The notes under the pieces were generated by a model. It was not told where the DNA came from, did no database searches, and saw only the letters and a program-made list of their open reading frames with translations. This document shows positions 1 to 64,000 of a stretch of DNA of 64,000 bases, one piece after another. Origin of the DNA: Bulleidia sp. zg-1006 (lineage in GTDB: Bacteria; Bacillota_I; Bacilli_A; Erysipelotrichales; Erysipelotrichaceae); assembly GCF_016812035.1 (NCBI RefSeq), contig NZ_CP069178.1, forward strand, positions 1,178,001 to 1,242,000. The letters are read 5' to 3'. Both the position numbers and the translations under genes were made by a program. Every line of letters starts with the position of its first letter. Within the stretch, counting starts at the first letter, position 1.

Positions 1-2178
1 ATCAATTACATTTACTAGCCAACCATTTAATGTACAACTTCTGATAAATTCATCAATTCTATTAACCCCATTCATTTCTTTGAGTGTTACAACAACACCA
101 AACCTAACTCCTACGCCATCTTGGGGAGCTAATCGGTTATTTGTCTTTACTTCCATACCCCAGTTCTTATTTCTATAAGAATCTTTTGGTATCATTCTTT
201 TTGTAGCACTCTCTGCGATATACTTTACGTTATCCCATTTTCTAAACTGTTTTCTGGCTTCAACTTCCAAAAGATAATTTTTTTCTCCATCTAATGTGTC
301 TTCTGTATTCTGTTTATCACCCTTAATATCCTTGATTTTTTTATCATCTCCTATTCGACCAAAATGCAAATTCAATTCTGTATTTGTATAGTCAACACCT
401 TGCAATCTATCACACAATGGGAAATAACACATCGTAGCCTTCGCAATATATGGATACTTATTATCCTTTAGAGGAACTGGAAAATCGTAGTTATAAGTAT
501 TCCATTTTTCACTAATATCTGATACCACAAATTTTATTTCATCATCTTTTGTCTGAATAATATCGTTTATATGAATTGGTACAACTCCATGCCCATATAA
601 AGCAACTTCCTCAGGAGTCGGTTTTTCATCCCAACCTCTTGCAGCATCAATAATCATGGCTTTTGCAACTTCTCTATTAAGTCCTAACACATCAATTAAA
701 TAAGATAATTTTCTCGCAATCCAAGGTGCAGCATAAGAAGTACCAGCAACACTTGCAGCCCCTAAAGGTTCACAAACCCTAATGTACTCTTCTTCACTGC
801 CACCATAATAGCTCACATCAGGCTTTGCAAAGAAAGATAATACTAATCCTTTACGAGCATATTTAGTAGACAGACCATTCTTACTAACCGAATTTACAAC
901 TATACTATTAACAGAATCTGCCGGAGATCCTATTTTTACTATATCTGCACTTGGTTTATTTGTTCCTGCCACAACAAATATTACATTGTTTTCAAACTGA
1001 ATTTTATCTAATGTTGCAGCTTCAGCAGAAATAAAGTTGTCATTAATTTCCTGATTACTACCAAGTGAAATATTCCAGACTTTTATATCTGAATTATTTA
1101 CTACAATACTCTTTATTTTCTTTATTATTGAAAATGAAGAAAATTCAGCACCTACCGCTACTCCAAAATGCCTAACCTTAAACCTTCCACAGCCATCATC
1201 CAGCCAAGGATTTAATCTTGCTCCATCAACAATAATGGAAGATACTGCTGTACCATGATTATAATCTTTTGGATTTTTTGGTATATCTTCTGAGACCATA
1301 TCATGATATTCAACCCAATCACTAAAATAAACACTTTCATCAAATAAGGTATCTATCACCCCAATTGTCGGTTCAATAGTTGGGGATGGTATAGTTACCA
1401 TTTTTGTTTGATACTCATTGATAAAATCATCAGGTGATAAACTTGACAAATCAACGGTTGCCATTGAAACAAGATAAGGAGCTTTTTCGAAAAGTAGTTC
1501 TACCTGCTTTTCATCTAAGTAAACAGTTTGATTATCTAAAATTCTGCTACTTAAAATATCTATCCCTAATCTTTCAAATAATAATTTTGTATCTTTTCTT
1601 ACATCATACAAAGTTATAATACTCTGTTTTACATCTATCGTAGGTGACTCTATCTCAAAAGAATCGATATACGATACATCTGCAATCACCTGTTTAAATA
1701 TGGACATACTTACAGAAAGGTTTTTAAAAACTTCTGAATTAACAATACTTTTGTCTTCAAATTTGCTCTTGCTGATATTTCCTTCAAATTTTTGAGATAA
1801 TATATTTGAAGTATTTACAATTAACTCTATGCTTTTAGTTAAATCATCCTCATCAAGAAAATACGTTATTATATGCTTACTCTTATCTAAATTAAATTTT
1901 GCTCCAACAATTGCATCATTAGAAGTCGTCCCTTTAAAAAGTCCTGCAATTCGATTACTTTTCGCAACAATTTTATTATAATAAACACTAATTAAAATTC
2001 CTTCAAACGGCTTTGTTTCTTTATCCCAAAATTCTTTAATTTGGCTTAACTGAGATTTTAACCTTAACAAATGCTGTGTGCTAACATCATTTTTTCCATT
2101 CATGGCTATACCTCCACGCATACCATTTTTACTGGCTTGCACAAAGCGCTTACCTCTTAATTCCAAGACATTATTCAC
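1..2178 (-). CDS. ietS: Subtilisin-like serine protease, IetS-type (3' end outside window)
   Basis: Predicted S8-family serine protease, the protease half of an IetA/IetS pair. These pairs were described as a plasmid stability/incompatibility system and later as an anti-phage system. Reading the minus strand, the subtilase triad is present in order: Asp in GVIDTLFD, His in DYNHGTAV and Ser in GTSYAAP. About 240 residues precede the protease domain, with no signal peptide, so a cytoplasmic enzyme is likely. I chose the GTG at 2178 because AAGGAGG stands nine bases upstream and the codon overlaps the ietA stop, implying translational coupling. An ATG at 2103, also behind GGAGG, is an alternative. 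The C-terminal end runs off the window. The role in defence is inferred from family and pairing only. Confidence 0.85.
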   Translation of the reverse strand, partial: MNNVLELRGKRFVQASKNGMRGGIAMNGKNDVSTQHLLRLKSQLSQIKEFWDKETKPFEGILISVYYNKIVAKSNRIAGLFKGTTSNDAIVGAKFNLDKSKHIITYFLDEDDLTKSIELIVNTSNILSQKFEGNISKSKFEDKSIVNSEVFKNLSVSMSIFKQVIADVSYIDSFEIESPTIDVKQSIITLYDVRKDTKLLFERLGIDILSSRILDNQTVYLDEKQVELLFEKAPYLVSMATVDLSSLSPDDFINEYQTKMVTIPSPTIEPTIGVIDTLFDESVYFSDWVEYHDMVSEDIPKNPKDYNHGTAVSSIIVDGARLNPWLDDGCGRFKVRHFGVAVGAEFSSFSIIKKIKSIVVNNSDIKVWNISLGSNQEINDNFISAEAATLDKIQFENNVIFVVAGTNKPSADIVKIGSPADSVNSIVVNSVSKNGLSTKYARKGLVLSFFAKPDVSYYGGSEEEYIRVCEPLGAASVAGTSYAAPWIARKLSYLIDVLGLNREVAKAMIIDAARGWDEKPTPEEVALYGHGVVPIHINDIIQTKDDEIKFVVSDISEKWNTYNYDFPVPLKDNKYPYIAKATMCYFPLCDRLQGVDYTNTELNLHFGRIGDDKKIKDIKGDKQNTEDTLDGEKNYLLEVEARKQFRKWDNVKYIAESATKRMIPKDSYRNKNWGMEVKTNNRLAPQDGVGVRFGVVVTLKEMNGVNRIDEFIRSCTLNGWLVNVID

Positions 2179-3238
2179 TGCCTACTTCCTCCTTCTTTAA
2201 CTTTCTTGATACAGCACTTTTAGACTCTCCTTTTAATTTTTCTATTTCTCTTACAGTAAAGCCTTCTTCATGAAGTTGGCTTACGTCCTTTTGATCCAAG
2301 TTTCCTATCAAACTATTGTACAATCTTTTCAAATAATCATACTCAGAACCAACATCACTAAATGCAAGTGATGTTTTTATAATGTTTTTTAATTCTCCAG
2401 GATAAGGTATTTTCTTTGCTATCTTCAATATTTTTTTAAATAATCTTGTGTCCTTGGATATTCCTTTAAAATTCTTGATAAATGAAGAAAAATAATATTC
2501 AGCAACTTCTATTAAATCCTCATCACTATACCTATTGAAATTAATAACAGCATCAAATCTCCTAATTAAGGCTTTATCAAAATTTGAATATAGATTAGTT
2601 GTTGCAATAAGTACAATCTCTTTATTAAGGTCTGTCAATCTATCTAATTCTCTTAAAATTGTAGATGTTACTCTTCCCATCTCTCTAATATCATTAGAAT
2701 TAATTCTATCCAAAGCAATAACATCAATTTCATCAAATAAAACCACAACCTTATTTGCATTTGGAAGCATATTTATTTCTCTAAATACCTTTATTATGTT
2801 TTTATTAGTCTGTCCCAACTTGCTATCTATCAAGTTTTCAAAATCCACCCTAAAAAGAGATCTATCCAATAATCTTGCAACATTTTTGGTTGCTTCTGTT
2901 TTCCCACTTCCCGGTAATCCTTCAAATAAAAATTTATTAATACCAACATTATGGTTTACAGCGTTAATAATACCTTTTATATCTTCTGTTATTTCAAGTG
3001 GTAAATTTAAAGCCTCTAAATTTCTTATTTCTACTTGTTTTAAAAACTCACTTTCAAAATCACTACTTTGTGGTGAATATAAATTTGATTCAGATATTAA
3101 CCCCATAATATATTCGGATAACTGATAATCTCCTATGCTATCAAAATATCTTGCGATTGCTATCGCCTCATTCCTAAAGGAATTTTCATTCCTTTCCACA
3201 TGGTATTTTATTAAATTCAAAACATTTTGTTTTTTCAT
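2171..3238 (-). CDS. ietA: AAA+ ATPase, IetA-type, with C-terminal helix-turn-helix
   Basis: AAA+ ATPase of 355 residues, partner of the downstream subtilase. It shows Walker A (GLPGSGKT, near residue 107), Walker B (VVVLFDEID), a sensor-like IATTN and an arginine-finger-like RRFD. The last 40 residues (SQLHEEGFTVREIEKLKG, then SKSAVSRKLKKEE) look like a sigma-region-4-type helix-turn-helix, which could bind DNA and perhaps regulate the pair itself; that part is inference. The stop overlaps the GTG start of ietS. In studied IetAS systems the ATPase and protease act together and one can restrain the other. The gene lies next to debris of a second ICE, so it is probably cargo of a former mobile element. 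Confidence 0.85.
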   Translation of the reverse strand: MKKQNVLNLIKYHVERNENSFRNEAIAIARYFDSIGDYQLSEYIMGLISESNLYSPQSSDFESEFLKQVEIRNLEALNLPLEITEDIKGIINAVNHNVGINKFLFEGLPGSGKTEATKNVARLLDRSLFRVDFENLIDSKLGQTNKNIIKVFREINMLPNANKVVVLFDEIDVIALDRINSNDIREMGRVTSTILRELDRLTDLNKEIVLIATTNLYSNFDKALIRRFDAVINFNRYSDEDLIEVAEYYFSSFIKNFKGISKDTRLFKKILKIAKKIPYPGELKNIIKTSLAFSDVGSEYDYLKRLYNSLIGNLDQKDVSQLHEEGFTVREIEKLKGESKSAVSRKLKKEEVGSE

Positions 3239-3386
3239 ATTTCCATACCTCCTATTTTTTCATTATTATATCACAAATCGGGACAAATTTCTATATTTAT
3301 GGGACAAATATTTAAAATTTTAATTTCTGTATGAAAGGGTATATTAGCGTTCCTTCATGAATAAAAAAGAGCCGGTGCAGTTCATT

Positions 3387-3604
3387 TGACCTTGCATAAT
3401 GGTACGGTTAAAGCGTTCTCTCCAATAGTCGAACTTGGCACAGGCTGTCGCTTCAGGATTTTTATCATAGATACTTAACTGACTTCTAAAGTCGTATCTT
3501 TAATCGTTTCCGACAACCTTTAAGAGCTTCAGATATTCTGCTTTACTATGAAGCACATCTTGTTTTACAAGCTCCAAAATGTTATGAAAATCATTTATTC
3601 GCAT
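3387..3604 (-). pseudogene. 5' fragment of a second giant methylase/helicase gene
   Basis: The first 72 codons closely match the start of the 2773-residue helicase at 27405-35726 (about 55 of 72 residues identical), including [17 protein letters not shown] and WRERFNRT. Codon 35 is TAA (3500-3502) where the intact copy has CAA. Similarity ends after MQGQ and is followed at once by a GCACCGGCTCTTTTTT sequence. That resembles the 3' arm of the terminator at 26648-26682, downstream of the same operon in the intact ICE. An internal deletion of several kilobases therefore seems to have joined the start of the helicase gene to the operon end. The start still has a good AAGGAGG. It is a remnant of a related but distinct ICE. 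Confidence 0.85.
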
Positions 3605-3688
3605 TTTTACCTCCTTCTTTTTTCCAAACAAAAAGGTGGTTAGATTTTTTACCGACCCCCAAAAGTCAGACTTTTTTAGCGTAGCAGT

Positions 3689-3931
3689 TTATATGGCTGC
3701 TCCAACCATCGGTATTCCGTATGGACTAACTAAAAATCCAATAATCAATGCTTCGATTCCAATGGTAACTTCTTTTTGCAAAAAAGATGCTATTGCTCCA
3801 AATATACAAAACATCATCAGCAAGTATAACAATGCTGTTCCTATGCTGATCAGGAATGTTAGAAATGCAGTGAGAATACTAAGCAGCAAACTGATTGGAA
3901 ACAAGATTATTTTTATTATCCACCTAATCAT
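3689..3931 (-). CDS. Small membrane protein, CD1845-like, truncated second copy
   Basis: Protein of 80 residues with two or three hydrophobic segments, very similar to the 93-residue protein at 56010-56291 at the other end of the ICE (shared KIILFPISL, LSILTAFLTFL and FCIFGA). It stops after GAAI, where the other copy continues with about 13 more residues, so it is probably shortened. The function of this family is unknown; members are common in Firmicutes conjugative elements. It lies between the end of rumA and the helicase fragment, the same order as in the full ICE, and is read here as part of a second ICE remnant. Whether it is still expressed cannot be told. Confidence 0.6.
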   Translation of the reverse strand: MIRWIIKIILFPISLLLSILTAFLTFLISIGTALLYLLMMFCIFGAIASFLQKEVTIGIEALIIGFLVSPYGIPMVGAAI

Positions 3932-4089
3932 TTCTTATTCCTCACTTTCCAATCCATTCCTTGTATCTCCACACACCATATCAATGCAAACATTCACATC
4001 AATATAATTTTTCAGGACTTTTTTTCGTCCTCCATCGCCATCTTCATTAAAGACATAATGCTTGTAAAACCGCTTAAAATGCAGGATTT

Positions 4090-4512
4090 TCACGATTTCA
4101 CTCTTTGTATCAACGCTATGCACTCCACATGTGTTGTCATCGGGAATAAATCAATTGGCTGAACTAATTTAATCTTAAATCCCATCCCCTGTAAAATCTC
4201 TAAATCCCTTGCTAAAGTACTTGGGGCACAAGAAATATACACCATCTTCTCAGGTTTCATCTTTTCAATTGACTTCAATGTTTCTAATGAACAACCCTTA
4301 CGAGGCGGATCCACAATCACAATGTCAATATTTTCCTTATTCCCAACAATCTTCTTAGCTCCATTCTGCGCATCCATACACCAAAATTCCAAATTATCAC
4401 ACTGATTTAATTGTGCATTTACTTTCGCATTCTCAATCGCTTCCGGCACAATCTCAATTCCAATTACTTTTTTAGCCTTCCTAGAAGCCAAAATACCAAT
4501 CGTCCCAGTCCC
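4090..4512 (-). pseudogene. rlmCD: rumA/rlmCD 3' part, separated from its 5' half by the ICE
   Basis: Encodes the C-terminal 140 or so residues of a 23S rRNA (uracil-5-)-methyltransferase: GTGTIGIL of the SAM-binding motif, IVDPPRKGC, and the catalytic cysteine region SCAPSTLARDL. It matches the missing end of the gene at 56465-57376. Joining the two at GG restores DLYCG-TGTIGIL in frame and gives a protein of about 445 residues, normal for the family. An alternative start (TTG at 4524, inside the ICE end) would allow a short separate product, but without the TRAM domain, the Fe-S cluster and half of the SAM site it should be inactive. Confidence 0.93.
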
Positions 4513-4536
4513 CTCTCGTGTCAAGCGAATGACACA
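4510..4536. other. ICE left end (attachment junction)
   Basis: Junction of rumA and the ICE. Next to the C run at 4510-4513 comes TCTC, then GTGTCA, six bases, and TGACAC (4519-4536). The right end has the mirror arrangement. Rebuilding the circular form gives arms TGACACGAGAG and GTTTCGTGTCA on either side of GG, a near-perfect inverted repeat of the kind large serine integrases bind. The presumed crossover dinucleotide is CC on the plus strand at 4511-4512. The exact cut is inferred from reading-frame restoration of rumA and from symmetry. Confidence 0.85.
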
Positions 4537-4543
4537 AAATATA

Positions 4544-4561
4544 TTGTCTATTTTTAGACAA
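4544..4561. repeat. Perfect hairpin next to the ICE left end
   Basis: TTGTCTA, four T, TAGACAA: seven paired bases, 8 bases inside the left attachment region. It could be an accessory recombinase site or part of a bidirectional transcription stop. Function inferred only from position. Confidence 0.4.
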
Positions 4562-4562
4562 C

Positions 4563-4586
4563 AAAAGAGAGTGATTTCTCACTCCC
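4563..4586 (-). terminator. Terminator after the recombinase operon
   Basis: On the minus strand GAGTGA, four bases, TCACTC is followed by TCTTTTGTT. It lies just after the stop of the last recombinase gene and before the rumA remnant, so it would isolate the host gene from ICE transcription. Confidence 0.55.
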
Positions 4587-4594
4587 TCATGTGT

Positions 4595-6088
4595 CTATTT
4601 CCATATGATTTTCTGAACGATGCTGCCCTCACATAGAACAGAGTCAATGTACTTTTCCATTAGCTCCCTCGTAAGCTCGTTGTCCTTGACAACTTCAACT
4701 TGTTTGGAAAGTTCCTCTATTCTTTCCGATAGGCTTTCAAGTTCTTTGTCGATGCTCTTTTTAGTTTCTATAAATTTGAGCTTCGTCATCTTACCGAGTT
4801 TGTATTTTTCAAAGTCTGAAGTCTTTTTAGCTTCAAGTCTTGCGACTTGCTTTTCCAAATCTTTAATGCTTGTCCTATCCTTTTGCTCAGGTTTAACCTC
4901 GCCATATTTTTCTTTGATAAGAGCTAAAACCTGTTCCTCAAGCGTCTCAGCTCTTGAGTTCTTATGTTCCACATTGTTGCATTTACAAATTCTACAATGA
5001 AAATACCTGTGTACTCTTACGCTTCCATCAAGTCTCGGTCTTTTTGAGTGAACAAATCCCAAGATGTGATTACAAGTAGGGCATTTAGCAAAGCCTTGAA
5101 GTGGCGAATGCTGTCTCCATGGATAATCGGTATTCTTACCTTTAATAAAGCGTCTGCTTTCTTTTATGGCTTGAACCTTATCAAATTCTTCCTGAGAGAT
5201 AATAGCTTCGTGATGGTTATACACCCTGCCCCATTCCTCTTTTGGATGAAACTTGAAGCTTCCAGGTGTCAGCACTGATTTTTCTTGCATATTAAAAACA
5301 TAAGTGCCTGTGTAATTTTCGTTTGAGAGCATATCCGTTACAGTTCCGTTTGTCCAAGTAGGATTTTTTCTGTTTTCCGAAGATACGATTTTATACTCGT
5401 AGTCCATATTGGTAAGCTCTTTTTTACGCTCATTCGGTGTTGGGATATTCTCTGCATTCATTACGGTTGCAATCTTTCTGGTAGCCATTCCGCTTAACGC
5501 TAAGTCAAATACTTTTCTGACTATCCAAGCCGTTTTTTCATCAATGATAATATTGTGCTTATCAGCCGGATCTTTCATATATCCAAGCGGAGGACTCCAG
5601 GCAAGGAATTTTCCTTGCTTTTTAAGTTCCGTTGAAACCGACTTAATCTTCTGCGAAATATCCTTTGTATAGAAGTCATAAAGCAGTCCCTTGAACTGAA
5701 TATCAAGGTCTGTTCCATTTCCTTTTTCTTTGGCACTGTCATATCCGTCATTTATGGCTATAAATCTGATACCGAGGAATGGAAAGATATTTTCAAGGTA
5801 ATCGCCAAGAGCAATATAGTCTCTCATAAACCTTGATAGGTCTTTTACGATGATTGTATTTATCTTTCCGGACTTTACTTCCTCAAGCATTCTTTGAAAA
5901 GAAGGACGCTTTTCGTTTGTTCCGGTATAGCCGTCATCAATATATTCTTCCCTTTGAAAAGATTTAAACTCCTCATTTTTATTGAGATAGTCATTTAGAT
6001 ATTGCCTTTGATTTATGATGCTTTCGCTCTCGTCTTTCTTCATCTGATCTTCTACGGAAAGTCTGATATAAAGGGCTATCTTACTCAT
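4595..6088 (-). CDS. Large serine recombinase 1
   Basis: Site-specific recombinase of the large serine family, 497 residues. The resolvase-type catalytic domain is N-terminal (YIRLS with the catalytic serine, then KDLSRFMRD). A recombinase domain follows, then a zinc-ribbon with CPTC and CRICKC, and a coiled-coil-rich tail (about 400-490). It is the last of three overlapping recombinase genes; its ATG follows GGGAGG and overlaps the end of the preceding gene. Because the rumA site lies directly downstream, this or one of its partners should integrate and excise the ICE. Which of the three is needed cannot be told from sequence. Confidence 0.93.
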   Translation of the reverse strand: MSKIALYIRLSVEDQMKKDESESIINQRQYLNDYLNKNEEFKSFQREEYIDDGYTGTNEKRPSFQRMLEEVKSGKINTIIVKDLSRFMRDYIALGDYLENIFPFLGIRFIAINDGYDSAKEKGNGTDLDIQFKGLLYDFYTKDISQKIKSVSTELKKQGKFLAWSPPLGYMKDPADKHNIIIDEKTAWIVRKVFDLALSGMATRKIATVMNAENIPTPNERKKELTNMDYEYKIVSSENRKNPTWTNGTVTDMLSNENYTGTYVFNMQEKSVLTPGSFKFHPKEEWGRVYNHHEAIISQEEFDKVQAIKESRRFIKGKNTDYPWRQHSPLQGFAKCPTCNHILGFVHSKRPRLDGSVRVHRYFHCRICKCNNVEHKNSRAETLEEQVLALIKEKYGEVKPEQKDRTSIKDLEKQVARLEAKKTSDFEKYKLGKMTKLKFIETKKSIDKELESLSERIEELSKQVEVVKDNELTRELMEKYIDSVLCEGSIVQKIIWK

Positions 6089-7748
6089 TTTCTGTACCTC
6101 CCATCAGCATATCCATATTAAATTTAAAAACCACCTCAAAGTTGTGATTGGCATAAGCGATTATCTTTTCTACAAGGCTGTGAATTAAATCGCCCGAAAG
6201 CTTTTCAATTTCCTTTGCCGAGAATACATCCTTTATCCATTTGAGTGATTTTCTCTTTTCCTTTTCAAGCTCTTTTGCCTTGTTTTCAAGGGCAATCACT
6301 TCATTGTTAATCGTTGCTATATGACTTAGAGCAATTTCTCTTTTCAATGAATAAAGCTCTCTGTCAATCTTTCCAAGGCGATATTCCTCATACGCCTTTT
6401 GAATAAGCAACTCTTCTTTCAGCACCTTATCTTTTAGCTTATCAATATCTTTTGTGGCAAGGGAAAGCCCCTCATCAAATCTCAAAGACACTCTTTCAAT
6501 AAACTTTTTCTTACTTGTAGCTTTGGTAATAAACTCGGCTACTTTATCGCTGATAGCCTTATCTAAATCTCTTTCCATGACGAAGACACTTTTTTCTTTT
6601 TCAAGTGTTCCCGTATAGGTGTCATTTTGAAAAGAATAGTAAAGTCTATCCTGATTTTTACCGTATATTCTTGTTCTTCTAAAAAGCTCTTTGCCGGTGT
6701 TATTGTTGAAAACCAAGCCCTTATATCTATTTTCATAATCTCTTTCAAAGTCGTGCATTTTAGCAGCAAAACGATGATTTTCATATCTTTGTTTTCTACC
6801 CTCAAGCACCTTTTCAAAATCTTCTTTTGAAATAATAGGCTCGTGAGCATTTTCAAATACTATCTGCTCATTTTCCTCTACAAAATGCTGTTTTACACCC
6901 TTTGCAAGATTTTGCTGTCTTACTCCCTGCACCAATGTGCCTGTATAGGCTCTGTTTGTAAGGATTTTAGAAATAGTAGACTTATGCCACTGCGGTTCTC
7001 CCTCAAGCCTGTAAACTCTTCCGGTCTTGTAGTAAACCATACCTGTGGCATAGCCTTTTTTATTAAGGTGTCTTGCAACTTCATACTGGCTTTTTCCCTC
7101 AAGAGTTAAGCGAAACATCTCTTCTACAATGAAGCGAACTTTTTCATCTATCTCTAATTTCTGTCCCTCTTTTAACTTTACAACCTTATATCCATAAGGC
7201 GGAACAGTACCGATAAAATATCCGTTTTTTGCCCTGTTATGCTTACTTGTTTTTATCTTGACGGAAATATCTTTGGCATACATATCGTTGACGATATTTT
7301 TAAGTGTTACCTCAAATGACTTTTTAGAGTCTAAGTCCTTTACGGTATCAACCTTGTCATTAACCGAGATAAATCTAACGCCTAAAAACGGAAACACCTT
7401 ATCAATCAGTCTTCCCATTTCAAGATATTCTCTGCCAAGTCTTGATAAGTCTCTTATGATAATGCAGTTTATCTTTCTGTCCTTAATATCCTGCATCATC
7501 TCCTGAAACTGAGGTCTTTCAAAATTTGTTCCGCTGTATTCATAGTCCGTATATGTGTTTAAGACCTTAATATTTTCTTTTAAGGCATATTCTTTACAGC
7601 AAAGCACCTGCGTTTCAATGGAAGAAGATTTCTCTCTCCATTCTTCTTTTCTTTCGGATGACAACCTTGTATAAATACCAGCTTTATAAAATATCTTGTC
7701 AATGCTATCCTCAGCTTTTTGAGCATATCTTTTGGAAGTCCTTGCCAT
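6081..7748 (-). CDS. Large serine recombinase 2, without an evident zinc ribbon
   Basis: Second large serine recombinase, 555 residues, with YTRLSSE and RDLSRLGRE in the catalytic domain, a central recombinase domain and a lysine/glutamate-rich coiled coil near 440-520. Its two sisters have paired CxxC motifs after the recombinase domain. The matching stretch here (around residues 340-380, GLVFNNNTGKELFRR) has no cysteine pair, so the zinc ribbon is degenerate. That resembles accessory members of multi-recombinase sets. The ATG at 7748 follows GGAGGTG and overlaps the stop of the third gene; an upstream TTG at 7754 is unlikely. Confidence 0.9.
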   Translation of the reverse strand: MARTSKRYAQKAEDSIDKIFYKAGIYTRLSSERKEEWREKSSSIETQVLCCKEYALKENIKVLNTYTDYEYSGTNFERPQFQEMMQDIKDRKINCIIIRDLSRLGREYLEMGRLIDKVFPFLGVRFISVNDKVDTVKDLDSKKSFEVTLKNIVNDMYAKDISVKIKTSKHNRAKNGYFIGTVPPYGYKVVKLKEGQKLEIDEKVRFIVEEMFRLTLEGKSQYEVARHLNKKGYATGMVYYKTGRVYRLEGEPQWHKSTISKILTNRAYTGTLVQGVRQQNLAKGVKQHFVEENEQIVFENAHEPIISKEDFEKVLEGRKQRYENHRFAAKMHDFERDYENRYKGLVFNNNTGKELFRRTRIYGKNQDRLYYSFQNDTYTGTLEKEKSVFVMERDLDKAISDKVAEFITKATSKKKFIERVSLRFDEGLSLATKDIDKLKDKVLKEELLIQKAYEEYRLGKIDRELYSLKREIALSHIATINNEVIALENKAKELEKEKRKSLKWIKDVFSAKEIEKLSGDLIHSLVEKIIAYANHNFEVVFKFNMDMLMGGTENE

Positions 7749-9433
7749 CAGCAAACACCTCCCACTGCAAGTTTGGGCATATTCATTTCTAAGGTTTCAC
7801 CATAAGCTCTGCCTATGGTAAATACTCTCACCTTATTTTCATCTGAAGCCTTACACTCGCATTTTTCACTGTCCAAAATTGCCTGCATTAGATTTACCGT
7901 TTCCATATTATTGAAGACAAAGTTTATGGCATTATCTTCGCCAATCTCTATGCGGTCAATAAAAGACACCAAGGATAATCTATTAAGCGTACCCTCTTCT
8001 ACATCAGGAATAATATCGGAAACAAAACTACCCTTATCTTTAATTTTTTCTGTTAATTCTTCTATCGTTTTTTGTTTTGTAATAATCTGTTTCTCAATCT
8101 CCCTAATCTTTAGAAGATAGTTTTTTCTAAATCTCTCAAACTCTTCTGTAGTAATAAGCTCTTCTTCCAGGTCCATATAAAGAGAGCCTCTAAGCCTTTC
8201 ATACTTTTTCTTTTCCGCATTTAAGGAGTCGAAATCAGCCTTGATTGTGAGCTTAGAAATATCAATCTTACTTACCTTTTTAAGAAGCTCATTATATTTT
8301 GAAAGATAATTATTAAGAGCATGAATGGTAGCACCTATTACATAATCTTCTTTAACGCTATGCCTTGTGCATTCGCCCTTGATGTTATATTCGGAGCATA
8401 TATAAAAGATGTTGTAGCCGTCTTTTGACTTGACCTTTCGTCTAATCATCGGGCTGCCGCAATCTTTACAGTAAAGCATTCCAGACAGAATACTCGGATT
8501 TTCTTTTGAAGCTTTTACATCTCGAAGCAGCATTTTATTTGCCAGTGCAAATACGGATTTGGAAACAATGCTTTCGTGAGCATTTTCTATTATGATCCAG
8601 TCATCCTTTGCTACATCGACTTCTCTTTTGGATTTGTAATTGAGCTTTGCCGTCTTGCCTTGTTCTAAAACGCCAATATATACCTTATTGGTGATGACCC
8701 TGTTGACCATCTTAGCATCCCACTTGGCATCTTTTACGATAAAGCCCGTGTTAAAGTTATCGCCTTTATTCTCCTTGTGCCTGGACGGTGTAACCGTACC
8801 TATGCTGTTTAGAAAATCAGCGATTGCTTTTGAGGAATATCCCTCAATTTTCATATCAAAAATACGGCTGACAATATGAGAAACCTCCGTGTCAACCACA
8901 AGCTTATGCTTATTCTTACTGTCTTTCTTATAACCGAATGGAGCGAAAGAACCGATAAATTCTCCGTTTTTCCTTTTGACTTCCTTAGATGATTTTACTT
9001 TCATAGAAATATCACGGCAGTAACTGTCGTTGATAAAATTTCTAATAGGAAGTATCAGGTGGGTATCACTTACATCAGCATTGTCGCTGTCGTAATTATC
9101 ATTTACGGAAATAAAGCGTATACCTTTTTCGGGAAATATCTTTTGTAAGTATTTGCCGGACTCGATATAATCTCTGCCGAAACGGGATAAGTCTTTTACG
9201 ATGATTATCCTAAACTTGCCCGCGTTTAGGTCTTCAATCATATTCTTGAAGTTCGGTCTGTCAAAATTAGAACCGCTAAAGCCGTCATCTACATACTCAT
9301 TAAATATGGTAATGCCGTTTTCTTTAGCGTAAGACTTGATGATTTGTCTTTGATTTGAAATAGAATTGCTTTCTGAAATATCCCCGTCTTCTCTTGAAAG
9401 ACGAAGATACATACAAGCGATATTATTGTTCAT
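7748..9433 (-). CDS. Large serine recombinase 3, first gene of the recombinase operon
   Basis: Large serine recombinase of 561 residues. The catalytic domain has YLRLSRED and KDLSRFGRD; a recombinase domain follows; a zinc ribbon is formed by YCKDCG and a later cysteine pair around ICSEY and GECTR; a long coiled coil runs near 400-480. It is the promoter-proximal gene of the three, with an AGGAGG just upstream and a good promoter at 9498-9526. The three genes overlap by 3-8 bases and must be translated as a coupled set. Confidence 0.93.
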   Translation of the reverse strand: MNNNIACMYLRLSREDGDISESNSISNQRQIIKSYAKENGITIFNEYVDDGFSGSNFDRPNFKNMIEDLNAGKFRIIIVKDLSRFGRDYIESGKYLQKIFPEKGIRFISVNDNYDSDNADVSDTHLILPIRNFINDSYCRDISMKVKSSKEVKRKNGEFIGSFAPFGYKKDSKNKHKLVVDTEVSHIVSRIFDMKIEGYSSKAIADFLNSIGTVTPSRHKENKGDNFNTGFIVKDAKWDAKMVNRVITNKVYIGVLEQGKTAKLNYKSKREVDVAKDDWIIIENAHESIVSKSVFALANKMLLRDVKASKENPSILSGMLYCKDCGSPMIRRKVKSKDGYNIFYICSEYNIKGECTRHSVKEDYVIGATIHALNNYLSKYNELLKKVSKIDISKLTIKADFDSLNAEKKKYERLRGSLYMDLEEELITTEEFERFRKNYLLKIREIEKQIITKQKTIEELTEKIKDKGSFVSDIIPDVEEGTLNRLSLVSFIDRIEIGEDNAINFVFNNMETVNLMQAILDSEKCECKASDENKVRVFTIGRAYGETLEMNMPKLAVGGVC

Positions 9434-9497
9434 AAGAACCCTCCTAAAATTTTATTTTGGCAAATAGTCATTTAGGAAGATTGCTTCTACCGCTTAT

Positions 9498-9526
9498 ATT
9501 GTACCGCACCCGGATTTTTATGTCAG
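9498..9526 (-). promoter_or_regulatory. Promoter of the recombinase operon
   Basis: On the minus strand CTGACA (9526-9521), a 17-base spacer and TACAAT (9503-9498) make a near-consensus vegetative promoter about 65 bases upstream of the first recombinase gene. Confidence 0.7.
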
Positions 9527-9528
9527 CC

Positions 9529-9744
9529 CTATAGCTTTATGACCGACCTTAAAAGATGCATTTCAATAATATCCAGCAAATCAAGCTTTTCGCTCTTGCT
9601 GCTTGAGTAGGTTATCTTCTTCTCATAATTTTTCTCTATTTGCTTTTTATCTTCATTTTTCTTGTTTTCATTTTTCATGATCATAACCTCGCATTTAATC
9701 GAATATAAGTTTTTTGACATTGGTAGGTGCATTGGCTGCTACAT
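9529..9744 (-). pseudogene. Small ICE protein with a TAG at codon 2
   Basis: A strong GGAGGTGAG (9751-9759) precedes ATG TAG at 9744-9739. The frame then stays open for about 70 codons (QPMHLPMSKNLYS onward) to 9529, giving a lysine/glutamate-rich protein ending in LHLLRS-like residues (DIIEMHLLRSVIKL). The ribosome binding site is placed for the ATG whose second codon is TAG, which suggests a point mutation of a Tyr codon. A shorter product can still be made from the ATG at 9678, which has GAGG eight bases upstream; that version is 49 residues. Function unknown; small proteins at this position are common in such ICEs. Confidence 0.45.
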
Positions 9745-9759
9745 AGGAATCTCACCTCC

Positions 9760-10180
9760 GCCCCCTGTTCCAGACGAGGCAGCTTAAACTATTGAAGTAT
9801 CATTATCACCACTTACATCATCGAAATAAGTTGCCACACTTATCTTTTATGTATTCCTATCTGTCGCTCGTTTTCTTCTATCCTCGGTTTAGCCCCGGTA
9901 TTCATTTGAACCGATTTTCATCAGCAGAAAAGTCTTGGCGTAGGTCATAATTCTCAGCAAGTGGATAAAGTCCTACCTTGGTCTATTCAGTTGTCAAAGA
10001 ACAAATAGCTTTCGCTATGAGAGTTGCTTTTTAGTTTTGGGATAGAGATTTCTCTATCACGAAAGAAGCAAATTACCCTCTCACTATGTACAGTGAAAAT
10101 TCGCCACACCTGGACACACTTTTTTCAAAATAAAAATGAGGAAGCGAAAACAAATTGTCTCCGCTCCCCCGTTAGTCAGA
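9760..10180 (-). other. Hairpin-rich gene-free region
   Basis: About 420 bases without a convincing gene. It contains several inverted repeats: ATAGC/GCTAT with a TTTC loop (10006-10019), GATAGAGA-TT-TCTCTATC (10041-10058) and TCACT/AGTGA (10081-10096). On the minus strand CTTTGACAACTGAATAG is near 10000. It lies between the sigma-like gene and the small ORF/recombinase operon and may hold a promoter or structured leader for that operon. I cannot assign it to a known RNA family. Confidence 0.4.
10131..10167 (-). terminator. Terminator after the sigma-like gene
   Basis: On the minus strand GGAGCGGAGACAA, a short loop and TTGTTTTCGCTTCC, followed by TCATTTTTATTTT. It begins 14 bases after the stop of the sigma-like gene. 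Confidence 0.55.
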
Positions 10181-10594
10181 TTAGATATTCCCTTCGAGCA
10201 TCTTTTTAAGCTTTGCTAAAATCCTATCCCTTTTTCTGATAAGAGATGTCTTATGAAGATTAAGAGCTTTAGCCGCTATCCTTGTAGACTCATCCTGATA
10301 ATAAAGTCTTTCTATGACTTCCCTTTCCTCATCATTTAATGAGTCAATCGCTTCTCTAACCCTGTCGATAAGCATCTTGGTTTCAACGATTTTTTCCAAA
10401 TCGTAATTCTCATCGGCAATAGTATCCTCAAAGGAATATTCCGTGCTGAGGTCAGAAAAAAAGAGCAACTTGTTTTGTCTATCAAGTCGCTCTAAATATC
10501 TTTCCCTATTTGTAATTTGCCAGTAGCTTTTATAGACTTCTTGGTCTACTTCAATTTTTTCGCCTCCAACGAAAATATAGTATTTCTTATCCAT
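10181..10594 (-). CDS. Sigma-70 region 4-like protein
   Basis: Protein of 137 residues. The last 60 residues (AIDSLNDEEREVIERLYY, then TRIAAKALNLHKTSLIRKR) are a sigma region 4 helix-turn-helix; the N-terminal half has no region 2. Such short sigma-like proteins are usual in Firmicutes ICEs and phages and probably activate transcription of excision or transfer genes. The ATG follows GGAGG. It stands alone between two terminators, upstream of the recombinase region, so the recombinase promoter is a reasonable target, by inference. Confidence 0.75.
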   Translation of the reverse strand: MDKKYYIFVGGEKIEVDQEVYKSYWQITNRERYLERLDRQNKLLFFSDLSTEYSFEDTIADENYDLEKIVETKMLIDRVREAIDSLNDEEREVIERLYYQDESTRIAAKALNLHKTSLIRKRDRILAKLKKMLEGNI

Positions 10595-10692
10595 TTTTTC
10601 CTCCGTGTTCTTTTGAATTTGTTTGCTTGTTAAAATCCAAAAGAAGCTGGAGGACTTCTTATTCTTTTCATAAGCCTCCTAAAAATGAGCGT

Positions 10693-10727
10693 AAAAAAAG
10701 ACCATAAGTTTTTCACCTATGGTCTTT
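10693..10727 (-). terminator. Rho-independent terminator
   Basis: AAGACCATA and TATGGTCTT pair around a loop, followed on the minus strand by seven T. It ends transcription of the 10834-11590 genes before the sigma-like gene. Confidence 0.75.
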
Positions 10728-10833
10728 GCCCGTGATATTAAATTAGTTCCGTCCCACTATATACACTTTAACATATATGAAGTTCGCTTAGAGTCCCCTC
10801 TTTGTCCGATGATTGTCCGTAGGTACTCCGTCA

Positions 10834-11049
10834 TTAGTCCGCAACAACTCCGTTTTTTATCCGCCTTTTATCCGATAATTTTTCTTTTAAATCTTGCAAA
10901 GTCATCGTCGGACAAGCTTTTTCAGGTACCAATAAAATCATACTGTCAGGCAAACCCTCAATGATATCTACGGTGTCATCATCTAACCTTTTCATAAGAA
11001 GAGCCACTTCAGCTTTATTCCTCAAATCATATATGGGCATTATCTTCAT
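10834..11049 (-). CDS. Small hypothetical protein
   Basis: A 71-residue acidic protein (MKIMPIYDLRNKAEVALLM at the start) with no membrane segment and no recognised domain. Its ATG overlaps the TGA of the preceding gene and follows AAAGGAG, so the two are translationally coupled. The N-terminal pattern IYDLRNKAEV followed by a hydrophobic stretch recalls Phd-like antitoxin starts, but this is too weak to name it. It belongs to the regulatory block left of the repressor gene. Confidence 0.55.
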   Translation of the reverse strand: MKIMPIYDLRNKAEVALLMKRLDDDTVDIIEGLPDSMILLVPEKACPTMTLQDLKEKLSDKRRIKNGVVAD

Positions 11050-11590
11050 TTCTGTTCTCCTTTCGATTTTTCATCACTGATTTCTTTTAAAAGAGTCGGA
11101 AGAGCGTATCCCCAAAGTGCTATGCCCATAATGGCAATCGCTTCATTTTTCCGCTCGTAGAATGATGTCTTTTCTAATGCAACCTTTCTCATTATCTCCT
11201 CGTTTGAATGTTTATCACGGCTGAGATAAGAGTATTGAATTATCGTATAGTAACACTGACCGTGAACAGGATATTCTTTTAACCTTATCAATGCACTGTC
11301 GATAATATCAATCAGCCATTTCGTTTCAAAAAGATGTCTGACCCTCGCTTCAAAATCATCAAGGACTCTTTCTGGAGCAAAATTTTCCAGATATGAAAGT
11401 GCCTCTCCCAAATCACTCCCATAGGTTACTTCCTGCTCGCAGACAAGGCACTGTGCCGTATTTTTTACTGACCAAACAACATTCCTATATATCGAAAGTA
11501 CGCTTTTGCTTTCAGTTTGGTCGGCAAAAAAGGAAGCTCATGACTCTCATAGAGCCTTTCCAATTCCCTAAGCATTTTTCCCTTCGCCAT
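11046..11590 (-). pseudogene. ArpU/RinA-like regulator, frameshifted at an A tract
   Basis: The ATG at 11590 opens a frame reading MAKGKMLRELERLYESHELP, then KAYFRYIGMLFGQ and a stop. Directly after the stop, one base out of frame, the sequence continues as KNTAQCLVCEQE into a 121-residue frame ending at 11046 (with CYYTIIQYSYLS and TSFYERKNEAIAIMG). One missing base in the A run at 11461-11466 explains both. The C-terminal part resembles ArpU/RinA-type phage and ICE transcription regulators. A separate product from 11411 is possible but would lack the N-terminal third. A sequencing error in the homopolymer cannot be excluded. Confidence 0.6.
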
Positions 11591-11648
11591 CTGCCCTCAC
11601 CTCACTTTGTTCCCATGTATTTCTTCAAACTTACCGCAAAATATTTAT

Positions 11649-11676
11649 TGCATTTAAGTTCTTCAGATGCTATAAT
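11649..11676 (+). promoter_or_regulatory. Promoter of the repressor/ImmA operon
   Basis: TTGCAT (11649-11654), 16 bases, TATAAT (11671-11676), about 105 bases upstream of the repressor ATG and followed by repeated operator-like sequences. Confidence 0.55.
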
Positions 11677-11729
11677 AAGTGTACTCAAGTTCTATTTAAT
11701 TATACACAAAGAAAAAGAGAAAAGCAAGT

Positions 11730-11770
11730 ACCTAAATTCACTTTATGTTTTTTAGGTGAACTTAGGTTCA
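11730..11770. promoter_or_regulatory. Likely operators of the HTH repressor
   Basis: ACCTAAATTCAC (11730-11741) and its inverted relative GTGAACTTAGGT (11756-11767) stand between promoter and start codon. The second is part of a TGAAC-TTAG-GTTCA palindrome (11757-11770). A third similar half-site, ACTCAAGTTC, is at 11683-11692. The pattern suits a Cro/CI-type dimer that controls its own gene. Inferred from repeats only. Confidence 0.5.
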
Positions 11771-11783
11771 ATAGGAGGATAAA

Positions 11784-12191
11784 ATGAACTTTGGAGAAAA
11801 GGTGAGAAGCTTTAGAACCGAAAACGACTACACCCAGGACGAGTTTGCAAAACTTATCGGCGTAAGCAAAAGAACGCTGCTTTTATATGAGCAAGGGAAA
11901 AGATACCCGAAGCAAAAGGAAGTCTATGAAAAAATAGCCGAGGTGATGGGCTGCGATTATAACTTTCTTATGACGGAGGAAGATGAATTTTTGGAAGAAG
12001 TTTCTAACAGATACGGCACAACGGAAGTTGCAAAAGTCAGAGCTTTAGCCGAGGGAGTAAGCAGTATGTTTGCAGGCGGTACTTTACCCGAAGAAGATAT
12101 GGAAGAAGCATTCCAGGCAATCACAAGAGCCTACTGGAAAGCAAAAGATATTAACAAGAAATATGGTAAGAAGAAAGATAAATTAAGGTGA
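11784..12191 (+). CDS. HTH Xre-family repressor (ImmR-like)
   Basis: DNA-binding protein of 135 residues. The N-terminal Cro/CI helix-turn-helix covers about residues 5-60 (YTQDEFAKLIGVSKRTLLLY). The C-terminal half would dimerise. The ATG follows AGGAGG. The next gene, three bases downstream, is an ImmA-type metalloprotease. By analogy with ICEBs1 ImmR/ImmA, this repressor should keep the excision and transfer genes off and be cleaved by its partner after DNA damage or cell-cell signals. Confidence 0.85.
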   Translation: MNFGEKVRSFRTENDYTQDEFAKLIGVSKRTLLLYEQGKRYPKQKEVYEKIAEVMGCDYNFLMTEEDEFLEEVSNRYGTTEVAKVRALAEGVSSMFAGGTLPEEDMEEAFQAITRAYWKAKDINKKYGKKKDKLR

Positions 12192-12194
12192 GCT

Positions 12195-12755
12195 ATGACA
12201 AACGATTGGATATACGAAAAAGCCAATGCTTTGGTCAGAAAGCATTTTACTCGTGATCCTTTTGAGCTTGCCAAAGACCTTAATATTCATCTTGAAGTAA
12301 TGAATAATATGACTCATCTTCTTGGAATGTATCAGGTCATACAGAAAAACCGTTTTATCTTTCTTTCCGCTGATTTACATCCAAGTATCAGGAAAGTTGT
12401 TTTAGCTCATGAGATTGGACACGACCAACTTCATAGAAATTATGCAAAGGCAAATGCCTTCCATGAGGTTTCTATTTTCAGAGAATTGGGATGCCATGAA
12501 ATAGAAGCAAATATTTTTGCGGCTCATCTTCTGATTGATGATAAAGAAATCATACGACTTTTAGAAAATGAAGATGTATCGGATTGCTCCCTTGCTAATG
12601 AGCTTGGCGTGGAAATCAACCTTGTAAACTTGAAAATATCAGAGTTATACAAAATGGGTATACTTTCCTCTTCCAAGTACAATATCGAAAGACCGAGATC
12701 GGAGTTTCTGAAAGACTATAACCCTATAAGAGATAGAGATAATTCGACTTATTAA
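12195..12755 (+). CDS. ImmA/IrrE-family metallopeptidase
   Basis: Zinc peptidase of 186 residues with the HEIGH motif (VVLAHEIGHDQLH, near residue 75) and a later Glu in HEIEANIFAAHLL, the typical third ligand region. It starts with ATG three bases after the repressor stop. Family members cleave the paired Xre repressor and so induce the element. The cognate substrate here is inferred from the pairing. Confidence 0.88.
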   Translation: MTNDWIYEKANALVRKHFTRDPFELAKDLNIHLEVMNNMTHLLGMYQVIQKNRFIFLSADLHPSIRKVVLAHEIGHDQLHRNYAKANAFHEVSIFRELGCHEIEANIFAAHLLIDDKEIIRLLENEDVSDCSLANELGVEINLVNLKISELYKMGILSSSKYNIERPRSEFLKDYNPIRDRDNSTY

Positions 12756-12864
12756 AAGCTCTCAAAGGACGCTGACAAATAATTCTATGCAGGATATAAT
12801 AATTAACAAAACTCAATACTCGCTTAACGCTTAATCTACAAATCATTCTTTTGTAGCAAGCACA

Positions 12865-12992
12865 GTAAGTGTGTACACACTTACGGAAAAATTGATGAAG
12901 CAGACCTATACGGTGCTGCTTCTTTTTTATCCATTTTTAGCTTGTTAGGGAGAACCCTAAGACCCCGAAATACACCGAAAGGAGACAAAATT
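12865..12992 (+). other. Candidate origin of transfer (oriT)
   Basis: The 240-base gap before mobC carries a perfect 20-base palindrome centred on GTGTAC (GTAAGTGTG half, 12865-12884) and a perfect hairpin TTAGGG-AGAA-CCCTAA (12945-12960), followed by GACCCCG. Such inverted repeats directly upstream of the relaxosome genes are where oriT usually lies in this family. The nick site cannot be fixed from sequence. Confidence 0.45.
12897..12928 (+). terminator. Terminator before the relaxosome genes
   Basis: GAAGCAG and CTGCTTC pair around a loop, followed by six T on the plus strand. It ends transcription from the repressor/immA side. Confidence 0.65.
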
Positions 12993-13352
12993 ATGGCAAA
13001 TAGAAAAAGAAATATACAGCTTAAAATATGCTTGAACGAAGAAGAAAAACAAATTTTTGAAAAGAAAATGAAGCTTGCCAAGTGCAAAACAATGAGTCAT
13101 TTTCTAAGGAAATGCGTTCTTGAAAAGGAGATTTATCAGATTGATTTACAGCCCTTTGCAGATTTACAGGGACTTCTTTATAACGCTACAAGCAATATCA
13201 ATCAGATTGCAAAACGAGTGAATTCTACAGGCATTATTTACAGTGATGACATAGGTGATATGAAAAAACAGATAGACCACATTTCAAAAGAGATATGGCA
13301 AATCCACGCTCTTCTTCTTGGAAGAACCGCTGAAACTGGAGATGATAAGTAA
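12993..13352 (+). CDS. mobC: MobC-like relaxosome accessory protein
   Basis: Protein of 119 residues: a basic N-terminal ribbon-helix-helix-like part (NRKRNIQLKICLNEEEKQIF, MSHFLRKCVLEKEI) and a C-terminal helix pair (LLYNATSNINQIAKRVN), the usual MobC pattern. It binds oriT and helps the relaxase. I chose ATG 12993, behind GAAAGGAG; an upstream in-frame ATG lies in the candidate oriT. Its stop overlaps the relaxase start. Confidence 0.85.
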   Translation: MANRKRNIQLKICLNEEEKQIFEKKMKLAKCKTMSHFLRKCVLEKEIYQIDLQPFADLQGLLYNATSNINQIAKRVNSTGIIYSDDIGDMKKQIDHISKEIWQIHALLLGRTAETGDDK

Positions 13353-13688
13353 TGGCAATAACGAAAATTCACCCTATAAAATCTACGCTGAACTTGGCAA
13401 TTGACTATATAACCAATGCCGAGAAGACGGATGAAAAAATTCTAATCAGCACCAATAAATGCCATGCAGCTTCCGCTCATACACAATTTTTAAGGCGAAG
13501 AGAAGAAGCAAATGTTCGAGGTTCTGTACTTGCAAGACATCTTATTCAGTCGTTCTTGCCGGGCGAAGCTACACCCGAAACGGCACACCAAATCGGTCTG
13601 GAACTTTGCAACAGAATACTTAAAGATGAGTATGAATTTATCCTCTCTACCCACATTGACAAAGGACATATTCACAACCATATCATCT
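13352..13688 (+). CDS. MobP-type relaxase, 5' exon
   Basis: N-terminal 112 codons of the relaxase that nicks oriT and leads the strand into the recipient. It includes LIQSFLPGE, the substrate-binding TAHQIGLELCNRIL and the metal-binding histidine motif GHIHNHII. The frame is broken inside the codon after HNHII by a group II intron (13689-16165). Removing the intron joins ATC ATC T to TT AAT AAT and gives HNHIIFNNVNMVTGKCYQ in perfect frame, with a total of 443 residues. Without splicing the protein ends soon after the motif. Confidence 0.93.
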
Positions 13689-16165
13689 GTGCGTCCATAA
13701 GGTACGAAGTAAATCCATTTTAGCAAAATGGTAGAATAGTAGTTTTAATATCTAGGGTCAATAACTAACTTAGAGGAGAAATCCAAAGAGGACAATAGCA
13801 CGTTATTAAAGTCATAAGTTGGATAGATATCATTCCACGACTGAATGGCGAGACCTAAAGTTGATATGAGGATAAAATCTAAACTGATTGAATGCCAGTC
13901 CGAGGAACATTTGTGGTGGTCATAACGAAAGATATCTATATACGTTATGTTGAGTGTGCCTATGTAGCGAAGATTAATGCATTAGGCAAAACTTTACACT
14001 CAATCCGCTTGCATAAGCATGAAAGGACGAAAAGCATATCCGACAATCAACGCTTGCTTTTTACTTCGATACTAAATGGAGATTACCTAAGTCAGAAAGC
14101 GAAAAAAATGCTATGGTTTTAAGAACCTGAATATCTGATATGGTAACGGAGCCTTCGTAGTAATCCGAGAGAGATAATGACTCTTACATGGTGAAGGAAG
14201 GCAGTTTATTCATTCAATTCAGAGGAAAGGAAGGTGCGAGAGGCACTATGAGAAATCCCAACAATGTATTGATTAGTTTGAGAAAACATTCAAAAGAAGA
14301 AAACTACACTTACAAAAGATTGTATCGTAACCTTTACAATACAGACCTATTCTTGCAAGCATACCAAAATATTTATGCTAACACAGGAAATATGACTAAA
14401 GGTGTAGATAATCAAACAATAAGTGCAATGAGCTTAGAAAGAATTAACAAAATCATTGATTCACTAAAAGATGAAAGTTACTCACCCACACCAACAAAAA
14501 GAGTATATATTCCAAAGAAAAACGGAAAATTAAGACCATTAGGCATACCAAGCATTGACGATAAATTAGTACAGGAAGTATGTAGAATGTTATTAAATTC
14601 TATCTATGATGAAAGCTTTGAGGACACATCTCATGGCTTTAGAGATAATAGAAGTTGTCATACCGCTTTAAGACAAATTCAAAATAGATTCGTAAGATGT
14701 AAATGGTTCGTTGAAGGAGACATTAAAGGTTTCTTTGACAATATAGACCATAACATTATGATAGACATTCTATCCAAGCGTATTGACGATGAAAGATTCC
14801 TAAGATTAATAAGAAAGTTTCTTAAAGCTGGATACATGGAACAAAACCAATATCACAACACCTACAGTGGAATGCCACAAGGGTCAATAATAAGTCCCAT
14901 ACTTTCAAATATTTACTTGGATAAGTTTGACAAGTATATGCAAAATTACAAGGAAAGCTTTGATAAAGGTAATAAAAGAAAGCAAAATAAGGAATATAAA
15001 GCTCTCTATGATAGAAGAAAAAGACTTGAAAATAAGTTAAGCAAGACAACCAATAAAATTGAAATAGATGATATTAAATCAGAAATTGAAGAGATAAACA
15101 AAAGATATTTCAATATACCTTGCTTAAATCCTATGGATGAAAACTTCAAGAGAATACAATATGTTAGATATGCTGATGATTTCATTATTGGCATTATCGG
15201 TTCTAAGGCAGATGCTGAAAAGGTAAAACAAGACATTGGTCAATTTATCAAATCAGAATTAAACCTCGAACTATCTGATGAAAAAACGCTAGTAACAAAA
15301 TCAACAGATAGAGCCAAGTTCCTAGGTTTTGATATCAGAGTAACTCCTGGAAGTAATCATACAAAGAGGACAAAAGCAGGTATAAAAGCAAGAAACTTTG
15401 GTGGTCATGTAAGACTTGAGCTATCAACTTCAACAATACAAAATAAGCTAGCAGAGCTTGGAGCATTAAGAATTAAAAATCTAAATGGAAAAGAAGTATG
15501 GTTTCCTAAAGAAAGAACTGAGCTAATATCAAGAACAAACTTAAGTATATTAGACCAATATAACGGAGAAATTAGAGGATTCTGCAACTACTACAGAATC
15601 GCAAATAATTCTTCAAAGCTCCATAAGTTTAGATACATTATGGAATATAGTCTGTATAAAACATTGGCTTGCAAATATAGGACAAAGGTAACGGATATTA
15701 TAACTAGATACCGCACTGATAAAGATTTTGGTATAAGTTATACAGATAAAAATGGTAATAACAAAACTCGTTTACTTTGGAAAGACAGCTTGGCTAGAAA
15801 AGAATTTCCCCAATGTGATAATGCTGATGTGATTCATAAGCAAAAATTCTATCTTAAGAAACCAACGCTAGGTTTAAGATTAAAAAATAATAAGTGTGAA
15901 TGGTGCGGGAAAGAAACTAATAATCTAAAAGTGTATCAAGTAAAAAAGCTTAAAGACTTAACTGATGAATATGCTTGGCATGTTTTTATGAAAAGCATTA
16001 ATAGAAAAACTCTAGTAATTTGTAATGAATGTTTTGAAAAAATTAATAACTCAAATGAAGAATAAATGGAAAGCCGTATACATCGAGAGGTGTACGTACG
16101 GTTTGGGGGCGAGTATCTAAAAACCTACATTAGAAATAATGCAAGGCGTTGGATACTTAGCCTAC
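13689..16165 (+). mobile_element. Group II intron in the relaxase gene
   Basis: A 2477-base intron starting GTGCG and ending CCTAC. Domain V is visible at about 16070-16102 (AGCCGTATACATCGAGAGG followed by TGTACGTACGGTTT), very like that of the lactococcal Ll.LtrB intron. Domain VI follows. The reverse transcriptase/maturase ORF occupies domain IV. The boundaries are supported by exact restoration of the relaxase frame. Introns in conjugative relaxase genes are well known; here the site is immediately next to the HUH-type metal motif. Splicing should be required for transfer. Confidence 0.93.
14248..16065 (+). CDS. ltrA: Group II intron reverse transcriptase/maturase (LtrA-like)
   Basis: Intron-encoded protein of 605 residues. 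The reverse transcriptase domain includes PLGIPSIDDKLVQE, the EGDIKGFFDNIDH region, GMPQGSIISPILSNIYLD and the catalytic YADD (near residue 310). A maturase domain follows (RGFCNYYRIANN). The C-terminus has CEWCGK and a later CNEC, an HNH-type endonuclease module. All key residues look intact, so the intron may still splice and home. I chose the ATG at 14248, behind GAGAGG; an upstream in-frame ATG at 14188 is less likely. Confidence 0.92.
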   Translation: MRNPNNVLISLRKHSKEENYTYKRLYRNLYNTDLFLQAYQNIYANTGNMTKGVDNQTISAMSLERINKIIDSLKDESYSPTPTKRVYIPKKNGKLRPLGIPSIDDKLVQEVCRMLLNSIYDESFEDTSHGFRDNRSCHTALRQIQNRFVRCKWFVEGDIKGFFDNIDHNIMIDILSKRIDDERFLRLIRKFLKAGYMEQNQYHNTYSGMPQGSIISPILSNIYLDKFDKYMQNYKESFDKGNKRKQNKEYKALYDRRKRLENKLSKTTNKIEIDDIKSEIEEINKRYFNIPCLNPMDENFKRIQYVRYADDFIIGIIGSKADAEKVKQDIGQFIKSELNLELSDEKTLVTKSTDRAKFLGFDIRVTPGSNHTKRTKAGIKARNFGGHVRLELSTSTIQNKLAELGALRIKNLNGKEVWFPKERTELISRTNLSILDQYNGEIRGFCNYYRIANNSSKLHKFRYIMEYSLYKTLACKYRTKVTDIITRYRTDKDFGISYTDKNGNNKTRLLWKDSLARKEFPQCDNADVIHKQKFYLKKPTLGLRLKNNKCEWCGKETNNLKVYQVKKLKDLTDEYAWHVFMKSINRKTLVICNECFEKINNSNEE

Positions 16166-17160
16166 TTAATAATGTAAATATGGTAACGGGGAAATGCTAC
16201 CAGTCCAACAAAAGAAGCTATCATCAAATCCGTTATCAAAGCGATAAGCTATGCAGAGAAAATAGCCTGTCAGTCATTGACGAATACTACGAAAGATTTA
16301 AGAAAAAGTATAGGACGAACGGCAAATCCTGGTATGAAAATGAGCAAGCTAAAAACGGAACTTCTTGGAAAAGTAAGCTCCAATTTGACATTGATAGAAT
16401 GATAAAACAGTCAAAGGACTGGGATGAATTCTTAAAGAGGATGGCGGATCTCGGCTATGAAATCAAGTATGGTAAGCATATCGCTTTTAAGCACAAAGAC
16501 AAGGAAAGATTTACAAGAGCAAAAACTATCGGAGAAGATTATACGGAAGAAAGACTCAAAGAAAGAATTTTAGAAAACGCTAATCAAAAAACATTCTCCG
16601 TTAAAAAGCGTGTCGGAAATATTATCGACATTGCTAACAATGAAAAGGCACAATCAAGCAAGGGATACGAATTCTGGGCTACCAAACACAACCTGCAAGT
16701 AGCATCAGATACTGTTATCTTAATGCGTGAAAAAGGCTTTAAGTCTCTTGCTCAGCTTGATGATTTTATTAAGAAAAGTGCAGACAAAAGGCAAAGCTTA
16801 CAGGACAAAATTAAGTTACTTGACGAGAAAATAGCTACCCTTTCCACTACTATGGAGCAAGTACATACTGTTACGAAATACCGCCAAATTTATCAGGCAT
16901 ATAAGAAAGACCCTACTGACAAAGCCTTTGCCGGTGAGCATAAATCGGAAATTCTCTTGTACGAAAAAGTCCTTGCCGACCTTAAAAAGTCATACTCTAA
17001 AATGCCAAATTCCAGGCAGATTTTTGAGGAACTTGAAAAACTGAACGAAAAAAAGAATACCCTTATGCAAGAGTATTCTTCCTCAAAAACCGAGATGACC
17101 GAACTGTATCAAATTAGGAAAAACTACGAGAGATATATGGGGAAAGAGATGGAGAGATAG
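16166..17160 (+). CDS. MobP-type relaxase, 3' exon
   Basis: Second exon, continuing with NNVNMVTGKCYQSNKRSYHQ and giving about 330 residues: rest of the nuclease domain, then a helical, charged C-terminal part with coiled coils (about residues 300-400 of the spliced protein). The protein ends KEMER, a tail similar to those of the SSB-like protein (KEAER) and the giant helicase (EHDER). The hsdS cassette begins five bases after the stop. Confidence 0.92.
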
Positions 17161-17164
17161 TAAT

Positions 17165-17188
17165 ATAAACGATAATTTAGAGCAGCAA
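17165..17188 (+). repeat. Inversion repeat, long form, copy 4
   Basis: Core ATAAACGATAATTTA followed by GAGCAGCAA. Identical over 24 bases, in opposite orientation, to the copy at 20972-20995 inside the active hsdS. Encodes INDNLEQQ in frame with the hsdS segment that follows. Confidence 0.9.
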
Positions 17189-17749
17189 ATGCATCTCATT
17201 TTTGAAGATATGATGGCTAAAGCAACAAATAATAAAATTAAAGGTGAATTTATTGTTGCTAAAAGCCTTACACAAGTTATAACCGGTAAAGAAGATGCAA
17301 ATTTTTCTGTATCAAATGGGAAATATAAATTTTTTACCTGTTCAAATACTCCATTGCATTGTGATGAGTATGCATTCAATTCATCATCTGTACTTATAGC
17401 CGGTAATGGCGATTTTAATGTTAAACATTATTCCGGTAAATTTAATGCATATCAGAGGACATATGTGCTAAGCCCTCAAAAAGAGTATTATGCTATCTTA
17501 TATTTAGCAGCTTTATATAGAATCAATTCTTTCAAAACAGGTTCTTCAGGTTCTATAGTAAAATTTATTACTAAAAGTGATGTTGAAAACATCCCTGTGT
17601 TTATGCCTCATGATTCTAAGTATCTTGATGAGCTTAATAAATTAGTCATAATGCAAGAGCAAAATATGCTTGAAAACGAATTGCTTGTGCAGTTACGAGA
17701 TTGGCTACTTCCTATGCTAATGAACGGTCAAGCTACCATTAGCGACTGA
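17168..17749 (+). pseudogene. hsdS: Silent hsdS 3' cassette (second target-recognition domain)
   Basis: Open frame without its own start, beginning in the repeat (NINDNLEQQ) and running to LRDWLLPMLMNGQATISD, the same ending as the active HsdS. It contains one target-recognition domain of about 150 residues that differs from the one in the active gene. It points opposite to the active gene and is flanked by inverted repeat copies. Inversion at 17165/20972 would join it to the active 5' half. Inversion at 17165/17755 would join it to the second 5' half at 17728-18312. It is stored sequence, not a decayed gene. Confidence 0.85.
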
Positions 17750-18312
17750 TACGGTAAATTATCGTTTATATCATTATTGGATATGATTTTTTTATCGATT
17801 GCACCTAATAACGCAACTATCATATCTTGATAATTCTTCTCGGGGATTTTAAAATTCAAAGTCGTTAAATAGTCTATGTTAATATTATCCTGAATGCTTC
17901 CACTGGCAGCATTTTGAATAGAAGCCTTTATATACTCAAAAATATAATACATAAATATTTCTGATGATTGGCTTTCATAAGCATTAAACCCAACAACACT
18001 GTCTGGAAAACAAGCTGGGTAGGATAATATAGCTGTTTCAGCTATATTCGCAGCTATCGTTATACATAGAGTGCCTTTGTTCCATAATTTACTTTGCTTT
18101 AGCCCAAATTCACCATATTCTTGTGTATGATTTTTGATATATAAATTTGCCTCTTTTATATCACCCGTCTGTATAAATGGATATTTGCCACCAGCAAATA
18201 ATCTCTCATCGTTTCTTGGTCTATGCTTGGATTTTCCACGAGAAAAAACACCAAGATCACTTAGTTTATTCTCATTCCAATCTTTATTGTATTTACTTTC
18301 GTTATATATCAT
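17728..18312 (-). CDS. hsdS: HsdS 5' half (first target-recognition domain), cassette flipped
   Basis: Protein of 194 residues with an N-terminal type I specificity domain (WNENKLSDLGVFSRGKSKHR) up to the central helix (NNDINDNL). After the repeat copy at 17755-17771 it leaves the hsdS frame and ends PYQSLMVA. It lacks the second target-recognition domain and probably cannot form a normal specificity subunit alone, although half-subunits can sometimes dimerise. Flipping the neighbouring segment 17165-17771 would restore a full gene of about 375 codons. Starts with ATG 18312, six bases after the integrase. Confidence 0.85.
   Translation of the reverse strand: MIYNESKYNKDWNENKLSDLGVFSRGKSKHRPRNDERLFAGGKYPFIQTGDIKEANLYIKNHTQEYGEFGLKQSKLWNKGTLCITIAANIAETAILSYPACFPDSVVGFNAYESQSSEIFMYYIFEYIKASIQNAASGSIQDNINIDYLTTLNFKIPEKNYQDMIVALLGAIDKKIISNNDINDNLPYQSLMVA
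17755..17771 (-). repeat. Inversion repeat, short form, copy 3
   Basis: Core ATAAACGATAATTTA on the minus strand, followed by CC, not GAGCAGCAA. It lies at the end of the hsdS 5' half, and just after the stop of the flipped 3' cassette. Confidence 0.85.
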
Positions 18313-18316
18313 TCCA

Positions 18317-19306
18317 TCACCCTATATATTTTCTATGAGCAATTTTAACATTGCTCTGTTTAACCATTGCATACTGCAAAGTCGTATCTATTTTACTATG
18401 CCCTAACAACTTTTGTAACTGTTCTATCGGCATACCTTTGTCGATCGCCATAGTTGCAAGTGTTCGTCTAAACTTATGTGGATGCACCTTATTGAGTCCA
18501 AGTTGCTTTCCAAAATTTCGTAATCTTACTTCTACCCCGCCAATTTTAAGCCTATCATATGGAGCTTTGAGCGATACAAACAAGGCAGGATTATTATCTT
18601 TTCTTTTAGACAAATAATTCTGCAAATGTATTTTCGTCCTTGCATCAAAATATACAATTCGTTCCTTGTTTCCCTTTCCAAAAACAACACATTCTCTTTC
18701 ATTAAAGTCTACATCTTCTCGATTCAACAATACCATTTCTCCAACACGCATACCTGTTGAAGCAAGCATATCAATTATTGCTAAATCTCTTAGTTCCACG
18801 CAATTATCACGCATAATCTCCAGAGCTTCGTCAGAATAAGTTTCTTTAATATTTGTTCCAGTTTTAACCTTGTGGATTCGTCTAACCGGACTTTTTAAAA
18901 TGTAATCCTCATCTTCTAACCATGAGAAAAAACTGGATAGAATTCGTCTTATGTTATCAATGGTAGTCTTGCTTGACTTCTTGTTTGCTTGATATTCTGT
19001 AAGATAACAGCGTATATCATCCGTTACAATATGCTTAACATCCTTCTTAATTTCATCGAGCATCGATTGTATCGTAGCATAATAATATTTCAAAGTCTTT
19101 TCGGAGCAACCTTCAATTTTCTTCGCTGACAAGAAAGATTCTACCAAGTTTTCTCCCGAAATGTCCTTGCTTTTTTCTGAAAGGGTTACATCGTAATTAA
19201 AAAGCGTGTGTTGTAGTACCTCATGTAATTTTTCTGTTTGTGCATTGCTCAAATATGGCAACATGCCTTGAACAATGTCTGTGATTAAATTTTGTTTCAT
19301 AGTCAT
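18317..19306 (-). CDS. Tyrosine recombinase, probable hsdS invertase
   Basis: Site-specific recombinase of 329 residues. An N-terminal SAM-like core-binding domain (SAKKIEGCSEKTLKYYYATI) is followed by the catalytic domain with Arg in TGMRVGEMVLLN, HPHKFRR (H-x-x-R), LLGHSKIDTTLQY with the second His and the nucleophile Tyr. It is not at an ICE end and ICE integration is served by serine recombinases. Its place between two hsdS loci that share inverted repeats fits the known type I inverting recombinases (such as CreX/PsrA of streptococci). It lies inside the invertible interval. Confidence 0.88.
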   Translation of the reverse strand: MTMKQNLITDIVQGMLPYLSNAQTEKLHEVLQHTLFNYDVTLSEKSKDISGENLVESFLSAKKIEGCSEKTLKYYYATIQSMLDEIKKDVKHIVTDDIRCYLTEYQANKKSSKTTIDNIRRILSSFFSWLEDEDYILKSPVRRIHKVKTGTNIKETYSDEALEIMRDNCVELRDLAIIDMLASTGMRVGEMVLLNREDVDFNERECVVFGKGNKERIVYFDARTKIHLQNYLSKRKDNNPALFVSLKAPYDRLKIGGVEVRLRNFGKQLGLNKVHPHKFRRTLATMAIDKGMPIEQLQKLLGHSKIDTTLQYAMVKQSNVKIAHRKYIG

Positions 19307-19399
19307 TCTCCTTTTCTTTTTCTTAGAGAACGACTACCAACGGCAGTTCTTCCATAATAAACTCTTGCCGTTGATAAGAGTTATTTGTTTTATAAAATG

Positions 19400-19798
19400 T
19401 CAGTATCTCTTAATAGCACTTACAATAGAACTTGAATTCCAAGCAACAATTTCATCTGCTGATTTTTTTACAATATCAGATGTTCTACTCGCTCCCCAAG
19501 GTTCAACAGCAATTATTCTTTTACCCATCTCTTTAGCAAGTTCAATCTCTATGTTTATCCACTTGCTATATGTAGAATAAACGCCCGCCAAAATGATAAT
19601 GCAACTTGCATATTGCATTTGATTTCTAATAGCCTTTTTCAGCTCATATGTGTTTGAAGTATTATGAATAGGATCATCTTTAGGAACTGAATAATTCCTG
19701 TAACTAAAGTATGGTGCATTATTCAGCAACCTAACTAATCCTTGATACTGATCACTGTAGCTCCATGAATGGCTTATGAAAATATTATAAGTAGACAT
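19400..19798 (-). CDS. TIR-like (DUF1863/ThsB-like) protein
   Basis: Cytoplasmic protein of 132 residues, wholly a TIR-like fold: YNIFISHSWSYSDQYQGLVR at the start, KDDPIHNT, CIIILAGVYSTYSKWINIEI (with the likely catalytic glutamate), and IIAVEPWGASRTSDIV at the end. This is the MTH538/DUF1863 type found in ThsB of Thoeris, which makes an ADP-ribose-type signal after phage recognition. No ThsA is present. The ATG overlaps the stop of the upstream membrane-protein gene (TAATG) and follows AGGAGG, so the two are coupled. A defence role is inferred. Confidence 0.8.
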   Translation of the reverse strand: MSTYNIFISHSWSYSDQYQGLVRLLNNAPYFSYRNYSVPKDDPIHNTSNTYELKKAIRNQMQYASCIIILAGVYSTYSKWINIEIELAKEMGKRIIAVEPWGASRTSDIVKKSADEIVAWNSSSIVSAIKRY

Positions 19799-20232
19799 TA
19801 ATTTCCTCCTATTCCACAACACTTTGTTGCTATCATGATAATTATTATAGAAATATAAAGCACTATAAAGATGACTGGAAAAGCAATTTCTAACTTAGTT
19901 CCTTCTCTATATTTTTTATTGTCTTTTAAATGCTTCCACTCTTCATTAAATGCTTGCATTGGCAATTTTTTCTCTATTTCCTCGATAACCAAGAATTTTG
20001 CTGTATTTAATAATTTAAAATTTCTTATAAAAAATGTCCAAACCACGCAAATACAAATCCCTGTTATCGAAAGAATTATAGTCTTCATATCCCACAAAAA
20101 AGAATTTGCGGCTAATAATGCGATATTGAGTGTTACAAACAAATTGTTCATGCTATCTCTTCTTTGACTCACTGAATTAGCCATTTCAACACAAGTTTGC
20201 CATTGAGATAACAATGCATCTTTATCTTCCAT
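19798..20232 (-). CDS. Two- or three-pass membrane protein, RipA-family-like
   Basis: Protein of 144 residues: a helical start with QRRDSMNNLFVTLNIALLAA leading into a first hydrophobic region (about 30-70), a soluble stretch, and a C-terminal hydrophobic segment (about 115-135, VIFIVLYISIIIIMIA). The CVEMANSVSQRR pattern resembles RipA-family oligomeric membrane proteins. Coupled to the TIR-like gene, it is a candidate membrane effector answering the TIR signal, by analogy with two-gene signalling defences. Starts at ATG 20232 near AGGAGG. Confidence 0.65.
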   Translation of the reverse strand: MEDKDALLSQWQTCVEMANSVSQRRDSMNNLFVTLNIALLAANSFLWDMKTIILSITGICICVVWTFFIRNFKLLNTAKFLVIEEIEKKLPMQAFNEEWKHLKDNKKYREGTKLEIAFPVIFIVLYISIIIIMIATKCCGIGGN

Positions 20233-20260
20233 CCATACCTTACCTCCTAATACTTAATAT

Positions 20261-20277
20261 TATAAACGATAATTTAG
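20261..20277 (+). repeat. Inversion repeat, short form, copy 2
   Basis: TATAAACGATAATTTAG on the plus strand, just after the stop of the active hsdS. It shares the 15-base core ATAAACGATAATTTA with the other three copies and is inverted relative to the copy inside hsdS. Confidence 0.85.
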
Positions 20278-20281
20278 TGGC

Positions 20282-21529
20282 TTAATCAGCAATAGTAACT
20301 TGTCCATTCATCAACATAGGAAGTAACCAATCACGAAGATTGATTAACTCGACGGTTTCATTTTTGTTCTTCAATATGCTGACACGGATTTTATGCAGGA
20401 AGTTTTCATAGTCCAATATAATTTTTTCATCAGGAACAACAACATTCAGTATTGCCAAATTAGCCTCGCTGAGAGATGCTCTTGTTGATGCCATACACGA
20501 ATTATGGAGAAATTTATATATGCCATCGCTACCTAAAAATGAACGTATGTATTCCCTGTAATTAGGATTGTGAACACAAATTTTTCCAAGAGCTACATTG
20601 AACGCACCCTCTATTCCGTATCGAACTGCACCAGCATCTCCGTATTTGTCCATAAGTATGTCAAAGCGGTCAACTATACTAAGATTTTTTGTTCGAGGAA
20701 TATATGTTATGTGTGTATCGCTATCATAATCTCTGTTTTGAATGAAACGCACATAACCTTCTTTTGGCTCATATACAAATTCACTTTTAGGTGGTTGACT
20801 ATTGCTTTCCCAACTTACCAATTTGAGCAGTGGAACAACATTCCAGTTCTCTGGAATATTACGTTTTAGTTGTTCGTTCCAAACCATCTTACCGCCAGAT
20901 GAGCAGTATGGCTTTCCGTTTTCGTCTGGAAAATCAAATTGTGTGAACCAGTAGTCGTAAATAAGCTTAGCTTGCTGCTCTAAATTATCGTTTATCTTAT
21001 TATTTGTCCGAACTTTCATTTCTATTTTATATAATAAATCGCCAATTCTTACCTGTTCTTCATAATCAGGCAAATATACATACAAAAACGAAAAAATATC
21101 CTCATTAAAACTTGCCCTCAAGGTCATTATAGTATTACAATCCAACACTTTCCGAAAATACTTACTTCTCAAGAAAAAAGCAATATATTTCGAGTACACA
21201 ATCCCCGTTGTTTTAGGTCTTAGTCTTTTCACGAAACCACTAAAAGTTGCTTTTGGATAGTCCTTTATCGCAACACAACTCATCGCTAAAGCATCCACTG
21301 TTTCACTTGTTCTCGTAATAAATACATCGTCTTTTTTTACAGAATATATTTCTTGTTCTTTAATAGATGTATTCATTAAATCCGATAATTCCTCGGGAAG
21401 AAAATAATTATTAAACACCGTACTAAATGATACAAATGGAGAACCGTGTCCAGATTGCGCTTTTGATGAAGATATGCCCGAACTCATTTCATATAAATCA
21501 CTGAATTTGTACTTTGTAAGTTTACTCAT
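20282..21529 (-). CDS. hsdS: Type I restriction specificity subunit HsdS (current active form)
   Basis: Specificity subunit of 415 residues with two target-recognition domains (about 1-180 and 230-390), each followed by a conserved helix; the central one reads NNKINDNLEQQAKLIYDYWF and the last LRDWLLPMLMNGQ. It decides which DNA sequence the HsdM/HsdR complex methylates and cuts. The ATG overlaps the end of hsdM by eight bases. The second half is flanked by inverted repeats (20972-20995 inside the gene, 20261-20277 after the stop), so its specificity is probably switchable by inversion. Confidence 0.92.
   Translation of the reverse strand: MSKLTKYKFSDLYEMSSGISSSKAQSGHGSPFVSFSTVFNNYFLPEELSDLMNTSIKEQEIYSVKKDDVFITRTSETVDALAMSCVAIKDYPKATFSGFVKRLRPKTTGIVYSKYIAFFLRSKYFRKVLDCNTIMTLRASFNEDIFSFLYVYLPDYEEQVRIGDLLYKIEMKVRTNNKINDNLEQQAKLIYDYWFTQFDFPDENGKPYCSSGGKMVWNEQLKRNIPENWNVVPLLKLVSWESNSQPPKSEFVYEPKEGYVRFIQNRDYDSDTHITYIPRTKNLSIVDRFDILMDKYGDAGAVRYGIEGAFNVALGKICVHNPNYREYIRSFLGSDGIYKFLHNSCMASTRASLSEANLAILNVVVPDEKIILDYENFLHKIRVSILKNKNETVELINLRDWLLPMLMNGQVTIAD
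20972..20995 (-). repeat. Inversion repeat, long form, copy 1
   Basis: Minus-strand core ATAAACGATAATTTA plus GAGCAGCAA inside hsdS, between its two target-recognition domains. Exact inverted match to 17165-17188. Confidence 0.9.
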
Positions 21530-23144
21530 ACTTCACCTTCTTTAACTGTTCCATAATCTCGGTTTTGAGCTTATCTCCCTCTGCAAAGTATTCTTTTAAT
21601 TTTGCCTGATACTCATCCATTTTTGCCTGAAATTCTTCTTGTGTTAATTCTACATAATCAATCTTTACATCAAAATATTGACCGGCTGCAAGTGAATATT
21701 TCTTTCCTTTTATCTCCTCATAAGTAACTGCAACGGAAAAATCCTCTACAGCTTCTTTATTGTTAAATGTATCAACTATTTTATTGATTTCTTCCGGACG
21801 CAATCTTCTTTTTTGATTATTACCGTCTTTGTATTCTTCTCCCAACTTAGAAGCATCAATAAGGACAACTTTCTTGTTCTCCTTTGATTTATCAAAGAAT
21901 AAAACAGATACATTTGTGCCGGTATTTGCGAAAACATTGGACGGCATACTAATTGCTCCACTAATAATTTCTTTATCAACAATGTGTTTTAACACCTTAC
22001 TTTCAACACCTGATTTTGCCGTTAAAAATCCAGTTGGAACAACAATCGCACCTTTTCCATTGCTTTTAAGCGAATTTATGACATGCTGAATGAAGAGCGT
22101 ATAAATTGCCATACTCTCTTTTTTCTTAGCAGGAATTTTCGGAACGCCACCCCAAAAACGAACGGGCATTTGATCTAATTTCGCTTTATTCTCAGAAAAA
22201 TCCATTTTAAAAGGTGGATTGGATACTACATAATCAAATTGTCTAAGTTCTTTTCCATCATCGCTTTTATGATACGGGCTAACTAAGGTATCTCCTTGAA
22301 TAGCATGATCTAAAGAAGAAACTAAGCCATTCAAAATAAGGTTTAACTTCAACATTTTATTACTTCTTTGAGATATATCCTGAGAAAAGATAGTACACCT
22401 ATCTTCGCCAATTTGGTGTGATAACGCCATAAGCAGTGTGCCTGTTCCCGCCGAAGGATCGTAGCATTCTATGTTGTGCAAATCCTTATTTTCTCCCACA
22501 AGCAAGCGAGCCATAATTGTCGCTATTGCATGAGGAGTGTAGTATTCAGCATATTTTCCACCGCCAGCTGTATTATAGTCTTTAATCAAATACTCAAATA
22601 TAGCTGCAAAAAAATCATAATGTTCATTAAATGCTTCATCAAAAGAAAAATTGATAAGTTTATCCACCAAAGCTCGTGCAAAAGGAGCTCTTTGTGCATC
22701 GTCTGTAACATTGGTAGTTATTTTTTCAAATAAAGCTATTTTTGTTTTTTCAGTTGTTTCTGTGGAGAATATTTCCTTATTCTTGTCTGCAATATCCGTC
22801 ATCGTAGAATCGAAAATGACATCAAAATCGCCTTTTGACTGCTGATTCCATAAGTTTGATATTAAATGTTCTGGATTTAATCTTGGAATATCCGGAGAAA
22901 GCTGATCGAATAAATCAAGCCTTTCATCCTCTGTCATTTTTCTGTATTCTTCTTCCCATTTAGACGCATTGCGAAGTCTTTCACTAATTTTTTTGACTTC
23001 CACTCCGAATTTATCATTCAAGAACTTGAAAAGAAATACTTGAGTGATTATTTTATATTCATTTCCATCGTTGCCAAGTCCATAAACTTGGCAAGTAGCT
23101 TTTAAATTATCTATTAACTGTATAGTCTGTTCCTTAATATTCAT
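21522..23144 (-). CDS. hsdM: Type I DNA methyltransferase subunit HsdM
   Basis: Adenine-N6 methyltransferase subunit, 540 residues. An N-terminal helical domain (IKEQTIQLIDNLKATCQVYG) precedes the SAM site CYDPSAGTGTLLMAL and the catalytic VVSNPPFKM. C-terminal helices contact HsdS. With HsdS it protects ICE and host DNA; with HsdR it forms the nuclease. The ATG at 23144 has GGGAG just upstream; the open frame continues further but without a ribosome site. Operon with hsdR and hsdS. Confidence 0.93.
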   Translation of the reverse strand: MNIKEQTIQLIDNLKATCQVYGLGNDGNEYKIITQVFLFKFLNDKFGVEVKKISERLRNASKWEEEYRKMTEDERLDLFDQLSPDIPRLNPEHLISNLWNQQSKGDFDVIFDSTMTDIADKNKEIFSTETTEKTKIALFEKITTNVTDDAQRAPFARALVDKLINFSFDEAFNEHYDFFAAIFEYLIKDYNTAGGGKYAEYYTPHAIATIMARLLVGENKDLHNIECYDPSAGTGTLLMALSHQIGEDRCTIFSQDISQRSNKMLKLNLILNGLVSSLDHAIQGDTLVSPYHKSDDGKELRQFDYVVSNPPFKMDFSENKAKLDQMPVRFWGGVPKIPAKKKESMAIYTLFIQHVINSLKSNGKGAIVVPTGFLTAKSGVESKVLKHIVDKEIISGAISMPSNVFANTGTNVSVLFFDKSKENKKVVLIDASKLGEEYKDGNNQKRRLRPEEINKIVDTFNNKEAVEDFSVAVTYEEIKGKKYSLAAGQYFDVKIDYVELTQEEFQAKMDEYQAKLKEYFAEGDKLKTEIMEQLKKVKYE

Positions 23145-23154
23145 ACTTTCTCCC

Positions 23155-26100
23155 TTAAGCATACATGTAGTAAGAGTTGTACTGATCAAGATATTCTCGA
23201 CTTATTCTGAATTGAATAAATGACCTATCTTCACGGCTATTTGAAAAATTCATGCTGTTCATTGAGTCTGTTATTTCCTTCATCACAGTTTGCTCAAAAT
23301 ACGCATCTTTCTTCAATATGTCGTTACGATCATAAACCTTACTATCAATATTTCTCTTTATTGTATTCAGCACATCAACAATATCCTCATCGTATTCAGA
23401 AGCAATTGGAGTTGCTGAAGTCATCCTTCTTCGCTCATTTTCTTCCTTTATCCTCTTATGCACACGAGCAAACTTAGTATCGCCATTATATCTTCGTAAT
23501 ATAGCAGTATTTTTCCTCTTAATTTCAGCCAATTTTTTCAAAACATCTTCCAATGCTTCCGATTGCTCATTAAATTCTTTGATACTGTCAATTACAAAAC
23601 CATGTTCTTTAAATCTTTGCATGAAAGCTTCTCTAAGTGTGATATATTCTGGATCATCTTGATCGAAATTTTCGGCAAATTCATTTATGGTTTTTTTCCA
23701 TTTTTCCTTTATCTCAATGCCTCCAGATATAATTTTCATTTCTTCTTTGCTTATAGATTTGAAACTGAACTCTATATCCTCCATCGCCTTATTAACAATT
23801 TGCTTCGTTTCATCATGCATACTGAAAACTTCTTTTTGGTTGATAATATCTATGCAATGTGAAACCTCAGAAATCATTGAAGGCAACTTTGTTATCTCAA
23901 GTTTTTCAAATTTTTGTTTCAATTCCTCATCGCCAAAAGTTCTTACAATATTGCACAAATCTCTTGCAGATATAAGCACCTTTTTTAACTTTAACAACTC
24001 TTCTTTATCCTCTATTGTTGATATTTCGGAGCTAAAATCCTCTGCATTGTCTATGGTATAGTTAAATAAAACTTGCCTTACTTCTTTCATCTTTGCAACT
24101 AATTCTTCGGGACTTTCAAGAACTTGGCTCAGTGTATCCATTGTATTTCCATCGCCTGTTTCAGCAGGATCCTTAAACCTGTTAAGTTCTTTTAGATAAG
24201 CTTCATTTGTCTCATCAAAGTTCTTTTTAATATCTGCAAAATCAATGACATATCCATAGTAATTATCTTTGTAAGGTCTGTTAACTCTCGTCAAAGCTTG
24301 TAGAAGATTATGATCTTTCAATTTTCTCCCGAAATATAGCCTTTTTAGTCTTGGAGCGTCAAATCCGGTCAAAAGCATATTAAACACAATAAGAATATCT
24401 ATTGTATTATTTTTCTTGAAATCATTAACTATTTCTTTTCTTGTCTCTTTATCATCGCTATCATGAAGAATTAACCCCGCTTTTAACTTACTTTTTACAG
24501 AAGCGTTGCAATTCAGTTCTTCTTGTATTTCATCGAAATAAGCAAATAGTTTCCTTGCTTGCTCACTTGTTTCGCAAATCACCATTCCGCCTAATGTATC
24601 GTCTCCCTGAATTTCTCTGAATTTTTTCAAATCCGAGATAATATATCGTAAAAGCTCTTTCACATAGGAATCGTGTTCTACTATATAGCTTTTCTTTATA
24701 TCTTTTTTCTCAACCAAATGCTCAATATTGTCATAAATTTCAGAAAGCTTTTCGCGGTATGAAGTTTCAATGTCTTCCCTTATTATTTTCAGGGTATACC
24801 CATCTTGAATTGACTTGTCATAATAATAAGTATGCAAGTAATTACCAAACACTTTCCATGAAGCTCTTTCTTCTTTAAGCAAAGGAGTTCCGGTCAAGGC
24901 TATCTTTATAGATTCTTGATCCGCATCAAACAGATTTGCCAAGAAACAGCCTTTCGGATTATATCCTCGATGTGCTTCATCAATGATAAATATTCTTTGA
25001 AGATTTGTGTCATAATCGTTAATCACGACTTTTTCTTTATCTTCAGCAAATCTTTGAATGTTGACAACTGTGATTTCTGTTTTTCCACTGTTTCCGTCTT
25101 GAGATTGGTTTGTTCTGAATTGAGCCATCAGTTCTTTTCTGCTACTTGCAGTTTTGACCACTAAACCTCTTGCTTCAAATTCTGAAGATGCTTGCTCTAA
25201 CAAATCTAATCTATCTACAATAAAATAAAACTTAGCTACTTTATTCTGTTTTGCATAATAATCTGTTAAGGCATAGGTTAAATGGTAAGACAATGCTGTT
25301 TTTCCGCTGCCTTGTGTATGCCAAATAACACCTGATTTAATCCCCTCTTCCAGTTTTTCTATTACAGCAAGCGTTGCAAAAAATTGTTGGTATCTCATAA
25401 TATGCTTTTGATCTAAGCTTTCAATCTTACCGCCATCAATTTCTCTATCTATTCTTACATAAGCAAATCCATATTTCAAAAGAAATAACAGTCTTTGTTT
25501 TGAACACATTGATGTAATTATTCTGTTTGTCGGCGTGCTCTCATTTAAGTTAGTCTGATATTCTGGAGATGTATGGATTACTTGGCAATTAAAATCTGAT
25601 AGAATTTGCTTTTCCATATCTTGATTTATATCCAAATACGGAAAATCTTGGATAAATGGAGCTACATCATTGTTGCCAGGATTTTCTTCTCTAAAACAAT
25701 TGAATTTTGTTGTATCTCTTGCTCCAGTGCAATAAAACGCACCCTGAATAGGTATTATTCCTCCCAAGGTTTCATACTCCATATTATTAGAGAAAATCAT
25801 TAGTTGAGTGATGTTAATAAACCTGCGAAATTTCTTGTTTGGAAATCTTTGGTCATTCATCCTCTTGCTTTCCGCAACCATTCCACCTTTATTATTAGGC
25901 TTCTTAACTTCAATAAATACAAGAGGAAGCCCATTTACAAAAAGTGTAATGTCCGGTCTGAATTCATCCTGTCCATTTTTACAAGTAAACTCAGCAGTAT
26001 AATGGAAAGTATTGTTGTTTATATTTTCAAAATCAATGAGTTTTGTTGGAGAAATTGCTACTAATCTCTTATAAAAACTCTTGCCTAAATCGTCATTGTC

Positions 26101-26352
26101 CAATTCCTGCCTTATGCTTCTTAAAACTTCTTCAACTTCTCCAGCATGAGCAGGGTTTAATTTTTTGAATTGATCTTTAAAAACTTCTAAAAGAATATTA
26201 GTATCTCCATCATACTTGATACCCTTCATATCTTCAGTTATTTTCCCGAAATACTTATATCCCAGGCGAGATAAATGAACCAACGCAGGCATTTGTACTC
26301 TTGTAGCCTCATTGAAGTCCTTATTTCTTGAATAATTTTTAACCTCACTCAT
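23155..26352 (-). CDS. hsdR: Type I restriction endonuclease subunit HsdR
   Basis: Restriction/translocase subunit of 1065 residues. The N-terminal PD-(D/E)xK nuclease shows DITLFVNGLPLVFIEVKKP; the SF2 motor follows with WHTQGSGKTALSYHL, IIDEAHRGYN, ALTGTPL and QALTRVNRPY; the C-terminus is helical. It translocates and cuts unmethylated DNA. The ATG at 26352 overlaps the stop region of the preceding HTH gene and is favoured over an upstream start that would run through that gene. No frame defect is seen. Confidence 0.93.
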   Translation of the reverse strand: MSEVKNYSRNKDFNEATRVQMPALVHLSRLGYKYFGKITEDMKGIKYDGDTNILLEVFKDQFKKLNPAHAGEVEEVLRSIRQELDNDDLGKSFYKRLVAISPTKLIDFENINNNTFHYTAEFTCKNGQDEFRPDITLFVNGLPLVFIEVKKPNNKGGMVAESKRMNDQRFPNKKFRRFINITQLMIFSNNMEYETLGGIIPIQGAFYCTGARDTTKFNCFREENPGNNDVAPFIQDFPYLDINQDMEKQILSDFNCQVIHTSPEYQTNLNESTPTNRIITSMCSKQRLLFLLKYGFAYVRIDREIDGGKIESLDQKHIMRYQQFFATLAVIEKLEEGIKSGVIWHTQGSGKTALSYHLTYALTDYYAKQNKVAKFYFIVDRLDLLEQASSEFEARGLVVKTASSRKELMAQFRTNQSQDGNSGKTEITVVNIQRFAEDKEKVVINDYDTNLQRIFIIDEAHRGYNPKGCFLANLFDADQESIKIALTGTPLLKEERASWKVFGNYLHTYYYDKSIQDGYTLKIIREDIETSYREKLSEIYDNIEHLVEKKDIKKSYIVEHDSYVKELLRYIISDLKKFREIQGDDTLGGMVICETSEQARKLFAYFDEIQEELNCNASVKSKLKAGLILHDSDDKETRKEIVNDFKKNNTIDILIVFNMLLTGFDAPRLKRLYFGRKLKDHNLLQALTRVNRPYKDNYYGYVIDFADIKKNFDETNEAYLKELNRFKDPAETGDGNTMDTLSQVLESPEELVAKMKEVRQVLFNYTIDNAEDFSSEISTIEDKEELLKLKKVLISARDLCNIVRTFGDEELKQKFEKLEITKLPSMISEVSHCIDIINQKEVFSMHDETKQIVNKAMEDIEFSFKSISKEEMKIISGGIEIKEKWKKTINEFAENFDQDDPEYITLREAFMQRFKEHGFVIDSIKEFNEQSEALEDVLKKLAEIKRKNTAILRRYNGDTKFARVHKRIKEENERRRMTSATPIASEYDEDIVDVLNTIKRNIDSKVYDRNDILKKDAYFEQTVMKEITDSMNSMNFSNSREDRSFIQFRISREYLDQYNSYYMYA

Positions 26353-26353
26353 A

Positions 26354-26569
26354 TTATTCACTCTCCTCACCATTAACAATTGAAACCATATCCGCAAAAT
26401 CGACATTCAATTTTTTGCCGATTCGATATAAAATCTCCATACTGACAAATTCACCTCTACCCATTTTTGCTATAGTAGCCGGTGCTAAAGATACTTTTTC
26501 TGCCAGGTCTTTTTTATTCATATTCTTATCAATTAGTATTTTCCATAATCCATTATAGCTAACCTTCAT
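26354..26569 (-). CDS. Small HTH regulator of the type I R-M operon
   Basis: A 71-residue Cro/CI-type DNA-binding protein (NKKDLAEKVSLAPATIAKMG) that is first in the restriction operon, with GAGAGGTGAAG before its ATG. Such proteins commonly time restriction after entry into a new host. It overlaps the hsdR start region (stop at 26354, hsdR ATG at 26352), so hsdR is translationally coupled. Confidence 0.85.
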   Translation of the reverse strand: MKVSYNGLWKILIDKNMNKKDLAEKVSLAPATIAKMGRGEFVSMEILYRIGKKLNVDFADMVSIVNGEESE

Positions 26570-26647
26570 ATCTTCACCTCTCTAATTCGTGTTCATGAAG
26601 TTTCATTTCATATATTTTACCATAAATTTAGAATTTATTCCATATAC

Positions 26648-26682
26648 AAAAAAAGCCGGTGCAGCCCGAAGACCACACCGAC
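26648..26682 (-). terminator. Strong terminator closing the helicase/SSB operon
   Basis: GTCGGTGTGGTC and GGCTGCACCGGC pair around TTCG, followed by seven T on the minus strand. It separates the conserved ICE operon from the restriction cargo. The 3' arm of a similar hairpin is found at the deletion junction of the ICE remnant (3365-3380). Confidence 0.85.
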
Positions 26683-26688
26683 AATTCT

Positions 26689-27348
26689 TTATCTTTCCGC
26701 TTCTTTGGAAGCTTCTTTTTTCTCAGTAGGCTTTGCTTTTTCTTCCGCCTTAAACTTCTTAATTGCTCCAAGGACGGACTCTTTCTTTTCTTCCTGGCTC
26801 TTCATCTGCTCTTTGGCTTTCAAGAGCTTAGAAGCGAGTATCCTTACATTCGTATGCTCTTTTCCATTATCATCAATGGATTTTCGCTCCTGACCGAAGA
26901 GCTTTACAAAATCGCCTTGCTTAAAGTCCTTTGGAATATCGCCCTTTTCTCCATAAGCCGAGCAATTCGTATAGTGCTTATTGCCCTCATCGTCTTTTTA
27001 TACAACGGAGAAATTGACTACCTTAAAGGCTTCTCCGTTCTTGTTTTCTCGTTCTACTACCTCGACATCACCGACAATATTGCCGACAATATTTACCAAG
27101 TCGTTATCTTCTTTTTCAAGAGTCTCATTCTCTTTAATCTGACCGCTTTCACGAAGCTCATCAATCATATAGTCAAATTCCTCATTAAGCAGTGTTAGTG
27201 AGTCGTTGTTTGTGTAGTTGTCATACAATATATCGAGTGCTTCCTTGTCATTCACGCCCTTTTCAAAACTGATTAGAGCCTTTGTAAAGTCCTCATAGTT
27301 CTCGTTTGCCATCTGCTCGATGGTATTTCTCATTTCCTTGTAATTCAT
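26689..27348 (-). pseudogene. SSB-like protein with an in-frame stop
   Basis: The frame starts at ATG 27348, runs 116 codons to a TAA at 26998-27000 inside the OB-fold (VVNFSVV-stop-KDDEGNKHYTNCSAYG), and continues open in the same frame for another 102 codons to 26689. The full protein would have a helical N-terminal domain (about 1-75), a single-strand-binding OB-fold (about 85-170) and a charged tail with KESVLGAIKKFKAEEK and the ending KEASKEAER. The OB-fold part resembles the SSB-like gene at 49904-50215. A single base change explains the stop. Confidence 0.75.
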
Positions 27349-27383
27349 TATTCATACCTCCATATTTGTTGTTAAAAGTGAAT

Positions 27384-27406
27384 AAGGGACTTAAATCAAG
27401 CCCCTT
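27384..27406 (-). terminator. Weak hairpin at the end of the giant helicase gene
   Basis: AAGGGGC and GTCCCTT pair across the stop codon region; only a broken T tract follows. It may reduce read-through or stabilise the mRNA end. Confidence 0.35.
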
Positions 27407-30400
27407 ATCGTTCATCGTGTTCTTTTGATTTTGTATCTTTTACTTCTTTTTCTTTCTGCTCTGACTGAAATGACTTAATCTGCCCTAAGATAGATGGCTT
27501 TTCCTCCTTTGCGTGGAGATTATCTTCCACATCGTAGGTAGTCTCAAAGTAGTCGCTATCCCTAAAGTCGTTGTCATATCTGTCAGGCACGCCGTCATTA
27601 TACAAGTCCTTTGCAAGCGGATCATAGAAATTACCTTCATCATCAATTTCAAGACCTAACGCCTGTCTTAATTCTTCCTCATCAACAAAAACAAATGCAC
27701 TAAATTCGCCATTTTCCATTTCAAACTTCATGCAATCAAGAGCCTTTTCTTCGCTACCGTTTTCTTTTACATAATCGTAATGACCTATCTCTTTGTCGTT
27801 TACAAGTTGTGTAGCCATAAAGTCCTCAAGATTAAGTTCAAACTGTATCTCATGCTTTTCATCAGGCGTATTTGTATAGGCAATACCTATATGTTTTAAA
27901 TCAGGATACAGTGTATTGAATTCCTCATAGCAATGATTTTCTTCATACTCTCTGTTACAGAAGTCAATAATGGCTCTTTTTACATCTTCCACTAATGGAT
28001 TGGGATTTTCTTTTTCTTCCACCTCTCCCATATCAAGGAGCTTATTCAACTCTGCAAGTCTTAATATCTTAGTTTTCAATTCCTCCGCCTTTTCAAAAGG
28101 CTTTTTTAATTCCTCTTTAGCATTTTCAAGCTGCTCTTTGGTGCTGACGAATTTTTCTTCAAGCTTTTTTAGTTTGTCAGGCATTTTCTCAATGGCATTA
28201 TCAAGTCTTGTAATATTACCGTCCGCACTCGTTCCAAGCTCTCCTATCGTTTTAGAAGCTCCGTTCAAGCTGAAATTATGCTCATTGGTAAAGAAGTTGT
28301 AGCTCACTTCCAAGTCCATATTTCGATACTTACCGATAACCTTGCTCTCATTTACTTTTACTGTCTTTATAGCTTCAAGCAGCTTTTCGCCCGCTTCTTT
28401 TTTATCCGTTATCTTCGCTCCGTTAATGGTTATGGAAGTAAACTTATTTTCGCCATCTCCTTGCGGTTCTACACTTGATATATCCTTTTTAACAGCTTCA
28501 ATAAGTTTCTCAAGCTTTGCGATTTCATCAGGATAGGTTTTTGCAACCTTATCTTCCAAGCGATAGCGATTTGACTTGTAATTGGCTTCAAGCATTTTAA
28601 GCTTCGTAACCTCATTATCTAAATCCATTTTTTCTTTGATTTTCGGATCACCTGTTGCAAGGGCTTTAATCTCCGCATAGTTAAGGGAACTTTCATCCAC
28701 ATCTTCCGCCACTCTGACAGGAGTCTTTGAAGTCATAATCTGAGAAATGAATTTTTGCTTATTCTCTATGGTCTGCCAAAGGTAAGCATCAAAGGTGTTC
28801 TCGGTAATGTAACGATAGATATTAACTTCTTTATTTTCATTTCCCTGACGGACAATTCTGCCCGCTCTCTGTTCAAGGTCAGCAGGTCTCCACGGCACAT
28901 CTAAATCGTGCATTGCAATCAGCTTGTTTTGCACATTTGTACCTGCTCCCATTTTCTGCGTAGAACCCATTAAGATACGGATTTCTCCTTTTCTTACCTT
29001 TGCAAAAAGTTCATCCTTTTGCTTATCTGAATTTGCTTCATGAATAAAGGCAATTTCTTCTTTCGGTATTCCCATTGCCACAAGCTTATCCCTTATATCA
29101 TCATAGATATTAAACTCTCCGTCTCCCTTTGGTGTAGACATATCCGAGAAAAGAAGCTGTGTAGATTTATTCTCTTTTGTCTTATCCCATATTGAAAATA
29201 CATTCTTAACATAGACATTGACCTTGCTATCAGGATTATCAGGAAGCAGTGGATTGATTAAACGCTGGTCTAAAGCAAGTTTCTTGCCGTCATTCGTAAT
29301 TTTCAACATATTATCTTCTTCAGGCTCTACTTCCTTATTTCTGACCTTATCCGCCCTTTCAGACAAACCTTTTAATATCTCTTTTTGTTCATCACTCGGC
29401 ATTGTCTTAACAACTTCATAGTGTGCTTCAGGAGTAGGAAGATTTAACATATCCGCCGTCTGAATATCTGCCACTTCCTTAAACATACTCATAAGCTCCG
29501 GAAGATTATAGAACTTGGAAAATCTGGTCTTTACTCTATATCCGGTTCCCTCAGGCGATAGTTCAAATGCTGATTGTGTTTCACCAAATGTAGAAGCCCA
29601 AGAGTCAAAATGCTCCAAGCCATTTTTCTTTAAAGCATCATACTGCAAATATCTCTGCATAGTATAAAGCTCCGTCATCGAGTTACTTACAGGCGTTCCT
29701 GTGGCAAATACGATACCTTTTCCGTTTGTCATCTCGTCCATATAGCGACACTTCATAAACATATCGGAAGATTTAAAAGCCTCCGACTGCCCGATACCTG
29801 CTACATTTCTCATTTTTGTATAAAGATAAAGGTTTTTGTAATTATGGGCTTCGTCCACTATCAGCTTATCAACGCCAAGCTCCTCAAAGGTAATGACATC
29901 ATCTTTTTTGAAATCATCATTTAGTTTTTCAAGTCTTGCTTCCAACTTCTTTCTTGTCTTTTGCAGCTCTTTAACCGTGAAGTTCTGATTTCTGTCGTGC
30001 TTGTATTCTTCAACATAGTTAATGATTTCATCAATCTGATCCTGAATATGTTTTTGTTGATATTCCTTTGACATAGGGATTTTTTCAAACTGACTATGCC
30101 CGATTATTACCGCATCATACTCGCCGGTTGCAATCTTTCCGATAAATCTCTTTCTGTTTTTCGGTTCAAAATCTTTCTTGTCGGCCACCATGATGTTGGC
30201 GGACGGATAAAGCTGCATAAACTCTCTTCCAATTTGTCCGGTCAAATGATTAGGAACTACGAATAATGACTTCGTACACATTCCAAGCCTTTTTGCTTCC
30301 ATAGCACTTGCCACCATTTCAAAGGTCTTGCCGGCACCTACTACATGAGCAAGAAGCGAGTTTCCGCCATACAAAATTCTTGCGATAGCGTTTCTTTGAT

Positions 30401-33400
30401 GTTCATATAGGTCAATCCCCTCACCCATCCCCTCAAAGGTCAGATTGCTGCCGTCATACTCACGGTTTCGGATTGAGTTGAATTTCTCGTTATATACCTT
30501 TACAAGCCTGTTTCTTCGCTCCTGATCGTTAAATATCCAGTTCTTAAACTCTTCTTTCAGAATCTCCTGTTTTTGTCCTGCAAGCATGGTTTCTTTTTTA
30601 TTTAAGACCGATGTTTTAGAGCCGTCAGGATTTACTATCTGGTCAAATACCTTTGTTTCCTTTAGGTTTAGAGCATCTTCAATAAGCTTATAGGCACTGA
30701 CTCTACTTGTACCGTAGGTCATTTCCGCAAGGTCATTTCCTCGGTCTTTGCTTTTCCCCTCAACATTCCATTCACTTGTAAGATGGGAGAATTTAACCTT
30801 TATATCCCATCTTGCCCAGCCCGGTGTCTCTAAGGTTTCAAAGACAAATCGTTCTATATCTTTTGTCGGTATCCAAGTAGCACCAAGCCTTACATTTATC
30901 TCGCTTGCTTCAAGTTCTTTCGGCATAACCTTTTGAAGCTCTGACTTTTGAAATTCAAGGCGGTTTAATTCACTTGCAAGCATTTCTTGTTCATCTGTAT
31001 TTTCATCCGGAAGCATTCTTTGTGCTTGGCTTAGTCTTGCAATATAGCTATCTACAATACCTATCTTTTCTCTGATATTTCCGCTTAAATACTCATCTTT
31101 TGTTACATAGGCATACTTAAATGAACTATTCTCATCACTACAGCTAAATGGCAAATCCCCATCTTCAAGGTCAAATGAAAGTTTCTGATTAAACCTTGTA
31201 TTCTCCTCACGGATATTTAGGAAAATTTCTCCTCTAAGCTCCGAAATGATAGTGCTTCTGTCTTTATCTGTCAGACCTTGCATATATTCAAAGTCCACAT
31301 ATCCCTTTTGGGAAATGGAAAGCACCAAGGCTTCAAGTGAGGTATCCACATGGTCAATTACTCTTGCCTTTGTGATAGTACGCTTGAAGAAAATATCTCC
31401 CTTTGCCTTAAAGTTATCTTCCTCATCGAGTATTTCAATGGACGATATAAGAGGGAAATTGCTATCTTCTCTTAAAGCTCTTGTGTTTGAAAGGTTATTT
31501 ACAAAGCCGTGCTTTTTAGAAAAGTTATCATAGACCTCATTTAATTTTTCCTGAGAAGCCTTTATCTCTTCATCGCTGAAATCTTCCTTTTGACTTTTGA
31601 TAACATCTTTTAAGGCTTCATTCAGCTTGAGATAGTCCTTAATCTTTTCTTTGTTCTTATCCGATACCTCTTTTTTAATAAAAAGCGAGTTTTCCCTGTA
31701 ATACACATCGTTATCAATAACGGTATAGGAAAAGTTTTTGACATCGTCCGTTGCCGGAATGGAAGTAATCTCATCATCAAGAAGCTCTATCTCTTCATAC
31801 TTTGCAACTTTAGAAATTTCTTCACTTGCTTTTGTAAGTAATTCCTTTAAGTCCGCATTTTCTTTCGATAGACAAGAAATAGTATTTCCAAATCGTCCTG
31901 ATACTTCTTCCATAGATCCAAGCACCATTTCAGGATGCTCTACAAAGTATTTGTTGTAGGTTAGCCCTTTTTCATCTTCTGCTAAATGCACCCAGGTCTC
32001 ATCACGCTCAAGAACGCTGTCTCTTTTCTTTAAGAAGATAATATCGCTTGTTACTTCCGTTCCTGCTACTCCCTTAAAAGTGTCGTTTGGAAGCCTGATT
32101 GCTCCTAAAAACTCAACCCTTGCATTTATATATTTTCTGATGCTTTCATCTTTCTTATCCATTGTTCCGCTTGATGTGATAAAGGCAATGACACCGCCAT
32201 TTCTAACCTTGTCGATGGATTTTGCAAAGAAGTAGTCATGGATTAAGAAGTTATTTCGGTTGTACTCTCTGTCATTTACCTTAAATTCTCCGAAAGGTAC
32301 ATTTCCGATTGCTACATCAAAGAAGTTATTGGAAAAGCTTGTTTCTTCAAATCCTTTTACCTGTATGTCGCTATTTGGGTAGAGAAGCTTTCCGATGCGA
32401 CCGCTGACAGAGTCAAGCTCCACTCCGTAAAACTTCGACTTACTCATTTCATCGGGAAGATTGCCGATAAAGTTTCCAATTCCCATACTCGGCTCTAAAA
32501 TGTTGCCGTTCTTAAAGCCCATATCCGAAAGTGTCTTATATACGCCGTCAATAACTGTTTTAGGCGTAAAAAAAGCAGTTAAGGTTGACTCCTTAGCTGC
32601 TTCGTATTCTAAAGGTGATAGATTTTCTTTTAGGAATTTTCTTGCATTCTCCCATTGACCGCCCTTTCCTTCATCGAAGACTTCGGAAAGTCCGCCCCAA
32701 CCGACATATTTTGCTAAAACTTCCTGTGCCGTACTGTCAAGCTCTCTTTCGCCCTTTTCAACTCTATTTAGCATTGAGATGGCTTCGAGGTTTTGGTTTA
32801 ACCTTTCGCTCGGTGTAAGTTTTTCAGGTAAAATCTCCTCTGTAATCTTATAATTGGAAGCTTTTTCTTTTGGCTTATCTTCGAGTCCGAATAGTCTTTC
32901 CAAATCGCTTTCAAGCCTATATGGGATAACCTCTGAGCCGGTTATCATACCACCTAAGTATTCAGCATTATCCTTTATGGTGATAGTCTTTAATCCACCG
33001 CCCATATCGTCAAATCTTGTTATGGTAAAGTCTTTATCTTTGTAATGGACTTCATCTCCTACAATGAGCTTCGGTCTATCAAAGCTTATTTTTTCCAAAA
33101 GCTCTTTTTCATCTGCAAAGCTTACGATTGGTATTTGACGATTGCCTTGTCTTACAGGATCAAGCCATAAATCATTTTTGCCTATAATTTCGTTCTTACT
33201 TACCTCATGAATGGTATAGGCTTCATGCTTCATATAGACTGTTCTTCCAGGAGATAAATCCAATTCAGACTCAATGGCGACTTCTTCCTTTTCCTCGCTT
33301 AGATAGTCAAAAATATTTCCTTGAACGGCTTCTTGATTTTCTAATTGAGTCTCGCTTTCTACTGCGTAATCATTTATCTTAAAGGCTTCATATTTGCCCC

Positions 33401-35726
33401 TATCTATCAGCTTATCTACCTTATGGCTTTCATCGAAACTACTTCCACGATTAAGAGAGTATTCTTTTCCCTCAACAACAACTTTTCTTCCCGTGTCTTC
33501 AAGACTAATAGCAAATCCGTCTTTTTTACTTGCAAGGATAAATTCATTTCCGACTTTGATTGCCACTTTCTCAAATTCGTTATCTGAAGCTATTTCTTTT
33601 AGGCTGTCCACAAATTCGCTCATCGTTACAAAGTCGATATTTTCCTTGAAGCTTTCAATCTGTTCTATACTCACCTCATCATTTACAAGGTAGCCTTTAA
33701 GCACATTGAATTTCGCAATATCAATGTCAAGATTTTTGAGATACTGTATCTTTTCTGATGTAACCTTTGTCTCTCCTTTGTTCCAATCATCAATCAGCCA
33801 TTTTAACTGCTCCATTTTCCAAACAGGAAGATTGGGCTCGGCAATTTCAGTGATTTCATTACCATAAAAATCATATTCTTTAATAGCACTTAAAATCTCA
33901 TCTAACTGCTTATCACTAAAATCGTTAATGGAAATATTAGTGCCTTCAAGAGCTTCTTCTAACTTACTTGTTGCAAGTCTGCTTACGGCTTCTTCTCTTG
34001 AAACCTCATATTCTTCCATAATAGAGCTGACTTCTTCGGCAAAGTTAGGACTTAATTCTTCCGCGTATTCATCAGATATTTCATTATCTGCTGCTTTATA
34101 AACTCTTTCATATTCAAAACTCAACTCGCCGTTAAAGACCATTTGAAGCTCTTCTTCGCTCATCTGCTTTTTAAGCTCTGTGTCTTTAAGTTCCCTAAAT
34201 GTTTTCGGGAAATCTTCTAAGATAAGTCTTTGTGCATTTAACTCCCTTAACTCCTCAAGATTGAAATAGCCCCATTCAGGTTCAATCCCAAGTACAAGTC
34301 CAAAGGCATCGCCGCTTTCTCTATCGTATTCTGTCATATACCAGGTCCAATTACTTCTAAAGGGAATGATATATGCAGCGTGTACTTCCTTATCGGCAAG
34401 GGAAATACTTTCCTGCTCATAGAGCTTCGGCACTCTTTCAAGCATTTCATCAGTCATCAGCACATCGGGATTATCCTTAGAATAGAAAAAGGAAGCATTT
34501 TCAGCTCCCTCTTGTATCTTTCTTATGCCGTTTTCTTCTACGCTTCGACTACTTCTTTGATTGTTATTTCTTTCAAGGCTGAAATCATCGCCTGATACTT
34601 CGGATCTTCCTCGCTTACTATATTCTGGGCTTTCAAGAGTTTCGGCTTCTCGTTCCTCATAAAGTTGATTGCTCTCTTTTGAGTTTCCATTAAGTGAGAT
34701 ACCAGCTTCTTCTCTTTGTAAAGGTCGATTAGCATCTGATAGTTCTCCTCGTCCTTGCTCTCTGAAAGATACTCCAGTCTCATCACTGCGTAAGCCGGAT
34801 TCGGAAATTCCTCCATAAAGCTCTTCTCTTCTTCCAGGCTGCTTAGGGTCTTCTCCTTGATGATTGTTACTATCTCGTCCGTGTTCTCCACTCCCGAAAA
34901 TTCGGTTTCTTTGCTCATCATTTCTTTCGTCATCTGATCGAATAACATTATCATTTCCTCCTAATTCATTTACTTTATTTTCATTATAATCGGCACTAAG
35001 GTTCTTTGTCAGGTCTCTATTTTTAGAAAAATTTCTTGTTCTGCTTCTCGTTTCCTCGATGATTTGGCTACAAGCATTTGAAATACAAGTGCCGACACTC
35101 ATTAAAGATATGCTGTCGATAGACTTAAAATTTTCTCTTAAAGTGTCCATCGGAAACGGATAATCAATATGAAATCTGTTTGAAACGGCATAAGCTACCG
35201 AATTTCTCATAAAGTTTGCAAATGAGTTTCTGTCTTCATCTGCAATTCTTAAATTGTTTGCAAGCTCATAAATGCTCTCATCGGCATATATTCGGCTCAA
35301 AGTATAAAGATTTTCAGCTAAGCTTTCGCTTGCCTCATATCCTTGCAAATCAATCATGTCTTTTAAAGCTTTGCCATTATTTTCTTTATCAAAAGACCAT
35401 AGCTTAACTTCATTGACATTCCTGTCCATTGAAGTTGTCTGGCTGACATCGAAGATATATCCGACCTTTTGAAATGCGTTACTGTCATTTAGAATTGGTA
35501 TGCCCTTTTGCCCTCTCATAACAGTACGGTTAAATCGTTCTCGCCATAAATCAAAGCTTGTGCAAGCTGTGGCATTCGGATTTTTATCATAGATACTTAG
35601 CTGACTTAAAAAGTCGTATTTCTGATTGTTCCCGACAACCTTTAAGAGTTTCAGATATTCGCTTTCGCTATCTAAAACATCTCTTTTTACAAGCTCCATA
35701 ATATTGTAAAAATCGTTCGTTCTCAT
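27405..35726 (-). CDS. Giant N6-adenine methylase / SNF2-type helicase (LtrC-like N-terminus)
   Basis: 2773 residues. In order: an N-terminal ArdC/LtrC-like region (1-230, [16 protein letters not shown]); a low-complexity Arg/Glu/Ser/Asn-rich linker (about 240-410); regulatory-looking middle domains; an adenine methylase with [11 protein letters not shown] (near 1075) and the NPPY variant NVPF (near 1142); a SNF2/DEAD motor with VVGAGKT (near 1800), VDEAHNYKN (near 1955) and [10 protein letters not shown] (near 2290); and a charged tail. Family members protect or unwind incoming ICE DNA and may act as anti-restriction proteins, but their job is unproven. The linker overlaps a second reading frame (34538-34948). 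The tail contains [18 protein letters not shown], shared with the hydrolase at 43642, and [12 protein letters not shown], shared with the SSB-like gene. Confidence 0.9.
34538..34948 (-). CDS. TnpV-like protein encoded inside the giant helicase gene
   Basis: A second frame on the same strand, shifted by one, open for 136 codons from ATG 34948 with AGGAGG eight bases upstream. The product is a normal-looking helical protein: [12 protein letters not shown], then [19 protein letters not shown], then [18 protein letters not shown]. This pattern (tyrosine-leucine-rich start, GKL-HL-like core, final EEI-like helix) resembles TnpV proteins of Firmicutes mobile elements. The overlapping helicase segment (residues about 260-396) is low-complexity, as expected where a second frame constrains the codons. 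Similarity to TnpV is by eye; function unknown. Confidence 0.5.
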
Positions 35727-35728
35727 TC

Positions 35729-36685
35729 TTACCTCCTATATATTTCATTCAAAATCGCTTCAAGCACATTTACCACGATGCTGTTGCCGGCTTGCTTATA
35801 AAGAATAGATGATGTTTTGCCCGGTCTTTTCGGATAAATGGCTCTTATCTTATCAAAATCTTCATCATCAAAGCCCATAAGTCTTAAACACTCCCTTTCC
35901 GTAAGATACCTGTACTTGCCGTTTCCTATATCTACAAGTCCTGAGTTTGGTACTCTGACTTGCTTTGTGGAAATAGTATAGGCGTATTTATCTATGACTT
36001 TTAAGCGGCCCTTGAAGTTCTTATTTTTAGGATTGCCCGACAAGTATCTGAGCATTGACTTCTGCCTTACTTCATAAAGGTCTGAAACACCTTTTTCGAG
36101 GAAATCATCAATGCTTCTTGTTTCTGCTTTTTTAAGAGTTTCAAAATCAAAATCATTCTGTCCGAGTATGCTCACAACAAAGATACGCTTTCTATTTTGC
36201 GGAATACCGAAATCCATAGCGTTTAATATCTTGTATTTGCTCTCATATCCGAGCATTTCCATTTCTTTTAGGTAATGAAAAAAGGAAGCTCTCATATTCT
36301 TATCGAGAACTCCCTTTACATTTTCCCAAAGGATAACCTTGGGCTTTTCTTTCATTTCTTCAATTATCCGTATCGTTTCAAATAACAGGCTGCTCCTTGT
36401 TCCGCTTCCTTTTTCTCCGCCTTTTTTAAGACCGCTACGGCTGAAATCCTGGCAAGGACTTCCGTGCATTACAAAGTCTATTCTTTCATCCAGTGGATAA
36501 TACTTCACTATATCCTGCGGCTTAAAATCTGCTCCATAAAGTGCGTTATAACTTTTTACACAGTTCTTATCAACTTCCACATAATCAATTATCCTATGTG
36601 GGATTTTTTGCCTTATGAATGCCTTTCTTATAGCACCGATGCCTCCGAAAAGCTCCAACACTTTTATCTCTTCTATCGTAATCAC
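35729..36685 (-). CDS. C5-cytosine DNA methyltransferase
   Basis: 318 residues with the ordered C5-methyltransferase motifs: I ([15 protein letters not shown]), IV ([12 protein letters not shown] with the catalytic Cys), VI (WENVKGVL), VIII (IPQNRKRIF) and X (QAGNSIVV). No partner endonuclease is next to it, so it is an orphan enzyme, probably shielding ICE DNA from host restriction. The start is uncertain: the open frame begins at a GTG that overlaps its own GGAGG, and a GTG seven codons further in is possible. It ends two bases before the giant helicase start. Confidence 0.9.
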
Positions 36686-36690
36686 CTCCC

Positions 36691-36729
36691 AAAATAAAAT
36701 AAGGGAACAAGATAATCTCCCATTCCCTT
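36691..36729 (-). terminator. Terminator between topB and the methyltransferase
   Basis: AAGGGAA and TTCCCTT pair around a 15-base loop, followed by ATTTTATTTT on the minus strand. Confidence 0.6.
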
Positions 36730-36734
36730 AAAAG

Positions 36735-38447
36735 TTACTTTCTGTATTTTTCTATTGTCTTTTTAATCTCAGTTTCAATTTCTCTTAGGAACTCGTCCTT
36801 ACTTGCCTTTCCCTGTGCAATATCCGATAGCTTCATTTCCCATTCAGCCGTTGTCTTAGCGGACTTAAAGGCATCCTCAACAATAGTTACAAGGCTAATT
36901 CCTTTATGTGTGGCAACAAGATTTTTCTTATCTCTTTCTATAAATCCCTTAAAGATTAAGTTTTCAATAATCCCTGCTCTTGTTGCCGGAGTGCCAAGTC
37001 CTTTTCTTTCCACTTCTACACCTTTTTTTAAGGCATCATTTCCTGCAATCTCCATAGACTTTAATAGCGTATCTTCAGTAAAGTGTTTCGGAGGTTGGGT
37101 ATATCTTTCTTTAACTTCCTTACTTTCAATAGCAAGTACATCCCCTACACTTACATCCGGCAAAACTATATCTCCACTTTTTTTAGTCATATATTCTTTC
37201 AAATACTTGCTAAACCCCTCATCTTTAATAACCTTGCCGGTACTTGTAAATTCAAAGCCGTCAAATTCAGCTACAATCTTCGTTGTATTCTCGATTAACG
37301 GATAGCCCACACTTGCGTGAAGCTTATTAGAAATAAGCCTATATACCCTTGCTTCACTCTCAGGAATGCTCGATAAATCTTCAGTCATTGAGCTTACTGT
37401 AGGAATAATCGCATGATGATCCGTAACCTTTTTTGAATTAAATACCGTCTTGATACGCCCTGTATCAAAGTCGTTTTTGCCCAAAATGTTATTGACGGTA
37501 CTTGTAATCATATCTTCGGTAAGGCATCTGCTGTCTGTTCTGGGATAAGTAATCAGTTTTTTCTCGTAAAGGCTCTGTGCATAATCAAGTGTCTGCTTGG
37601 CTGAGTATCCAAAATACTTATTGCATTCCCTTTGAAGTGTTGTCAGGTCAAAAGGTAAATCAGGCTTTGTTATTTTCTCTTTCTGTATGACATCAGTTAT
37701 TTCAATCTTATCGCCCACTAAATTTAAGAGCTGCTCTGCTGCGATTTCATCATCAATTCTATCTGTTGATAGTGTAAAACCATCCATAGATAGCTCCACT
37801 GTATAGTATTTCTCTTTCTTGAAATTAGCTATCTCATCATCTCTTTTTACAATCATAGCAAGAGTCGGTGTCTGCACTCTGCCAACACTATAATTTTGCT
37901 TGTATAGGCAAGAATAGAGCCTGCTTATATTCATTCCAATAAGCCAATCCGCAATGGCTCTTGCCTGTGCCGATTCAAAGAGATTATCATAGTCCTTTCC
38001 ATCTTTTAGGTTATCAAAGCCCTCTTTAATGGCACTATCTTCCATAGATGAAATCCAAAGACGCTGCATTTTCTTTTTGCATTTAGCTTCGTTATATACA
38101 AGTCTAAATATGCTTTCTCCTTCACGACCTGCATCGCAAGCATTGATAACCGTATCAACCTCTTTGTCGTTCATCAGCTTTTTAAGGATAGCAAATTGCT
38201 TCTTAGTTGCCTTTGCCGCCTCATACTTGTATTCGCTTGGAATAATCGGTAAATCAGCCGTATTCCACTTCGCATACTTTTCATCATAGCGGTCTGGATT
38301 TGCCATCTGAATTAAGTGTCCGACACACCATGATACTTTATAGCCGTTTCCCTCATAATATCCGTCCTTTTTATTTTTCGCTCCGATAACCTTGGCAATA
38401 GATATGGCAACGCTCGGTTTTTCTGCTATCACAAGTTTATATTCCAT
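36735..38447 (-). CDS. topB: DNA topoisomerase III
   Basis: Type IA topoisomerase, 570 residues. The Toprim domain has EKPSVAISIAKVIG and the acidic DAGREGES; the active-site tyrosine is in ITYPRTDSRCL (near residue 300). There is no C-terminal zinc-ribbon extension, so it is shorter than chromosomal TopA. Topoisomerase III genes are standard in this ICE family and should decatenate or relax the element during its replication or transfer. The ATG follows CAGGAGG. The gene is isolated by terminators on both sides. Confidence 0.93.
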   Translation of the reverse strand: MEYKLVIAEKPSVAISIAKVIGAKNKKDGYYEGNGYKVSWCVGHLIQMANPDRYDEKYAKWNTADLPIIPSEYKYEAAKATKKQFAILKKLMNDKEVDTVINACDAGREGESIFRLVYNEAKCKKKMQRLWISSMEDSAIKEGFDNLKDGKDYDNLFESAQARAIADWLIGMNISRLYSCLYKQNYSVGRVQTPTLAMIVKRDDEIANFKKEKYYTVELSMDGFTLSTDRIDDEIAAEQLLNLVGDKIEITDVIQKEKITKPDLPFDLTTLQRECNKYFGYSAKQTLDYAQSLYEKKLITYPRTDSRCLTEDMITSTVNNILGKNDFDTGRIKTVFNSKKVTDHHAIIPTVSSMTEDLSSIPESEARVYRLISNKLHASVGYPLIENTTKIVAEFDGFEFTSTGKVIKDEGFSKYLKEYMTKKSGDIVLPDVSVGDVLAIESKEVKERYTQPPKHFTEDTLLKSMEIAGNDALKKGVEVERKGLGTPATRAGIIENLIFKGFIERDKKNLVATHKGISLVTIVEDAFKSAKTTAEWEMKLSDIAQGKASKDEFLREIETEIKKTIEKYRK

Positions 38448-38470
38448 GTATATTTTCCTCCTGTTTCAAT

Positions 38471-38503
38471 AAAAAAGAGCGAAAGATTTTACTCCATCGC
38501 TCT
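38471..38503 (-). terminator. Terminator between abiEii and topB
   Basis: AGAGCGA and TCGCTCT pair, followed by six T on the minus strand. Confidence 0.75.
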
Positions 38504-38510
38504 GCACTTT

Positions 38511-38539
38511 GCACCAAATATTATATTATTTTTGGTGCA
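38511..38539. repeat. Imperfect copy of the AbiE palindrome, downstream of abiEii
   Basis: GCACCAAATATTATATTATT followed by TTTGGTGCA, directly after the abiEii stop. It is nearly the same as the operator palindrome upstream of abiEi, so the module is bracketed by related palindromes. Confidence 0.75.
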
Positions 38540-39541
38540 TTATTTAATTTTGTGAATTTCTTTTTCCAGTTCAAGCACTGAATTCATCAGCTCTTCAAAA
38601 CTCGGATACTCGCCAAAGAACATCTCAGTCATATTTTTATAGTCTTCTTTAATTTCCTTTAGGCGATACTCATCAGGCATAAGTCTGATTGTTTCAGTTG
38701 TAGCTTCTTCATATTTTGCCCATTTCCTTGGATAGAATTTCTGCTTAAACTGAACAACTTTTTCAAGAAGCTCAAAGCTCTTAAATGCTCTGGCTTTATA
38801 TGGCGAATTTGCTATGCACACTAAATCATAATAGTGTCTTGCATATCTTTTAGGTATTGCAAGCTCTTCAGGTCTGTTTGCTTCATGATGAAGGATAGTT
38901 GCTTTCTCCCAGAATGTTCTTTCAGGAAGAACGGTTCTTACTTCTATAAAATCCCCATCAAAGAGCATAGGATATATTTTTTGTATATCAGGCACAATAT
39001 GAACTGCTTCCGATGGTGTCCATGCTGCCAGTGTTCCAATTTCAAGTCTTACTGCCTGCACCACATACGAAGACTTGAATGCTTTCGGATATTCAAACAG
39101 AACTGTCTGCGGATCACTTTCATCTATTCTTATATGAAACTCCTCATCAAGCATATCTCTAAAATCACTTTCTAACTGAGGAACAAATTCATTTTTTAGA
39201 AAGTCTTCCGTCTTTTGATTGGACTCTTTATTAAATTTATCTTGCTTTGTATTGGAGCGTTTTTGCCAAGGTTCATCAAAGCTATATCCGATCACTCTCC
39301 AATCAAGGATTAAATCAATATCTTCGGAAAATCTTTGAATTAAATTGAAGCATTTTGAAAGGCTTGTGCCTCCCTTAAAGGTAAAAGCTTCTTTCCACTT
39401 ACACTTAGTGAAAAGATAATTTAAAACAAAGCATACCCAATAATCTTTTTCAAGAATTACCTCATTTACACCGATTTTCAAGGAAGCATTTTTTATAACT
39501 TGCTCCAATTCATTTTTTGACATCTTTTTGTATTCAAACAT
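38540..39541 (-). CDS. abiEii: AbiEii-type nucleotidyltransferase toxin
   Basis: 333 residues, nucleotidyltransferase fold with FTFKGGTSLSKCF and, after the usual spacing, SEDIDLILDW (the GS...DxD catalytic signature), plus the downstream lysine-rich helices of the AbiEii/AbiGii family. Family toxins stop growth in phage-infected cells by acting on tRNA or other nucleic acid substrates with a nucleotide. It lies two bases after the antitoxin gene, in the usual antitoxin-toxin order. The length suits the family. Confidence 0.9.
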   Translation of the reverse strand: MFEYKKMSKNELEQVIKNASLKIGVNEVILEKDYWVCFVLNYLFTKCKWKEAFTFKGGTSLSKCFNLIQRFSEDIDLILDWRVIGYSFDEPWQKRSNTKQDKFNKESNQKTEDFLKNEFVPQLESDFRDMLDEEFHIRIDESDPQTVLFEYPKAFKSSYVVQAVRLEIGTLAAWTPSEAVHIVPDIQKIYPMLFDGDFIEVRTVLPERTFWEKATILHHEANRPEELAIPKRYARHYYDLVCIANSPYKARAFKSFELLEKVVQFKQKFYPRKWAKYEEATTETIRLMPDEYRLKEIKEDYKNMTEMFFGEYPSFEELMNSVLELEKEIHKIK

Positions 39542-39543
39542 TT

Positions 39544-40143
39544 CTACACCTCTGAAATTTTCTTAATAACGCCATATACCCAGGCACTTGTGGTTTTACT
39601 ATCCGCCAGTAGTTCCGACTTTTCTTTTTCGGATAATTTTTCCCGTAGATAATCAATCTGCTTTGAAGTGATTTTATCTTTTCCGATTGCCTTAATTGAC
39701 TGTATCACCATTGAAGTCAAGGTTGACATTTTGGAAATGTCTCCATTATTTCTACGCTTAAATTCGATTGTTGCATTACCGAAACTGAAACTGGCATATC
39801 TTCCGTCTGATATGTATGTCCACTTTGCCGGTACTTGCGTAGATAAACCTAATAAATTAAGAGCTGTATTGCCCGATGGAGCAATCGTCCAGTTATATTT
39901 TCTGGCAATGGCATTAGCAACTTCATTCACGGACGGTGCTTCATACTCTCCGATCAGTTCTATATATTTCGGCTTATAGTAGATGCCTTTCATAATACGA
40001 ATAATCTCTTTATCTTCTACAAGACGATTTAATGTACTGCGAACCGTTTCATATCCTGCAATATCAAAAAAATCGTTGGCAATGAAAACCTGATTGAACT
40101 CAAAATTTTCTATCCTGTTTAGTATTTCCTGCTTATAGTTCAC
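39544..40143 (-). CDS. abiEi: AbiEi-type antitoxin and autoregulator
   Basis: Antitoxin of about 199 residues. The N-terminal winged helix (FIANDFFDIAGYETVRSTLNRL) is followed by the AbiEi antitoxin domain (GIYYKPKY, APSGNTALNLLGLSTQVP). I chose GTG 40143, because AAAGGAGGTG stands nine bases upstream; the open frame before it runs through the promoter palindrome. AbiEi binds inverted repeats in its own promoter and silences the operon, which fits the palindrome at 40161-40192. Confidence 0.88.
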   Translation of the reverse strand: MNYKQEILNRIENFEFNQVFIANDFFDIAGYETVRSTLNRLVEDKEIIRIMKGIYYKPKYIELIGEYEAPSVNEVANAIARKYNWTIAPSGNTALNLLGLSTQVPAKWTYISDGRYASFSFGNATIEFKRRNNGDISKMSTLTSMVIQSIKAIGKDKITSKQIDYLREKLSEKEKSELLADSKTTSAWVYGVIKKISEV

Positions 40144-40160
40144 CTGATATGCCACCTCCT

Positions 40161-40200
40161 TTGCACCAAATATTATATAATATTTGGTGCAAATAGTCAA
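40161..40200 (-). promoter_or_regulatory. abiE promoter with a perfect 32-base operator palindrome
   Basis: On the minus strand TTGACT (40200-40195), a 17-base spacer and TATAAT (40177-40172). The palindrome 40161-40192 (half-site TTGCACCAAATATTAT) covers the spacer and the -10 box, so bound AbiEi would block polymerase. The -35 box is only two bases from the target duplication of the IS, but it is intact. Confidence 0.85.
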
Positions 40201-40201
40201 T

Positions 40202-40228
40202 GGCAGCAAATCTCACAACACTTTATAC
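40202..40228. repeat. Target duplication of the IS, left copy
   Basis: 27 bases starting GGCAGCAAATCTC and ending CTTTATAC, repeated exactly at 41851-41877. Confidence 0.92.
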
Positions 40229-41850
40229 TATGAATGTTCAGTGATAATGTCTTAATAGATGTTCAGTGAAAATGTCCCAATTATTGATTAAAGATAGTGA
40301 GGCATTGTTTTACATCTCTTTCTCCATTTTATTATTTTCCAGTCATTGGAGGAACAAATGAAGAGGATACGATTATCTATGAAAGAACAAGAAAAATATT
40401 TGACAATCAAAGATTTAATTGACCATCACGGCAATAAGAAACGAGCAGCTTTAAAACTCGGTGTTTCTATTCGTACAATCAATCGTTTAATTATTGTCTA
40501 TCGGAATAAAGGAAAAGCCGGTTTCGTTCACGGAAACAGAAACCGACCATCTGCTCATTGCCTCACACAAGAATTAAGCTCTCACATCATACATCTTTAT
40601 CAATCGATTTATCAAGATGCGGGCTTTAATTTTTCTCATTTTACCCAATTCTTAAGTGAAAAACATGATATCCATGTCAGTCTTTCTTCGGTTAGAAGAA
40701 TTTTAAATGAAGTAGGTATCTTCTCCCCTAATGAACACCGCTGTTCAAAAAAGAAAAGAAGTATCATGTCTTTAAAACAAACGAAACCGACTCTCACGGA
40801 TACGGAACTAAATGTGGCTGTCAATCATGAATTAAGTTTACAACTAGCTCATCCAAGAAAAGCTCGATGTAAGAATTTTGGGGAAGAAATACAAATGGAT
40901 GGCTCTATTCATAATTGGTTTGGTGAAAATAAGGCAACACTACATCTAGCGATTGATAATGCCACAGGCGTGATTGTAGGTGCTTATTTTGACAAGCAAG
41001 AAACACTTCACGGCTATTATCACTGTTTTCACCAAATCCTTTCTAACTATGGCGTACCCTATCAATTTCTTACCGATAGACGAACTGTTTTTGAGTATGA
41101 AAGACGCACGAATAAATCGGCTGAAAATGATGTCTTAACGCAATTCGGTTATGCCTGTAACACTCTTGGCGTTACCATTGAAACTTCCAGTGTTAGCCAA
41201 TACAAGGGGCAAATAGAAAGAGCGAATAGAACCTTTCAAGACCGCTTAGTTAGTGAGTTAAAAATGGAGAATATAACAACCATAGAAAAAGCCAACCAAT
41301 ATCTTATTGAAACCTTCGTACCTAATTTTAATAGGCGTTTTGCTCAAGATTATACGAAATACCCTTCGGTAATAGAAAGTAGTCCCGGCGAAGAGACAAT
41401 CAATCTAACATTATCAGTTATATGCGAAAGAAAATTCGATAATGGCTCCTGTATAAGCTATAAAAACAAATATTACCAAGCCTATAATCAAAATAATCAA
41501 TTAATCGCCTTTAAGCCTAAGACAAAAGCCTTAGTCATTAAAACCCTAAACAATACCCTATACGTAACGGTAGATGATTGTGTGTATGCTCTATTTGAAT
41601 TAGAAAAGAACAAGAAAGTCTCTGCAAATTTTGACACTAATGACACAAAAGAAAAAAAGCCGAAACAGGTACATATACCGCCAATGAGTCATCCTTGGAA
41701 AAGAGATTCATTTATTCGTCAGCAACAAAGAGCACATCAACACAAGCAATTTACACGATGATAGTAAGCTTTAAAATAGCGAGAAATCTCTAATCAAGAT
41801 TCCCCGCTTATATTACAAATTTTTTGGGACATTTTCACTGAACATTGACA
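40229..41850 (+). mobile_element. IS1202-like (ISNCY) insertion sequence
   Basis: 1622-base IS between exact 27-base direct repeats. Terminal inverted repeats of about 25 bases share AATGTTCAGTGA and AATGTC; the left end carries the motif twice (40235 and 40262, TGTTCAGTGA then TAATGTC or AAATGTC). Very long target duplications (24-29 bases) are characteristic of the IS1202 group. One transposase gene. It landed between the DUF4366 gene and the abiE promoter, disrupting neither. Confidence 0.9.
40358..41761 (+). CDS. IS1202-like transposase with integrase-type catalytic core
   Basis: 467 residues. The N-terminal helix-turn-helix (KKRAALKLGVSIRTINRL) is followed by a DDE core with EIQMDGSIHNWFG, LAIDNATGVIVGAYFD, FLTDRRTVFEY and SSVSQYKGQIERANRTFQDR, then a basic C-terminus. 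The ATG at 40358 follows GGAGG; an upstream TTG lies inside that ribosome site. The frame is intact, so the IS may be active. It is transcribed against the ICE operon. Confidence 0.9.
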   Translation: MKRIRLSMKEQEKYLTIKDLIDHHGNKKRAALKLGVSIRTINRLIIVYRNKGKAGFVHGNRNRPSAHCLTQELSSHIIHLYQSIYQDAGFNFSHFTQFLSEKHDIHVSLSSVRRILNEVGIFSPNEHRCSKKKRSIMSLKQTKPTLTDTELNVAVNHELSLQLAHPRKARCKNFGEEIQMDGSIHNWFGENKATLHLAIDNATGVIVGAYFDKQETLHGYYHCFHQILSNYGVPYQFLTDRRTVFEYERRTNKSAENDVLTQFGYACNTLGVTIETSSVSQYKGQIERANRTFQDRLVSELKMENITTIEKANQYLIETFVPNFNRRFAQDYTKYPSVIESSPGEETINLTLSVICERKFDNGSCISYKNKYYQAYNQNNQLIAFKPKTKALVIKTLNNTLYVTVDDCVYALFELEKNKKVSANFDTNDTKEKKPKQVHIPPMSHPWKRDSFIRQQQRAHQHKQFTR

Positions 41851-41877
41851 GGCAGCAAATCTCACAACACTTTATAC
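41851..41877. repeat. Target duplication of the IS, right copy
   Basis: Exact copy of 40202-40228, directly next to the stop of the DUF4366 gene. Confidence 0.92.
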
Positions 41878-41878
41878 A

Positions 41879-43411
41879 TTAAATTTCTTCTGTTTCAGAA
41901 GCTTCACTTTCCTCATACTCTTCAGCTTCTGAGAAAAAATCGTCATCTTCTTCAAGACTTTCAAGTTCCTCTTTCTCTTTCTTCTTTACAACCTTGAAAT
42001 AATATCCGCCACCTAAAGCACCTGCTACTACAAGAGCCAAAAGGATATATGTGCCTAAATCACTCTTTTCTTCTTTTTTCTCAGGCTTTACTTCTTCCTT
42101 AGTCGGCTCCTCTTTGGTAATCTCCTGTTTCGGTGTTTCTTTCTTTTCAACCATATTTAGAAGATCATCTTCAGATACTTCCGTTAAAAGCATTACATTC
42201 TCACTATCCTCATCGTGGTTGATGATTAAATGAAAGGTCTTACCATTTTTCGTTTGAAATGTAATGAACTGCCTTGCATCGGCTGAATACATATCAACTT
42301 CCTTTTCATCTCCATGATGAATCGGATAGTCCTTATTTGCATTATCCTTATTTTCTGTAACAGTTCCTCTTGCCATTGAAGGTGCTGAAGCTACTCCCTT
42401 ATTAGTATTTACAGTCTTGTTTGTACTATCCATAGATGAGTCCTGACTGTTATTATTAGCAGGAGCCTTTGGAGTCAGCTTATTAGGATAGCGAACTTCC
42501 TTTTCTTTCTCCTTTGCTTCCGTTTTGCCTGTATCTTTTGTAGTATTCCCTGAGCTTAATGCATCAGAGGAACCTTTACCGGTACTACTTACAGAAGTTT
42601 GTGGCATTTGAGGAGAAATACCAGAGCTTGTCTTAATTCCTGAAATCGGACTAATCGGTGTAACTGACTGTGATGTTACAGGAGCTTTATTTGTTTCAGA
42701 AGCCTTTTTCTCAAGCTCTTTCACCTTTTCAGTCAGCTTATCCATTTCCTTTTTCATATCTTCCGATAAGTCCTTATTTCCCTTATCCTTTTTTGCTTTC
42801 TCTTTCAGGCTGTCAATCTCATCTTCAAGGTCTTTGATTTTTTCTTTCTGCTTATCGCTTAACTTATCTTTATCCTTGATTTCGCCATTTAGTTTATCAA
42901 GTTTATTCTGAAGCTCTTTAGCCTCTTTTTCCATCTTGGAAATATCCTCTTTAGAAAGCTCCGTCTGTGTGCCTTTATCTTCAGCCTTTGGAGTTTCTGT
43001 TTGCGTACTTTCATCCTGCTTCGGCTTTTCTTCTGACTGTATCTCATTATCCTTAACTTCTATCTTTTCTACCTTACGGATAATCTCATCCTTTCCATCG
43101 CCCTTTACTTCATAAAATAGAAACTCATCAATGAATTTCATATCATCGGGGAGCATCGGAAGATCCCCGCTATCAAGAAGCTGTCCTTTTTCAGCCTTAA
43201 TCTTTTCTTCCTTAAAGACCTTTTCATCTTCAAAGATATACTTTACATTAACTTCCACTTCCGTTTGGACAGCCTCGTTTTTTGTCGAAGCTTCTGTCTT
43301 TTGCTCCTGAGCATACACAACTGTCCAAAGACCTAAAATGCAGCTAATACTTACAATTACTGCAAGTGCTGCCGTCCAAAACTTCTTATTCTTTTTCAAA
43401 CTGGTTTTCAT
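41879..43411 (-). CDS. DUF4366 (CD1107-like) surface protein of the transfer apparatus
   Basis: 510 residues. A signal peptide with basic start and hydrophobic core (ALAVIVSISCILGLWTVVYA), a small folded domain (about 45-115), a long charged coiled coil (about 140-240), a Ser/Thr/Pro-rich linker, the DUF4366 core (DARQFITFQTKNGKTFHLII), and a transmembrane segment near 460-480 followed by an acidic cytoplasmic tail. It should span the wall, and is found in this operon position throughout Tn1549-like ICEs. Function unknown; a structural role in the mating channel is likely. Overlaps the DUF4315 gene by 26 bases. Confidence 0.85.
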   Translation of the reverse strand: MKTSLKKNKKFWTAALAVIVSISCILGLWTVVYAQEQKTEASTKNEAVQTEVEVNVKYIFEDEKVFKEEKIKAEKGQLLDSGDLPMLPDDMKFIDEFLFYEVKGDGKDEIIRKVEKIEVKDNEIQSEEKPKQDESTQTETPKAEDKGTQTELSKEDISKMEKEAKELQNKLDKLNGEIKDKDKLSDKQKEKIKDLEDEIDSLKEKAKKDKGNKDLSEDMKKEMDKLTEKVKELEKKASETNKAPVTSQSVTPISPISGIKTSSGISPQMPQTSVSSTGKGSSDALSSGNTTKDTGKTEAKEKEKEVRYPNKLTPKAPANNNSQDSSMDSTNKTVNTNKGVASAPSMARGTVTENKDNANKDYPIHHGDEKEVDMYSADARQFITFQTKNGKTFHLIINHDEDSENVMLLTEVSEDDLLNMVEKKETPKQEITKEEPTKEEVKPEKKEEKSDLGTYILLALVVAGALGGGYYFKVVKKKEKEELESLEEDDDFFSEAEEYEESEASETEEI

Positions 43412-43625
43412 TTGTCTTCTCCTTTTTCATTTCAGCTTTTTGTTTATTTACCTTTGCCATCAAATCACCGATTGTGATGTTGTTCTTTCTGCAAATCGCT
43501 ATGATTTCCTCATTTTCGAGTTCTTCTTCACGAATGAATAAAGGCTCCAATTGTTCATCAATCAGAGCCTTCTTTGCTTGCAACTTTTGTATTTTGTTTT
43601 TTACGATGTATAGTTCTTTTCCCAC
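43386..43625 (-). CDS. DUF4315 family small protein
   Basis: 79 residues, highly charged coiled coil (KNKIQKLQAKKALIDEQLEP) with a short helix pair (IAICRKNNITIGDLMAKV). DUF4315 proteins sit between the hydrolase and DUF4366 genes in this ICE family; role unknown. ATG behind GAAAGGAAGG-like sequence. Confidence 0.8.
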   Translation of the reverse strand: MGKELYIVKNKIQKLQAKKALIDEQLEPLFIREEELENEEIIAICRKNNITIGDLMAKVNKQKAEMKKEKTNENQFEKE

Positions 43626-43641
43626 ATTTTTACCTTCCTTT

Positions 43642-45792
43642 CTAATGTCCTTTTACATTCGGCGGAAAACCATATCCGACAGGATGATGTTTACAAAAAG
43701 TCGCAATCCAATCGTCTAAAGTGGTTACTCTTATATGACCGATATTATCAATTACCTTTCCGTCTCCGATATAAATACCTACATGACCATAGGTAAGTCC
43801 TGCCGTGCTTCCGCTACTACTGCTTTCCACTGCAACAAGCATTCCCACTTTCAGCTTTGACCTGTCTGATGTAAAGGTATAGTTTCGATACATATCATTG
43901 GCGTTTCCTCCGATATATCCAAGTCCTGCATTTTGATAAACCTGAGATACCCACATAGCACACCAGCCGGGACCAGGTGATGGAGTAATAAAAGCGGCAT
44001 CTACAATTTTCTTTTGCACCTCGCTTGAAGCTTCGTATTCAGCACCATTACCTACACCTCCAAGAGAATTTATCAGGTCGGTGTTGCCGAATATTTCCGC
44101 CATATTTCCTTGAGCAAGGAATAAGGCTTCATAGTGTTTCAGATTATCGGGATAATCAGCAAAGACTTCCCTTATAATGCTGTCCATTTCTTTTTTATCG
44201 ATGGTTACAATGAGCTTTTTATACTCATAAGGCTCTTCATGACTTTCGGTATACTCATTTCCATCTTCATCGGTATAAGTTTCCGTAACTGTCTTATATC
44301 TGATTTCAATCTCTTCATCAAAGGAAAGCTTATACATATCATTAAAAAGCCCATCCAAAATTCCTCGAACTTCCGAGAGATTTTTAACTTCCCCAAACCT
44401 TGCTGTGATATACGATAAAAGCTCATGGACATTGTGTCCGATAAAGCCGTTCTGATTGACGATGTATTCGTCATATCCGGGATAATCACTTTCGACATTT
44501 TCGATTTTGTCGTACAAATCATTTTCAAGACCTGAGAAATACTGATTTATCCCTTTTAGCTGTTCCTCACTTGACAAATAAGAAGTCGTTAAAACGCTAC
44601 TTGTAGAGTTCACAACTCCCGACATTGCTCCGCCTGAAAACTGAATGACGAATGTTCCAAGAAAAATAATCCCAGTCAGAATAAGCAAGACACCCTTCGC
44701 CTTTTTAACAATCAGCTCCTTAGAACCTTTCAGTGTATCAAGCACACCTTTTTTAATTCTGTCTCTGATTCTTGTCTGATTATTGCCGTTTATGGCAGCT
44801 TTCATCTGCTTTCTCTTTTGGAATTTCTTATATGCCGAAGCCTTTTTATATTCATCATTCTTTTTGAGTTCCTCTTTGGCTTCCCGAAATTCAAGCTTTG
44901 ACTTTTTCTTTCGTACACGAAGGCTGTTTTCGGATAAGTCGTAGGACTTTTTCGTTCGCCTTTTATCCGAATAATTCTTAATTCCGTGAATAAGCTTAGA
45001 TGATGTATCAAGACCTTTTTCGGCAGCTTCTACACCTTTATTTTCATCACTTCCTGTAGATAAATAGCGGCTTGCCACATCACTTGCCCTTGCAACGGAT
45101 ACAGCACTTGCTCCAAGCAAAGTTTCTTTATTATGGCGGTTATAGAGTCTATTTTTCTTTGCTCTGTCTTCTACTACTTTTTTGCTACCTGAAGCCTTGG
45201 TGCTTTCTTCCGTCTTTGAAATGGTATCCTTTATTAGCCTTTTTTCAGTCTCCTTTATAGTTTTGTCTTCCGCTCCTTTTCTTGTAAAAATCTCATCAGA
45301 ATAATTTTTGCGTTTAATCGCTTTCTTCTGCTTTTCGTGAAGCTTAGACTTCTTATTCGATAAAGGCTCATAGGATATTTCACTGTCTCTAAAGTCGGTA
45401 TCATATCTGTCGGCTACACCATCTCCGTCCTGGTCTTTAGCAAGCGGATCATAAATACGGTTTTCTTTGACTTCCGTTTGATAATCCGATGTTGTTTGAA
45501 TCTCTTCATTACCAGATTTAGACCTTGTTTCATCACTTTTAAGATTTCGCTTAATGGCGTTTTTACTTTTATTACTTAGCCTTGTGTCAGAGGCTTCAGT
45601 AATTCTCTTACTTTCCTTATCGTGAAGCTTCTCATCAAATCTATTCTCATCTTTGATTATCTTATTCCTATAATCATCCCCAACCTTTCGTTTGCTGTTT
45701 GAACTATCAAATAAACCATCATTACCTGAAACGCTCGCTTCTTCCTTTGCTTTTATCCTTTCATTTAAGTCTCGCTTTCTTTTTTTGCTCAT
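43642..45792 (-). CDS. Membrane-anchored peptidoglycan hydrolase (NlpC/P60- or CHAP-type)
   Basis: 716 residues. A long, very basic cytoplasmic region (1-370), one membrane helix (VLLILTGIIFLGTFVIQF, near 370-390), an extracellular linker, and a C-terminal cysteine peptidase domain with catalytic Cys in PGWCAMWVSQVYQ and His in GHVGIYIGDGKVID. Such VirB1-like enzymes open the cell wall for the mating channel. The cytoplasmic part carries IYDPLAKDQDGDGVADRYD, an EF-hand-like acidic motif also found at the end of the giant helicase. The operon continues from VirB4, 5 bases upstream. Confidence 0.88.
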   Translation of the reverse strand: MSKKRKRDLNERIKAKEEASVSGNDGLFDSSNSKRKVGDDYRNKIIKDENRFDEKLHDKESKRITEASDTRLSNKSKNAIKRNLKSDETRSKSGNEEIQTTSDYQTEVKENRIYDPLAKDQDGDGVADRYDTDFRDSEISYEPLSNKKSKLHEKQKKAIKRKNYSDEIFTRKGAEDKTIKETEKRLIKDTISKTEESTKASGSKKVVEDRAKKNRLYNRHNKETLLGASAVSVARASDVASRYLSTGSDENKGVEAAEKGLDTSSKLIHGIKNYSDKRRTKKSYDLSENSLRVRKKKSKLEFREAKEELKKNDEYKKASAYKKFQKRKQMKAAINGNNQTRIRDRIKKGVLDTLKGSKELIVKKAKGVLLILTGIIFLGTFVIQFSGGAMSGVVNSTSSVLTTSYLSSEEQLKGINQYFSGLENDLYDKIENVESDYPGYDEYIVNQNGFIGHNVHELLSYITARFGEVKNLSEVRGILDGLFNDMYKLSFDEEIEIRYKTVTETYTDEDGNEYTESHEEPYEYKKLIVTIDKKEMDSIIREVFADYPDNLKHYEALFLAQGNMAEIFGNTDLINSLGGVGNGAEYEASSEVQKKIVDAAFITPSPGPGWCAMWVSQVYQNAGLGYIGGNANDMYRNYTFTSDRSKLKVGMLVAVESSSSGSTAGLTYGHVGIYIGDGKVIDNIGHIRVTTLDDWIATFCKHHPVGYGFPPNVKGH

Positions 45793-45797
45793 AGATA

Positions 45798-48140
45798 CTA
45801 CCTCATCTCTTCAGGCTTTGTTGTCATCTTCTGATAGAGGATTGTGTCTTTCGGGAAGTTATCTACAAATGGAACAATGGTGTTTCCAAAGAAAATAAGT
45901 CCCTCGCCTGCTCTTGAGTTGGTAACGAATTTCTCCTGATCTTTTGAAATTTTAAGCTTTACTACAAGCCAATCTCTATCGCCGGTTGCCTGATTTAACA
46001 TCAGGATAAAATCCGTATTGTCAAAGATATTTTCAATCTCTTTACTGGCAAGAAGATCCTTTACATTTTGTGTAATTCCTGTCGGAATACCGCCCCATTT
46101 ACGAAACCTCTTCCAGATTTCCACAGAATACTGCGAAGTCTGCTCATCTTTTAAAAGCAAGTGAAACTCGTCAATGTAATATCTTGTGCTTTTACCGGTA
46201 TTTCTGTTTCTTGAAACCTTGTTCCAGACCTGATCCTGAATGACAAGCATTCCTATCTTTTTAAGCTGTGTTCCAAGCTCCTTAATGTCAAAACAGATAA
46301 GCTGTTTATCTAAGTCCACATTGGACTGATGATTAAAGACATTAAGAGAGCCTGATACATAGATTTCCATCTCTGTTGCCAGTTTCTTCCCGACCTTTTC
46401 TTCCTGATTTTTGAGCATATCATATAGATCTTGTAAGATAGGCATGTTTTTCGGTTCAGGTTCATTAAAATATTTTTCATAAATTTTCGGTAAGCACCTG
46501 TCAATAACAGACTTTTCTTCCGCCGTAAGACCGCTTCCACCAACTACAAGCTCAAGCATACTCATAATGAAGTTAGCCTTATCTTTTAGCGGTGCATCTC
46601 CATCTCCATAGTTCATATTTATATCAAGGGGATTAAGAAAGTCTTTACTCTTGGCACTGACCTTAATGACCTCACCGTTAAACTGCTTGACGAGGTTTCC
46701 GTACTCTCCCTCGGGATCACAGATAATGACATCATCGTCTGTTGTTAAAATGGCATTTGCCATTTCTCTTTTTGCTGCAAAAGATTTACCTGAGCCCGGT
46801 GTTCCCAGTATCAAGCCATTCGGATTTTTGAGCTTTTTTCTATCCGCCATAATTAGGTTATGACTTAGAGCATTCAGCCCATAATAAAGGCTGTTACTTG
46901 AGTTAATAAAAAGCTCTTCAGTTGTAAACGGTAAGAATACGGCAGTAGATGAGGAAGTAAGTCCCCTATCTATTTCAACCTTGTTTACTCCAAGCGGAAG
47001 TACACTCACAAATCCCTGCTCTTGACTATGGTCTAAGCGTTTCAGCTTGCAGTTGTGTCTGCTTGCGATTGATGAAATCTGGGAAAGTGTTGAGTCAAGC
47101 TTTTGCAGCGTTCTTGCAAAATTCATAAAGACAATCGTAACGATAAACATACGCTCATCTCTTGTTTGCAAGTCCTTTAGAAGCAGCTTGATATTATCGC
47201 CGTAAGTGATAAGGTCGCTTGGAAGTATATCCATATCGTAGCCGGAGCGAACCGCCTTTTTATTCTCCTCAATCTTCATCTTGTCGATGTCGGTGTTCTT
47301 TCTTTTGACCATCTTGATTGCTTCTGTCTGCTCAACTGCCTTGATATGAAACGAGATATTGATGTTGTCATCTATGTCTAAAAACTCTGCAAGCATTCTG
47401 TCTGAAAGCTCGCTTGCAAGGATTTGAAGATGACTGACAGCTCCGATAAATTTCCCGAACTTAAAGTATTTGCTTGGGATAAAGTTAAAGCTATCCGGTG
47501 TTATTACCGTCTTTGTGCTTTCCCTTGGCTTTAAGTCTTTGTAGGAAAAAGAAAAGAGCTTATCGGGATTTAATATATCGTGTAAGACTTTCAGTCTTTC
47601 TTCTCCCGTTAAGCCCTCGGCTCTAACTCCCATATTTTTTAGATTTGACAAAATATCAAGTTCCAGTCTTTCAAGTTTGACAGTAGCCTGTTCTAAATTA
47701 TCCGCTTCTACGCCAAAGGTGATATACTTTGATTTTTTAAGTCCGTTATTACCCTTTGCAAGCTGACTTTTAAGCATTTCACGAAACTCAAGGCGAATAT
47801 CGTCATATCCGTCATTTTTATCAGGAATTTGAATGGCAGCCTTCAGTTCATTATTTCTGCCAAGCTGATTGATATATGAAAACTCAATAGCCACACTTGG
47901 ATCAAATGAATTTAAGACATTAGCAAACTGGTTAAAGATAAGGTCTTTATCTTCCTCTAAGGCAAGCTGATAGTTAATATCTTGAAAGGCAATGCACTTA
48001 TTAAAATGCTTTTCATCAAGCTGACAAATACCGCTTTTTAGCATTCTAAGATATGGAATGGTGTCTTCAACCGTAAATCTTTTTGCTTCTTTTTTTAGGA
48101 TAAGTTCAAGAAGAGATTTATTTTTCTTAACCTTTCCCAT
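45798..48140 (-). CDS. VirB4/TraE-like conjugation ATPase
   Basis: About 780 residues. The ATPase has Walker A (GLILGTPGSGKSFAAK), Walker B-like VIICDPEGEYG and a C-terminal YYIDEFHLLL and GITQN. It powers assembly and transport in the type IV secretion apparatus. I prefer ATG 48140 (MGKVKKNK), overlapping the PrgI gene by 14 bases; a longer in-frame start at 48230 would overlap much more. Confidence 0.92.
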   Translation of the reverse strand: MGKVKKNKSLLELILKKEAKRFTVEDTIPYLRMLKSGICQLDEKHFNKCIAFQDINYQLALEEDKDLIFNQFANVLNSFDPSVAIEFSYINQLGRNNELKAAIQIPDKNDGYDDIRLEFREMLKSQLAKGNNGLKKSKYITFGVEADNLEQATVKLERLELDILSNLKNMGVRAEGLTGEERLKVLHDILNPDKLFSFSYKDLKPRESTKTVITPDSFNFIPSKYFKFGKFIGAVSHLQILASELSDRMLAEFLDIDDNINISFHIKAVEQTEAIKMVKRKNTDIDKMKIEENKKAVRSGYDMDILPSDLITYGDNIKLLLKDLQTRDERMFIVTIVFMNFARTLQKLDSTLSQISSIASRHNCKLKRLDHSQEQGFVSVLPLGVNKVEIDRGLTSSSTAVFLPFTTEELFINSSNSLYYGLNALSHNLIMADRKKLKNPNGLILGTPGSGKSFAAKREMANAILTTDDDVIICDPEGEYGNLVKQFNGEVIKVSAKSKDFLNPLDINMNYGDGDAPLKDKANFIMSMLELVVGGSGLTAEEKSVIDRCLPKIYEKYFNEPEPKNMPILQDLYDMLKNQEEKVGKKLATEMEIYVSGSLNVFNHQSNVDLDKQLICFDIKELGTQLKKIGMLVIQDQVWNKVSRNRNTGKSTRYYIDEFHLLLKDEQTSQYSVEIWKRFRKWGGIPTGITQNVKDLLASKEIENIFDNTDFILMLNQATGDRDWLVVKLKISKDQEKFVTNSRAGEGLIFFGNTIVPFVDNFPKDTILYQKMTTKPEEMR

Positions 48141-48531
48141 CTTGTCGCTTCTTAGATTTTTCTTGTTTTGTGCCAAGATTTTTTGATTTTTTTCTAAGCT
48201 TATCTGCTGTATTTTTCTTTTCTTGTTCAAGATAAACCTCCTTTCTCACTCTCTTACCTGGCTGATAAAATTTATGCAAATAGATGTACTTAAAGTATTT
48301 TTCAAATGTCAGTCCGTCCTTTTCAAACAGCGTTATAAAAAAGATTGGCAAGGTCGCTACAATCAGGAAAATAACCGCTATATCGTTCGGCACAAACTTT
48401 CTCATAAATAGATAAGTTGGAATTCCTATAAGTGCCGCTGCCGAAAATCCGATAAGCTGTCTTCTTGTCAGATTGAAAGCCACCTTTGTCTTAACTTTCT
48501 TTAAGTCTTTGGGGATTGGTACATACGCCAT
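48127..48531 (-). CDS. PrgI-family membrane protein (VirB3-like)
   Basis: 134 residues with two adjacent membrane helices (about 30-70, IGFSAAALIGIPTYLFM and IAVIFLIVATLPIFFI) and a basic cytoplasmic tail. PrgI/VirB3-like proteins pair with VirB4 at the membrane, and the gene overlaps virB4. The ATG follows GGGAGG-like sequence upstream. Confidence 0.85.
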   Translation of the reverse strand: MAYVPIPKDLKKVKTKVAFNLTRRQLIGFSAAALIGIPTYLFMRKFVPNDIAVIFLIVATLPIFFITLFEKDGLTFEKYFKYIYLHKFYQPGKRVRKEVYLEQEKKNTADKLRKKSKNLGTKQEKSKKRQDGKG

Positions 48532-48534
48532 ATT

Positions 48535-48795
48535 CTACCTCCCATAGTTTCTGATGTTTTCTATTTCCTCAAAATGCTCATAGACAGTGCCGATTTCATC
48601 TCTTATCTCTTCAAGCTCCTCTGCCACTATTTTGCTGTGGCGATTTAGAAAGTCATTTTCCACACTTTGAAACATTTTGATGTCGGAAATTTCTCTTTTA
48701 ATCTTCTTTCTGAACCTCTTTTCGGAAACAGCAGCCGTTACAATTCCAATAAGTGAAACTGCCGCAATACCGTACATACAAATATTTTTTTTCAT
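48535..48795 (-). CDS. Small single-pass membrane protein
   Basis: 86 residues: an N-terminal hydrophobic segment (MYGIAAVSLIGIVTAAV) then a charged helical tail (AEELEEIRDEIGTVYEHFEE). No known domain. It lies between VirB6- and PrgI-like genes and is presumably part of the mating apparatus. Confidence 0.65.
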   Translation of the reverse strand: MKKNICMYGIAAVSLIGIVTAAVSEKRFRKKIKREISDIKMFQSVENDFLNRHSKIVAEELEEIRDEIGTVYEHFEEIENIRNYGR

Positions 48796-48809
48796 ATATT
48801 TTTTCCTCC

Positions 48810-49673
48810 TTAATGTGCATTCATCACGCTTTTAGCAAGTGTTCCGCTCTTTAGAAGCATTAAGCCGAGCAGCACCGAATAGCCAAGTACGGCAAAGATG
48901 CTTGCGTGAATATCTGTAATTTCTATCGTTTTTATTAGAACAGCGTATATGCCGAAGCAAACCATTAAAAACAGTCCCTGTAATCCAAGTGCGAACAAAC
49001 CTCTTATATAGTTATTTCCGATTTGCCCCCACTCTTTATTTCCCATTGTGGCAAAGGGTATTGCGGAAACTGATGCGTAGATATATATCTCAAACATTCT
49101 TCCGTAAACCACAAGCATAATGACGATTGAAACCGCCTGTATTGCCAGTTTTACCATTGATGTTTCAAGAAGTATGCCGAGCAGCTCTCCTAAGCCTTTT
49201 TCTTTTAAGCCATCTACCATCGCCACAATTTCATCTCCGGTAACAACAGCAGAAGTGTTAATCACTCCTGCTGCCTTGTTTACCAGATTTTGTGCGACAT
49301 CAAATACCGCCATCGAAAAATCAAAGGCGTGAGATACAAGCCATACGGCAATCCACATCTTGATGATGTATTTAAAGAACTCGAAAGTATCCGTGTCGTG
49401 CATATTGTTCTTTTGCATAACCATATTGATGAGTTCAATGCAAAGCACTGCCGTAATAATCAACCCTGCAATCGGGATAATCACAGAGTCGTTTATGCTT
49501 TTGATAAAGCTAAATACTTCCGAGTTCCAGCCCATAGGCGTTTGTCCCACATCCGTTGCCATCTTTCCGACTTGATTGTTGATGTCAAGGAACATATCTT
49601 CCAAGTTTGCCTGGATTCCGCCGAGCAGAAGATCTTTGAAAAACTCTTCTATCTTGTCGAAAATCCCAAACAT
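48810..49673 (-). CDS. VirB6/TrbL-like multi-pass membrane protein
   Basis: 287 residues with six or so membrane helices from residue 50 on (IIPIAGLIITAVLCIELIN, AVSIVIMLVVYGRMFEIYIY, LFALGLQGLFLMVCFGIYA) and an N-terminal soluble part. It would form the inner-membrane channel of the type IV secretion system. Standard position between Maff2 and PrgI genes. Confidence 0.85.
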   Translation of the reverse strand: MFGIFDKIEEFFKDLLLGGIQANLEDMFLDINNQVGKMATDVGQTPMGWNSEVFSFIKSINDSVIIPIAGLIITAVLCIELINMVMQKNNMHDTDTFEFFKYIIKMWIAVWLVSHAFDFSMAVFDVAQNLVNKAAGVINTSAVVTGDEIVAMVDGLKEKGLGELLGILLETSMVKLAIQAVSIVIMLVVYGRMFEIYIYASVSAIPFATMGNKEWGQIGNNYIRGLFALGLQGLFLMVCFGIYAVLIKTIEITDIHASIFAVLGYSVLLGLMLLKSGTLAKSVMNAH

Positions 49674-49684
49674 AGGCTATCTCC

Positions 49685-49900
49685 TTACTTTAAGACATTT
49701 GCAAGAAGTGGGATAAGCTTAAGTCCGATAAGGACAATACCTCCGCCCGCCATCAATTGCTTGATACCCTGAGACTTCGCTCCAGGATTGTCGTTACCAT
49801 AACCTTCCATCAGGTTGATAACACCCCATGCTCCAAGTCCTGCTCCTACTGCCATAACTAAAATCTTTAATACATTTACTGCCTGTGCGAAAAATTCCAT
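49685..49900 (-). CDS. Maff2-family small membrane protein (pilin-like)
   Basis: 71 residues, two hydrophobic helices (ILVMAVGAGLGAWGVINL and GGIVLIGLKLIPLLANVL) around a polar loop GYGNDNPGAKSQGIKQ. Maff2 proteins hold the VirB2 pilin position in Gram-positive ICEs. Confidence 0.85.
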   Translation of the reverse strand: MEFFAQAVNVLKILVMAVGAGLGAWGVINLMEGYGNDNPGAKSQGIKQLMAGGGIVLIGLKLIPLLANVLK

Positions 49901-49903
49901 GAT

Positions 49904-50215
49904 TTATTCCTCCTCGTTCTCTTCTTTCTTTTCGATTTTGTTGCAAGACATTACAATGAAATTTTTATAAGTCTTGCCGTTTTTAACTCTTTTACTGAAG
50001 TAGCCATAGATGTGAATGAAGTCATTCTCCTTAAACTCTTTGACTGTCTCTGCCTTATCGCCATAAGCGGCACAGTTGATATACTCTTTTCCTTTGCCAT
50101 ATCCTTTAGCAAGAGTAAAGTTTACAACCTGTACCTCTTTGTCATCTTTCATGAAGCTTCCAAAAGTCGGCTCCTTGATGAGATTGGCGTTAATATTAAT
50201 CATTTCTTTATTCAT
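49904..50215 (-). CDS. Single-stranded DNA-binding-like protein
   Basis: 103 residues, a single OB-fold (NLIKEPTFGSFM, VVNFTLAKGYGKGKEYINCAAYG) with an acidic tail (KKEENEEE), as in SSB proteins. It may coat transferred strand DNA. I chose ATG 50215 behind GGAGG; a TTG four codons upstream lies in that ribosome site. It begins the pilin/VirB6 block, preceded by a leader ORF and terminator. Confidence 0.85.
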   Translation of the reverse strand: MNKEMININANLIKEPTFGSFMKDDKEVQVVNFTLAKGYGKGKEYINCAAYGDKAETVKEFKENDFIHIYGYFSKRVKNGKTYKNFIVMSCNKIEKKEENEEE

Positions 50216-50229
50216 TTTTTCCTCCAAAA

Positions 50230-50319
50230 TTAAAAAAGCGACTGAAAAATTCTTCTCAATCGCAAAGTGTTTATTCTATAAAATTTTCTCTTAAAAGTGG
50301 GACTTCTTATCCTTATCAT
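50230..50319 (-). CDS. Short basic leader peptide ending inside a terminator
   Basis: A 29-codon frame, starting MIRIRSPTFK, with eleven Arg or Lys, preceded by AGGAGG five bases before its ATG (50319). Its last codons and stop (50230-50232) run through the hairpin and T tract at 50231-50263. It lies between virD4 and the SSB-like gene. Ribosomes translating it would melt the terminator, so it may act as an attenuation leader. Not a recognised family. Confidence 0.45.
   Translation of the reverse strand: MIRIRSPTFKRKFYRINTLRLRRIFQSLF
50231..50263 (-). terminator. Terminator upstream of the SSB-like gene
   Basis: GCGATTGA and TCAGTCGC pair around GAAGAATTTT, followed by six T on the minus strand. 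Confidence 0.8.
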
Positions 50320-50344
50320 CTTATCCTCCTGATTTCTGATATGA

Positions 50345-50375
50345 AAAAAGCAGCAAATCTTTTTTAGACTTACTG
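50345..50375 (-). terminator. Possible terminator at the end of virD4
   Basis: GCAGTAAGTC and GATTTGCTGC pair imperfectly around AAAAAA-type loop, followed by six T on the minus strand, overlapping the virD4 stop. Confidence 0.55.
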
Positions 50376-52154
50376 CATTCTGGTAATAACGGTTTCGCCG
50401 TTCATTTTTACTTTTCCTCTTCGCTTGATGTAATTTTCTATGTCAAACAAATTCTTCTTGTCATAGTCCTCAAGGAGCTTATAGTTCTTATGCTTTGTAA
50501 TATCAAATTTATCTGAAAGAAAAGGTCTTACACCTCGAAGCTGAAAGATACATTTGCTTCCGTCCATTACGGTTATCTCATCTTGACTCATCAGCTCCTT
50601 ACCTGTCTTTTGATAGTTAAGTCCAAAGCTCTTTTGATTGCTCCTTGTTTCTGATGTATTGTAAAGGTCTATCGTTTCTTTACCAAGCGTTTCGGAAAGC
50701 TCTTTAAGTGTAGTTTTCTCTTTTCCACCGAGAAACAAGGTACTATCACAGTTACCTACAATAGTATCGGCATTATCCTTATAGATTGCCTTTAGCTGAG
50801 ATTGTGCCTGTAAGATAATACTTGCTGAAATCTCTCTACTTCTGATTGTGGCTATGAGCTTCTCAAACTTTGGAATTAAGCCGATGTTTGCAAACTCATC
50901 AAGTAGGCATCTCACATGAACAGGAAGTCTACCTCCGTACTCATCATCTGCCTTATCACATAAAAGATTAAATAGCTGTGAATACATAATAGACACTACA
51001 AAGTTAAAGGTATCATCGGTATCGGAGATAATAACAAAGAGTGCTGTTTTCCTATCTCCAAGTGTATCAAGCTCAAGTTCATCTTCACTCATCAAGTCCC
51101 TAAGTTCCTGAATATCAAATGGAGCAAGCCTTGCACCACATGATATAAGAATAGACTTCGCCGTTTTTCCGGCTGCAAGCTTATATTTTTTATATTGCTT
51201 AACCGCAAAGTGCGTAGGTTCTTTCTTTTCAAGTGCTTCAAAGAGTCTATCAATCGGATTCATATATGTTTCATCATCTTCTCTGACTTCGGAAGCGTCT
51301 ATCATATCGAGTAGTGTTGCAAAGTTCTTTTCTTCTCTTGGAGCTTCATAGAAGATATATCCGATAAGAGCTGTATAGTAGAGTTTTTCGGCTTTGACCC
51401 AAAAATCCTCACCTGATTTTTCGCCCTCTCCCTTAGTGTTTGCAATGATTGTCTGAACCAATTTCAAAATGTCTTTTTCAGAACGAAGATAAGCAAAGGG
51501 ATTGTACTTCATACTTTTTTTGAAGTTGATGGTATTTAAGATTTTTATCTCATATCCGTTATCTTCAAGCATCTTACCACACTCAAGGACTATCGTGCCT
51601 TTTGGATCTGTTACGCAATATGATGAGTGCATTTGCATAAGGTTCGGTTTTACATAAAATCTCGTTTTTCCACTTCCTGATCCACCTATGACAAGCACAT
51701 TCTTATTTCTTGCATATTTAGGATTAGCCGGTCTGCCATTCATTGTCAGTCGTTCGGTTTGCGTAAGCAGGATATTGTTTTGAAACTTTTCATCCATATA
51801 CGGCTCAATATCCTTCTTCGTTCCCCATCGGGCTGAGCCATACTCTTTCCCCTGTCTAAACTTTTTCGCATTTTTCCCTTTGGTATATACGATGAATTTG
51901 ATTAAAGCAGCTACTCCTACGCCCATTAAAATATCCGTAGGATGAATGCTTGGAAAAAAGCTCATGGTGTTAAGCTCTAATATTCCCTGAAAGATTTTAT
52001 CTATTATATCACCACCTGTATAGGCTCTTACATGATGAGAGAAGATGTTGCCTACATAGAAAAATGCAAGATAGGGAATGTTCTGCTTTAGAAACTTCGC
52101 CTTATCCTGCACTTTGAACAAGCATTTTATATCTTTTAGTATCTTATCTATCAC
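50370..52154 (-). CDS. VirD4-like type IV coupling protein
   Basis: About 594 residues. Two N-terminal membrane segments (about 25-80), then the ATPase with Walker A (NVLVIGGSGSGKTRFYVKPN), CVTDPKGTIV, and Walker B-like VRCLLDEFANIG, ILQAQSQL. It links the relaxase-DNA complex to the channel. The start is uncertain between GTG 52154 and TTG 52172, both close to GGAGGTG; each overlaps the antirepressor gene end. Confidence 0.92.
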   Translation of the reverse strand: MIDKILKDIKCLFKVQDKAKFLKQNIPYLAFFYVGNIFSHHVRAYTGGDIIDKIFQGILELNTMSFFPSIHPTDILMGVGVAALIKFIVYTKGKNAKKFRQGKEYGSARWGTKKDIEPYMDEKFQNNILLTQTERLTMNGRPANPKYARNKNVLVIGGSGSGKTRFYVKPNLMQMHSSYCVTDPKGTIVLECGKMLEDNGYEIKILNTINFKKSMKYNPFAYLRSEKDILKLVQTIIANTKGEGEKSGEDFWVKAEKLYYTALIGYIFYEAPREEKNFATLLDMIDASEVREDDETYMNPIDRLFEALEKKEPTHFAVKQYKKYKLAAGKTAKSILISCGARLAPFDIQELRDLMSEDELELDTLGDRKTALFVIISDTDDTFNFVVSIMYSQLFNLLCDKADDEYGGRLPVHVRCLLDEFANIGLIPKFEKLIATIRSREISASIILQAQSQLKAIYKDNADTIVGNCDSTLFLGGKEKTTLKELSETLGKETIDLYNTSETRSNQKSFGLNYQKTGKELMSQDEITVMDGSKCIFQLRGVRPFLSDKFDITKHKNYKLLEDYDKKNLFDIENYIKRRGKVKMNGETVITRMQ

Positions 52155-52878
52155 AAGTATCATCACCTCCAATCAAGAGCAATAAAAAGTGCCTTCCTTT
52201 AGGTGTTACAAAGGTTTGAATGCCTACCGCATCATTATCGTTTCTACACCATTCCTTAATTTCAAAATATCCTTTGTTGTTTTTTGCATAAGGAAGAAGT
52301 CTGTTTTTCTTATCCCTATAAATAAGCTCCTTATCTATCAGAAATTGAATGAACACCTTTTGCGGTATATGAAGCTCCTTTGCCGTATTCCTGAAATTGG
52401 TAAGCAAGTTATTATCCACCAACTCATCAAAATACTTGGCTTTCGGTTCTAAATCCTCAATCACTTTTTCTTTTTCAGCAATGAGATTATTAGCAAGAAG
52501 CACCGCATTGGCGAGTATCTCTTCTTTTGATAAATTCTCTTGATTTTTGATATATCCGCCGTTTTTACGAATGCTCGGAAGAACATCTTTTGTAACCCAA
52601 CGCTTAAATTCTTTTGCCTGTTGTAATTTAGAGGATAAAATAAGTGAATACAAACCAGATTCATTGATAATTATGGTTGCTTGAACTCCACCTAAGGGGT
52701 GAACGAATCGTTCAGTCCTTTTATCTTCGCTATCTATATGATCTCTGATAGCTTTGTGAGGATTGATATATCCTAAATTTTCAGCAACTTCTTTCCCAAT
52801 AAAGAAAAACTCACCGTCTTTTTCGATTACAGTAAGTTTCCCGAATTTCATATTTTCAAATGTTATTAACTTACTCAT
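52144..52878 (-). CDS. BRO-type antirepressor with KilA-C/ANT-like C-terminus
   Basis: 244 residues. The N-terminal BRO domain (FFIGKEVAENLGYINPHKAI, ATIIINESGLYSLILSSKLQ, WVTKDVLPSIRKNGGY) is followed by a C-terminal ANT-like domain (PKAKYFDELVDNN, FIQFLIDKELIYRD). In phages such proteins neutralise CI-like repressors. Here it is embedded between pcfB and virD4, overlapping both, so it is co-expressed with the transfer genes. It may sustain induction against the Xre repressor at 11784; that is inference. Confidence 0.85.
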   Translation of the reverse strand: MSKLITFENMKFGKLTVIEKDGEFFFIGKEVAENLGYINPHKAIRDHIDSEDKRTERFVHPLGGVQATIIINESGLYSLILSSKLQQAKEFKRWVTKDVLPSIRKNGGYIKNQENLSKEEILANAVLLANNLIAEKEKVIEDLEPKAKYFDELVDNNLLTNFRNTAKELHIPQKVFIQFLIDKELIYRDKKNRLLPYAKNNKGYFEIKEWCRNDNDAVGIQTFVTPKGRHFLLLLIGGDDTCDR

Positions 52879-53360
52879 AAGCTCTGCTCCTTTTGCTTAT
52901 TCTTAACTTTATCTTTAGTGATAGTGTCTTTTGCCATCTCCTTAAACTTCTCAATATTTTTATGAATGGACTCTTTGGTTTTCTCCTTTTTCTCAATACT
53001 GGAAAGCACATTTTGAAATGCCTTATTCATAACCTTGGTGTCCTTTGCCTGAAAGAATACCGAATGTGTTCCGGTCTCCTTATCTTTCATAACCGAAAAT
53101 TTAACGCCGTGTTTATTCAGTTCTTTCTTTAGCTCCTTTAGTTCTTCGTCTTTGACATTCAGCTCTTCAAGTTGTCCTTTCTTGACCATATCTTTAAGTT
53201 TTACTTGACTTCCCTCTACCTTGATTAGCTTATCAAATCCGCCGAGCTTTTCTGCTTGCTGAAGTAATTTTTTCAGTATCTTTAATAATTCTTTTGCCGT
53301 AGCTTTGGCAAGCCTTACTTCCAAGTTTATGGCTTTGCTTGAAACTTCTTCGTTAATCAA
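52875..53360 (-). CDS. PcfB-like protein (DUF3801)
   Basis: 161 residues, all helical and charged: ATAKELLKILKKLLQQAEK, then a short alpha/beta segment (GVKFSVMKDKETGTHSVFFQ) and a lysine-rich tail. PcfB/DUF3801 proteins are accessory factors that help dock the relaxosome to VirD4. It overlaps both neighbours by four bases. Confidence 0.82.
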   Translation of the reverse strand: MINEEVSSKAINLEVRLAKATAKELLKILKKLLQQAEKLGGFDKLIKVEGSQVKLKDMVKKGQLEELNVKDEELKELKKELNKHGVKFSVMKDKETGTHSVFFQAKDTKVMNKAFQNVLSSIEKKEKTKESIHKNIEKFKEMAKDTITKDKVKNKQKEQSL

Positions 53361-54208
53361 GTTCTTTCACCTCCCCTTAGCAGTCTTTCCTTATTTTGCT
53401 TTAACTTTTCTTTTTGCAGCCTCTTTCTGAAATCTTCTCCCATTACTTTAACGGGAATACACATCTCGATAATCCTTGAGTAAATCCTTTCATATTCCAC
53501 GCCGTCATCTGAATTTTGTATTTTTTCGTAGGGTAAGTTTGTAGTAAAGATTGTCGGCTTTTGCTTCAAATAGCGACTGTTGACGATGTTATATACCTGT
53601 TCTTTGGCATAGCTTGTATCACGCTCAATTCCAAGGTCATCTAAAATAAGTACGGAAACATTGGTTAGAGCTTCGATATATTCGTTCTTATCTAAATCAA
53701 ATCCGCTTTTTTGTAAGTCGTTTATTATCTGGGCAAAGTTTCTGATTTTGACCCTTATCATATATTCTTCAATAAGAGCATTTGCAATACAGCACGCAAG
53801 ATAAGTCTTTCCGCTCCCAACTGTTCCGCAAAAGAGTAATCCGATATTTTCTTTTTTCATCTGTTCGTATTCTTTTACATAATTTTTCGCTATGATATAG
53901 CTTTTGTCTTTCTCACCCTTATAGTTATCAAAGGTATAAGCCCATTGGCTCATTGAAATAAAGCAGCTTCTTTTAAGTCGCTCAATCTCTTGTTCCTTTT
54001 CTCTTTGCTTCTGTTTTTCAAGTCTTTCCCTGTCACATTTGCAGTTATTCTTAAAGATAAATTTCATATCCATAAGGTTTCTCACTTCGCCGTCTTTTCT
54101 TTCGTGGCAATTTTTACAATAGGCGTGTCCGTCTTTCATATACTCTGTTTCAGGATCGAAGCTATATCTAACACCCTCGATTAAAATATCACCCAATTCT
54201 TTCATCAT
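53357..54208 (-). CDS. DnaC/IstB-like helicase-loader ATPase
   Basis: 283 residues. An N-terminal cysteine cluster (YCKNCHERK and a later CKCD) is followed by an AAA+ ATPase with Walker A (CGTVGSGKTYLACC), Walker B (VLILDDLGIERD) and sensor IFTTNL. Paired with the RepA-like gene, it should load a helicase for replication of the circular ICE. Start at ATG 54208 overlaps the upstream stop. Confidence 0.88.
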   Translation of the reverse strand: MMKELGDILIEGVRYSFDPETEYMKDGHAYCKNCHERKDGEVRNLMDMKFIFKNNCKCDRERLEKQKQREKEQEIERLKRSCFISMSQWAYTFDNYKGEKDKSYIIAKNYVKEYEQMKKENIGLLFCGTVGSGKTYLACCIANALIEEYMIRVKIRNFAQIINDLQKSGFDLDKNEYIEALTNVSVLILDDLGIERDTSYAKEQVYNIVNSRYLKQKPTIFTTNLPYEKIQNSDDGVEYERIYSRIIEMCIPVKVMGEDFRKRLQKEKLKQNKERLLRGGERT

Positions 54209-54969
54209 AAATAATCTCCCATCTCATAATCTTCTAAGCTGTATGACTTAGCTTTATTTGTTTGCTTAACACTTCCCCAGTCTTTATAGAACCATGAAAG
54301 AATAGTTGCTTTGTGGTCTTTGTAAATCTTTCCTGTGCTTTGAATGTAGTTTGAAAGCCTTTCAATGTAATTATCAAAAAGACTTTGCAGTATCTCTTTT
54401 AGGTCTATTACTTCATCCTCTGTTAAAAAGACATTTTGAAATGTCCCATAGGCAGCTTTTCCTAAACTCATATCAGGATTACTATATTCAGTATTATTTC
54501 TATTAGGATTACTTCCGTGTACATTCTTCATTTCTTGAGGTGTAGTTTCTACACTTCTTAAGTGTAAATTCTTCACTTCTGAAGTATAATTTTTACACTC
54601 ACAGCGAAATACGCTCATAAAGTCTTTAACATAGATGATATTGGGCTTTCCAAGACCTCGCTTCTTTCTTTCGATAAGCCCTATACCTCCCGAGGTGCTG
54701 TCAAGCTCATTAAGGATTTTGACTGCGGTCTTATTGGATCTTCCTAAAATCTCCATAATCTCTTCCACAGTGAAGATGATATATACTCTGTTTTCTTCAT
54801 CGAGCCATTTATTCCTAAATGACAGACTTGTTCGCTCCAAAAGGCAAGAATACAAAATCTTTGCGTCCGAGGATAAATTCTTAAACCTTTCATCAGTTAC
54901 TATAATTTTCGGTAGCATATAGTAGCTGAAACTGTCTCCGTCACGGTTATAAAAATAATCAAATTCCAC
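54205..54969 (-). CDS. repA: Replication initiator, RepA N-terminal family
   Basis: 254 residues. The RepA_N winged-helix domain lies at 1-115 (SYYMLPKIIVTDERFKNLS, EEIMEILGRSNKTAVKIL, GLIERKKRG) and the C-terminal domain ends IQSTGKIYKDHKATILSWFY. Such proteins start plasmid-like replication in ICEs of this family. First gene of the replication/transfer operon, just after a terminator. Confidence 0.88.
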   Translation of the reverse strand: MEFDYFYNRDGDSFSYYMLPKIIVTDERFKNLSSDAKILYSCLLERTSLSFRNKWLDEENRVYIIFTVEEIMEILGRSNKTAVKILNELDSTSGGIGLIERKKRGLGKPNIIYVKDFMSVFRCECKNYTSEVKNLHLRSVETTPQEMKNVHGSNPNRNNTEYSNPDMSLGKAAYGTFQNVFLTEDEVIDLKEILQSLFDNYIERLSNYIQSTGKIYKDHKATILSWFYKDWGSVKQTNKAKSYSLEDYEMGDYL

Positions 54970-55005
54970 TTCTATCGCCTCCTCTCTATTTAATTTTTGG
55001 CATAA

Positions 55006-55039
55006 GAAAAAGCGACTAAGATTTCTATTTCTTAATCGC
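55006..55039 (-). terminator. Terminator before repA
   Basis: GCGATTAAG and CTTAGTCGC pair, followed by T5 on the minus strand. Its sequence is close to the hairpin at 50231-50263. Confidence 0.75.
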
Positions 55040-55085
55040 CTTGTATCTTCAATATTCAGTTTTATTTAGCTCGACAAACTGGAAT

Positions 55086-55628
55086 TTATCCGACTGATTG
55101 CCATTCTTCTTTAGAAAGGCAGGTAATGTGTTCTGTTCGCATTACCCCCTCAATGGCACAGGGTACATTATAAGCGGTATGATGGTAATGAAAACCACAC
55201 TTTTCCTGAACACGCTTTGACTTTTCATTTCCATCAAAGTAACCACACCATATTCTATTAAGTTTCAGGTTTTCAAAACTATACCGCATTAACTCCTTGA
55301 CCGCTTCCGGTATCAACCCTTGTCCCCAATACGGAACTCCGATCCAGTAGCCGATTTCACCTTCTGAATCGGGAAGACCAATATTACTTGCTTTGCCAAG
55401 CATAAGCCCGATGCTGCCAACAGGTTCGCCGGATTTTTTTAATACTACAGCAAAGGTTTCTGGTGCCGATAGAACACTCTGGATTATTTCACGGCTATTC
55501 TCTACACTTGTATGAACCGCCCATCCCGCAATTGGTCCCACATCAGGATGGCTTGCATATTTATATAAGCTCTCAGCATCGCTCTCTTTCCACGGTCTGA
55601 GGGTCAATCTACTCGTTTCAAGTATCAT
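55086..55628 (-). CDS. GNAT acetyltransferase, RimJ/RimL type
   Basis: About 180 residues with the RimJ/RimL pattern: MILETSRLTLRPW at the start, EIGYWIGVPYWGQGLIPEAV (acetyl-CoA loop) and NRIWCGYFDGNEKSKRVQEK. The substrate is unknown; N-terminal amino groups of proteins or a small molecule are possible. I chose ATG 55628, with GGAGA upstream; longer starts at 55643 and 55700 exist. Accessory cargo. Confidence 0.85.
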   Translation of the reverse strand: MILETSRLTLRPWKESDAESLYKYASHPDVGPIAGWAVHTSVENSREIIQSVLSAPETFAVVLKKSGEPVGSIGLMLGKASNIGLPDSEGEIGYWIGVPYWGQGLIPEAVKELMRYSFENLKLNRIWCGYFDGNEKSKRVQEKCGFHYHHTAYNVPCAIEGVMRTEHITCLSKEEWQSVG

Positions 55629-55659
55629 CGTATTCTTCTCCATAAATTCAAGATTTGAC

Positions 55660-55980
55660 TTATTTCTTTTTCTTTGGTTTTGGTGCAGGTAACTCATCAT
55701 ACATTGAATTGAATAAGCCGGTTAAAAATTCTTTGTTGTCAACATCATCTACCAATAGCATTTCCTTTGCTCCATCATATGGCAACTCATACTTTGCATT
55801 TGGCATATATGCTATTGCAGATTTAACAGGCTTCACTAAAAACCTATCATCATAAATTCCACCAACAATTTTCCCACGATAATAAACAATATATTCGCCC
55901 ATCATTGATCTATATGTTATTTCTTCCAACTCGGATAGTTGTTCTAAAATGAAATCTAAATATTCTTTACTTGAAGCCAT
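55660..55980 (-). CDS. TfoX N-terminal domain protein
   Basis: About 106 residues. The TfoX/Sxy N-terminal fold (FILEQLSELEEITYRSMMGE, YIVYYRGKIVGGIYDDR, LVKPV) with a lysine-rich end. Stand-alone members are common in Firmicutes and have no settled role. The ATG at 55980 follows GGAGGTG. Confidence 0.82.
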   Translation of the reverse strand: MASSKEYLDFILEQLSELEEITYRSMMGEYIVYYRGKIVGGIYDDRFLVKPVKSAIAYMPNAKYELPYDGAKEMLLVDDVDNKEFLTGLFNSMYDELPAPKPKKKK

Positions 55981-56009
55981 GCCCCGCACCTCCAAACATT
56001 TGCATTTGC

Positions 56010-56291
56010 TTACACTGCTTTAATCTTATCATTTATCAATTCAATAAATGCTATCACAGTTGCTCCTATCATCGGAAGTCCATAAGGACTAAATAGAAAG
56101 CCGATAACCAAGCCCGATATACCTATCCCAACTTCTCCTTGAATAAAAGAAGCTAACGCCCCAAATATGCAGAACACCATAACGATATACATTAATGCTG
56201 TTCCTATACCAAGTAAGAATGTCAGAAAAGCAGTCAGAATTGATAAAACAAGACTAATCGGAAATAATATAATTTTTAATATCCATCGCAT
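56010..56291 (-). CDS. Small membrane protein, CD1845-like
   Basis: 93 residues with three hydrophobic segments (KIILFPISLVLSILTAFL, LMYIVMVFCIFGALASF and ISGLVIGFLFSPYGLPM). It is the first ICE gene from the right end and has a shortened relative at 3689-3931 in the remnant. Function unknown. Confidence 0.8.
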   Translation of the reverse strand: MRWILKIILFPISLVLSILTAFLTFLLGIGTALMYIVMVFCIFGALASFIQGEVGIGISGLVIGFLFSPYGLPMIGATVIAFIELINDKIKAV

Positions 56292-56356
56292 ACACTACCT
56301 CTTTTTCTCTTCGGCTTATGTGCTGCTTACAACCATTATTTTAGTAGATAACGGCT

Positions 56357-57376
56357 CTAAGCAACACATAAACTATCAGTTTCTTCAGTTTTTAACTTTG
56401 GTAGAAGCTTCAAAACCTTTGATTTTACTGAACTATTTGCCTGTATCATTATTATGACACGAAACCCACAATACAAATCCACAACCGTATCTTCACTTAA
56501 AATATCCGCCAACTCCAAAGCCTTCGTATATAAAATTTCCGTCGCATAAGGATTTACCTGAAAGAAAGCCTTAGCTGATAATTGAAACTCCATTCCCAAT
56601 AAAGATTCCTGTAAGAATAAAGGACCAATCACTTCAAAAATAGGTCCGTCCAAAATGACATTTGTTTCCTTAGGATTTAATAAATACGAAAAAGAAGTAA
56701 TGTTTGAAAATTTTTTCACCAACGCTTCACCTAGTTCCCTTGCCTCAACAAAAGGATACTTGCGTACAATCGGCATCACCATCAATTCATCTCTACGATG
56801 CACATGACGGATAAACAAATACCGAAAATTATCTGCCAAATGATGTTGATTTAAAAAATCTCTTACAAAATGTGTAATTTGATTTGACTCTTCTGTTTCT
56901 ACCTTGCAATCTTCATACACAACCACGTCATGTGAATGTTTCCGATAAAAACCAAATTGTGCTAGATTATCTTTTTCCTGAATAGGAACCTGAACTTTAT
57001 TGCGGTATCTCTCTTGCTTTGGTGAGGGTAAAATTTCTTGAATAATTCCTAAGTCCAAATGGTGCTTTAAAAAATGACTTTGTACCATCTCTTGTTTCAA
57101 AGAAAGCTGTTCCTTATAAGACATAAATTGCAGTTGACAACCACCACACAAACGAGCAATGGAACAACTTGGCTCCACTCTTTCCTTCGATTTTTCCAAG
57201 ATTTCTGAAATCCGAGCAAACGCATAAGTTTTCTCGACCTTGGTCAAGGTCACTCTAGCCTTTTCACCCTTTAAAAGTCCGGGAATAAACAACACAAAAG
57301 AATCCAGTTTCGCTACCGCAAAACCTTCTGTTGTATAACCACTAATTTCAACCACATACTCTTCATTCTTTTTCAT
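56357..57376 (-). pseudogene. rlmCD: rumA/rlmCD 5' part with an ICE-encoded tail
   Basis: About 304 residues of the methyltransferase followed by 35 residues read from ICE DNA. It has the TRAM domain (1-60), the iron-sulfur cysteines in CSIARLCGGCQLQ, and the start of the SAM domain (VVDLYCG). The ICE then replaces TGTIGIL with FRVIIM and 30 more residues. Without the catalytic cysteine region it cannot methylate rRNA. The intact gene would modify U in 23S rRNA. No clear ribosome site precedes the ATG. Confidence 0.92.
56443..56467. other. ICE right end (attachment junction)
   Basis: GTATCA, six bases, TGACAC (56443-56460), then GAAA and the rumA CCC. It mirrors the left end (GTGTCA, six bases, TGACAC). 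The presumed crossover CC is at 56466-56467. Confidence 0.85.
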
Positions 57377-57383
57377 ATCGATA

Positions 57384-57405
57384 ATAAAAGGGGATTATTC
57401 CCCTT
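57384..57405 (-). terminator. Terminator between the hypothetical gene and rumA
   Basis: AAGGGG and CCCCTT pair around six bases, followed by TTATTAT on the minus strand. Confidence 0.65.
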
Positions 57406-57411
57406 CCTTTT

Positions 57412-58086
57412 CTATTGAGCAGGCTTTTCTTTACTATCCGCTGTCACATTTTTATTGTTCGTTGCTTTCTTTTCAGCCTCTCTCTTCTCTTTCGCTTTTT
57501 TACGTGCTTCCACTGCATCACGCAAAGACTTTGCGACCTCTTCATTGACCGGTTTAGAAACCAACTGTTGAGAAGGAGCCTTCATCAAAGAATTCTTCGT
57601 TGTTAAAACATACGCAAAACCTTTTTTCGTACTATCGCTCGTATTATAAGCATGAATTTCCACATCATACATCTTCTTACCATCTTTTTGTGTAAAATAC
57701 GTTTCCACCGGTAAAACTTTTGTAATAGCTTGATAAGCCTCCGTTGTTTTCTTCTTTAAGGTATCGGCAGATGTGTCATCCTTCATATCCAAATACACTC
57801 TCAAGGTTGCTGTTTTTAAATGAACCTCACGCCCTTGAACACCATCAATTTTAGCAATAGTTTCATCAATTTTTGATAATTGTTCCTTCTGAATGGCTGG
57901 ATTTAAATCCCCCTTAAAGCGATTTCCCAAGACTGGAGATTTTGATTCCATATAACTCGATAAAAAAGTCCAACCAAAATACGCAAATGGTAGAAGAATC
58001 AGTACCAATAAGACCACAAATAAAATTCCTGTGGTGTGTCCCTTTTTCTTTTGAATATTCTTTTGTTTATTTTTTTGATTTGCCAT
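57412..58086 (-). CDS. Hypothetical single-pass membrane protein
   Basis: 224 residues: a basic start, one membrane helix (GILFVVLLVLILLPFAYFG, near 20-40), an extracytoplasmic alpha/beta domain (about 65-170, with REVHLKTATLRVYLDM) and a charged Lys/Glu tail. No family recognised. It follows gatB in the host chromosome. Confidence 0.7.
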   Translation of the reverse strand: MANQKNKQKNIQKKKGHTTGILFVVLLVLILLPFAYFGWTFLSSYMESKSPVLGNRFKGDLNPAIQKEQLSKIDETIAKIDGVQGREVHLKTATLRVYLDMKDDTSADTLKKKTTEAYQAITKVLPVETYFTQKDGKKMYDVEIHAYNTSDSTKKGFAYVLTTKNSLMKAPSQQLVSKPVNEEVAKSLRDAVEARKKAKEKREAEKKATNNKNVTADSKEKPAQ

Positions 58087-58134
58087 ATGCTTATATTTCT
58101 CCGTTCTTAGTTTAACTTATTTTTAAAAGTTTCA

Positions 58135-59565
58135 CTAGTTTCGCTTTTTCTCTAAAGCTTCCTTTACCAAACCGTTTACCATTTGTGGATTAGCTTGACC
58201 ACGAGATTGTTTCATCACTTGACCAACCAAGAAACCAACCGCCTTATCTTTTCCATTGCAGAAATCTTCAATTGCTTGTGGATTTGTTTCTAAAACCGCA
58301 TCTACCATAGCTTGAATAGCACTTGTATCCGATACCTGTACAAGCCCCTTTTCCTTGGCAACAACTTCCGGATCTTTACCAGCCATCAAATCATCCACTA
58401 GTTTCTTCGCTTGGGCATTCGATACGGTTCCCTTATCAATCATCTTCACTAATTTAGCCAATAATTGTTGTTGTAAATGCACTTCTTGAATGCTCGTTTC
58501 ATGCTTATTCAACCAAGCTGAAATCTCCCCTAACAACCAGTTACACACCGCTTTAGGATCATCACTGTATGGCAAGACTGTTTCAAAATAATCCGACATT
58601 TCTTTATTCGCAATCAACACATGAATATCATGTGCATTTAAATCATAATCATGCTTGTAACGCTTCTTGCGACTTTCCGGTAATTCTGGTAGGTTAGATT
58701 GAATTTCTTCAATCCACTTGGGATCCAAACGAATTGGGAAAATATTAGGTTCAGGGAAATATTTATAATCCACTGCCCCTTCTTTTACACGCATCGAGAT
58801 GGTTGTATTGGTCTTATCATCAAAGCGACGTGTTTCTTGATGAACCGCTTCACCGGCATCTAGCAAGGCGGATTGTCTTTGAATTTCATATTCCACTGCC
58901 TTGCCAATATGTGAAATTGAGTTAATATTCTTAATTTCATTCTTCATACCAAGAGCTTTAGAACCTTTTGGGGCTAAAGAAATATTCACATCACAACGCA
59001 TGGAACCTTCTTCCATCTTCACATCGGAAACACCTAAGTAATAAAGCGTTTGCCGAAGTGCCTCAACATAAGCTTCAGCTTCTTGACCATTCTTCATATC
59101 TGGTCTCGATACAATTTCAATCAAAGGTGTCCCCGCACGGTTGAAATCAATTAAAGAGGACTTCGTTAAGTGGAACTGCTTAGCTGTATCCTCTTCCATA
59201 TGAATGCGTTCAATACGGATTTTCTTCGTTTGACCATCACTTTCAATTTCTACATAACCATCTCGACCAATCGGATGAAACTGTTGGGTAATCTGATACC
59301 CCTTTGGTAAATCCGAATAATAATAATTCTTACGATCAAACTTCACTAATGGATCAATCGTTAAATGAAAGGCTGTACAAGCTTGAATCGCTTTATGAAC
59401 CGCTTCTTGATTGACTTCTGGCAAAGTTCCTGGATGCCCTAAATCAATTTCATTAACACAAGTATTGGCTTTGCGACCAAAAGAAGTCGGTGCACCTGAA
59501 AACATCTTTGTGTTTGTCTTTAATTGGACGTGAATTTCAATACCGATTGTAACATCGTATACCAT
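58135..59565 (-). CDS. gatB: Aspartyl/glutamyl-tRNA amidotransferase subunit B
   Basis: 476 residues. The catalytic cradle begins VTIGIEIHVQLKTNTKMFS and includes YYYSDLPKGYQITQ and HMEEDTAKQ; the C-terminal YqeY-like tail ends GQANPQMVNGLVKEAL. It converts misacylated Glu-tRNA(Gln) to Gln-tRNA(Gln) with GatA and GatC. Overlaps gatA by one base. Confidence 0.97.
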   Translation of the reverse strand: MVYDVTIGIEIHVQLKTNTKMFSGAPTSFGRKANTCVNEIDLGHPGTLPEVNQEAVHKAIQACTAFHLTIDPLVKFDRKNYYYSDLPKGYQITQQFHPIGRDGYVEIESDGQTKKIRIERIHMEEDTAKQFHLTKSSLIDFNRAGTPLIEIVSRPDMKNGQEAEAYVEALRQTLYYLGVSDVKMEEGSMRCDVNISLAPKGSKALGMKNEIKNINSISHIGKAVEYEIQRQSALLDAGEAVHQETRRFDDKTNTTISMRVKEGAVDYKYFPEPNIFPIRLDPKWIEEIQSNLPELPESRKKRYKHDYDLNAHDIHVLIANKEMSDYFETVLPYSDDPKAVCNWLLGEISAWLNKHETSIQEVHLQQQLLAKLVKMIDKGTVSNAQAKKLVDDLMAGKDPEVVAKEKGLVQVSDTSAIQAMVDAVLETNPQAIEDFCNGKDKAVGFLVGQVMKQSRGQANPQMVNGLVKEALEKKRN

Positions 59566-60956
59566 TATTTCACCTCCGCATGATTGTCTTTTAGACCTGT
59601 GATTTCCTCAATCACTTCACCAATCTGGAACATTGTTCCTTCTTGCCAAATATCTGTATTTAAGTTAATACCCGCCGGCATTCCATCCACAAAGCCCATT
59701 GGTTGTGTTATGGATGGTGTACCTGCAAAATTAGCAATAGCCATGTAGTTTTCTGAAATTAAGTAAGTATCGGATAAGGGATCAATCGCATCCACTTCAT
59801 CAATCTTAGGAGCGATCGTTCCCGCTGCCGGGGCAATAATCGCATCGTATTCTTGGAATGCCTTTCGCCACATATCCACAATTTGACGACGAACCTTTTG
59901 TGCCTTACGGAAAACACGTTCTTGGTTATCCGCCTGAAGCCCATACGAACCCACCACAAAACGCTTACGAATTTTTTCACCAAAGCCCTCTGTTCTTGTG
60001 TTCACCATGATTTCTTCCATGTGTTCACCTTCTTTACGATTACCAAAACGGATACCATCTAAGTTGGAGTGATTGGAGGTTGCTTCACAGTTTGCAATAA
60101 TCATATAACTTGGATAAATCGCCGCCATAAGTTTTTCATCCAATTCAATCATTTCAACAATCGCACCTTTTTCCTTTAAACCGGATACAACTTTATCAAA
60201 CAATTCATTGATACGTTTATCTTGAATATGATGATAAACATTGCCTAAAATCCCTATTTTTTTAGCTTGAATATCCTTACCCACATAAGAAGAATATTCT
60301 TCCACAGCTTCAAAACCAGAAGTCATATCTTTTTCATCACGACCACTTAATACTTCAAGGGTTAAAGCCGCATCTGCAATATTCCCTGTAAAATAACCAA
60401 CATGGTCTAATGAAGAGGCGTAAGGAATAACACCATAACGGCTAATACGACCATACGTTGGCTTTACACCAACCACACCACAATACGAAGCCGGTTTGCG
60501 AACCGAATCACCTGTATCAGAACCAATCGCCATCGGCACAACACCTGCCGCCACTAAAGCGGCTGAACCACCTGATGAACCACCTGTAATACGACTTTCA
60601 TCCCAAGGATTATGAGCCGGACCAATAAAAGAACTTAAGTTGGTACCACCCATCGCTAATTCATCCATGGATGTTTTCGCAATCGTAATTGCACCGGCTT
60701 GATTTAGCTTTTTCATAATGGTCGCATCATAAATTGGTACATAGTTTTCTAAAATGCGCGAACCTGCTGTAGTACGAACTCCTTTTGTATTCACATTATC
60801 CTTCACTGCAATCGGCATTGATAATAGCTTACCTTCATTCCCCAAATTTCCTAATTGTTCAGTCGGATTCACAAAGGTAATAACTGCATTCAATTTTTCT
60901 TGTGAAGCCTTCGCTTTTTCATAGGCTTCTAAAACCTGTTCTTTTGAATATGCCAT
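59565..60956 (-). CDS. gatA: Aspartyl/glutamyl-tRNA amidotransferase subunit A
   Basis: 463 residues, an amidase with catalytic Lys in MPIAVKDNVNTKG, the two serines in ITGGSSGGSAALVA and AIGSDTGDSVRKPAS (typical DTGGSIR-like signature with D for G). It releases ammonia from glutamine for GatB. Second gene of the gatCAB operon. Confidence 0.97.
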   Translation of the reverse strand: MAYSKEQVLEAYEKAKASQEKLNAVITFVNPTEQLGNLGNEGKLLSMPIAVKDNVNTKGVRTTAGSRILENYVPIYDATIMKKLNQAGAITIAKTSMDELAMGGTNLSSFIGPAHNPWDESRITGGSSGGSAALVAAGVVPMAIGSDTGDSVRKPASYCGVVGVKPTYGRISRYGVIPYASSLDHVGYFTGNIADAALTLEVLSGRDEKDMTSGFEAVEEYSSYVGKDIQAKKIGILGNVYHHIQDKRINELFDKVVSGLKEKGAIVEMIELDEKLMAAIYPSYMIIANCEATSNHSNLDGIRFGNRKEGEHMEEIMVNTRTEGFGEKIRKRFVVGSYGLQADNQERVFRKAQKVRRQIVDMWRKAFQEYDAIIAPAAGTIAPKIDEVDAIDPLSDTYLISENYMAIANFAGTPSITQPMGFVDGMPAGINLNTDIWQEGTMFQIGEVIEEITGLKDNHAEVK

Positions 60957-61252
60957 TATTTCACCACCTTAGGAAGCACAAAATGCCCTTCCACCTTCTT
61001 GGTAACATTCGCTACTGCTTCTTCTTGACTAATCACATGCGTTACTTCATCTTTTCTTAAGAAGCTTGTTTCGACATCCAAAGGATAAATCATTTCTTCT
61101 GTATGACTCGTGTCAATTTTATCTAATAAAGCTAATTGTTTATCTAAGATTTTAAAGTCCTCAGATAAACCGTCCGCTTCTTCATCACTTAATTGAAACA
61201 TCAATTGTTCTGCTAAAGATTTAAAGTATTGACGATTTCTATTTTCGCTCAT
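60956..61252 (-). CDS. gatC: Aspartyl/glutamyl-tRNA amidotransferase subunit C
   Basis: 98 residues, helical start (AEQLMFQLSDEEADGLSEDF) and the extended C-terminal strand (LRKDEV) that ties GatA to GatB. First gene of the operon; overlaps gatA by one base. Confidence 0.95.
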   Translation of the reverse strand: MSENRNRQYFKSLAEQLMFQLSDEEADGLSEDFKILDKQLALLDKIDTSHTEEMIYPLDVETSFLRKDEVTHVISQEEAVANVTKKVEGHFVLPKVVK

Positions 61253-61293
61253 AAATACCTACTTTCTACCGTATTATTCTAGCCTTTTAAGGT

Positions 61294-63264
61294 CTATTTA
61301 TCAATGAATCTAGTTATAAAGTCCATTTCACTTAAAATTGGAATTCCAAGGGCTTTCGCCTTCATATTCTTAGAAGAAGAACTCTCAACATCGTTGTTAA
61401 TTAAAAAGTCCGTTGAACCGCTGACGGCTGAAGCTACCCTTCCGCCTCTTGCACTAATCCATTCTTTTAATTCATTACGATTTTTAAACTGTTGCACATC
61501 TCCCGTCACCACAAAGGTTAACCCATTTAAATCACTATCATGATGGATAGCCGGTAAGTCTTCCACTTGTAAAAAAGAAAACAAATCCTCTAATTCCTTT
61601 TGCTTATCTTCTTCTTTCATCCAACGCACAAAGGCTTCTGATTTTTGTGGACCAATGCCATCAATGTGAGAGAAAAAATCCCCTTCTTTTTCTCTAGCTA
61701 AAGAAATCAGTTCTTTCAATGGATAAACATGTAGTAAACGACTCGCTACATCAATTCCTACCAAAGAAATTGATAAGGCAAACAAAAACTTATCCGCACG
61801 AACGGTTTTCGCTTTTTCTAAAGAGGCTAGAATATTCTCGGCTGATTTTTCACCAAAGCCCTCTAACTGAGCAATTTCTTCTTTTCTATCTTTTAAGCGA
61901 TAAATATCTCCATAATTTTTAATCCAGCCTTGGGCAATGAAAGTTGATAAAGTCGCTTCTGAAATTCCATCTATATCCATACCTTGTTTCGAGACGAAAC
62001 GAACGTATTTCTTCAAAGCTTTTGCTGGGCAAGATGAATTGGTACATTTAAGGCTTTTCGTTTCAGATACTTCGGAAATATGAATCTTCGTTGCCTGTTG
62101 ACAAACCGGGCAAAGTTTAGGAATGTCAAATTCACCCACTTTTTTCACAACTGAAATCACCTTTGGAATAATCATATTGGCTTTGATGACTTCCACTTCT
62201 GTTCCACTAGAGCCAATACCTAATCGTTCACATTCTGAAATATTCACTAATGAAGCTCTTTGAACAGTTGTTCCTTCGAGTTCTACTGGTTCAAAGATAG
62301 CTACGGGTGTAATGGTTGAAATTGCGTTTGACCATTCTATGCGAACTAATTTTGAAATTTTGGATTGGTCTGCCCACTTAAAAGCCAGTCCAGCCCTTGT
62401 CGCATGGTGACCTGTCACACTGCCACTGCTTGCATAGACAATATCATCATAAGCAATCACCAAGCCATCAACAGGATAAGGATTTTTATGATTTTTAACC
62501 TCTTCACTAAACTGATTTAAAACCATCTGCACACTTTCTTCATTTGGTTTTTCAATCAAAATATGTTCCACCACATCAAAGCCAAGTGCTTCTAAAAAAG
62601 CCATTCTTTCACCCCAAGAATTCATTTCTTTTTCACAATAAACCAAGGTGAAGGGGCGGAAATGAATTTTTCTTTCCAAGACCTCTGAGGCTTTCTTTAA
62701 ACTTAAAGAACCCGAAGCTAAGTTTCGTGGATTGGCGTAATTTTCACCGGTTTCTCTAATATACTCTTCAAAATCCGCATAAGAGATTAAAGCTTCTCCA
62801 CGAACAATCAAGCGACCTTTATAACGTATTTCCTTAGCAATGCCGTATAAACCATCCACTAAATGTGTGATATTCGTTCCAATATGCCCATCTCCACGCG
62901 TAACAACCTTCAAAAGCTTGCCTTTTTCATAAGTCACCACTAAAGTTAAACCATCTAACTTCCAAGACATCCAAATAGGAAGATGATTCGCCCATTTAAC
63001 TAATTCACCTATACTTTTCGTTTTCGCTAATGACAAAGCCGGAAATTCATGTGCTTCTTTTTGACCAACAATTTCATCCGCAGACACTTTTTGAGTTGGA
63101 GAATCTTCTAAAATAATGCCTGTCTTTTCTTCCAATTTTTTTAATTCATCAAATAAACAATCCCATTCTTGATCACTAAGAATTTCTTGCCTGCCATTGT
63201 AATAAGCATCGGAGGCTTTATTTAGTTGTTGAACTAATGATTGCATTTTTTCTCTTTCAAGCAT
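61294..63264 (-). CDS. ligA: NAD-dependent DNA ligase
   Basis: 656 residues: NAD-binding Ia domain, adenylation domain with the nucleophile Lys in WKLDGLTLV (KxDG; Leu where Ile is common), OB-fold, zinc finger (CPVCQQ and later cysteines), helix-hairpin-helix repeats and a C-terminal BRCT domain (GLTFVVTGDVQQFKNRNELK). Essential replication ligase. Next to pcrA, the usual Firmicutes order. Confidence 0.95.
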   Translation of the reverse strand: MLEREKMQSLVQQLNKASDAYYNGRQEILSDQEWDCLFDELKKLEEKTGIILEDSPTQKVSADEIVGQKEAHEFPALSLAKTKSIGELVKWANHLPIWMSWKLDGLTLVVTYEKGKLLKVVTRGDGHIGTNITHLVDGLYGIAKEIRYKGRLIVRGEALISYADFEEYIRETGENYANPRNLASGSLSLKKASEVLERKIHFRPFTLVYCEKEMNSWGERMAFLEALGFDVVEHILIEKPNEESVQMVLNQFSEEVKNHKNPYPVDGLVIAYDDIVYASSGSVTGHHATRAGLAFKWADQSKISKLVRIEWSNAISTITPVAIFEPVELEGTTVQRASLVNISECERLGIGSSGTEVEVIKANMIIPKVISVVKKVGEFDIPKLCPVCQQATKIHISEVSETKSLKCTNSSCPAKALKKYVRFVSKQGMDIDGISEATLSTFIAQGWIKNYGDIYRLKDRKEEIAQLEGFGEKSAENILASLEKAKTVRADKFLFALSISLVGIDVASRLLHVYPLKELISLAREKEGDFFSHIDGIGPQKSEAFVRWMKEEDKQKELEDLFSFLQVEDLPAIHHDSDLNGLTFVVTGDVQQFKNRNELKEWISARGGRVASAVSGSTDFLINNDVESSSSKNMKAKALGIPILSEMDFITRFIDK

Positions 63265-63265
63265 A

Positions 63266-64000
63266 TTAACTCCTTAAATTCTTCACTTTTAAAGATGGAT
63301 GTGAAGCTTGCAAACGCTTGGTACCAAAAGGATAGGCAAAGGCAATGGTGACGAATTCCCCTTCTTGTTGAATGACAACACCCTCTCCAAACTTAGCGTG
63401 TTCAATGATGTCTCCTTTTTTCCACTTTTTCCTCTTTTCAGTTGGGTTTTCATTGAACCGGGCATAGAAAGAAGATTCTTGATTGGTTTGTAGCTTTGGC
63501 GTTCCTTTATGCTCAATATAGTCTTCCTCAATTTCATCAATAAAACGGGATGGTGTTTTCACTCTTTGTAACATAAACGAATAACCCCCCGCATCCGTTA
63601 GGTATAAATGTTTACGCGCTCTTGTGAAAGCCACATACGCCAAGCGCCTTTCCTCTTCCACACCGCGATGACCCTCTTGAAGTGAACGTTCAGATGGGAA
63701 AACACCTTCATTTAAATCCGAAACAAACACTGTATCAAATTCCAATCCCTTTGAAGCATGCACCGTCATAAGTTGCACAAAATCATTTTCTAAGGTTTCT
63801 TCACGATCCCCATATAAAGCCACAGATTGTAGGTATTCCTCTAAATTAGTTTCCGGATGATACCGTTCAAAATCTTGAATATCTTCCATTAAGGATTTCA
63901 AGTGACCTAAATTATCCATATCTTTTTCAGCTTCTAAGAAAGCACGGTAGCCCGATTCATCCATCACCCTCTCAAAAAGTGTCAAGAGCTTTACTTCTTT
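63266..64000 (-). CDS. pcrA: UvrD/PcrA-type DNA helicase, C-terminal part (5' end outside window)
   Basis: About 245 residues of the 3' end of an SF1 helicase: motif V/VI region with MTVHASKGLEFDTVFV, EERRLAYVAFTRARKHLYLT, then the C-terminal Tudor-like domain (GDIIEHAKFGEGVVIQ). The frame stays open to the window edge. Directly upstream of ligA. Confidence 0.93.
   Translation of the reverse strand, partial: KEVKLLTLFERVMDESGYRAFLEAEKDMDNLGHLKSLMEDIQDFERYHPETNLEEYLQSVALYGDREETLENDFVQLMTVHASKGLEFDTVFVSDLNEGVFPSERSLQEGHRGVEEERRLAYVAFTRARKHLYLTDAGGYSFMLQRVKTPSRFIDEIEEDYIEHKGTPKLQTNQESSFYARFNENPTEKRKKWKKGDIIEHAKFGEGVVIQQEGEFVTIAFAYPFGTKRLQASHPSLKVKNLRS

Follow-up and report, generated by a model that had tools for sequence, protein, structure and literature searches.

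Organization of the two hsdS genes

The window analysed here, a 64,000-nucleotide stretch of the Bulleidia sp. zg-1006 genome, contains a complete type I restriction-modification set in which the HsdR, HsdM and HsdS subunits were all found (Table 1). The minus-strand order is hsdR, hsdM, hsdS1, the 8xMP membrane protein gene, the TIR-domain gene, a tyrosine recombinase gene and N2, the 5' half of a second hsdS gene, followed on the plus strand by the second hsdS 3' half (17165-17749). Four target-recognition domains are spread over the two hsdS genes beside hsdM and hsdR, and the C2 region (17189-17749) gives a Methylase_S Pfam match of its own (E 1.9e-6). N2 begins 4 nt after the recombinase stop codon, while the TIR gene sits as cargo between site c and the recombinase. 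The putative catalytic residues of the recombinase (R187, K211, H277, R280, H303 and Y312) are all invariant across 14 homologues. In hsdS1 the joint site encodes I-N-D-N-L, with the frame running on into C1 (ON); at the hsdS2 joint the identical site is followed by PYQSLMVA-stop (OFF), and C2 starts at the outermost site, pointing the wrong way. With N1C1 ON and N2 OFF, the current assembly holds exactly one complete hsdS. This anatomy is read directly from the sequence.

Table 1. Features of the hsd locus, in window coordinates
Feature	Position	Strand	Remarks
Site a	17166..17179	+	TAAA-CGATAA-TTTA; 5' end of silent cassette C2
Cassette C2, 3' hsdS (second target-recognition domain)	17180..17754	+	Reversed relative to its own 5' half; coding until stop at 17749; frame open from site a
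hsdS2 5' half N2 (194 aa, one target-recognition domain)	17728..18312	-	Methylase_S Pfam, E 5e-15
Site b	17755..17768	-	hsdS2 joint; currently OFF (reads INDNLPYQSLMVA-stop)
Xer-like tyrosine recombinase (329 aa)	18317..19306	-	Full-length
TIR-domain protein (ThsB-like)	19400..19822	-	Pfam ThsB_TIR E 4.6e-18; PADLOC ThsB
8xMP membrane protein	19798..20232	-	PF24838 E 7e-31; paired with TIR gene
Site c	20263..20276	+	Just past the stop codon of hsdS1 cassette C1
Cassette C1, 3' hsdS	20282..20980	-	Currently joined to N1
hsdS1 complete, N1 + C1 (415 aa)	20282..21529	-	Methylase_S; PADLOC Specificity_I E 6e-68; EcoKI HsdS 2y7c E 8e-6
Site d	20981..20994	-	In-frame hsdS1 joint (KINDNLEQQ); ON
hsdM	21522..23189	-	N6_Mtase E 7e-67; PADLOC MTase_I
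hsdR	23155..26406	-	HSDR_N, SWI2_SNF2, TIGR00348 over cut-off

The window also encodes a T4SS coupling protein, a TraG-like ATPase, TrbL, a NikA-like protein, a relaxase and three large serine recombinases, in agreement with the claim of an earlier sequence-only reading that the locus lies on an integrative and conjugative element (ICE). A promoter scan returned 57 matches versus 43 expected from shuffles (sd 6.5), which is no clear excess.

Four identical 14-bp sites bracket both 3' cassettes

A scan of the window for the 15-mer ATAAACGATAATTTA found exact copies at 17165 (+), 17755 (-), 20262 (+) and 20981 (-), as anticipated by the sequence-only reading, which had described four copies in alternating orientation that bracket both 3' hsdS cassettes. 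Two of the positions that it gave, 17165 and 17755, stand, while its 20261 was off by one and its 20972 is the start of a "long form" that includes GAGCAGCAA, the 15-mer itself lying at 20981. These four are the only exact copies in the whole genome of 1,545,033 bases, in which the reversed-pattern control of the 15-mer had none. When up to two mismatches were allowed, the window yielded five matches, namely the four exact copies and one 2-mismatch copy at 53089, versus a mean of 0.77 in shuffled windows, which never reached five. The shuffles and the genome-wide count of four rule out a chance origin of the repeats. The ORF at 16066-17160, which follows the relaxase and its intron, stops 5 bases short of the outermost copy. 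A single static assembly accommodates all four copies, an observation that counts against reading them as a switch.

As relatives do not conserve the first base of the 15-mer at their outer sites, we define the site as 14 bp rather than 15. The DNA common to all sites is TAAACGATAATTTA, and its form here is TAAA-CGATAA-TTTA, that is, TAAA-N6-TTTA with the spacer CGATAA. GAGCAGCAA had been taken for part of the repeat but represents the first codons (EQQ) of a cassette, and the cassettes of relatives carry CTGGACCAA, GCATACCAA and others at this position. Since these bases vary between cassettes, the "long form" is ruled out as part of the repeat; each cassette has the "long form" at one end and the "short form" at the other.

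Predicted rearrangements

Using a script that inverts in silico each segment lying between two opposed sites, we reached 16 configurations, half of them (8/16) convergent, and in all 16 each 5' half was joined in frame to C1, C2 or a short tail. The complete hybrid HsdS proteins obtained from these simulated inversions were N1C1 (415 aa), N1C2 (372 aa), N2C2 (375 aa) and N2C1 (418 aa). The intact simulated products, together with the four sites and the annotation, bear out the earlier proposal of an invertible two-hsdS system with the recombinase in between.

In the mechanism that we propose, the tyrosine recombinase would cut and rejoin DNA at the four identical 14-bp TAAA-N6-TTTA sites (here with CGATAA), each of which either overlaps the conserved HsdS motif I-N-D-N-L, where the two target-recognition domains meet, or closely follows the stop codon of a 3' cassette. 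Recombination between opposed sites would flip a 3' cassette in place, so that it is joined in frame to, or cut off from, its own 5' half, or would make the two cassettes trade places between the hsdS genes. Four complete HsdS proteins would be possible (N1C1, N1C2, N2C1 and N2C2), usually with exactly one complete at any time and the other 5' half ending as a stub of approximately 190 aa. We infer that such switching takes place in the window strain, that the recombinase encoded at 18317-19306 catalyzes it, and that the methylation motif changes as a result.

The site family and its spacer in relatives

Proteins in Thomasclavelia, Massilimicrobiota and a gut phage record share 79-86% identity with the recombinase, and in most relatives examined a member of this family lies between two hsdS genes. 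TAAA-N6-TTTA sequences sharing one spacer were found within 6 kb of the recombinase in at least three copies at 82 of 121 loci, and in at least four copies at 59 of 121. The 16 different spacers seen include CAATAA, CGATAA, CAAGAA, TGATAA, CGAGAA and TCATCA. Our first site model, ATAAACRATAATTTA, was too narrow, as it misses the spacers of Lactococcus, E. faecium and L. salivarius. The N6 spacer was identical at both joints of a locus in 75/76 genuine pairs versus 12.6% between loci; of five apparently different joint pairs that were checked, four were due to spurious extra matches (L138, L207) and one was real (L102). The outer sites of relatives keep all 8 arm bases and, because the flanks outside them carry almost no information, we take the DNA element to be the 14-mer. 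The locus-matched spacer fits a crossover region that needs a match between partners, and fixed arms around a variable, locus-matched spacer would be the pattern of a tyrosine recombinase site with such a region. This recombinase module is linked to restriction-modification genes approximately 80% identical to the window HsdM, and also to others that are only 22-30% identical. Although systems of this kind had been thought less usual, the four-site layout is common to most relatives, is present in dozens of genomes and has been described experimentally in S. suis (PMC10790761). The window locus is real, well explained and not rare.

Evidence of movement came from close relatives, with the proviso that the strain-level pairs are from other species and that some also show cassette replacement and thus differ by more than a simple inversion. 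The 5' halves and the recombinase do not differ between the Lactococcus plasmids pJM2A (L212), pUC073A (L215) and pUCCL627F (L213); in pUCCL627F, relative to pJM2A, the two cassettes have exchanged positions, both being inverted and 100% identical. pJM1A (L214) shows an in-place flip of the left cassette (C1) at 100% identity, with a second copy of this cassette in the right position. The left cassette is likewise flipped in place, at 99.8% identity, between Massiliimalia (L084) and an uncultured Oscillospiraceae (L087), giving an ON and an OFF state, while L090 and L096 carry a common cassette on opposite sides of the recombinase. Near-identical relatives thus differ at homologous sites by both of the movements foreseen from the window alone, the in-place flip and the cassette swap. 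These comparisons, and in the case of S. suis published experiment, show that relatives switch at such sites. In five loci (L065, L105, L109, L119 and L141) the recombinase module lies the other way round with respect to hsdM, with the two 5' halves directed towards a single cassette; the orientation of the module relative to hsdM differs, for example, between L065 and L062/L063. A single inversion, between either the two outer or the two inner sites, is expected to yield such a convergent isomer.

One complete hsdS in most tandem loci

The complete tandem four-site loci comprised, in raw counts, 26 in the (OFF, ON) state, 18 in (ON, OFF), 3 with both OFF and 1 with both ON. Counted once per recombinase cluster, with loci merged at 97% recombinase identity only, 38 of 42 tandem loci had one hsdS ON, 3 had both OFF and 1 had both ON, in addition to 5 convergent loci. 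The per-cluster counts give P = 6e-8 against independent flips, a value that ignores relatedness deeper than the 97% cluster level. The only plain both-ON locus, L129, apparently has the same cassette twice in a metagenome-assembled genome, and may be an assembly effect.

In 26 of the 44 raw one-ON loci the recombinase-linked hsdS is the sole complete copy and must therefore be an expressed position, if those systems work. Transcription and methylation from the recombinase-linked hsdS have been shown in S. suis (PMC10790761), and the second locus appears to be a working expression site across the family. The (ON, OFF) state of the window is standard, and its "off" second gene is the usual complement rather than an oddity. 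The suggestion that the second locus was simply "caught in the off state" lacks support in that form: one ON and one OFF is the rule, and more than half of the one-ON loci have the recombinase-linked gene ON and the hsdM-linked gene OFF.

Random single inversions with selection for one ON alone predict convergent and tandem loci at 2 to 1 (8/12 such states), whereas convergent loci are rare. Their scarcity would be explained by paired inversions, or by added selection for transcriptional alignment with hsdM. One form of the former is coordinated double recombination, in which the recombinase would act on the four sites together and both cassettes would flip at once or swap at once. This would keep one complete hsdS and the recombinase in line with hsdM, and would refine the best explanation rather than replace it; we consider it a tentative possibility, at somewhat below even chances. 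The per-cluster excess of one-ON loci argues for it, as does the finding of only 5 convergent isomers though half of the reachable configurations are convergent, and the S. suis authors, who saw single-complete states only, put forward double recombination of this coordinated kind (PMC10790761). Within the tandem layout, paired inversions can reach four one-ON states and no others, which matches the four complete alleles. Nevertheless, the presence of both-OFF, both-ON and convergent loci shows that single inversions occur too, the same counts could come from selection against zero or two specificities and for a module in line with the hsd transcript, and the survey gives one consensus state per assembly. 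Were four-site synapsis to permit paired inversions only, one of the two hsdS genes would be complete in every generation and the locus would be a DNA-topological mutual-exclusion switch across many Bacillota and mobile elements, a proposition that we regard as doubtful.

The "off" 5' half might itself be active, its single-domain HsdS stub of ~190 aa pairing with itself or with HsdM to give another specificity or to modulate the enzyme. In relatives, an in-frame stop closes the 5' half a few codons past an OFF joint, with the full target-recognition domain retained, and a truncated NgoAV HsdS has its own methylation specificity (PMC7394358); the stub, however, ends inside the central region without the C-terminal part, and the S. 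suis methylome gave only motifs assigned to complete alleles (PMC10790761), which leaves this improbable. That the locus is a fossil, in which the repeats persist through conserved HsdS helices and no switching takes place, would agree with the one assembly available for the window strain and with the conserved protein motif encoded by the joint. Yet the outer sites, which are free of joint coding constraint, keep all their arm bases between unconserved flanks, the recombinase is intact and shares 79-86% identity with distant relatives, and flips are seen between near-identical relatives, making a fossil very improbable. Switchable type I specificity alters phage and plasmid restriction as well as genome-wide methylation, and the one-ON rule and few convergent isomers pose a testable choice between one recombinase that coordinates two inversions and selection. 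Of interest beyond this are how widely the family is spread, the dependence of the spacer on the locus, the one-ON rule and the occurrence of convergent isomers. Four alternating copies of TAAA-N6-TTTA beside an Xer-like recombinase and hsdS provide a search signature for such switches.

Comparison with known systems

The pneumococcal SpnIII/cod/ivr locus with CreX (PsrA) has three repeat sizes (15, 85 and 298-333 bp), silent donors and one expressed hsdS (PMC4948785, PMC7096588, PMC6620402), and its repeats have the common core ATTATGGGAA (PMC6620402). The window locus resembles it in having a tyrosine recombinase beside the hsdS genes, a short inverted repeat at the target-recognition domain joint and exchange of 3' cassettes, but differs in that one 14-bp site serves all four positions. 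With this one class of site, and a core that differs from ATTATGGGAA, an exclusively pneumococcal-type locus is ruled out. Inverton group 145 of the hCom2 gut community comprises invertons in restriction subunit S genes with a tyrosine recombinase and relaxase/MobC nearby, across phyla (PMC11892184). It shares with the window the subunit S invertons, the tyrosine recombinase and the relaxase/MobC neighbours; its repeat motif is absent from the main text of that report, and its repeats would likely belong to the same site family.

The closest counterpart is SsuCC20p of S. suis, described by Roodsant et al., which comprises hsdM, hsdR, four target-recognition domains and the recombinase XerD on a prophage (PMC10790761). 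Its inverted repeat is TAAATCATCATTTA, or TAAA-TCATCA-TTTA, deletion of xerD freezes the alleles, and the alleles give distinct methylomes (PMC10790761). Both loci have hsdR and hsdM, four domains in two hsdS genes, a recombinase between these, one complete hsdS and a mobile element as carrier, and in both, four short identical TAAA-N6-TTTA sites bracket the two 3' cassettes. They differ in the spacer, which is CGATAA in the window versus TCATCA in S. suis, the latter being also that of the Lactococcus and E. faecium loci; in the carrier, an ICE in another lineage versus a streptococcal prophage; in the TIR-8xMP cargo inside the invertible module of the window locus; and in that the wider relatives of the window locus include convergent isomers with intact sites, which were not seen in S. 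suis. As every SsuCC20p feature that can be tested from sequence is present in the window, we class the two together: the locus is very probably a specificity switch of the SsuCC20p type within a type I restriction-modification system, widening the known range of the S. suis switch to include an ICE from a different lineage.

Genes carried alongside the hsdS switch

The invertible module of the window encloses a pair of genes encoding a ThsB-like TIR protein and an 8xMP membrane protein. The same pair was found immediately outside the switch in the Clostridium porci locus L071 (12164-12988; 62-68% identity). It also occurs in the same-genus genome L218, where matches to the recombinase and HsdM were absent from the 3.4 kb examined. 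Given these two placements, the pair looks like a self-contained candidate defence unit.

Three tandem large serine recombinases are probably the integration module of the ICE, which also carries, upstream of hsdR, a protein that combines SNF2/ResIII helicase motifs with those of an Eco57I-type methylase. A group II intron splits the relaxase gene (13352-17160, plus strand), the remainder of which presumably lies within the open frame 3' of the intron domain match.

Positions of the genes and gene fragments described here, counted along the window
Feature	Position	Strand
Three large serine recombinases, tandem	4595-9433	minus
Relaxase N-terminus	13352-13723	plus
Intron reverse transcriptase	14188-16065	plus
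Intron domain match	16069-16165	plus
364-aa open frame, 3' of intron domain match	ends 17160	plus
Paired ThsB-like TIR and 8xMP genes	19400-20232	minus
2773-aa helicase/methylase-motif protein	27405-35726	minus

Variation among related switches

On the Lactococcus plasmid pJM1A (L214) both positions hold the same 3' cassette, so hsdS cassettes are open not only to flipping but also to duplication or replacement. Replacement by unrelated cassettes was observed in two sets of relative loci, L062/L063 and L084/L087. The sole genuine case of unlike spacers at the two joints of one locus was L102 (CGAGAA and CAATAA, sites 9031 and 11526), perhaps a switch that has broken down or been founded anew; the near-identical locus L141 has matching sites.

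A recombinase with 58% identity is encoded by the archaeal Methanosphaera plasmid pNP174 (L217). As no annotated hsdS genes were found near it, and its neighbours encode DUF2207 and unnamed proteins, this recombinase family may flip something other than hsdS on pNP174.

Follow-up and report, generated by a model that had tools for sequence, protein, structure and literature searches.

Long genes nested on the same strand within other genes are thought to be rare and short-lived in bacteria. ComS, a product of ~46 residues, is to our knowledge restricted to Bacillus. Its gene comS lies within the much larger srfA of Bacillus subtilis, on the same strand and out of frame, and both genes are functional (PMC12350097). 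Long overlapping genes backed by selection or expression include olg1 and olg2 of Pseudomonas aeruginosa (PMC12350097), and an overlapping gene with support of this kind, nog1 of enterohaemorrhagic E. coli, is described as recent (PMC4683798). The polyvalent proteins of conjugative elements combine an ArdC-N header with a DNA methylase and a SWI2/SNF2 ATPase (PMC5512222).

A giant helicase gene sharing this polyvalent architecture is encoded in the window (the whole stretch of 64,000 nucleotides of Bulleidia sp. zg-1006 DNA that was analyzed), and a tnpV-like gene is overprinted on its linker. The arrangement resembles comS/srfA in its same-strand, out-of-frame nesting within a much larger gene; unlike ComS, tnpV spans 110–150 codons, encodes a protein with a predicted fold and recurs across Bacilli and Clostridia. 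Unlike the recent nog1, the tnpV/helicase pair is found across two classes, with the overlap in all members checked. The nested gene belongs to the same family as the TnpV genes of Tn4451 and resistance elements (PF14198), but those described genes are treated as ordinary genes. The polyvalent-protein paper mentions neither TnpV nor overlapping (PMC5512222), and our literature search (open-licence papers) found no description of the tnpV/helicase overlap, which looks like an old gene-within-gene that annotation pipelines usually miss. The features in the window are as follows:

27405..35726, minus strand: giant polyvalent protein, 2773 codons, with ArdC-like N-terminal, overprinted linker, N6-methylase-like (Eco57I) and SNF2-type helicase domains
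34962..35726, minus strand: ArdC-like N-terminal domain of the helicase, residues 1–255, from alignment (the homologous region overlaps genes annotated as ArdC-like ssDNA-binding)
34957..34962, minus strand: Shine–Dalgarno site AGGAGG, 6/6 match, 8 bases ahead of the ATG at 34948
34538..34949, minus strand: helicase linker, ~residues 260–396, encoded by the tnpV DNA when read in the helicase frame; low in complexity, with disorder predicted
34538..34948, minus strand: tnpV-like gene, 136 codons plus stop, assigned by its ORF, homologues, phase, PF14198 membership via intermediates and fold

The tnpV gene runs from an ATG at 34948–34946 to a stop at 34540–34538 (136 sense codons) and lies wholly within the helicase ORF (35726–27405) on the same strand, confirming the preliminary description of a 136-codon frame inside the helicase with AGGAGG eight bases before its ATG. 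The first position of each tnpV codon is the second of a helicase codon, a shift of one base. A further in-frame ATG at 34954 is only 2 bases from the AGGAGG and is absent in most homologues. In the window helicase the tnpV frame is the longest alternative-frame run (140 stop-free codons, the runner-up having 60), as it is in 32/37 long helicase ORFs. The linker is rich in Arg, Glu, Ser, Gly and Asp (each ~10–12%) and the composition of TnpV is ordinary (Leu 11%), bearing out the contrast first drawn between a low-complexity linker and a small protein of normal composition.

All 46 checked loci begin tnpV with ATG, and an AGGAGG-like site (at least 5/6 matches, 4–13 bases before the ATG) precedes it in 43/46, compared with 4.2% of the remaining +1-frame ATGs of these genes, although starts were chosen per locus partly by their match to AGGAGG, which somewhat favors high matches. 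Because its phase relative to the helicase frame differs among loci, with all three phases represented, the site is conserved at the DNA level.

The identical overlap, in the same place and the same phase, was found in 61/61 related loci (Bacilli, Clostridia and viral-collection contigs), gathered by tblastn and profile searches from genome contigs, plasmids and viral contigs. Throughout, the TnpV frame follows the ArdC-like N-terminal domain of the helicase at a constant one-base shift (48/48 loci, a set that includes L096, frameshifted in both genes, together with 13/13 viral-collection loci found using the helicase N-terminus as query). Both frames are open across the whole overlap and conserved. 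With 61 such loci, a sequencing frameshift was rejected as the source of the overlap, and the earlier statement that overprinted genes of this kind are rare should be put differently: the pair represents a single, very widespread case, not an isolated one. The preliminary description would have been contradicted by a broken second frame beneath a conserved linker; no intact helicase with a broken tnpV frame and conserved linker was seen in the loci examined. Bias from TnpV-based searching was addressed by a repeat with the helicase N-terminus alone. The profile of this domain, which was derived from TnpV-bearing loci and could miss distant TnpV-free helicases, fetched 29 loci from 196 genomes of the window's order, and TnpV adjoins the domain in 29/29 (among them the doubly frameshifted L096, and L106, where the TnpV match is weak). 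Weak matches were those of L106 (21.9 bits) and L115 (24.7 bits); even a distant SNF2 gene on an E. faecalis plasmid has TnpV, at 24.7 bits. Other ArdC-like proteins were rejected as hosts, TnpV being absent from 21/21 loci that encode such proteins but no giant helicase. These counts involve approximate statistics on related sequences and uneven sampling, and at several loci the position of contig ends affects the gene calls. L128 is truncated, holding the N-terminal domain only; no giant SNF2 gene was seen in the stretch of the pCF10 region that was read; and queries of viral contigs gave no match with the window TnpV and one with a single gut-type TnpV.

Substitution patterns reveal which frame governs the shared DNA. 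Upstream of the overlap, substitutions per site at helicase positions 1/2/3 were.267/.178/.494, and within it.380/.231/.165 (both for the 0.2–0.3 divergence bin); the helicase wobble bases, which are the second positions of TnpV codons, are thus fastest outside the overlap and slowest inside it. Of 1027 pairs, 983 show higher identity in TnpV than in the linker encoded by the same DNA, and TnpV identity follows that of the N-terminal domain (Mantel r = 0.92, 46 loci, 0/2000 permutations). The substitution pattern and the identity comparison both point to purifying selection on the nested frame beyond that on its host. Aligning homologous helicases and comparing the two frames, as had been proposed, shows substitutions following TnpV codon positions, and the claim that the small gene sets the codons is upheld by the rates at each position. 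Openness of the small frame is a less uniform guide: under random synonymous helicase codons it had P = 0.0007 at the window locus (L107) and a median P = 0.007 over 46 loci, but because P reaches 0.1–0.6 in GC-rich members, openness alone is no proof there.

That last observation favors a reading in which a low-complexity Arg/Glu/Ser/Asn/Gly linker leaves a long open frame by chance and the resemblance to TnpV is accidental: in GC-rich members a linker of such composition makes it easier for a shifted frame to stay open (P up to 0.6), and the window sequence by itself falls under the Pfam cut-off. We give this reading a negligible probability. The same place, phase, start site and family recur in 61 loci, the 21 loci with ArdC-like proteins but no giant helicase carry no TnpV, the profile match described below reaches 99.3%, and the TnpV-type substitution pattern already refutes it; a chance frame or low-complexity artefact was rejected on phase, start site and substitution pattern.

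Constraint acts on the helicase frame as well. It is stop-free across the overlap in 46/46 loci, whereas the helicase-phase frame of 20 standalone TnpV genes contains 2–19 stops; randomizing the codons while keeping TnpV leaves the helicase frame open in a median of 0/3000 trials. Even conditioned on the lack of stops, the linker is depleted in large hydrophobic residues in 46/46 loci (mean z −3.8), a sign of selection on the host frame beyond the demands of the nested one. The linker was at first taken for a tolerated by-product, a claim that does not stand, as the linker is kept free of stops and hydrophilic to a degree that TnpV does not account for; so both frames are selected, and we consider this very probably a same-strand nested gene pair. 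Judged from these comparisons, the linker is shaped by both genes. A model of the helicase N-terminal part was poor overall (pLDDT 45.6), with the linker at pLDDT ~30, and the linker is predicted to be disordered. In this pair, kept in one phase across two Bacillota classes with selection measurable on both frames, the codons of one gene shape a disordered linker in the product of the other.

Identification of the small protein relies on its relatives. Against PF14198 the window TnpV scores 16.6–16.9 bits, under the Pfam cut-off of 27, such that the single sequence does not qualify by itself. Alignment of the window clade with a set of strong PF14198-type rows (hhalign) gave 99.3% with E 5e-20 over 94 columns; 52/57 related rows match PF14198, an overprinted relative (L014/L038) reaches 49.8 bits and other relatives at the same position score from 120 to >150 bits. 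On this sequence evidence membership of PF14198 holds through intermediates, and the likeness to TnpV proposed at the outset survives via the clade alignment and the 52/57 relatives but not via the window's own score (16.9 against 27). AlphaFold2 models TnpV (20 sequences) as an all-helical fold with pLDDT 90.3 and pTM 0.83; neither this model, in comparison with the PDB and a viral structure library, nor a sequence-based search gave a significant match, and no Xis-like or other DNA-binding fold was found for TnpV by either route.

In a tree that is poorly resolved and has long branches, most standalone TnpV genes form one group among the overprinted ones, with five changes of state, and two sequences from a single genome, standalone L048 and overprinted L034, are sisters; free copies may have escaped from helicases. 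Standalone genes with a decayed helicase-phase frame serve as free natural controls. One such control, at L177:4746–5078 (genome G162), is close to the overprinted TnpV of the same genome (L034/L094) and has 10 stops in 111 codons of its helicase-phase frame. At L126 (viral collection, S. suis-like), L009 and L014, TnpV is intact and the helicase frame broken, suggesting that TnpV can outlive its host gene. As to origin, we are evenly divided over a stronger proposal, that the transfer modules of conjugative elements in Bacillota carry, as a fixed feature, an obligate and very old overprinted pair: every ArdC-header methylase-helicase linker would have arisen by second-frame reading of tnpV, the header and helicase having fused across an existing gene, or tnpV would have been born there and later become free.

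In L091 and L173 (genome G378) and in L104, a standalone tnpV is present at the point where a foreign tail (VGRILRTFKIKKNVEVTDNGK) closes a giant helicase ORF; in L173 a tetracycline-resistance-type gene comes next, with a recombinase-like gene farther along. A VirB4-like ORF in L022 ends in a tail near-identical to VGRILRTFKIKKNVEVTDNGK. Shared foreign tails fit elements inserting into conjugation genes, and insertion of an element into snf2 has been reported in S. suis (PMC9815147).

How two proteins could be obtained from one stretch of DNA can be outlined as a single conjugative-element mRNA read in two frames. Initiation at the helicase start would yield the giant protein, in which a disordered tether joins the ArdC-like header to the methylase-helicase part; internal initiation at AGGAGG…ATG, with the tether DNA read one base on, would yield TnpV as an all-helical protein of 110–150 residues. 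We infer, from the conservation of the start site, that TnpV is translated from such an internal start. The shared strand and constant phase would equally suit programmed +1 frameshifting near the end of the ArdC-like domain, producing a header–TnpV fusion that ends at the tnpV stop and whose domain order would be sensible, but in several loci the tnpV frame opens just 0–4 codons before its ATG, leaving little room upstream, and the strong start site and the ATG are conserved; frameshifting therefore has a very slight chance of being correct. We regard as highly improbable a mainly regulatory arrangement, in which translating tnpV inside the helicase mRNA would serve to adjust helicase production, the TnpV protein being of little importance. 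Nested translation would indeed interfere with, or couple to, that of the helicase, and the host is a helicase gene in most loci; against this, TnpV has a confidently predicted fold and is conserved at the protein level, is kept standalone without the helicase frame, and is intact in S. suis-like L126, whose helicase frame stops inside the linker.

Internal initiation would thus supply a protein that presumably serves transfer or establishment of the element. Our guess, a tentative one, is that TnpV is co-produced with the helicase and works in trans, as a small accessory protein serving the DNA-processing module of the element; we judge this role the most likely because the evolution of TnpV parallels that of the header domain and because TnpV also occurs where there is no helicase, for example on an element that has inserted into a gene for such a helicase. 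An excisionase-like factor for the element's recombinase, itself compatible with a nested pair, has a precedent in Tn4451 TnpV, for which a role in excision was postulated from similarity to lambda Xis (PMC3158075), and one resistance element contains both a standalone tnpV and a recombinase-like gene. We consider this function unlikely, as the postulated excision role found no structural support in our searches and tnpV is here tied to the helicase.

The overlap is hidden because pipelines keep one gene of the pair, and NCBI rules bar fully embedded genes without justification (PMC8665328). On a Cohnella plasmid (L109) TnpV is named and the giant helicase is unlisted (the gene table of this plasmid is itself incomplete); on a Monoglobus plasmid (L110) TnpV is annotated and the helicase is called from ~3.1 kb downstream of the start of the open frame. 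Annotations of Anaerococcus and S. suis name the helicase but not TnpV. The unlisted or shortened helicase where TnpV is annotated is a systematic annotation artefact, and the pair thereby exposes an error of this kind in conjugative elements.

Several further features accompany the pair in the window. At 3386–3604, ~31 kb from the intact copy, lies part of another helicase N-terminal domain, containing one stop. Type I restriction-modification genes (20282–26406) lie downstream of the helicase on the same strand, AbiE-like genes (38540–40209) and an IS-like transposase (40346–41761) are near it, and a group II intron reverse transcriptase gene (14188–17160) sits directly ahead of a relaxase-like remnant.
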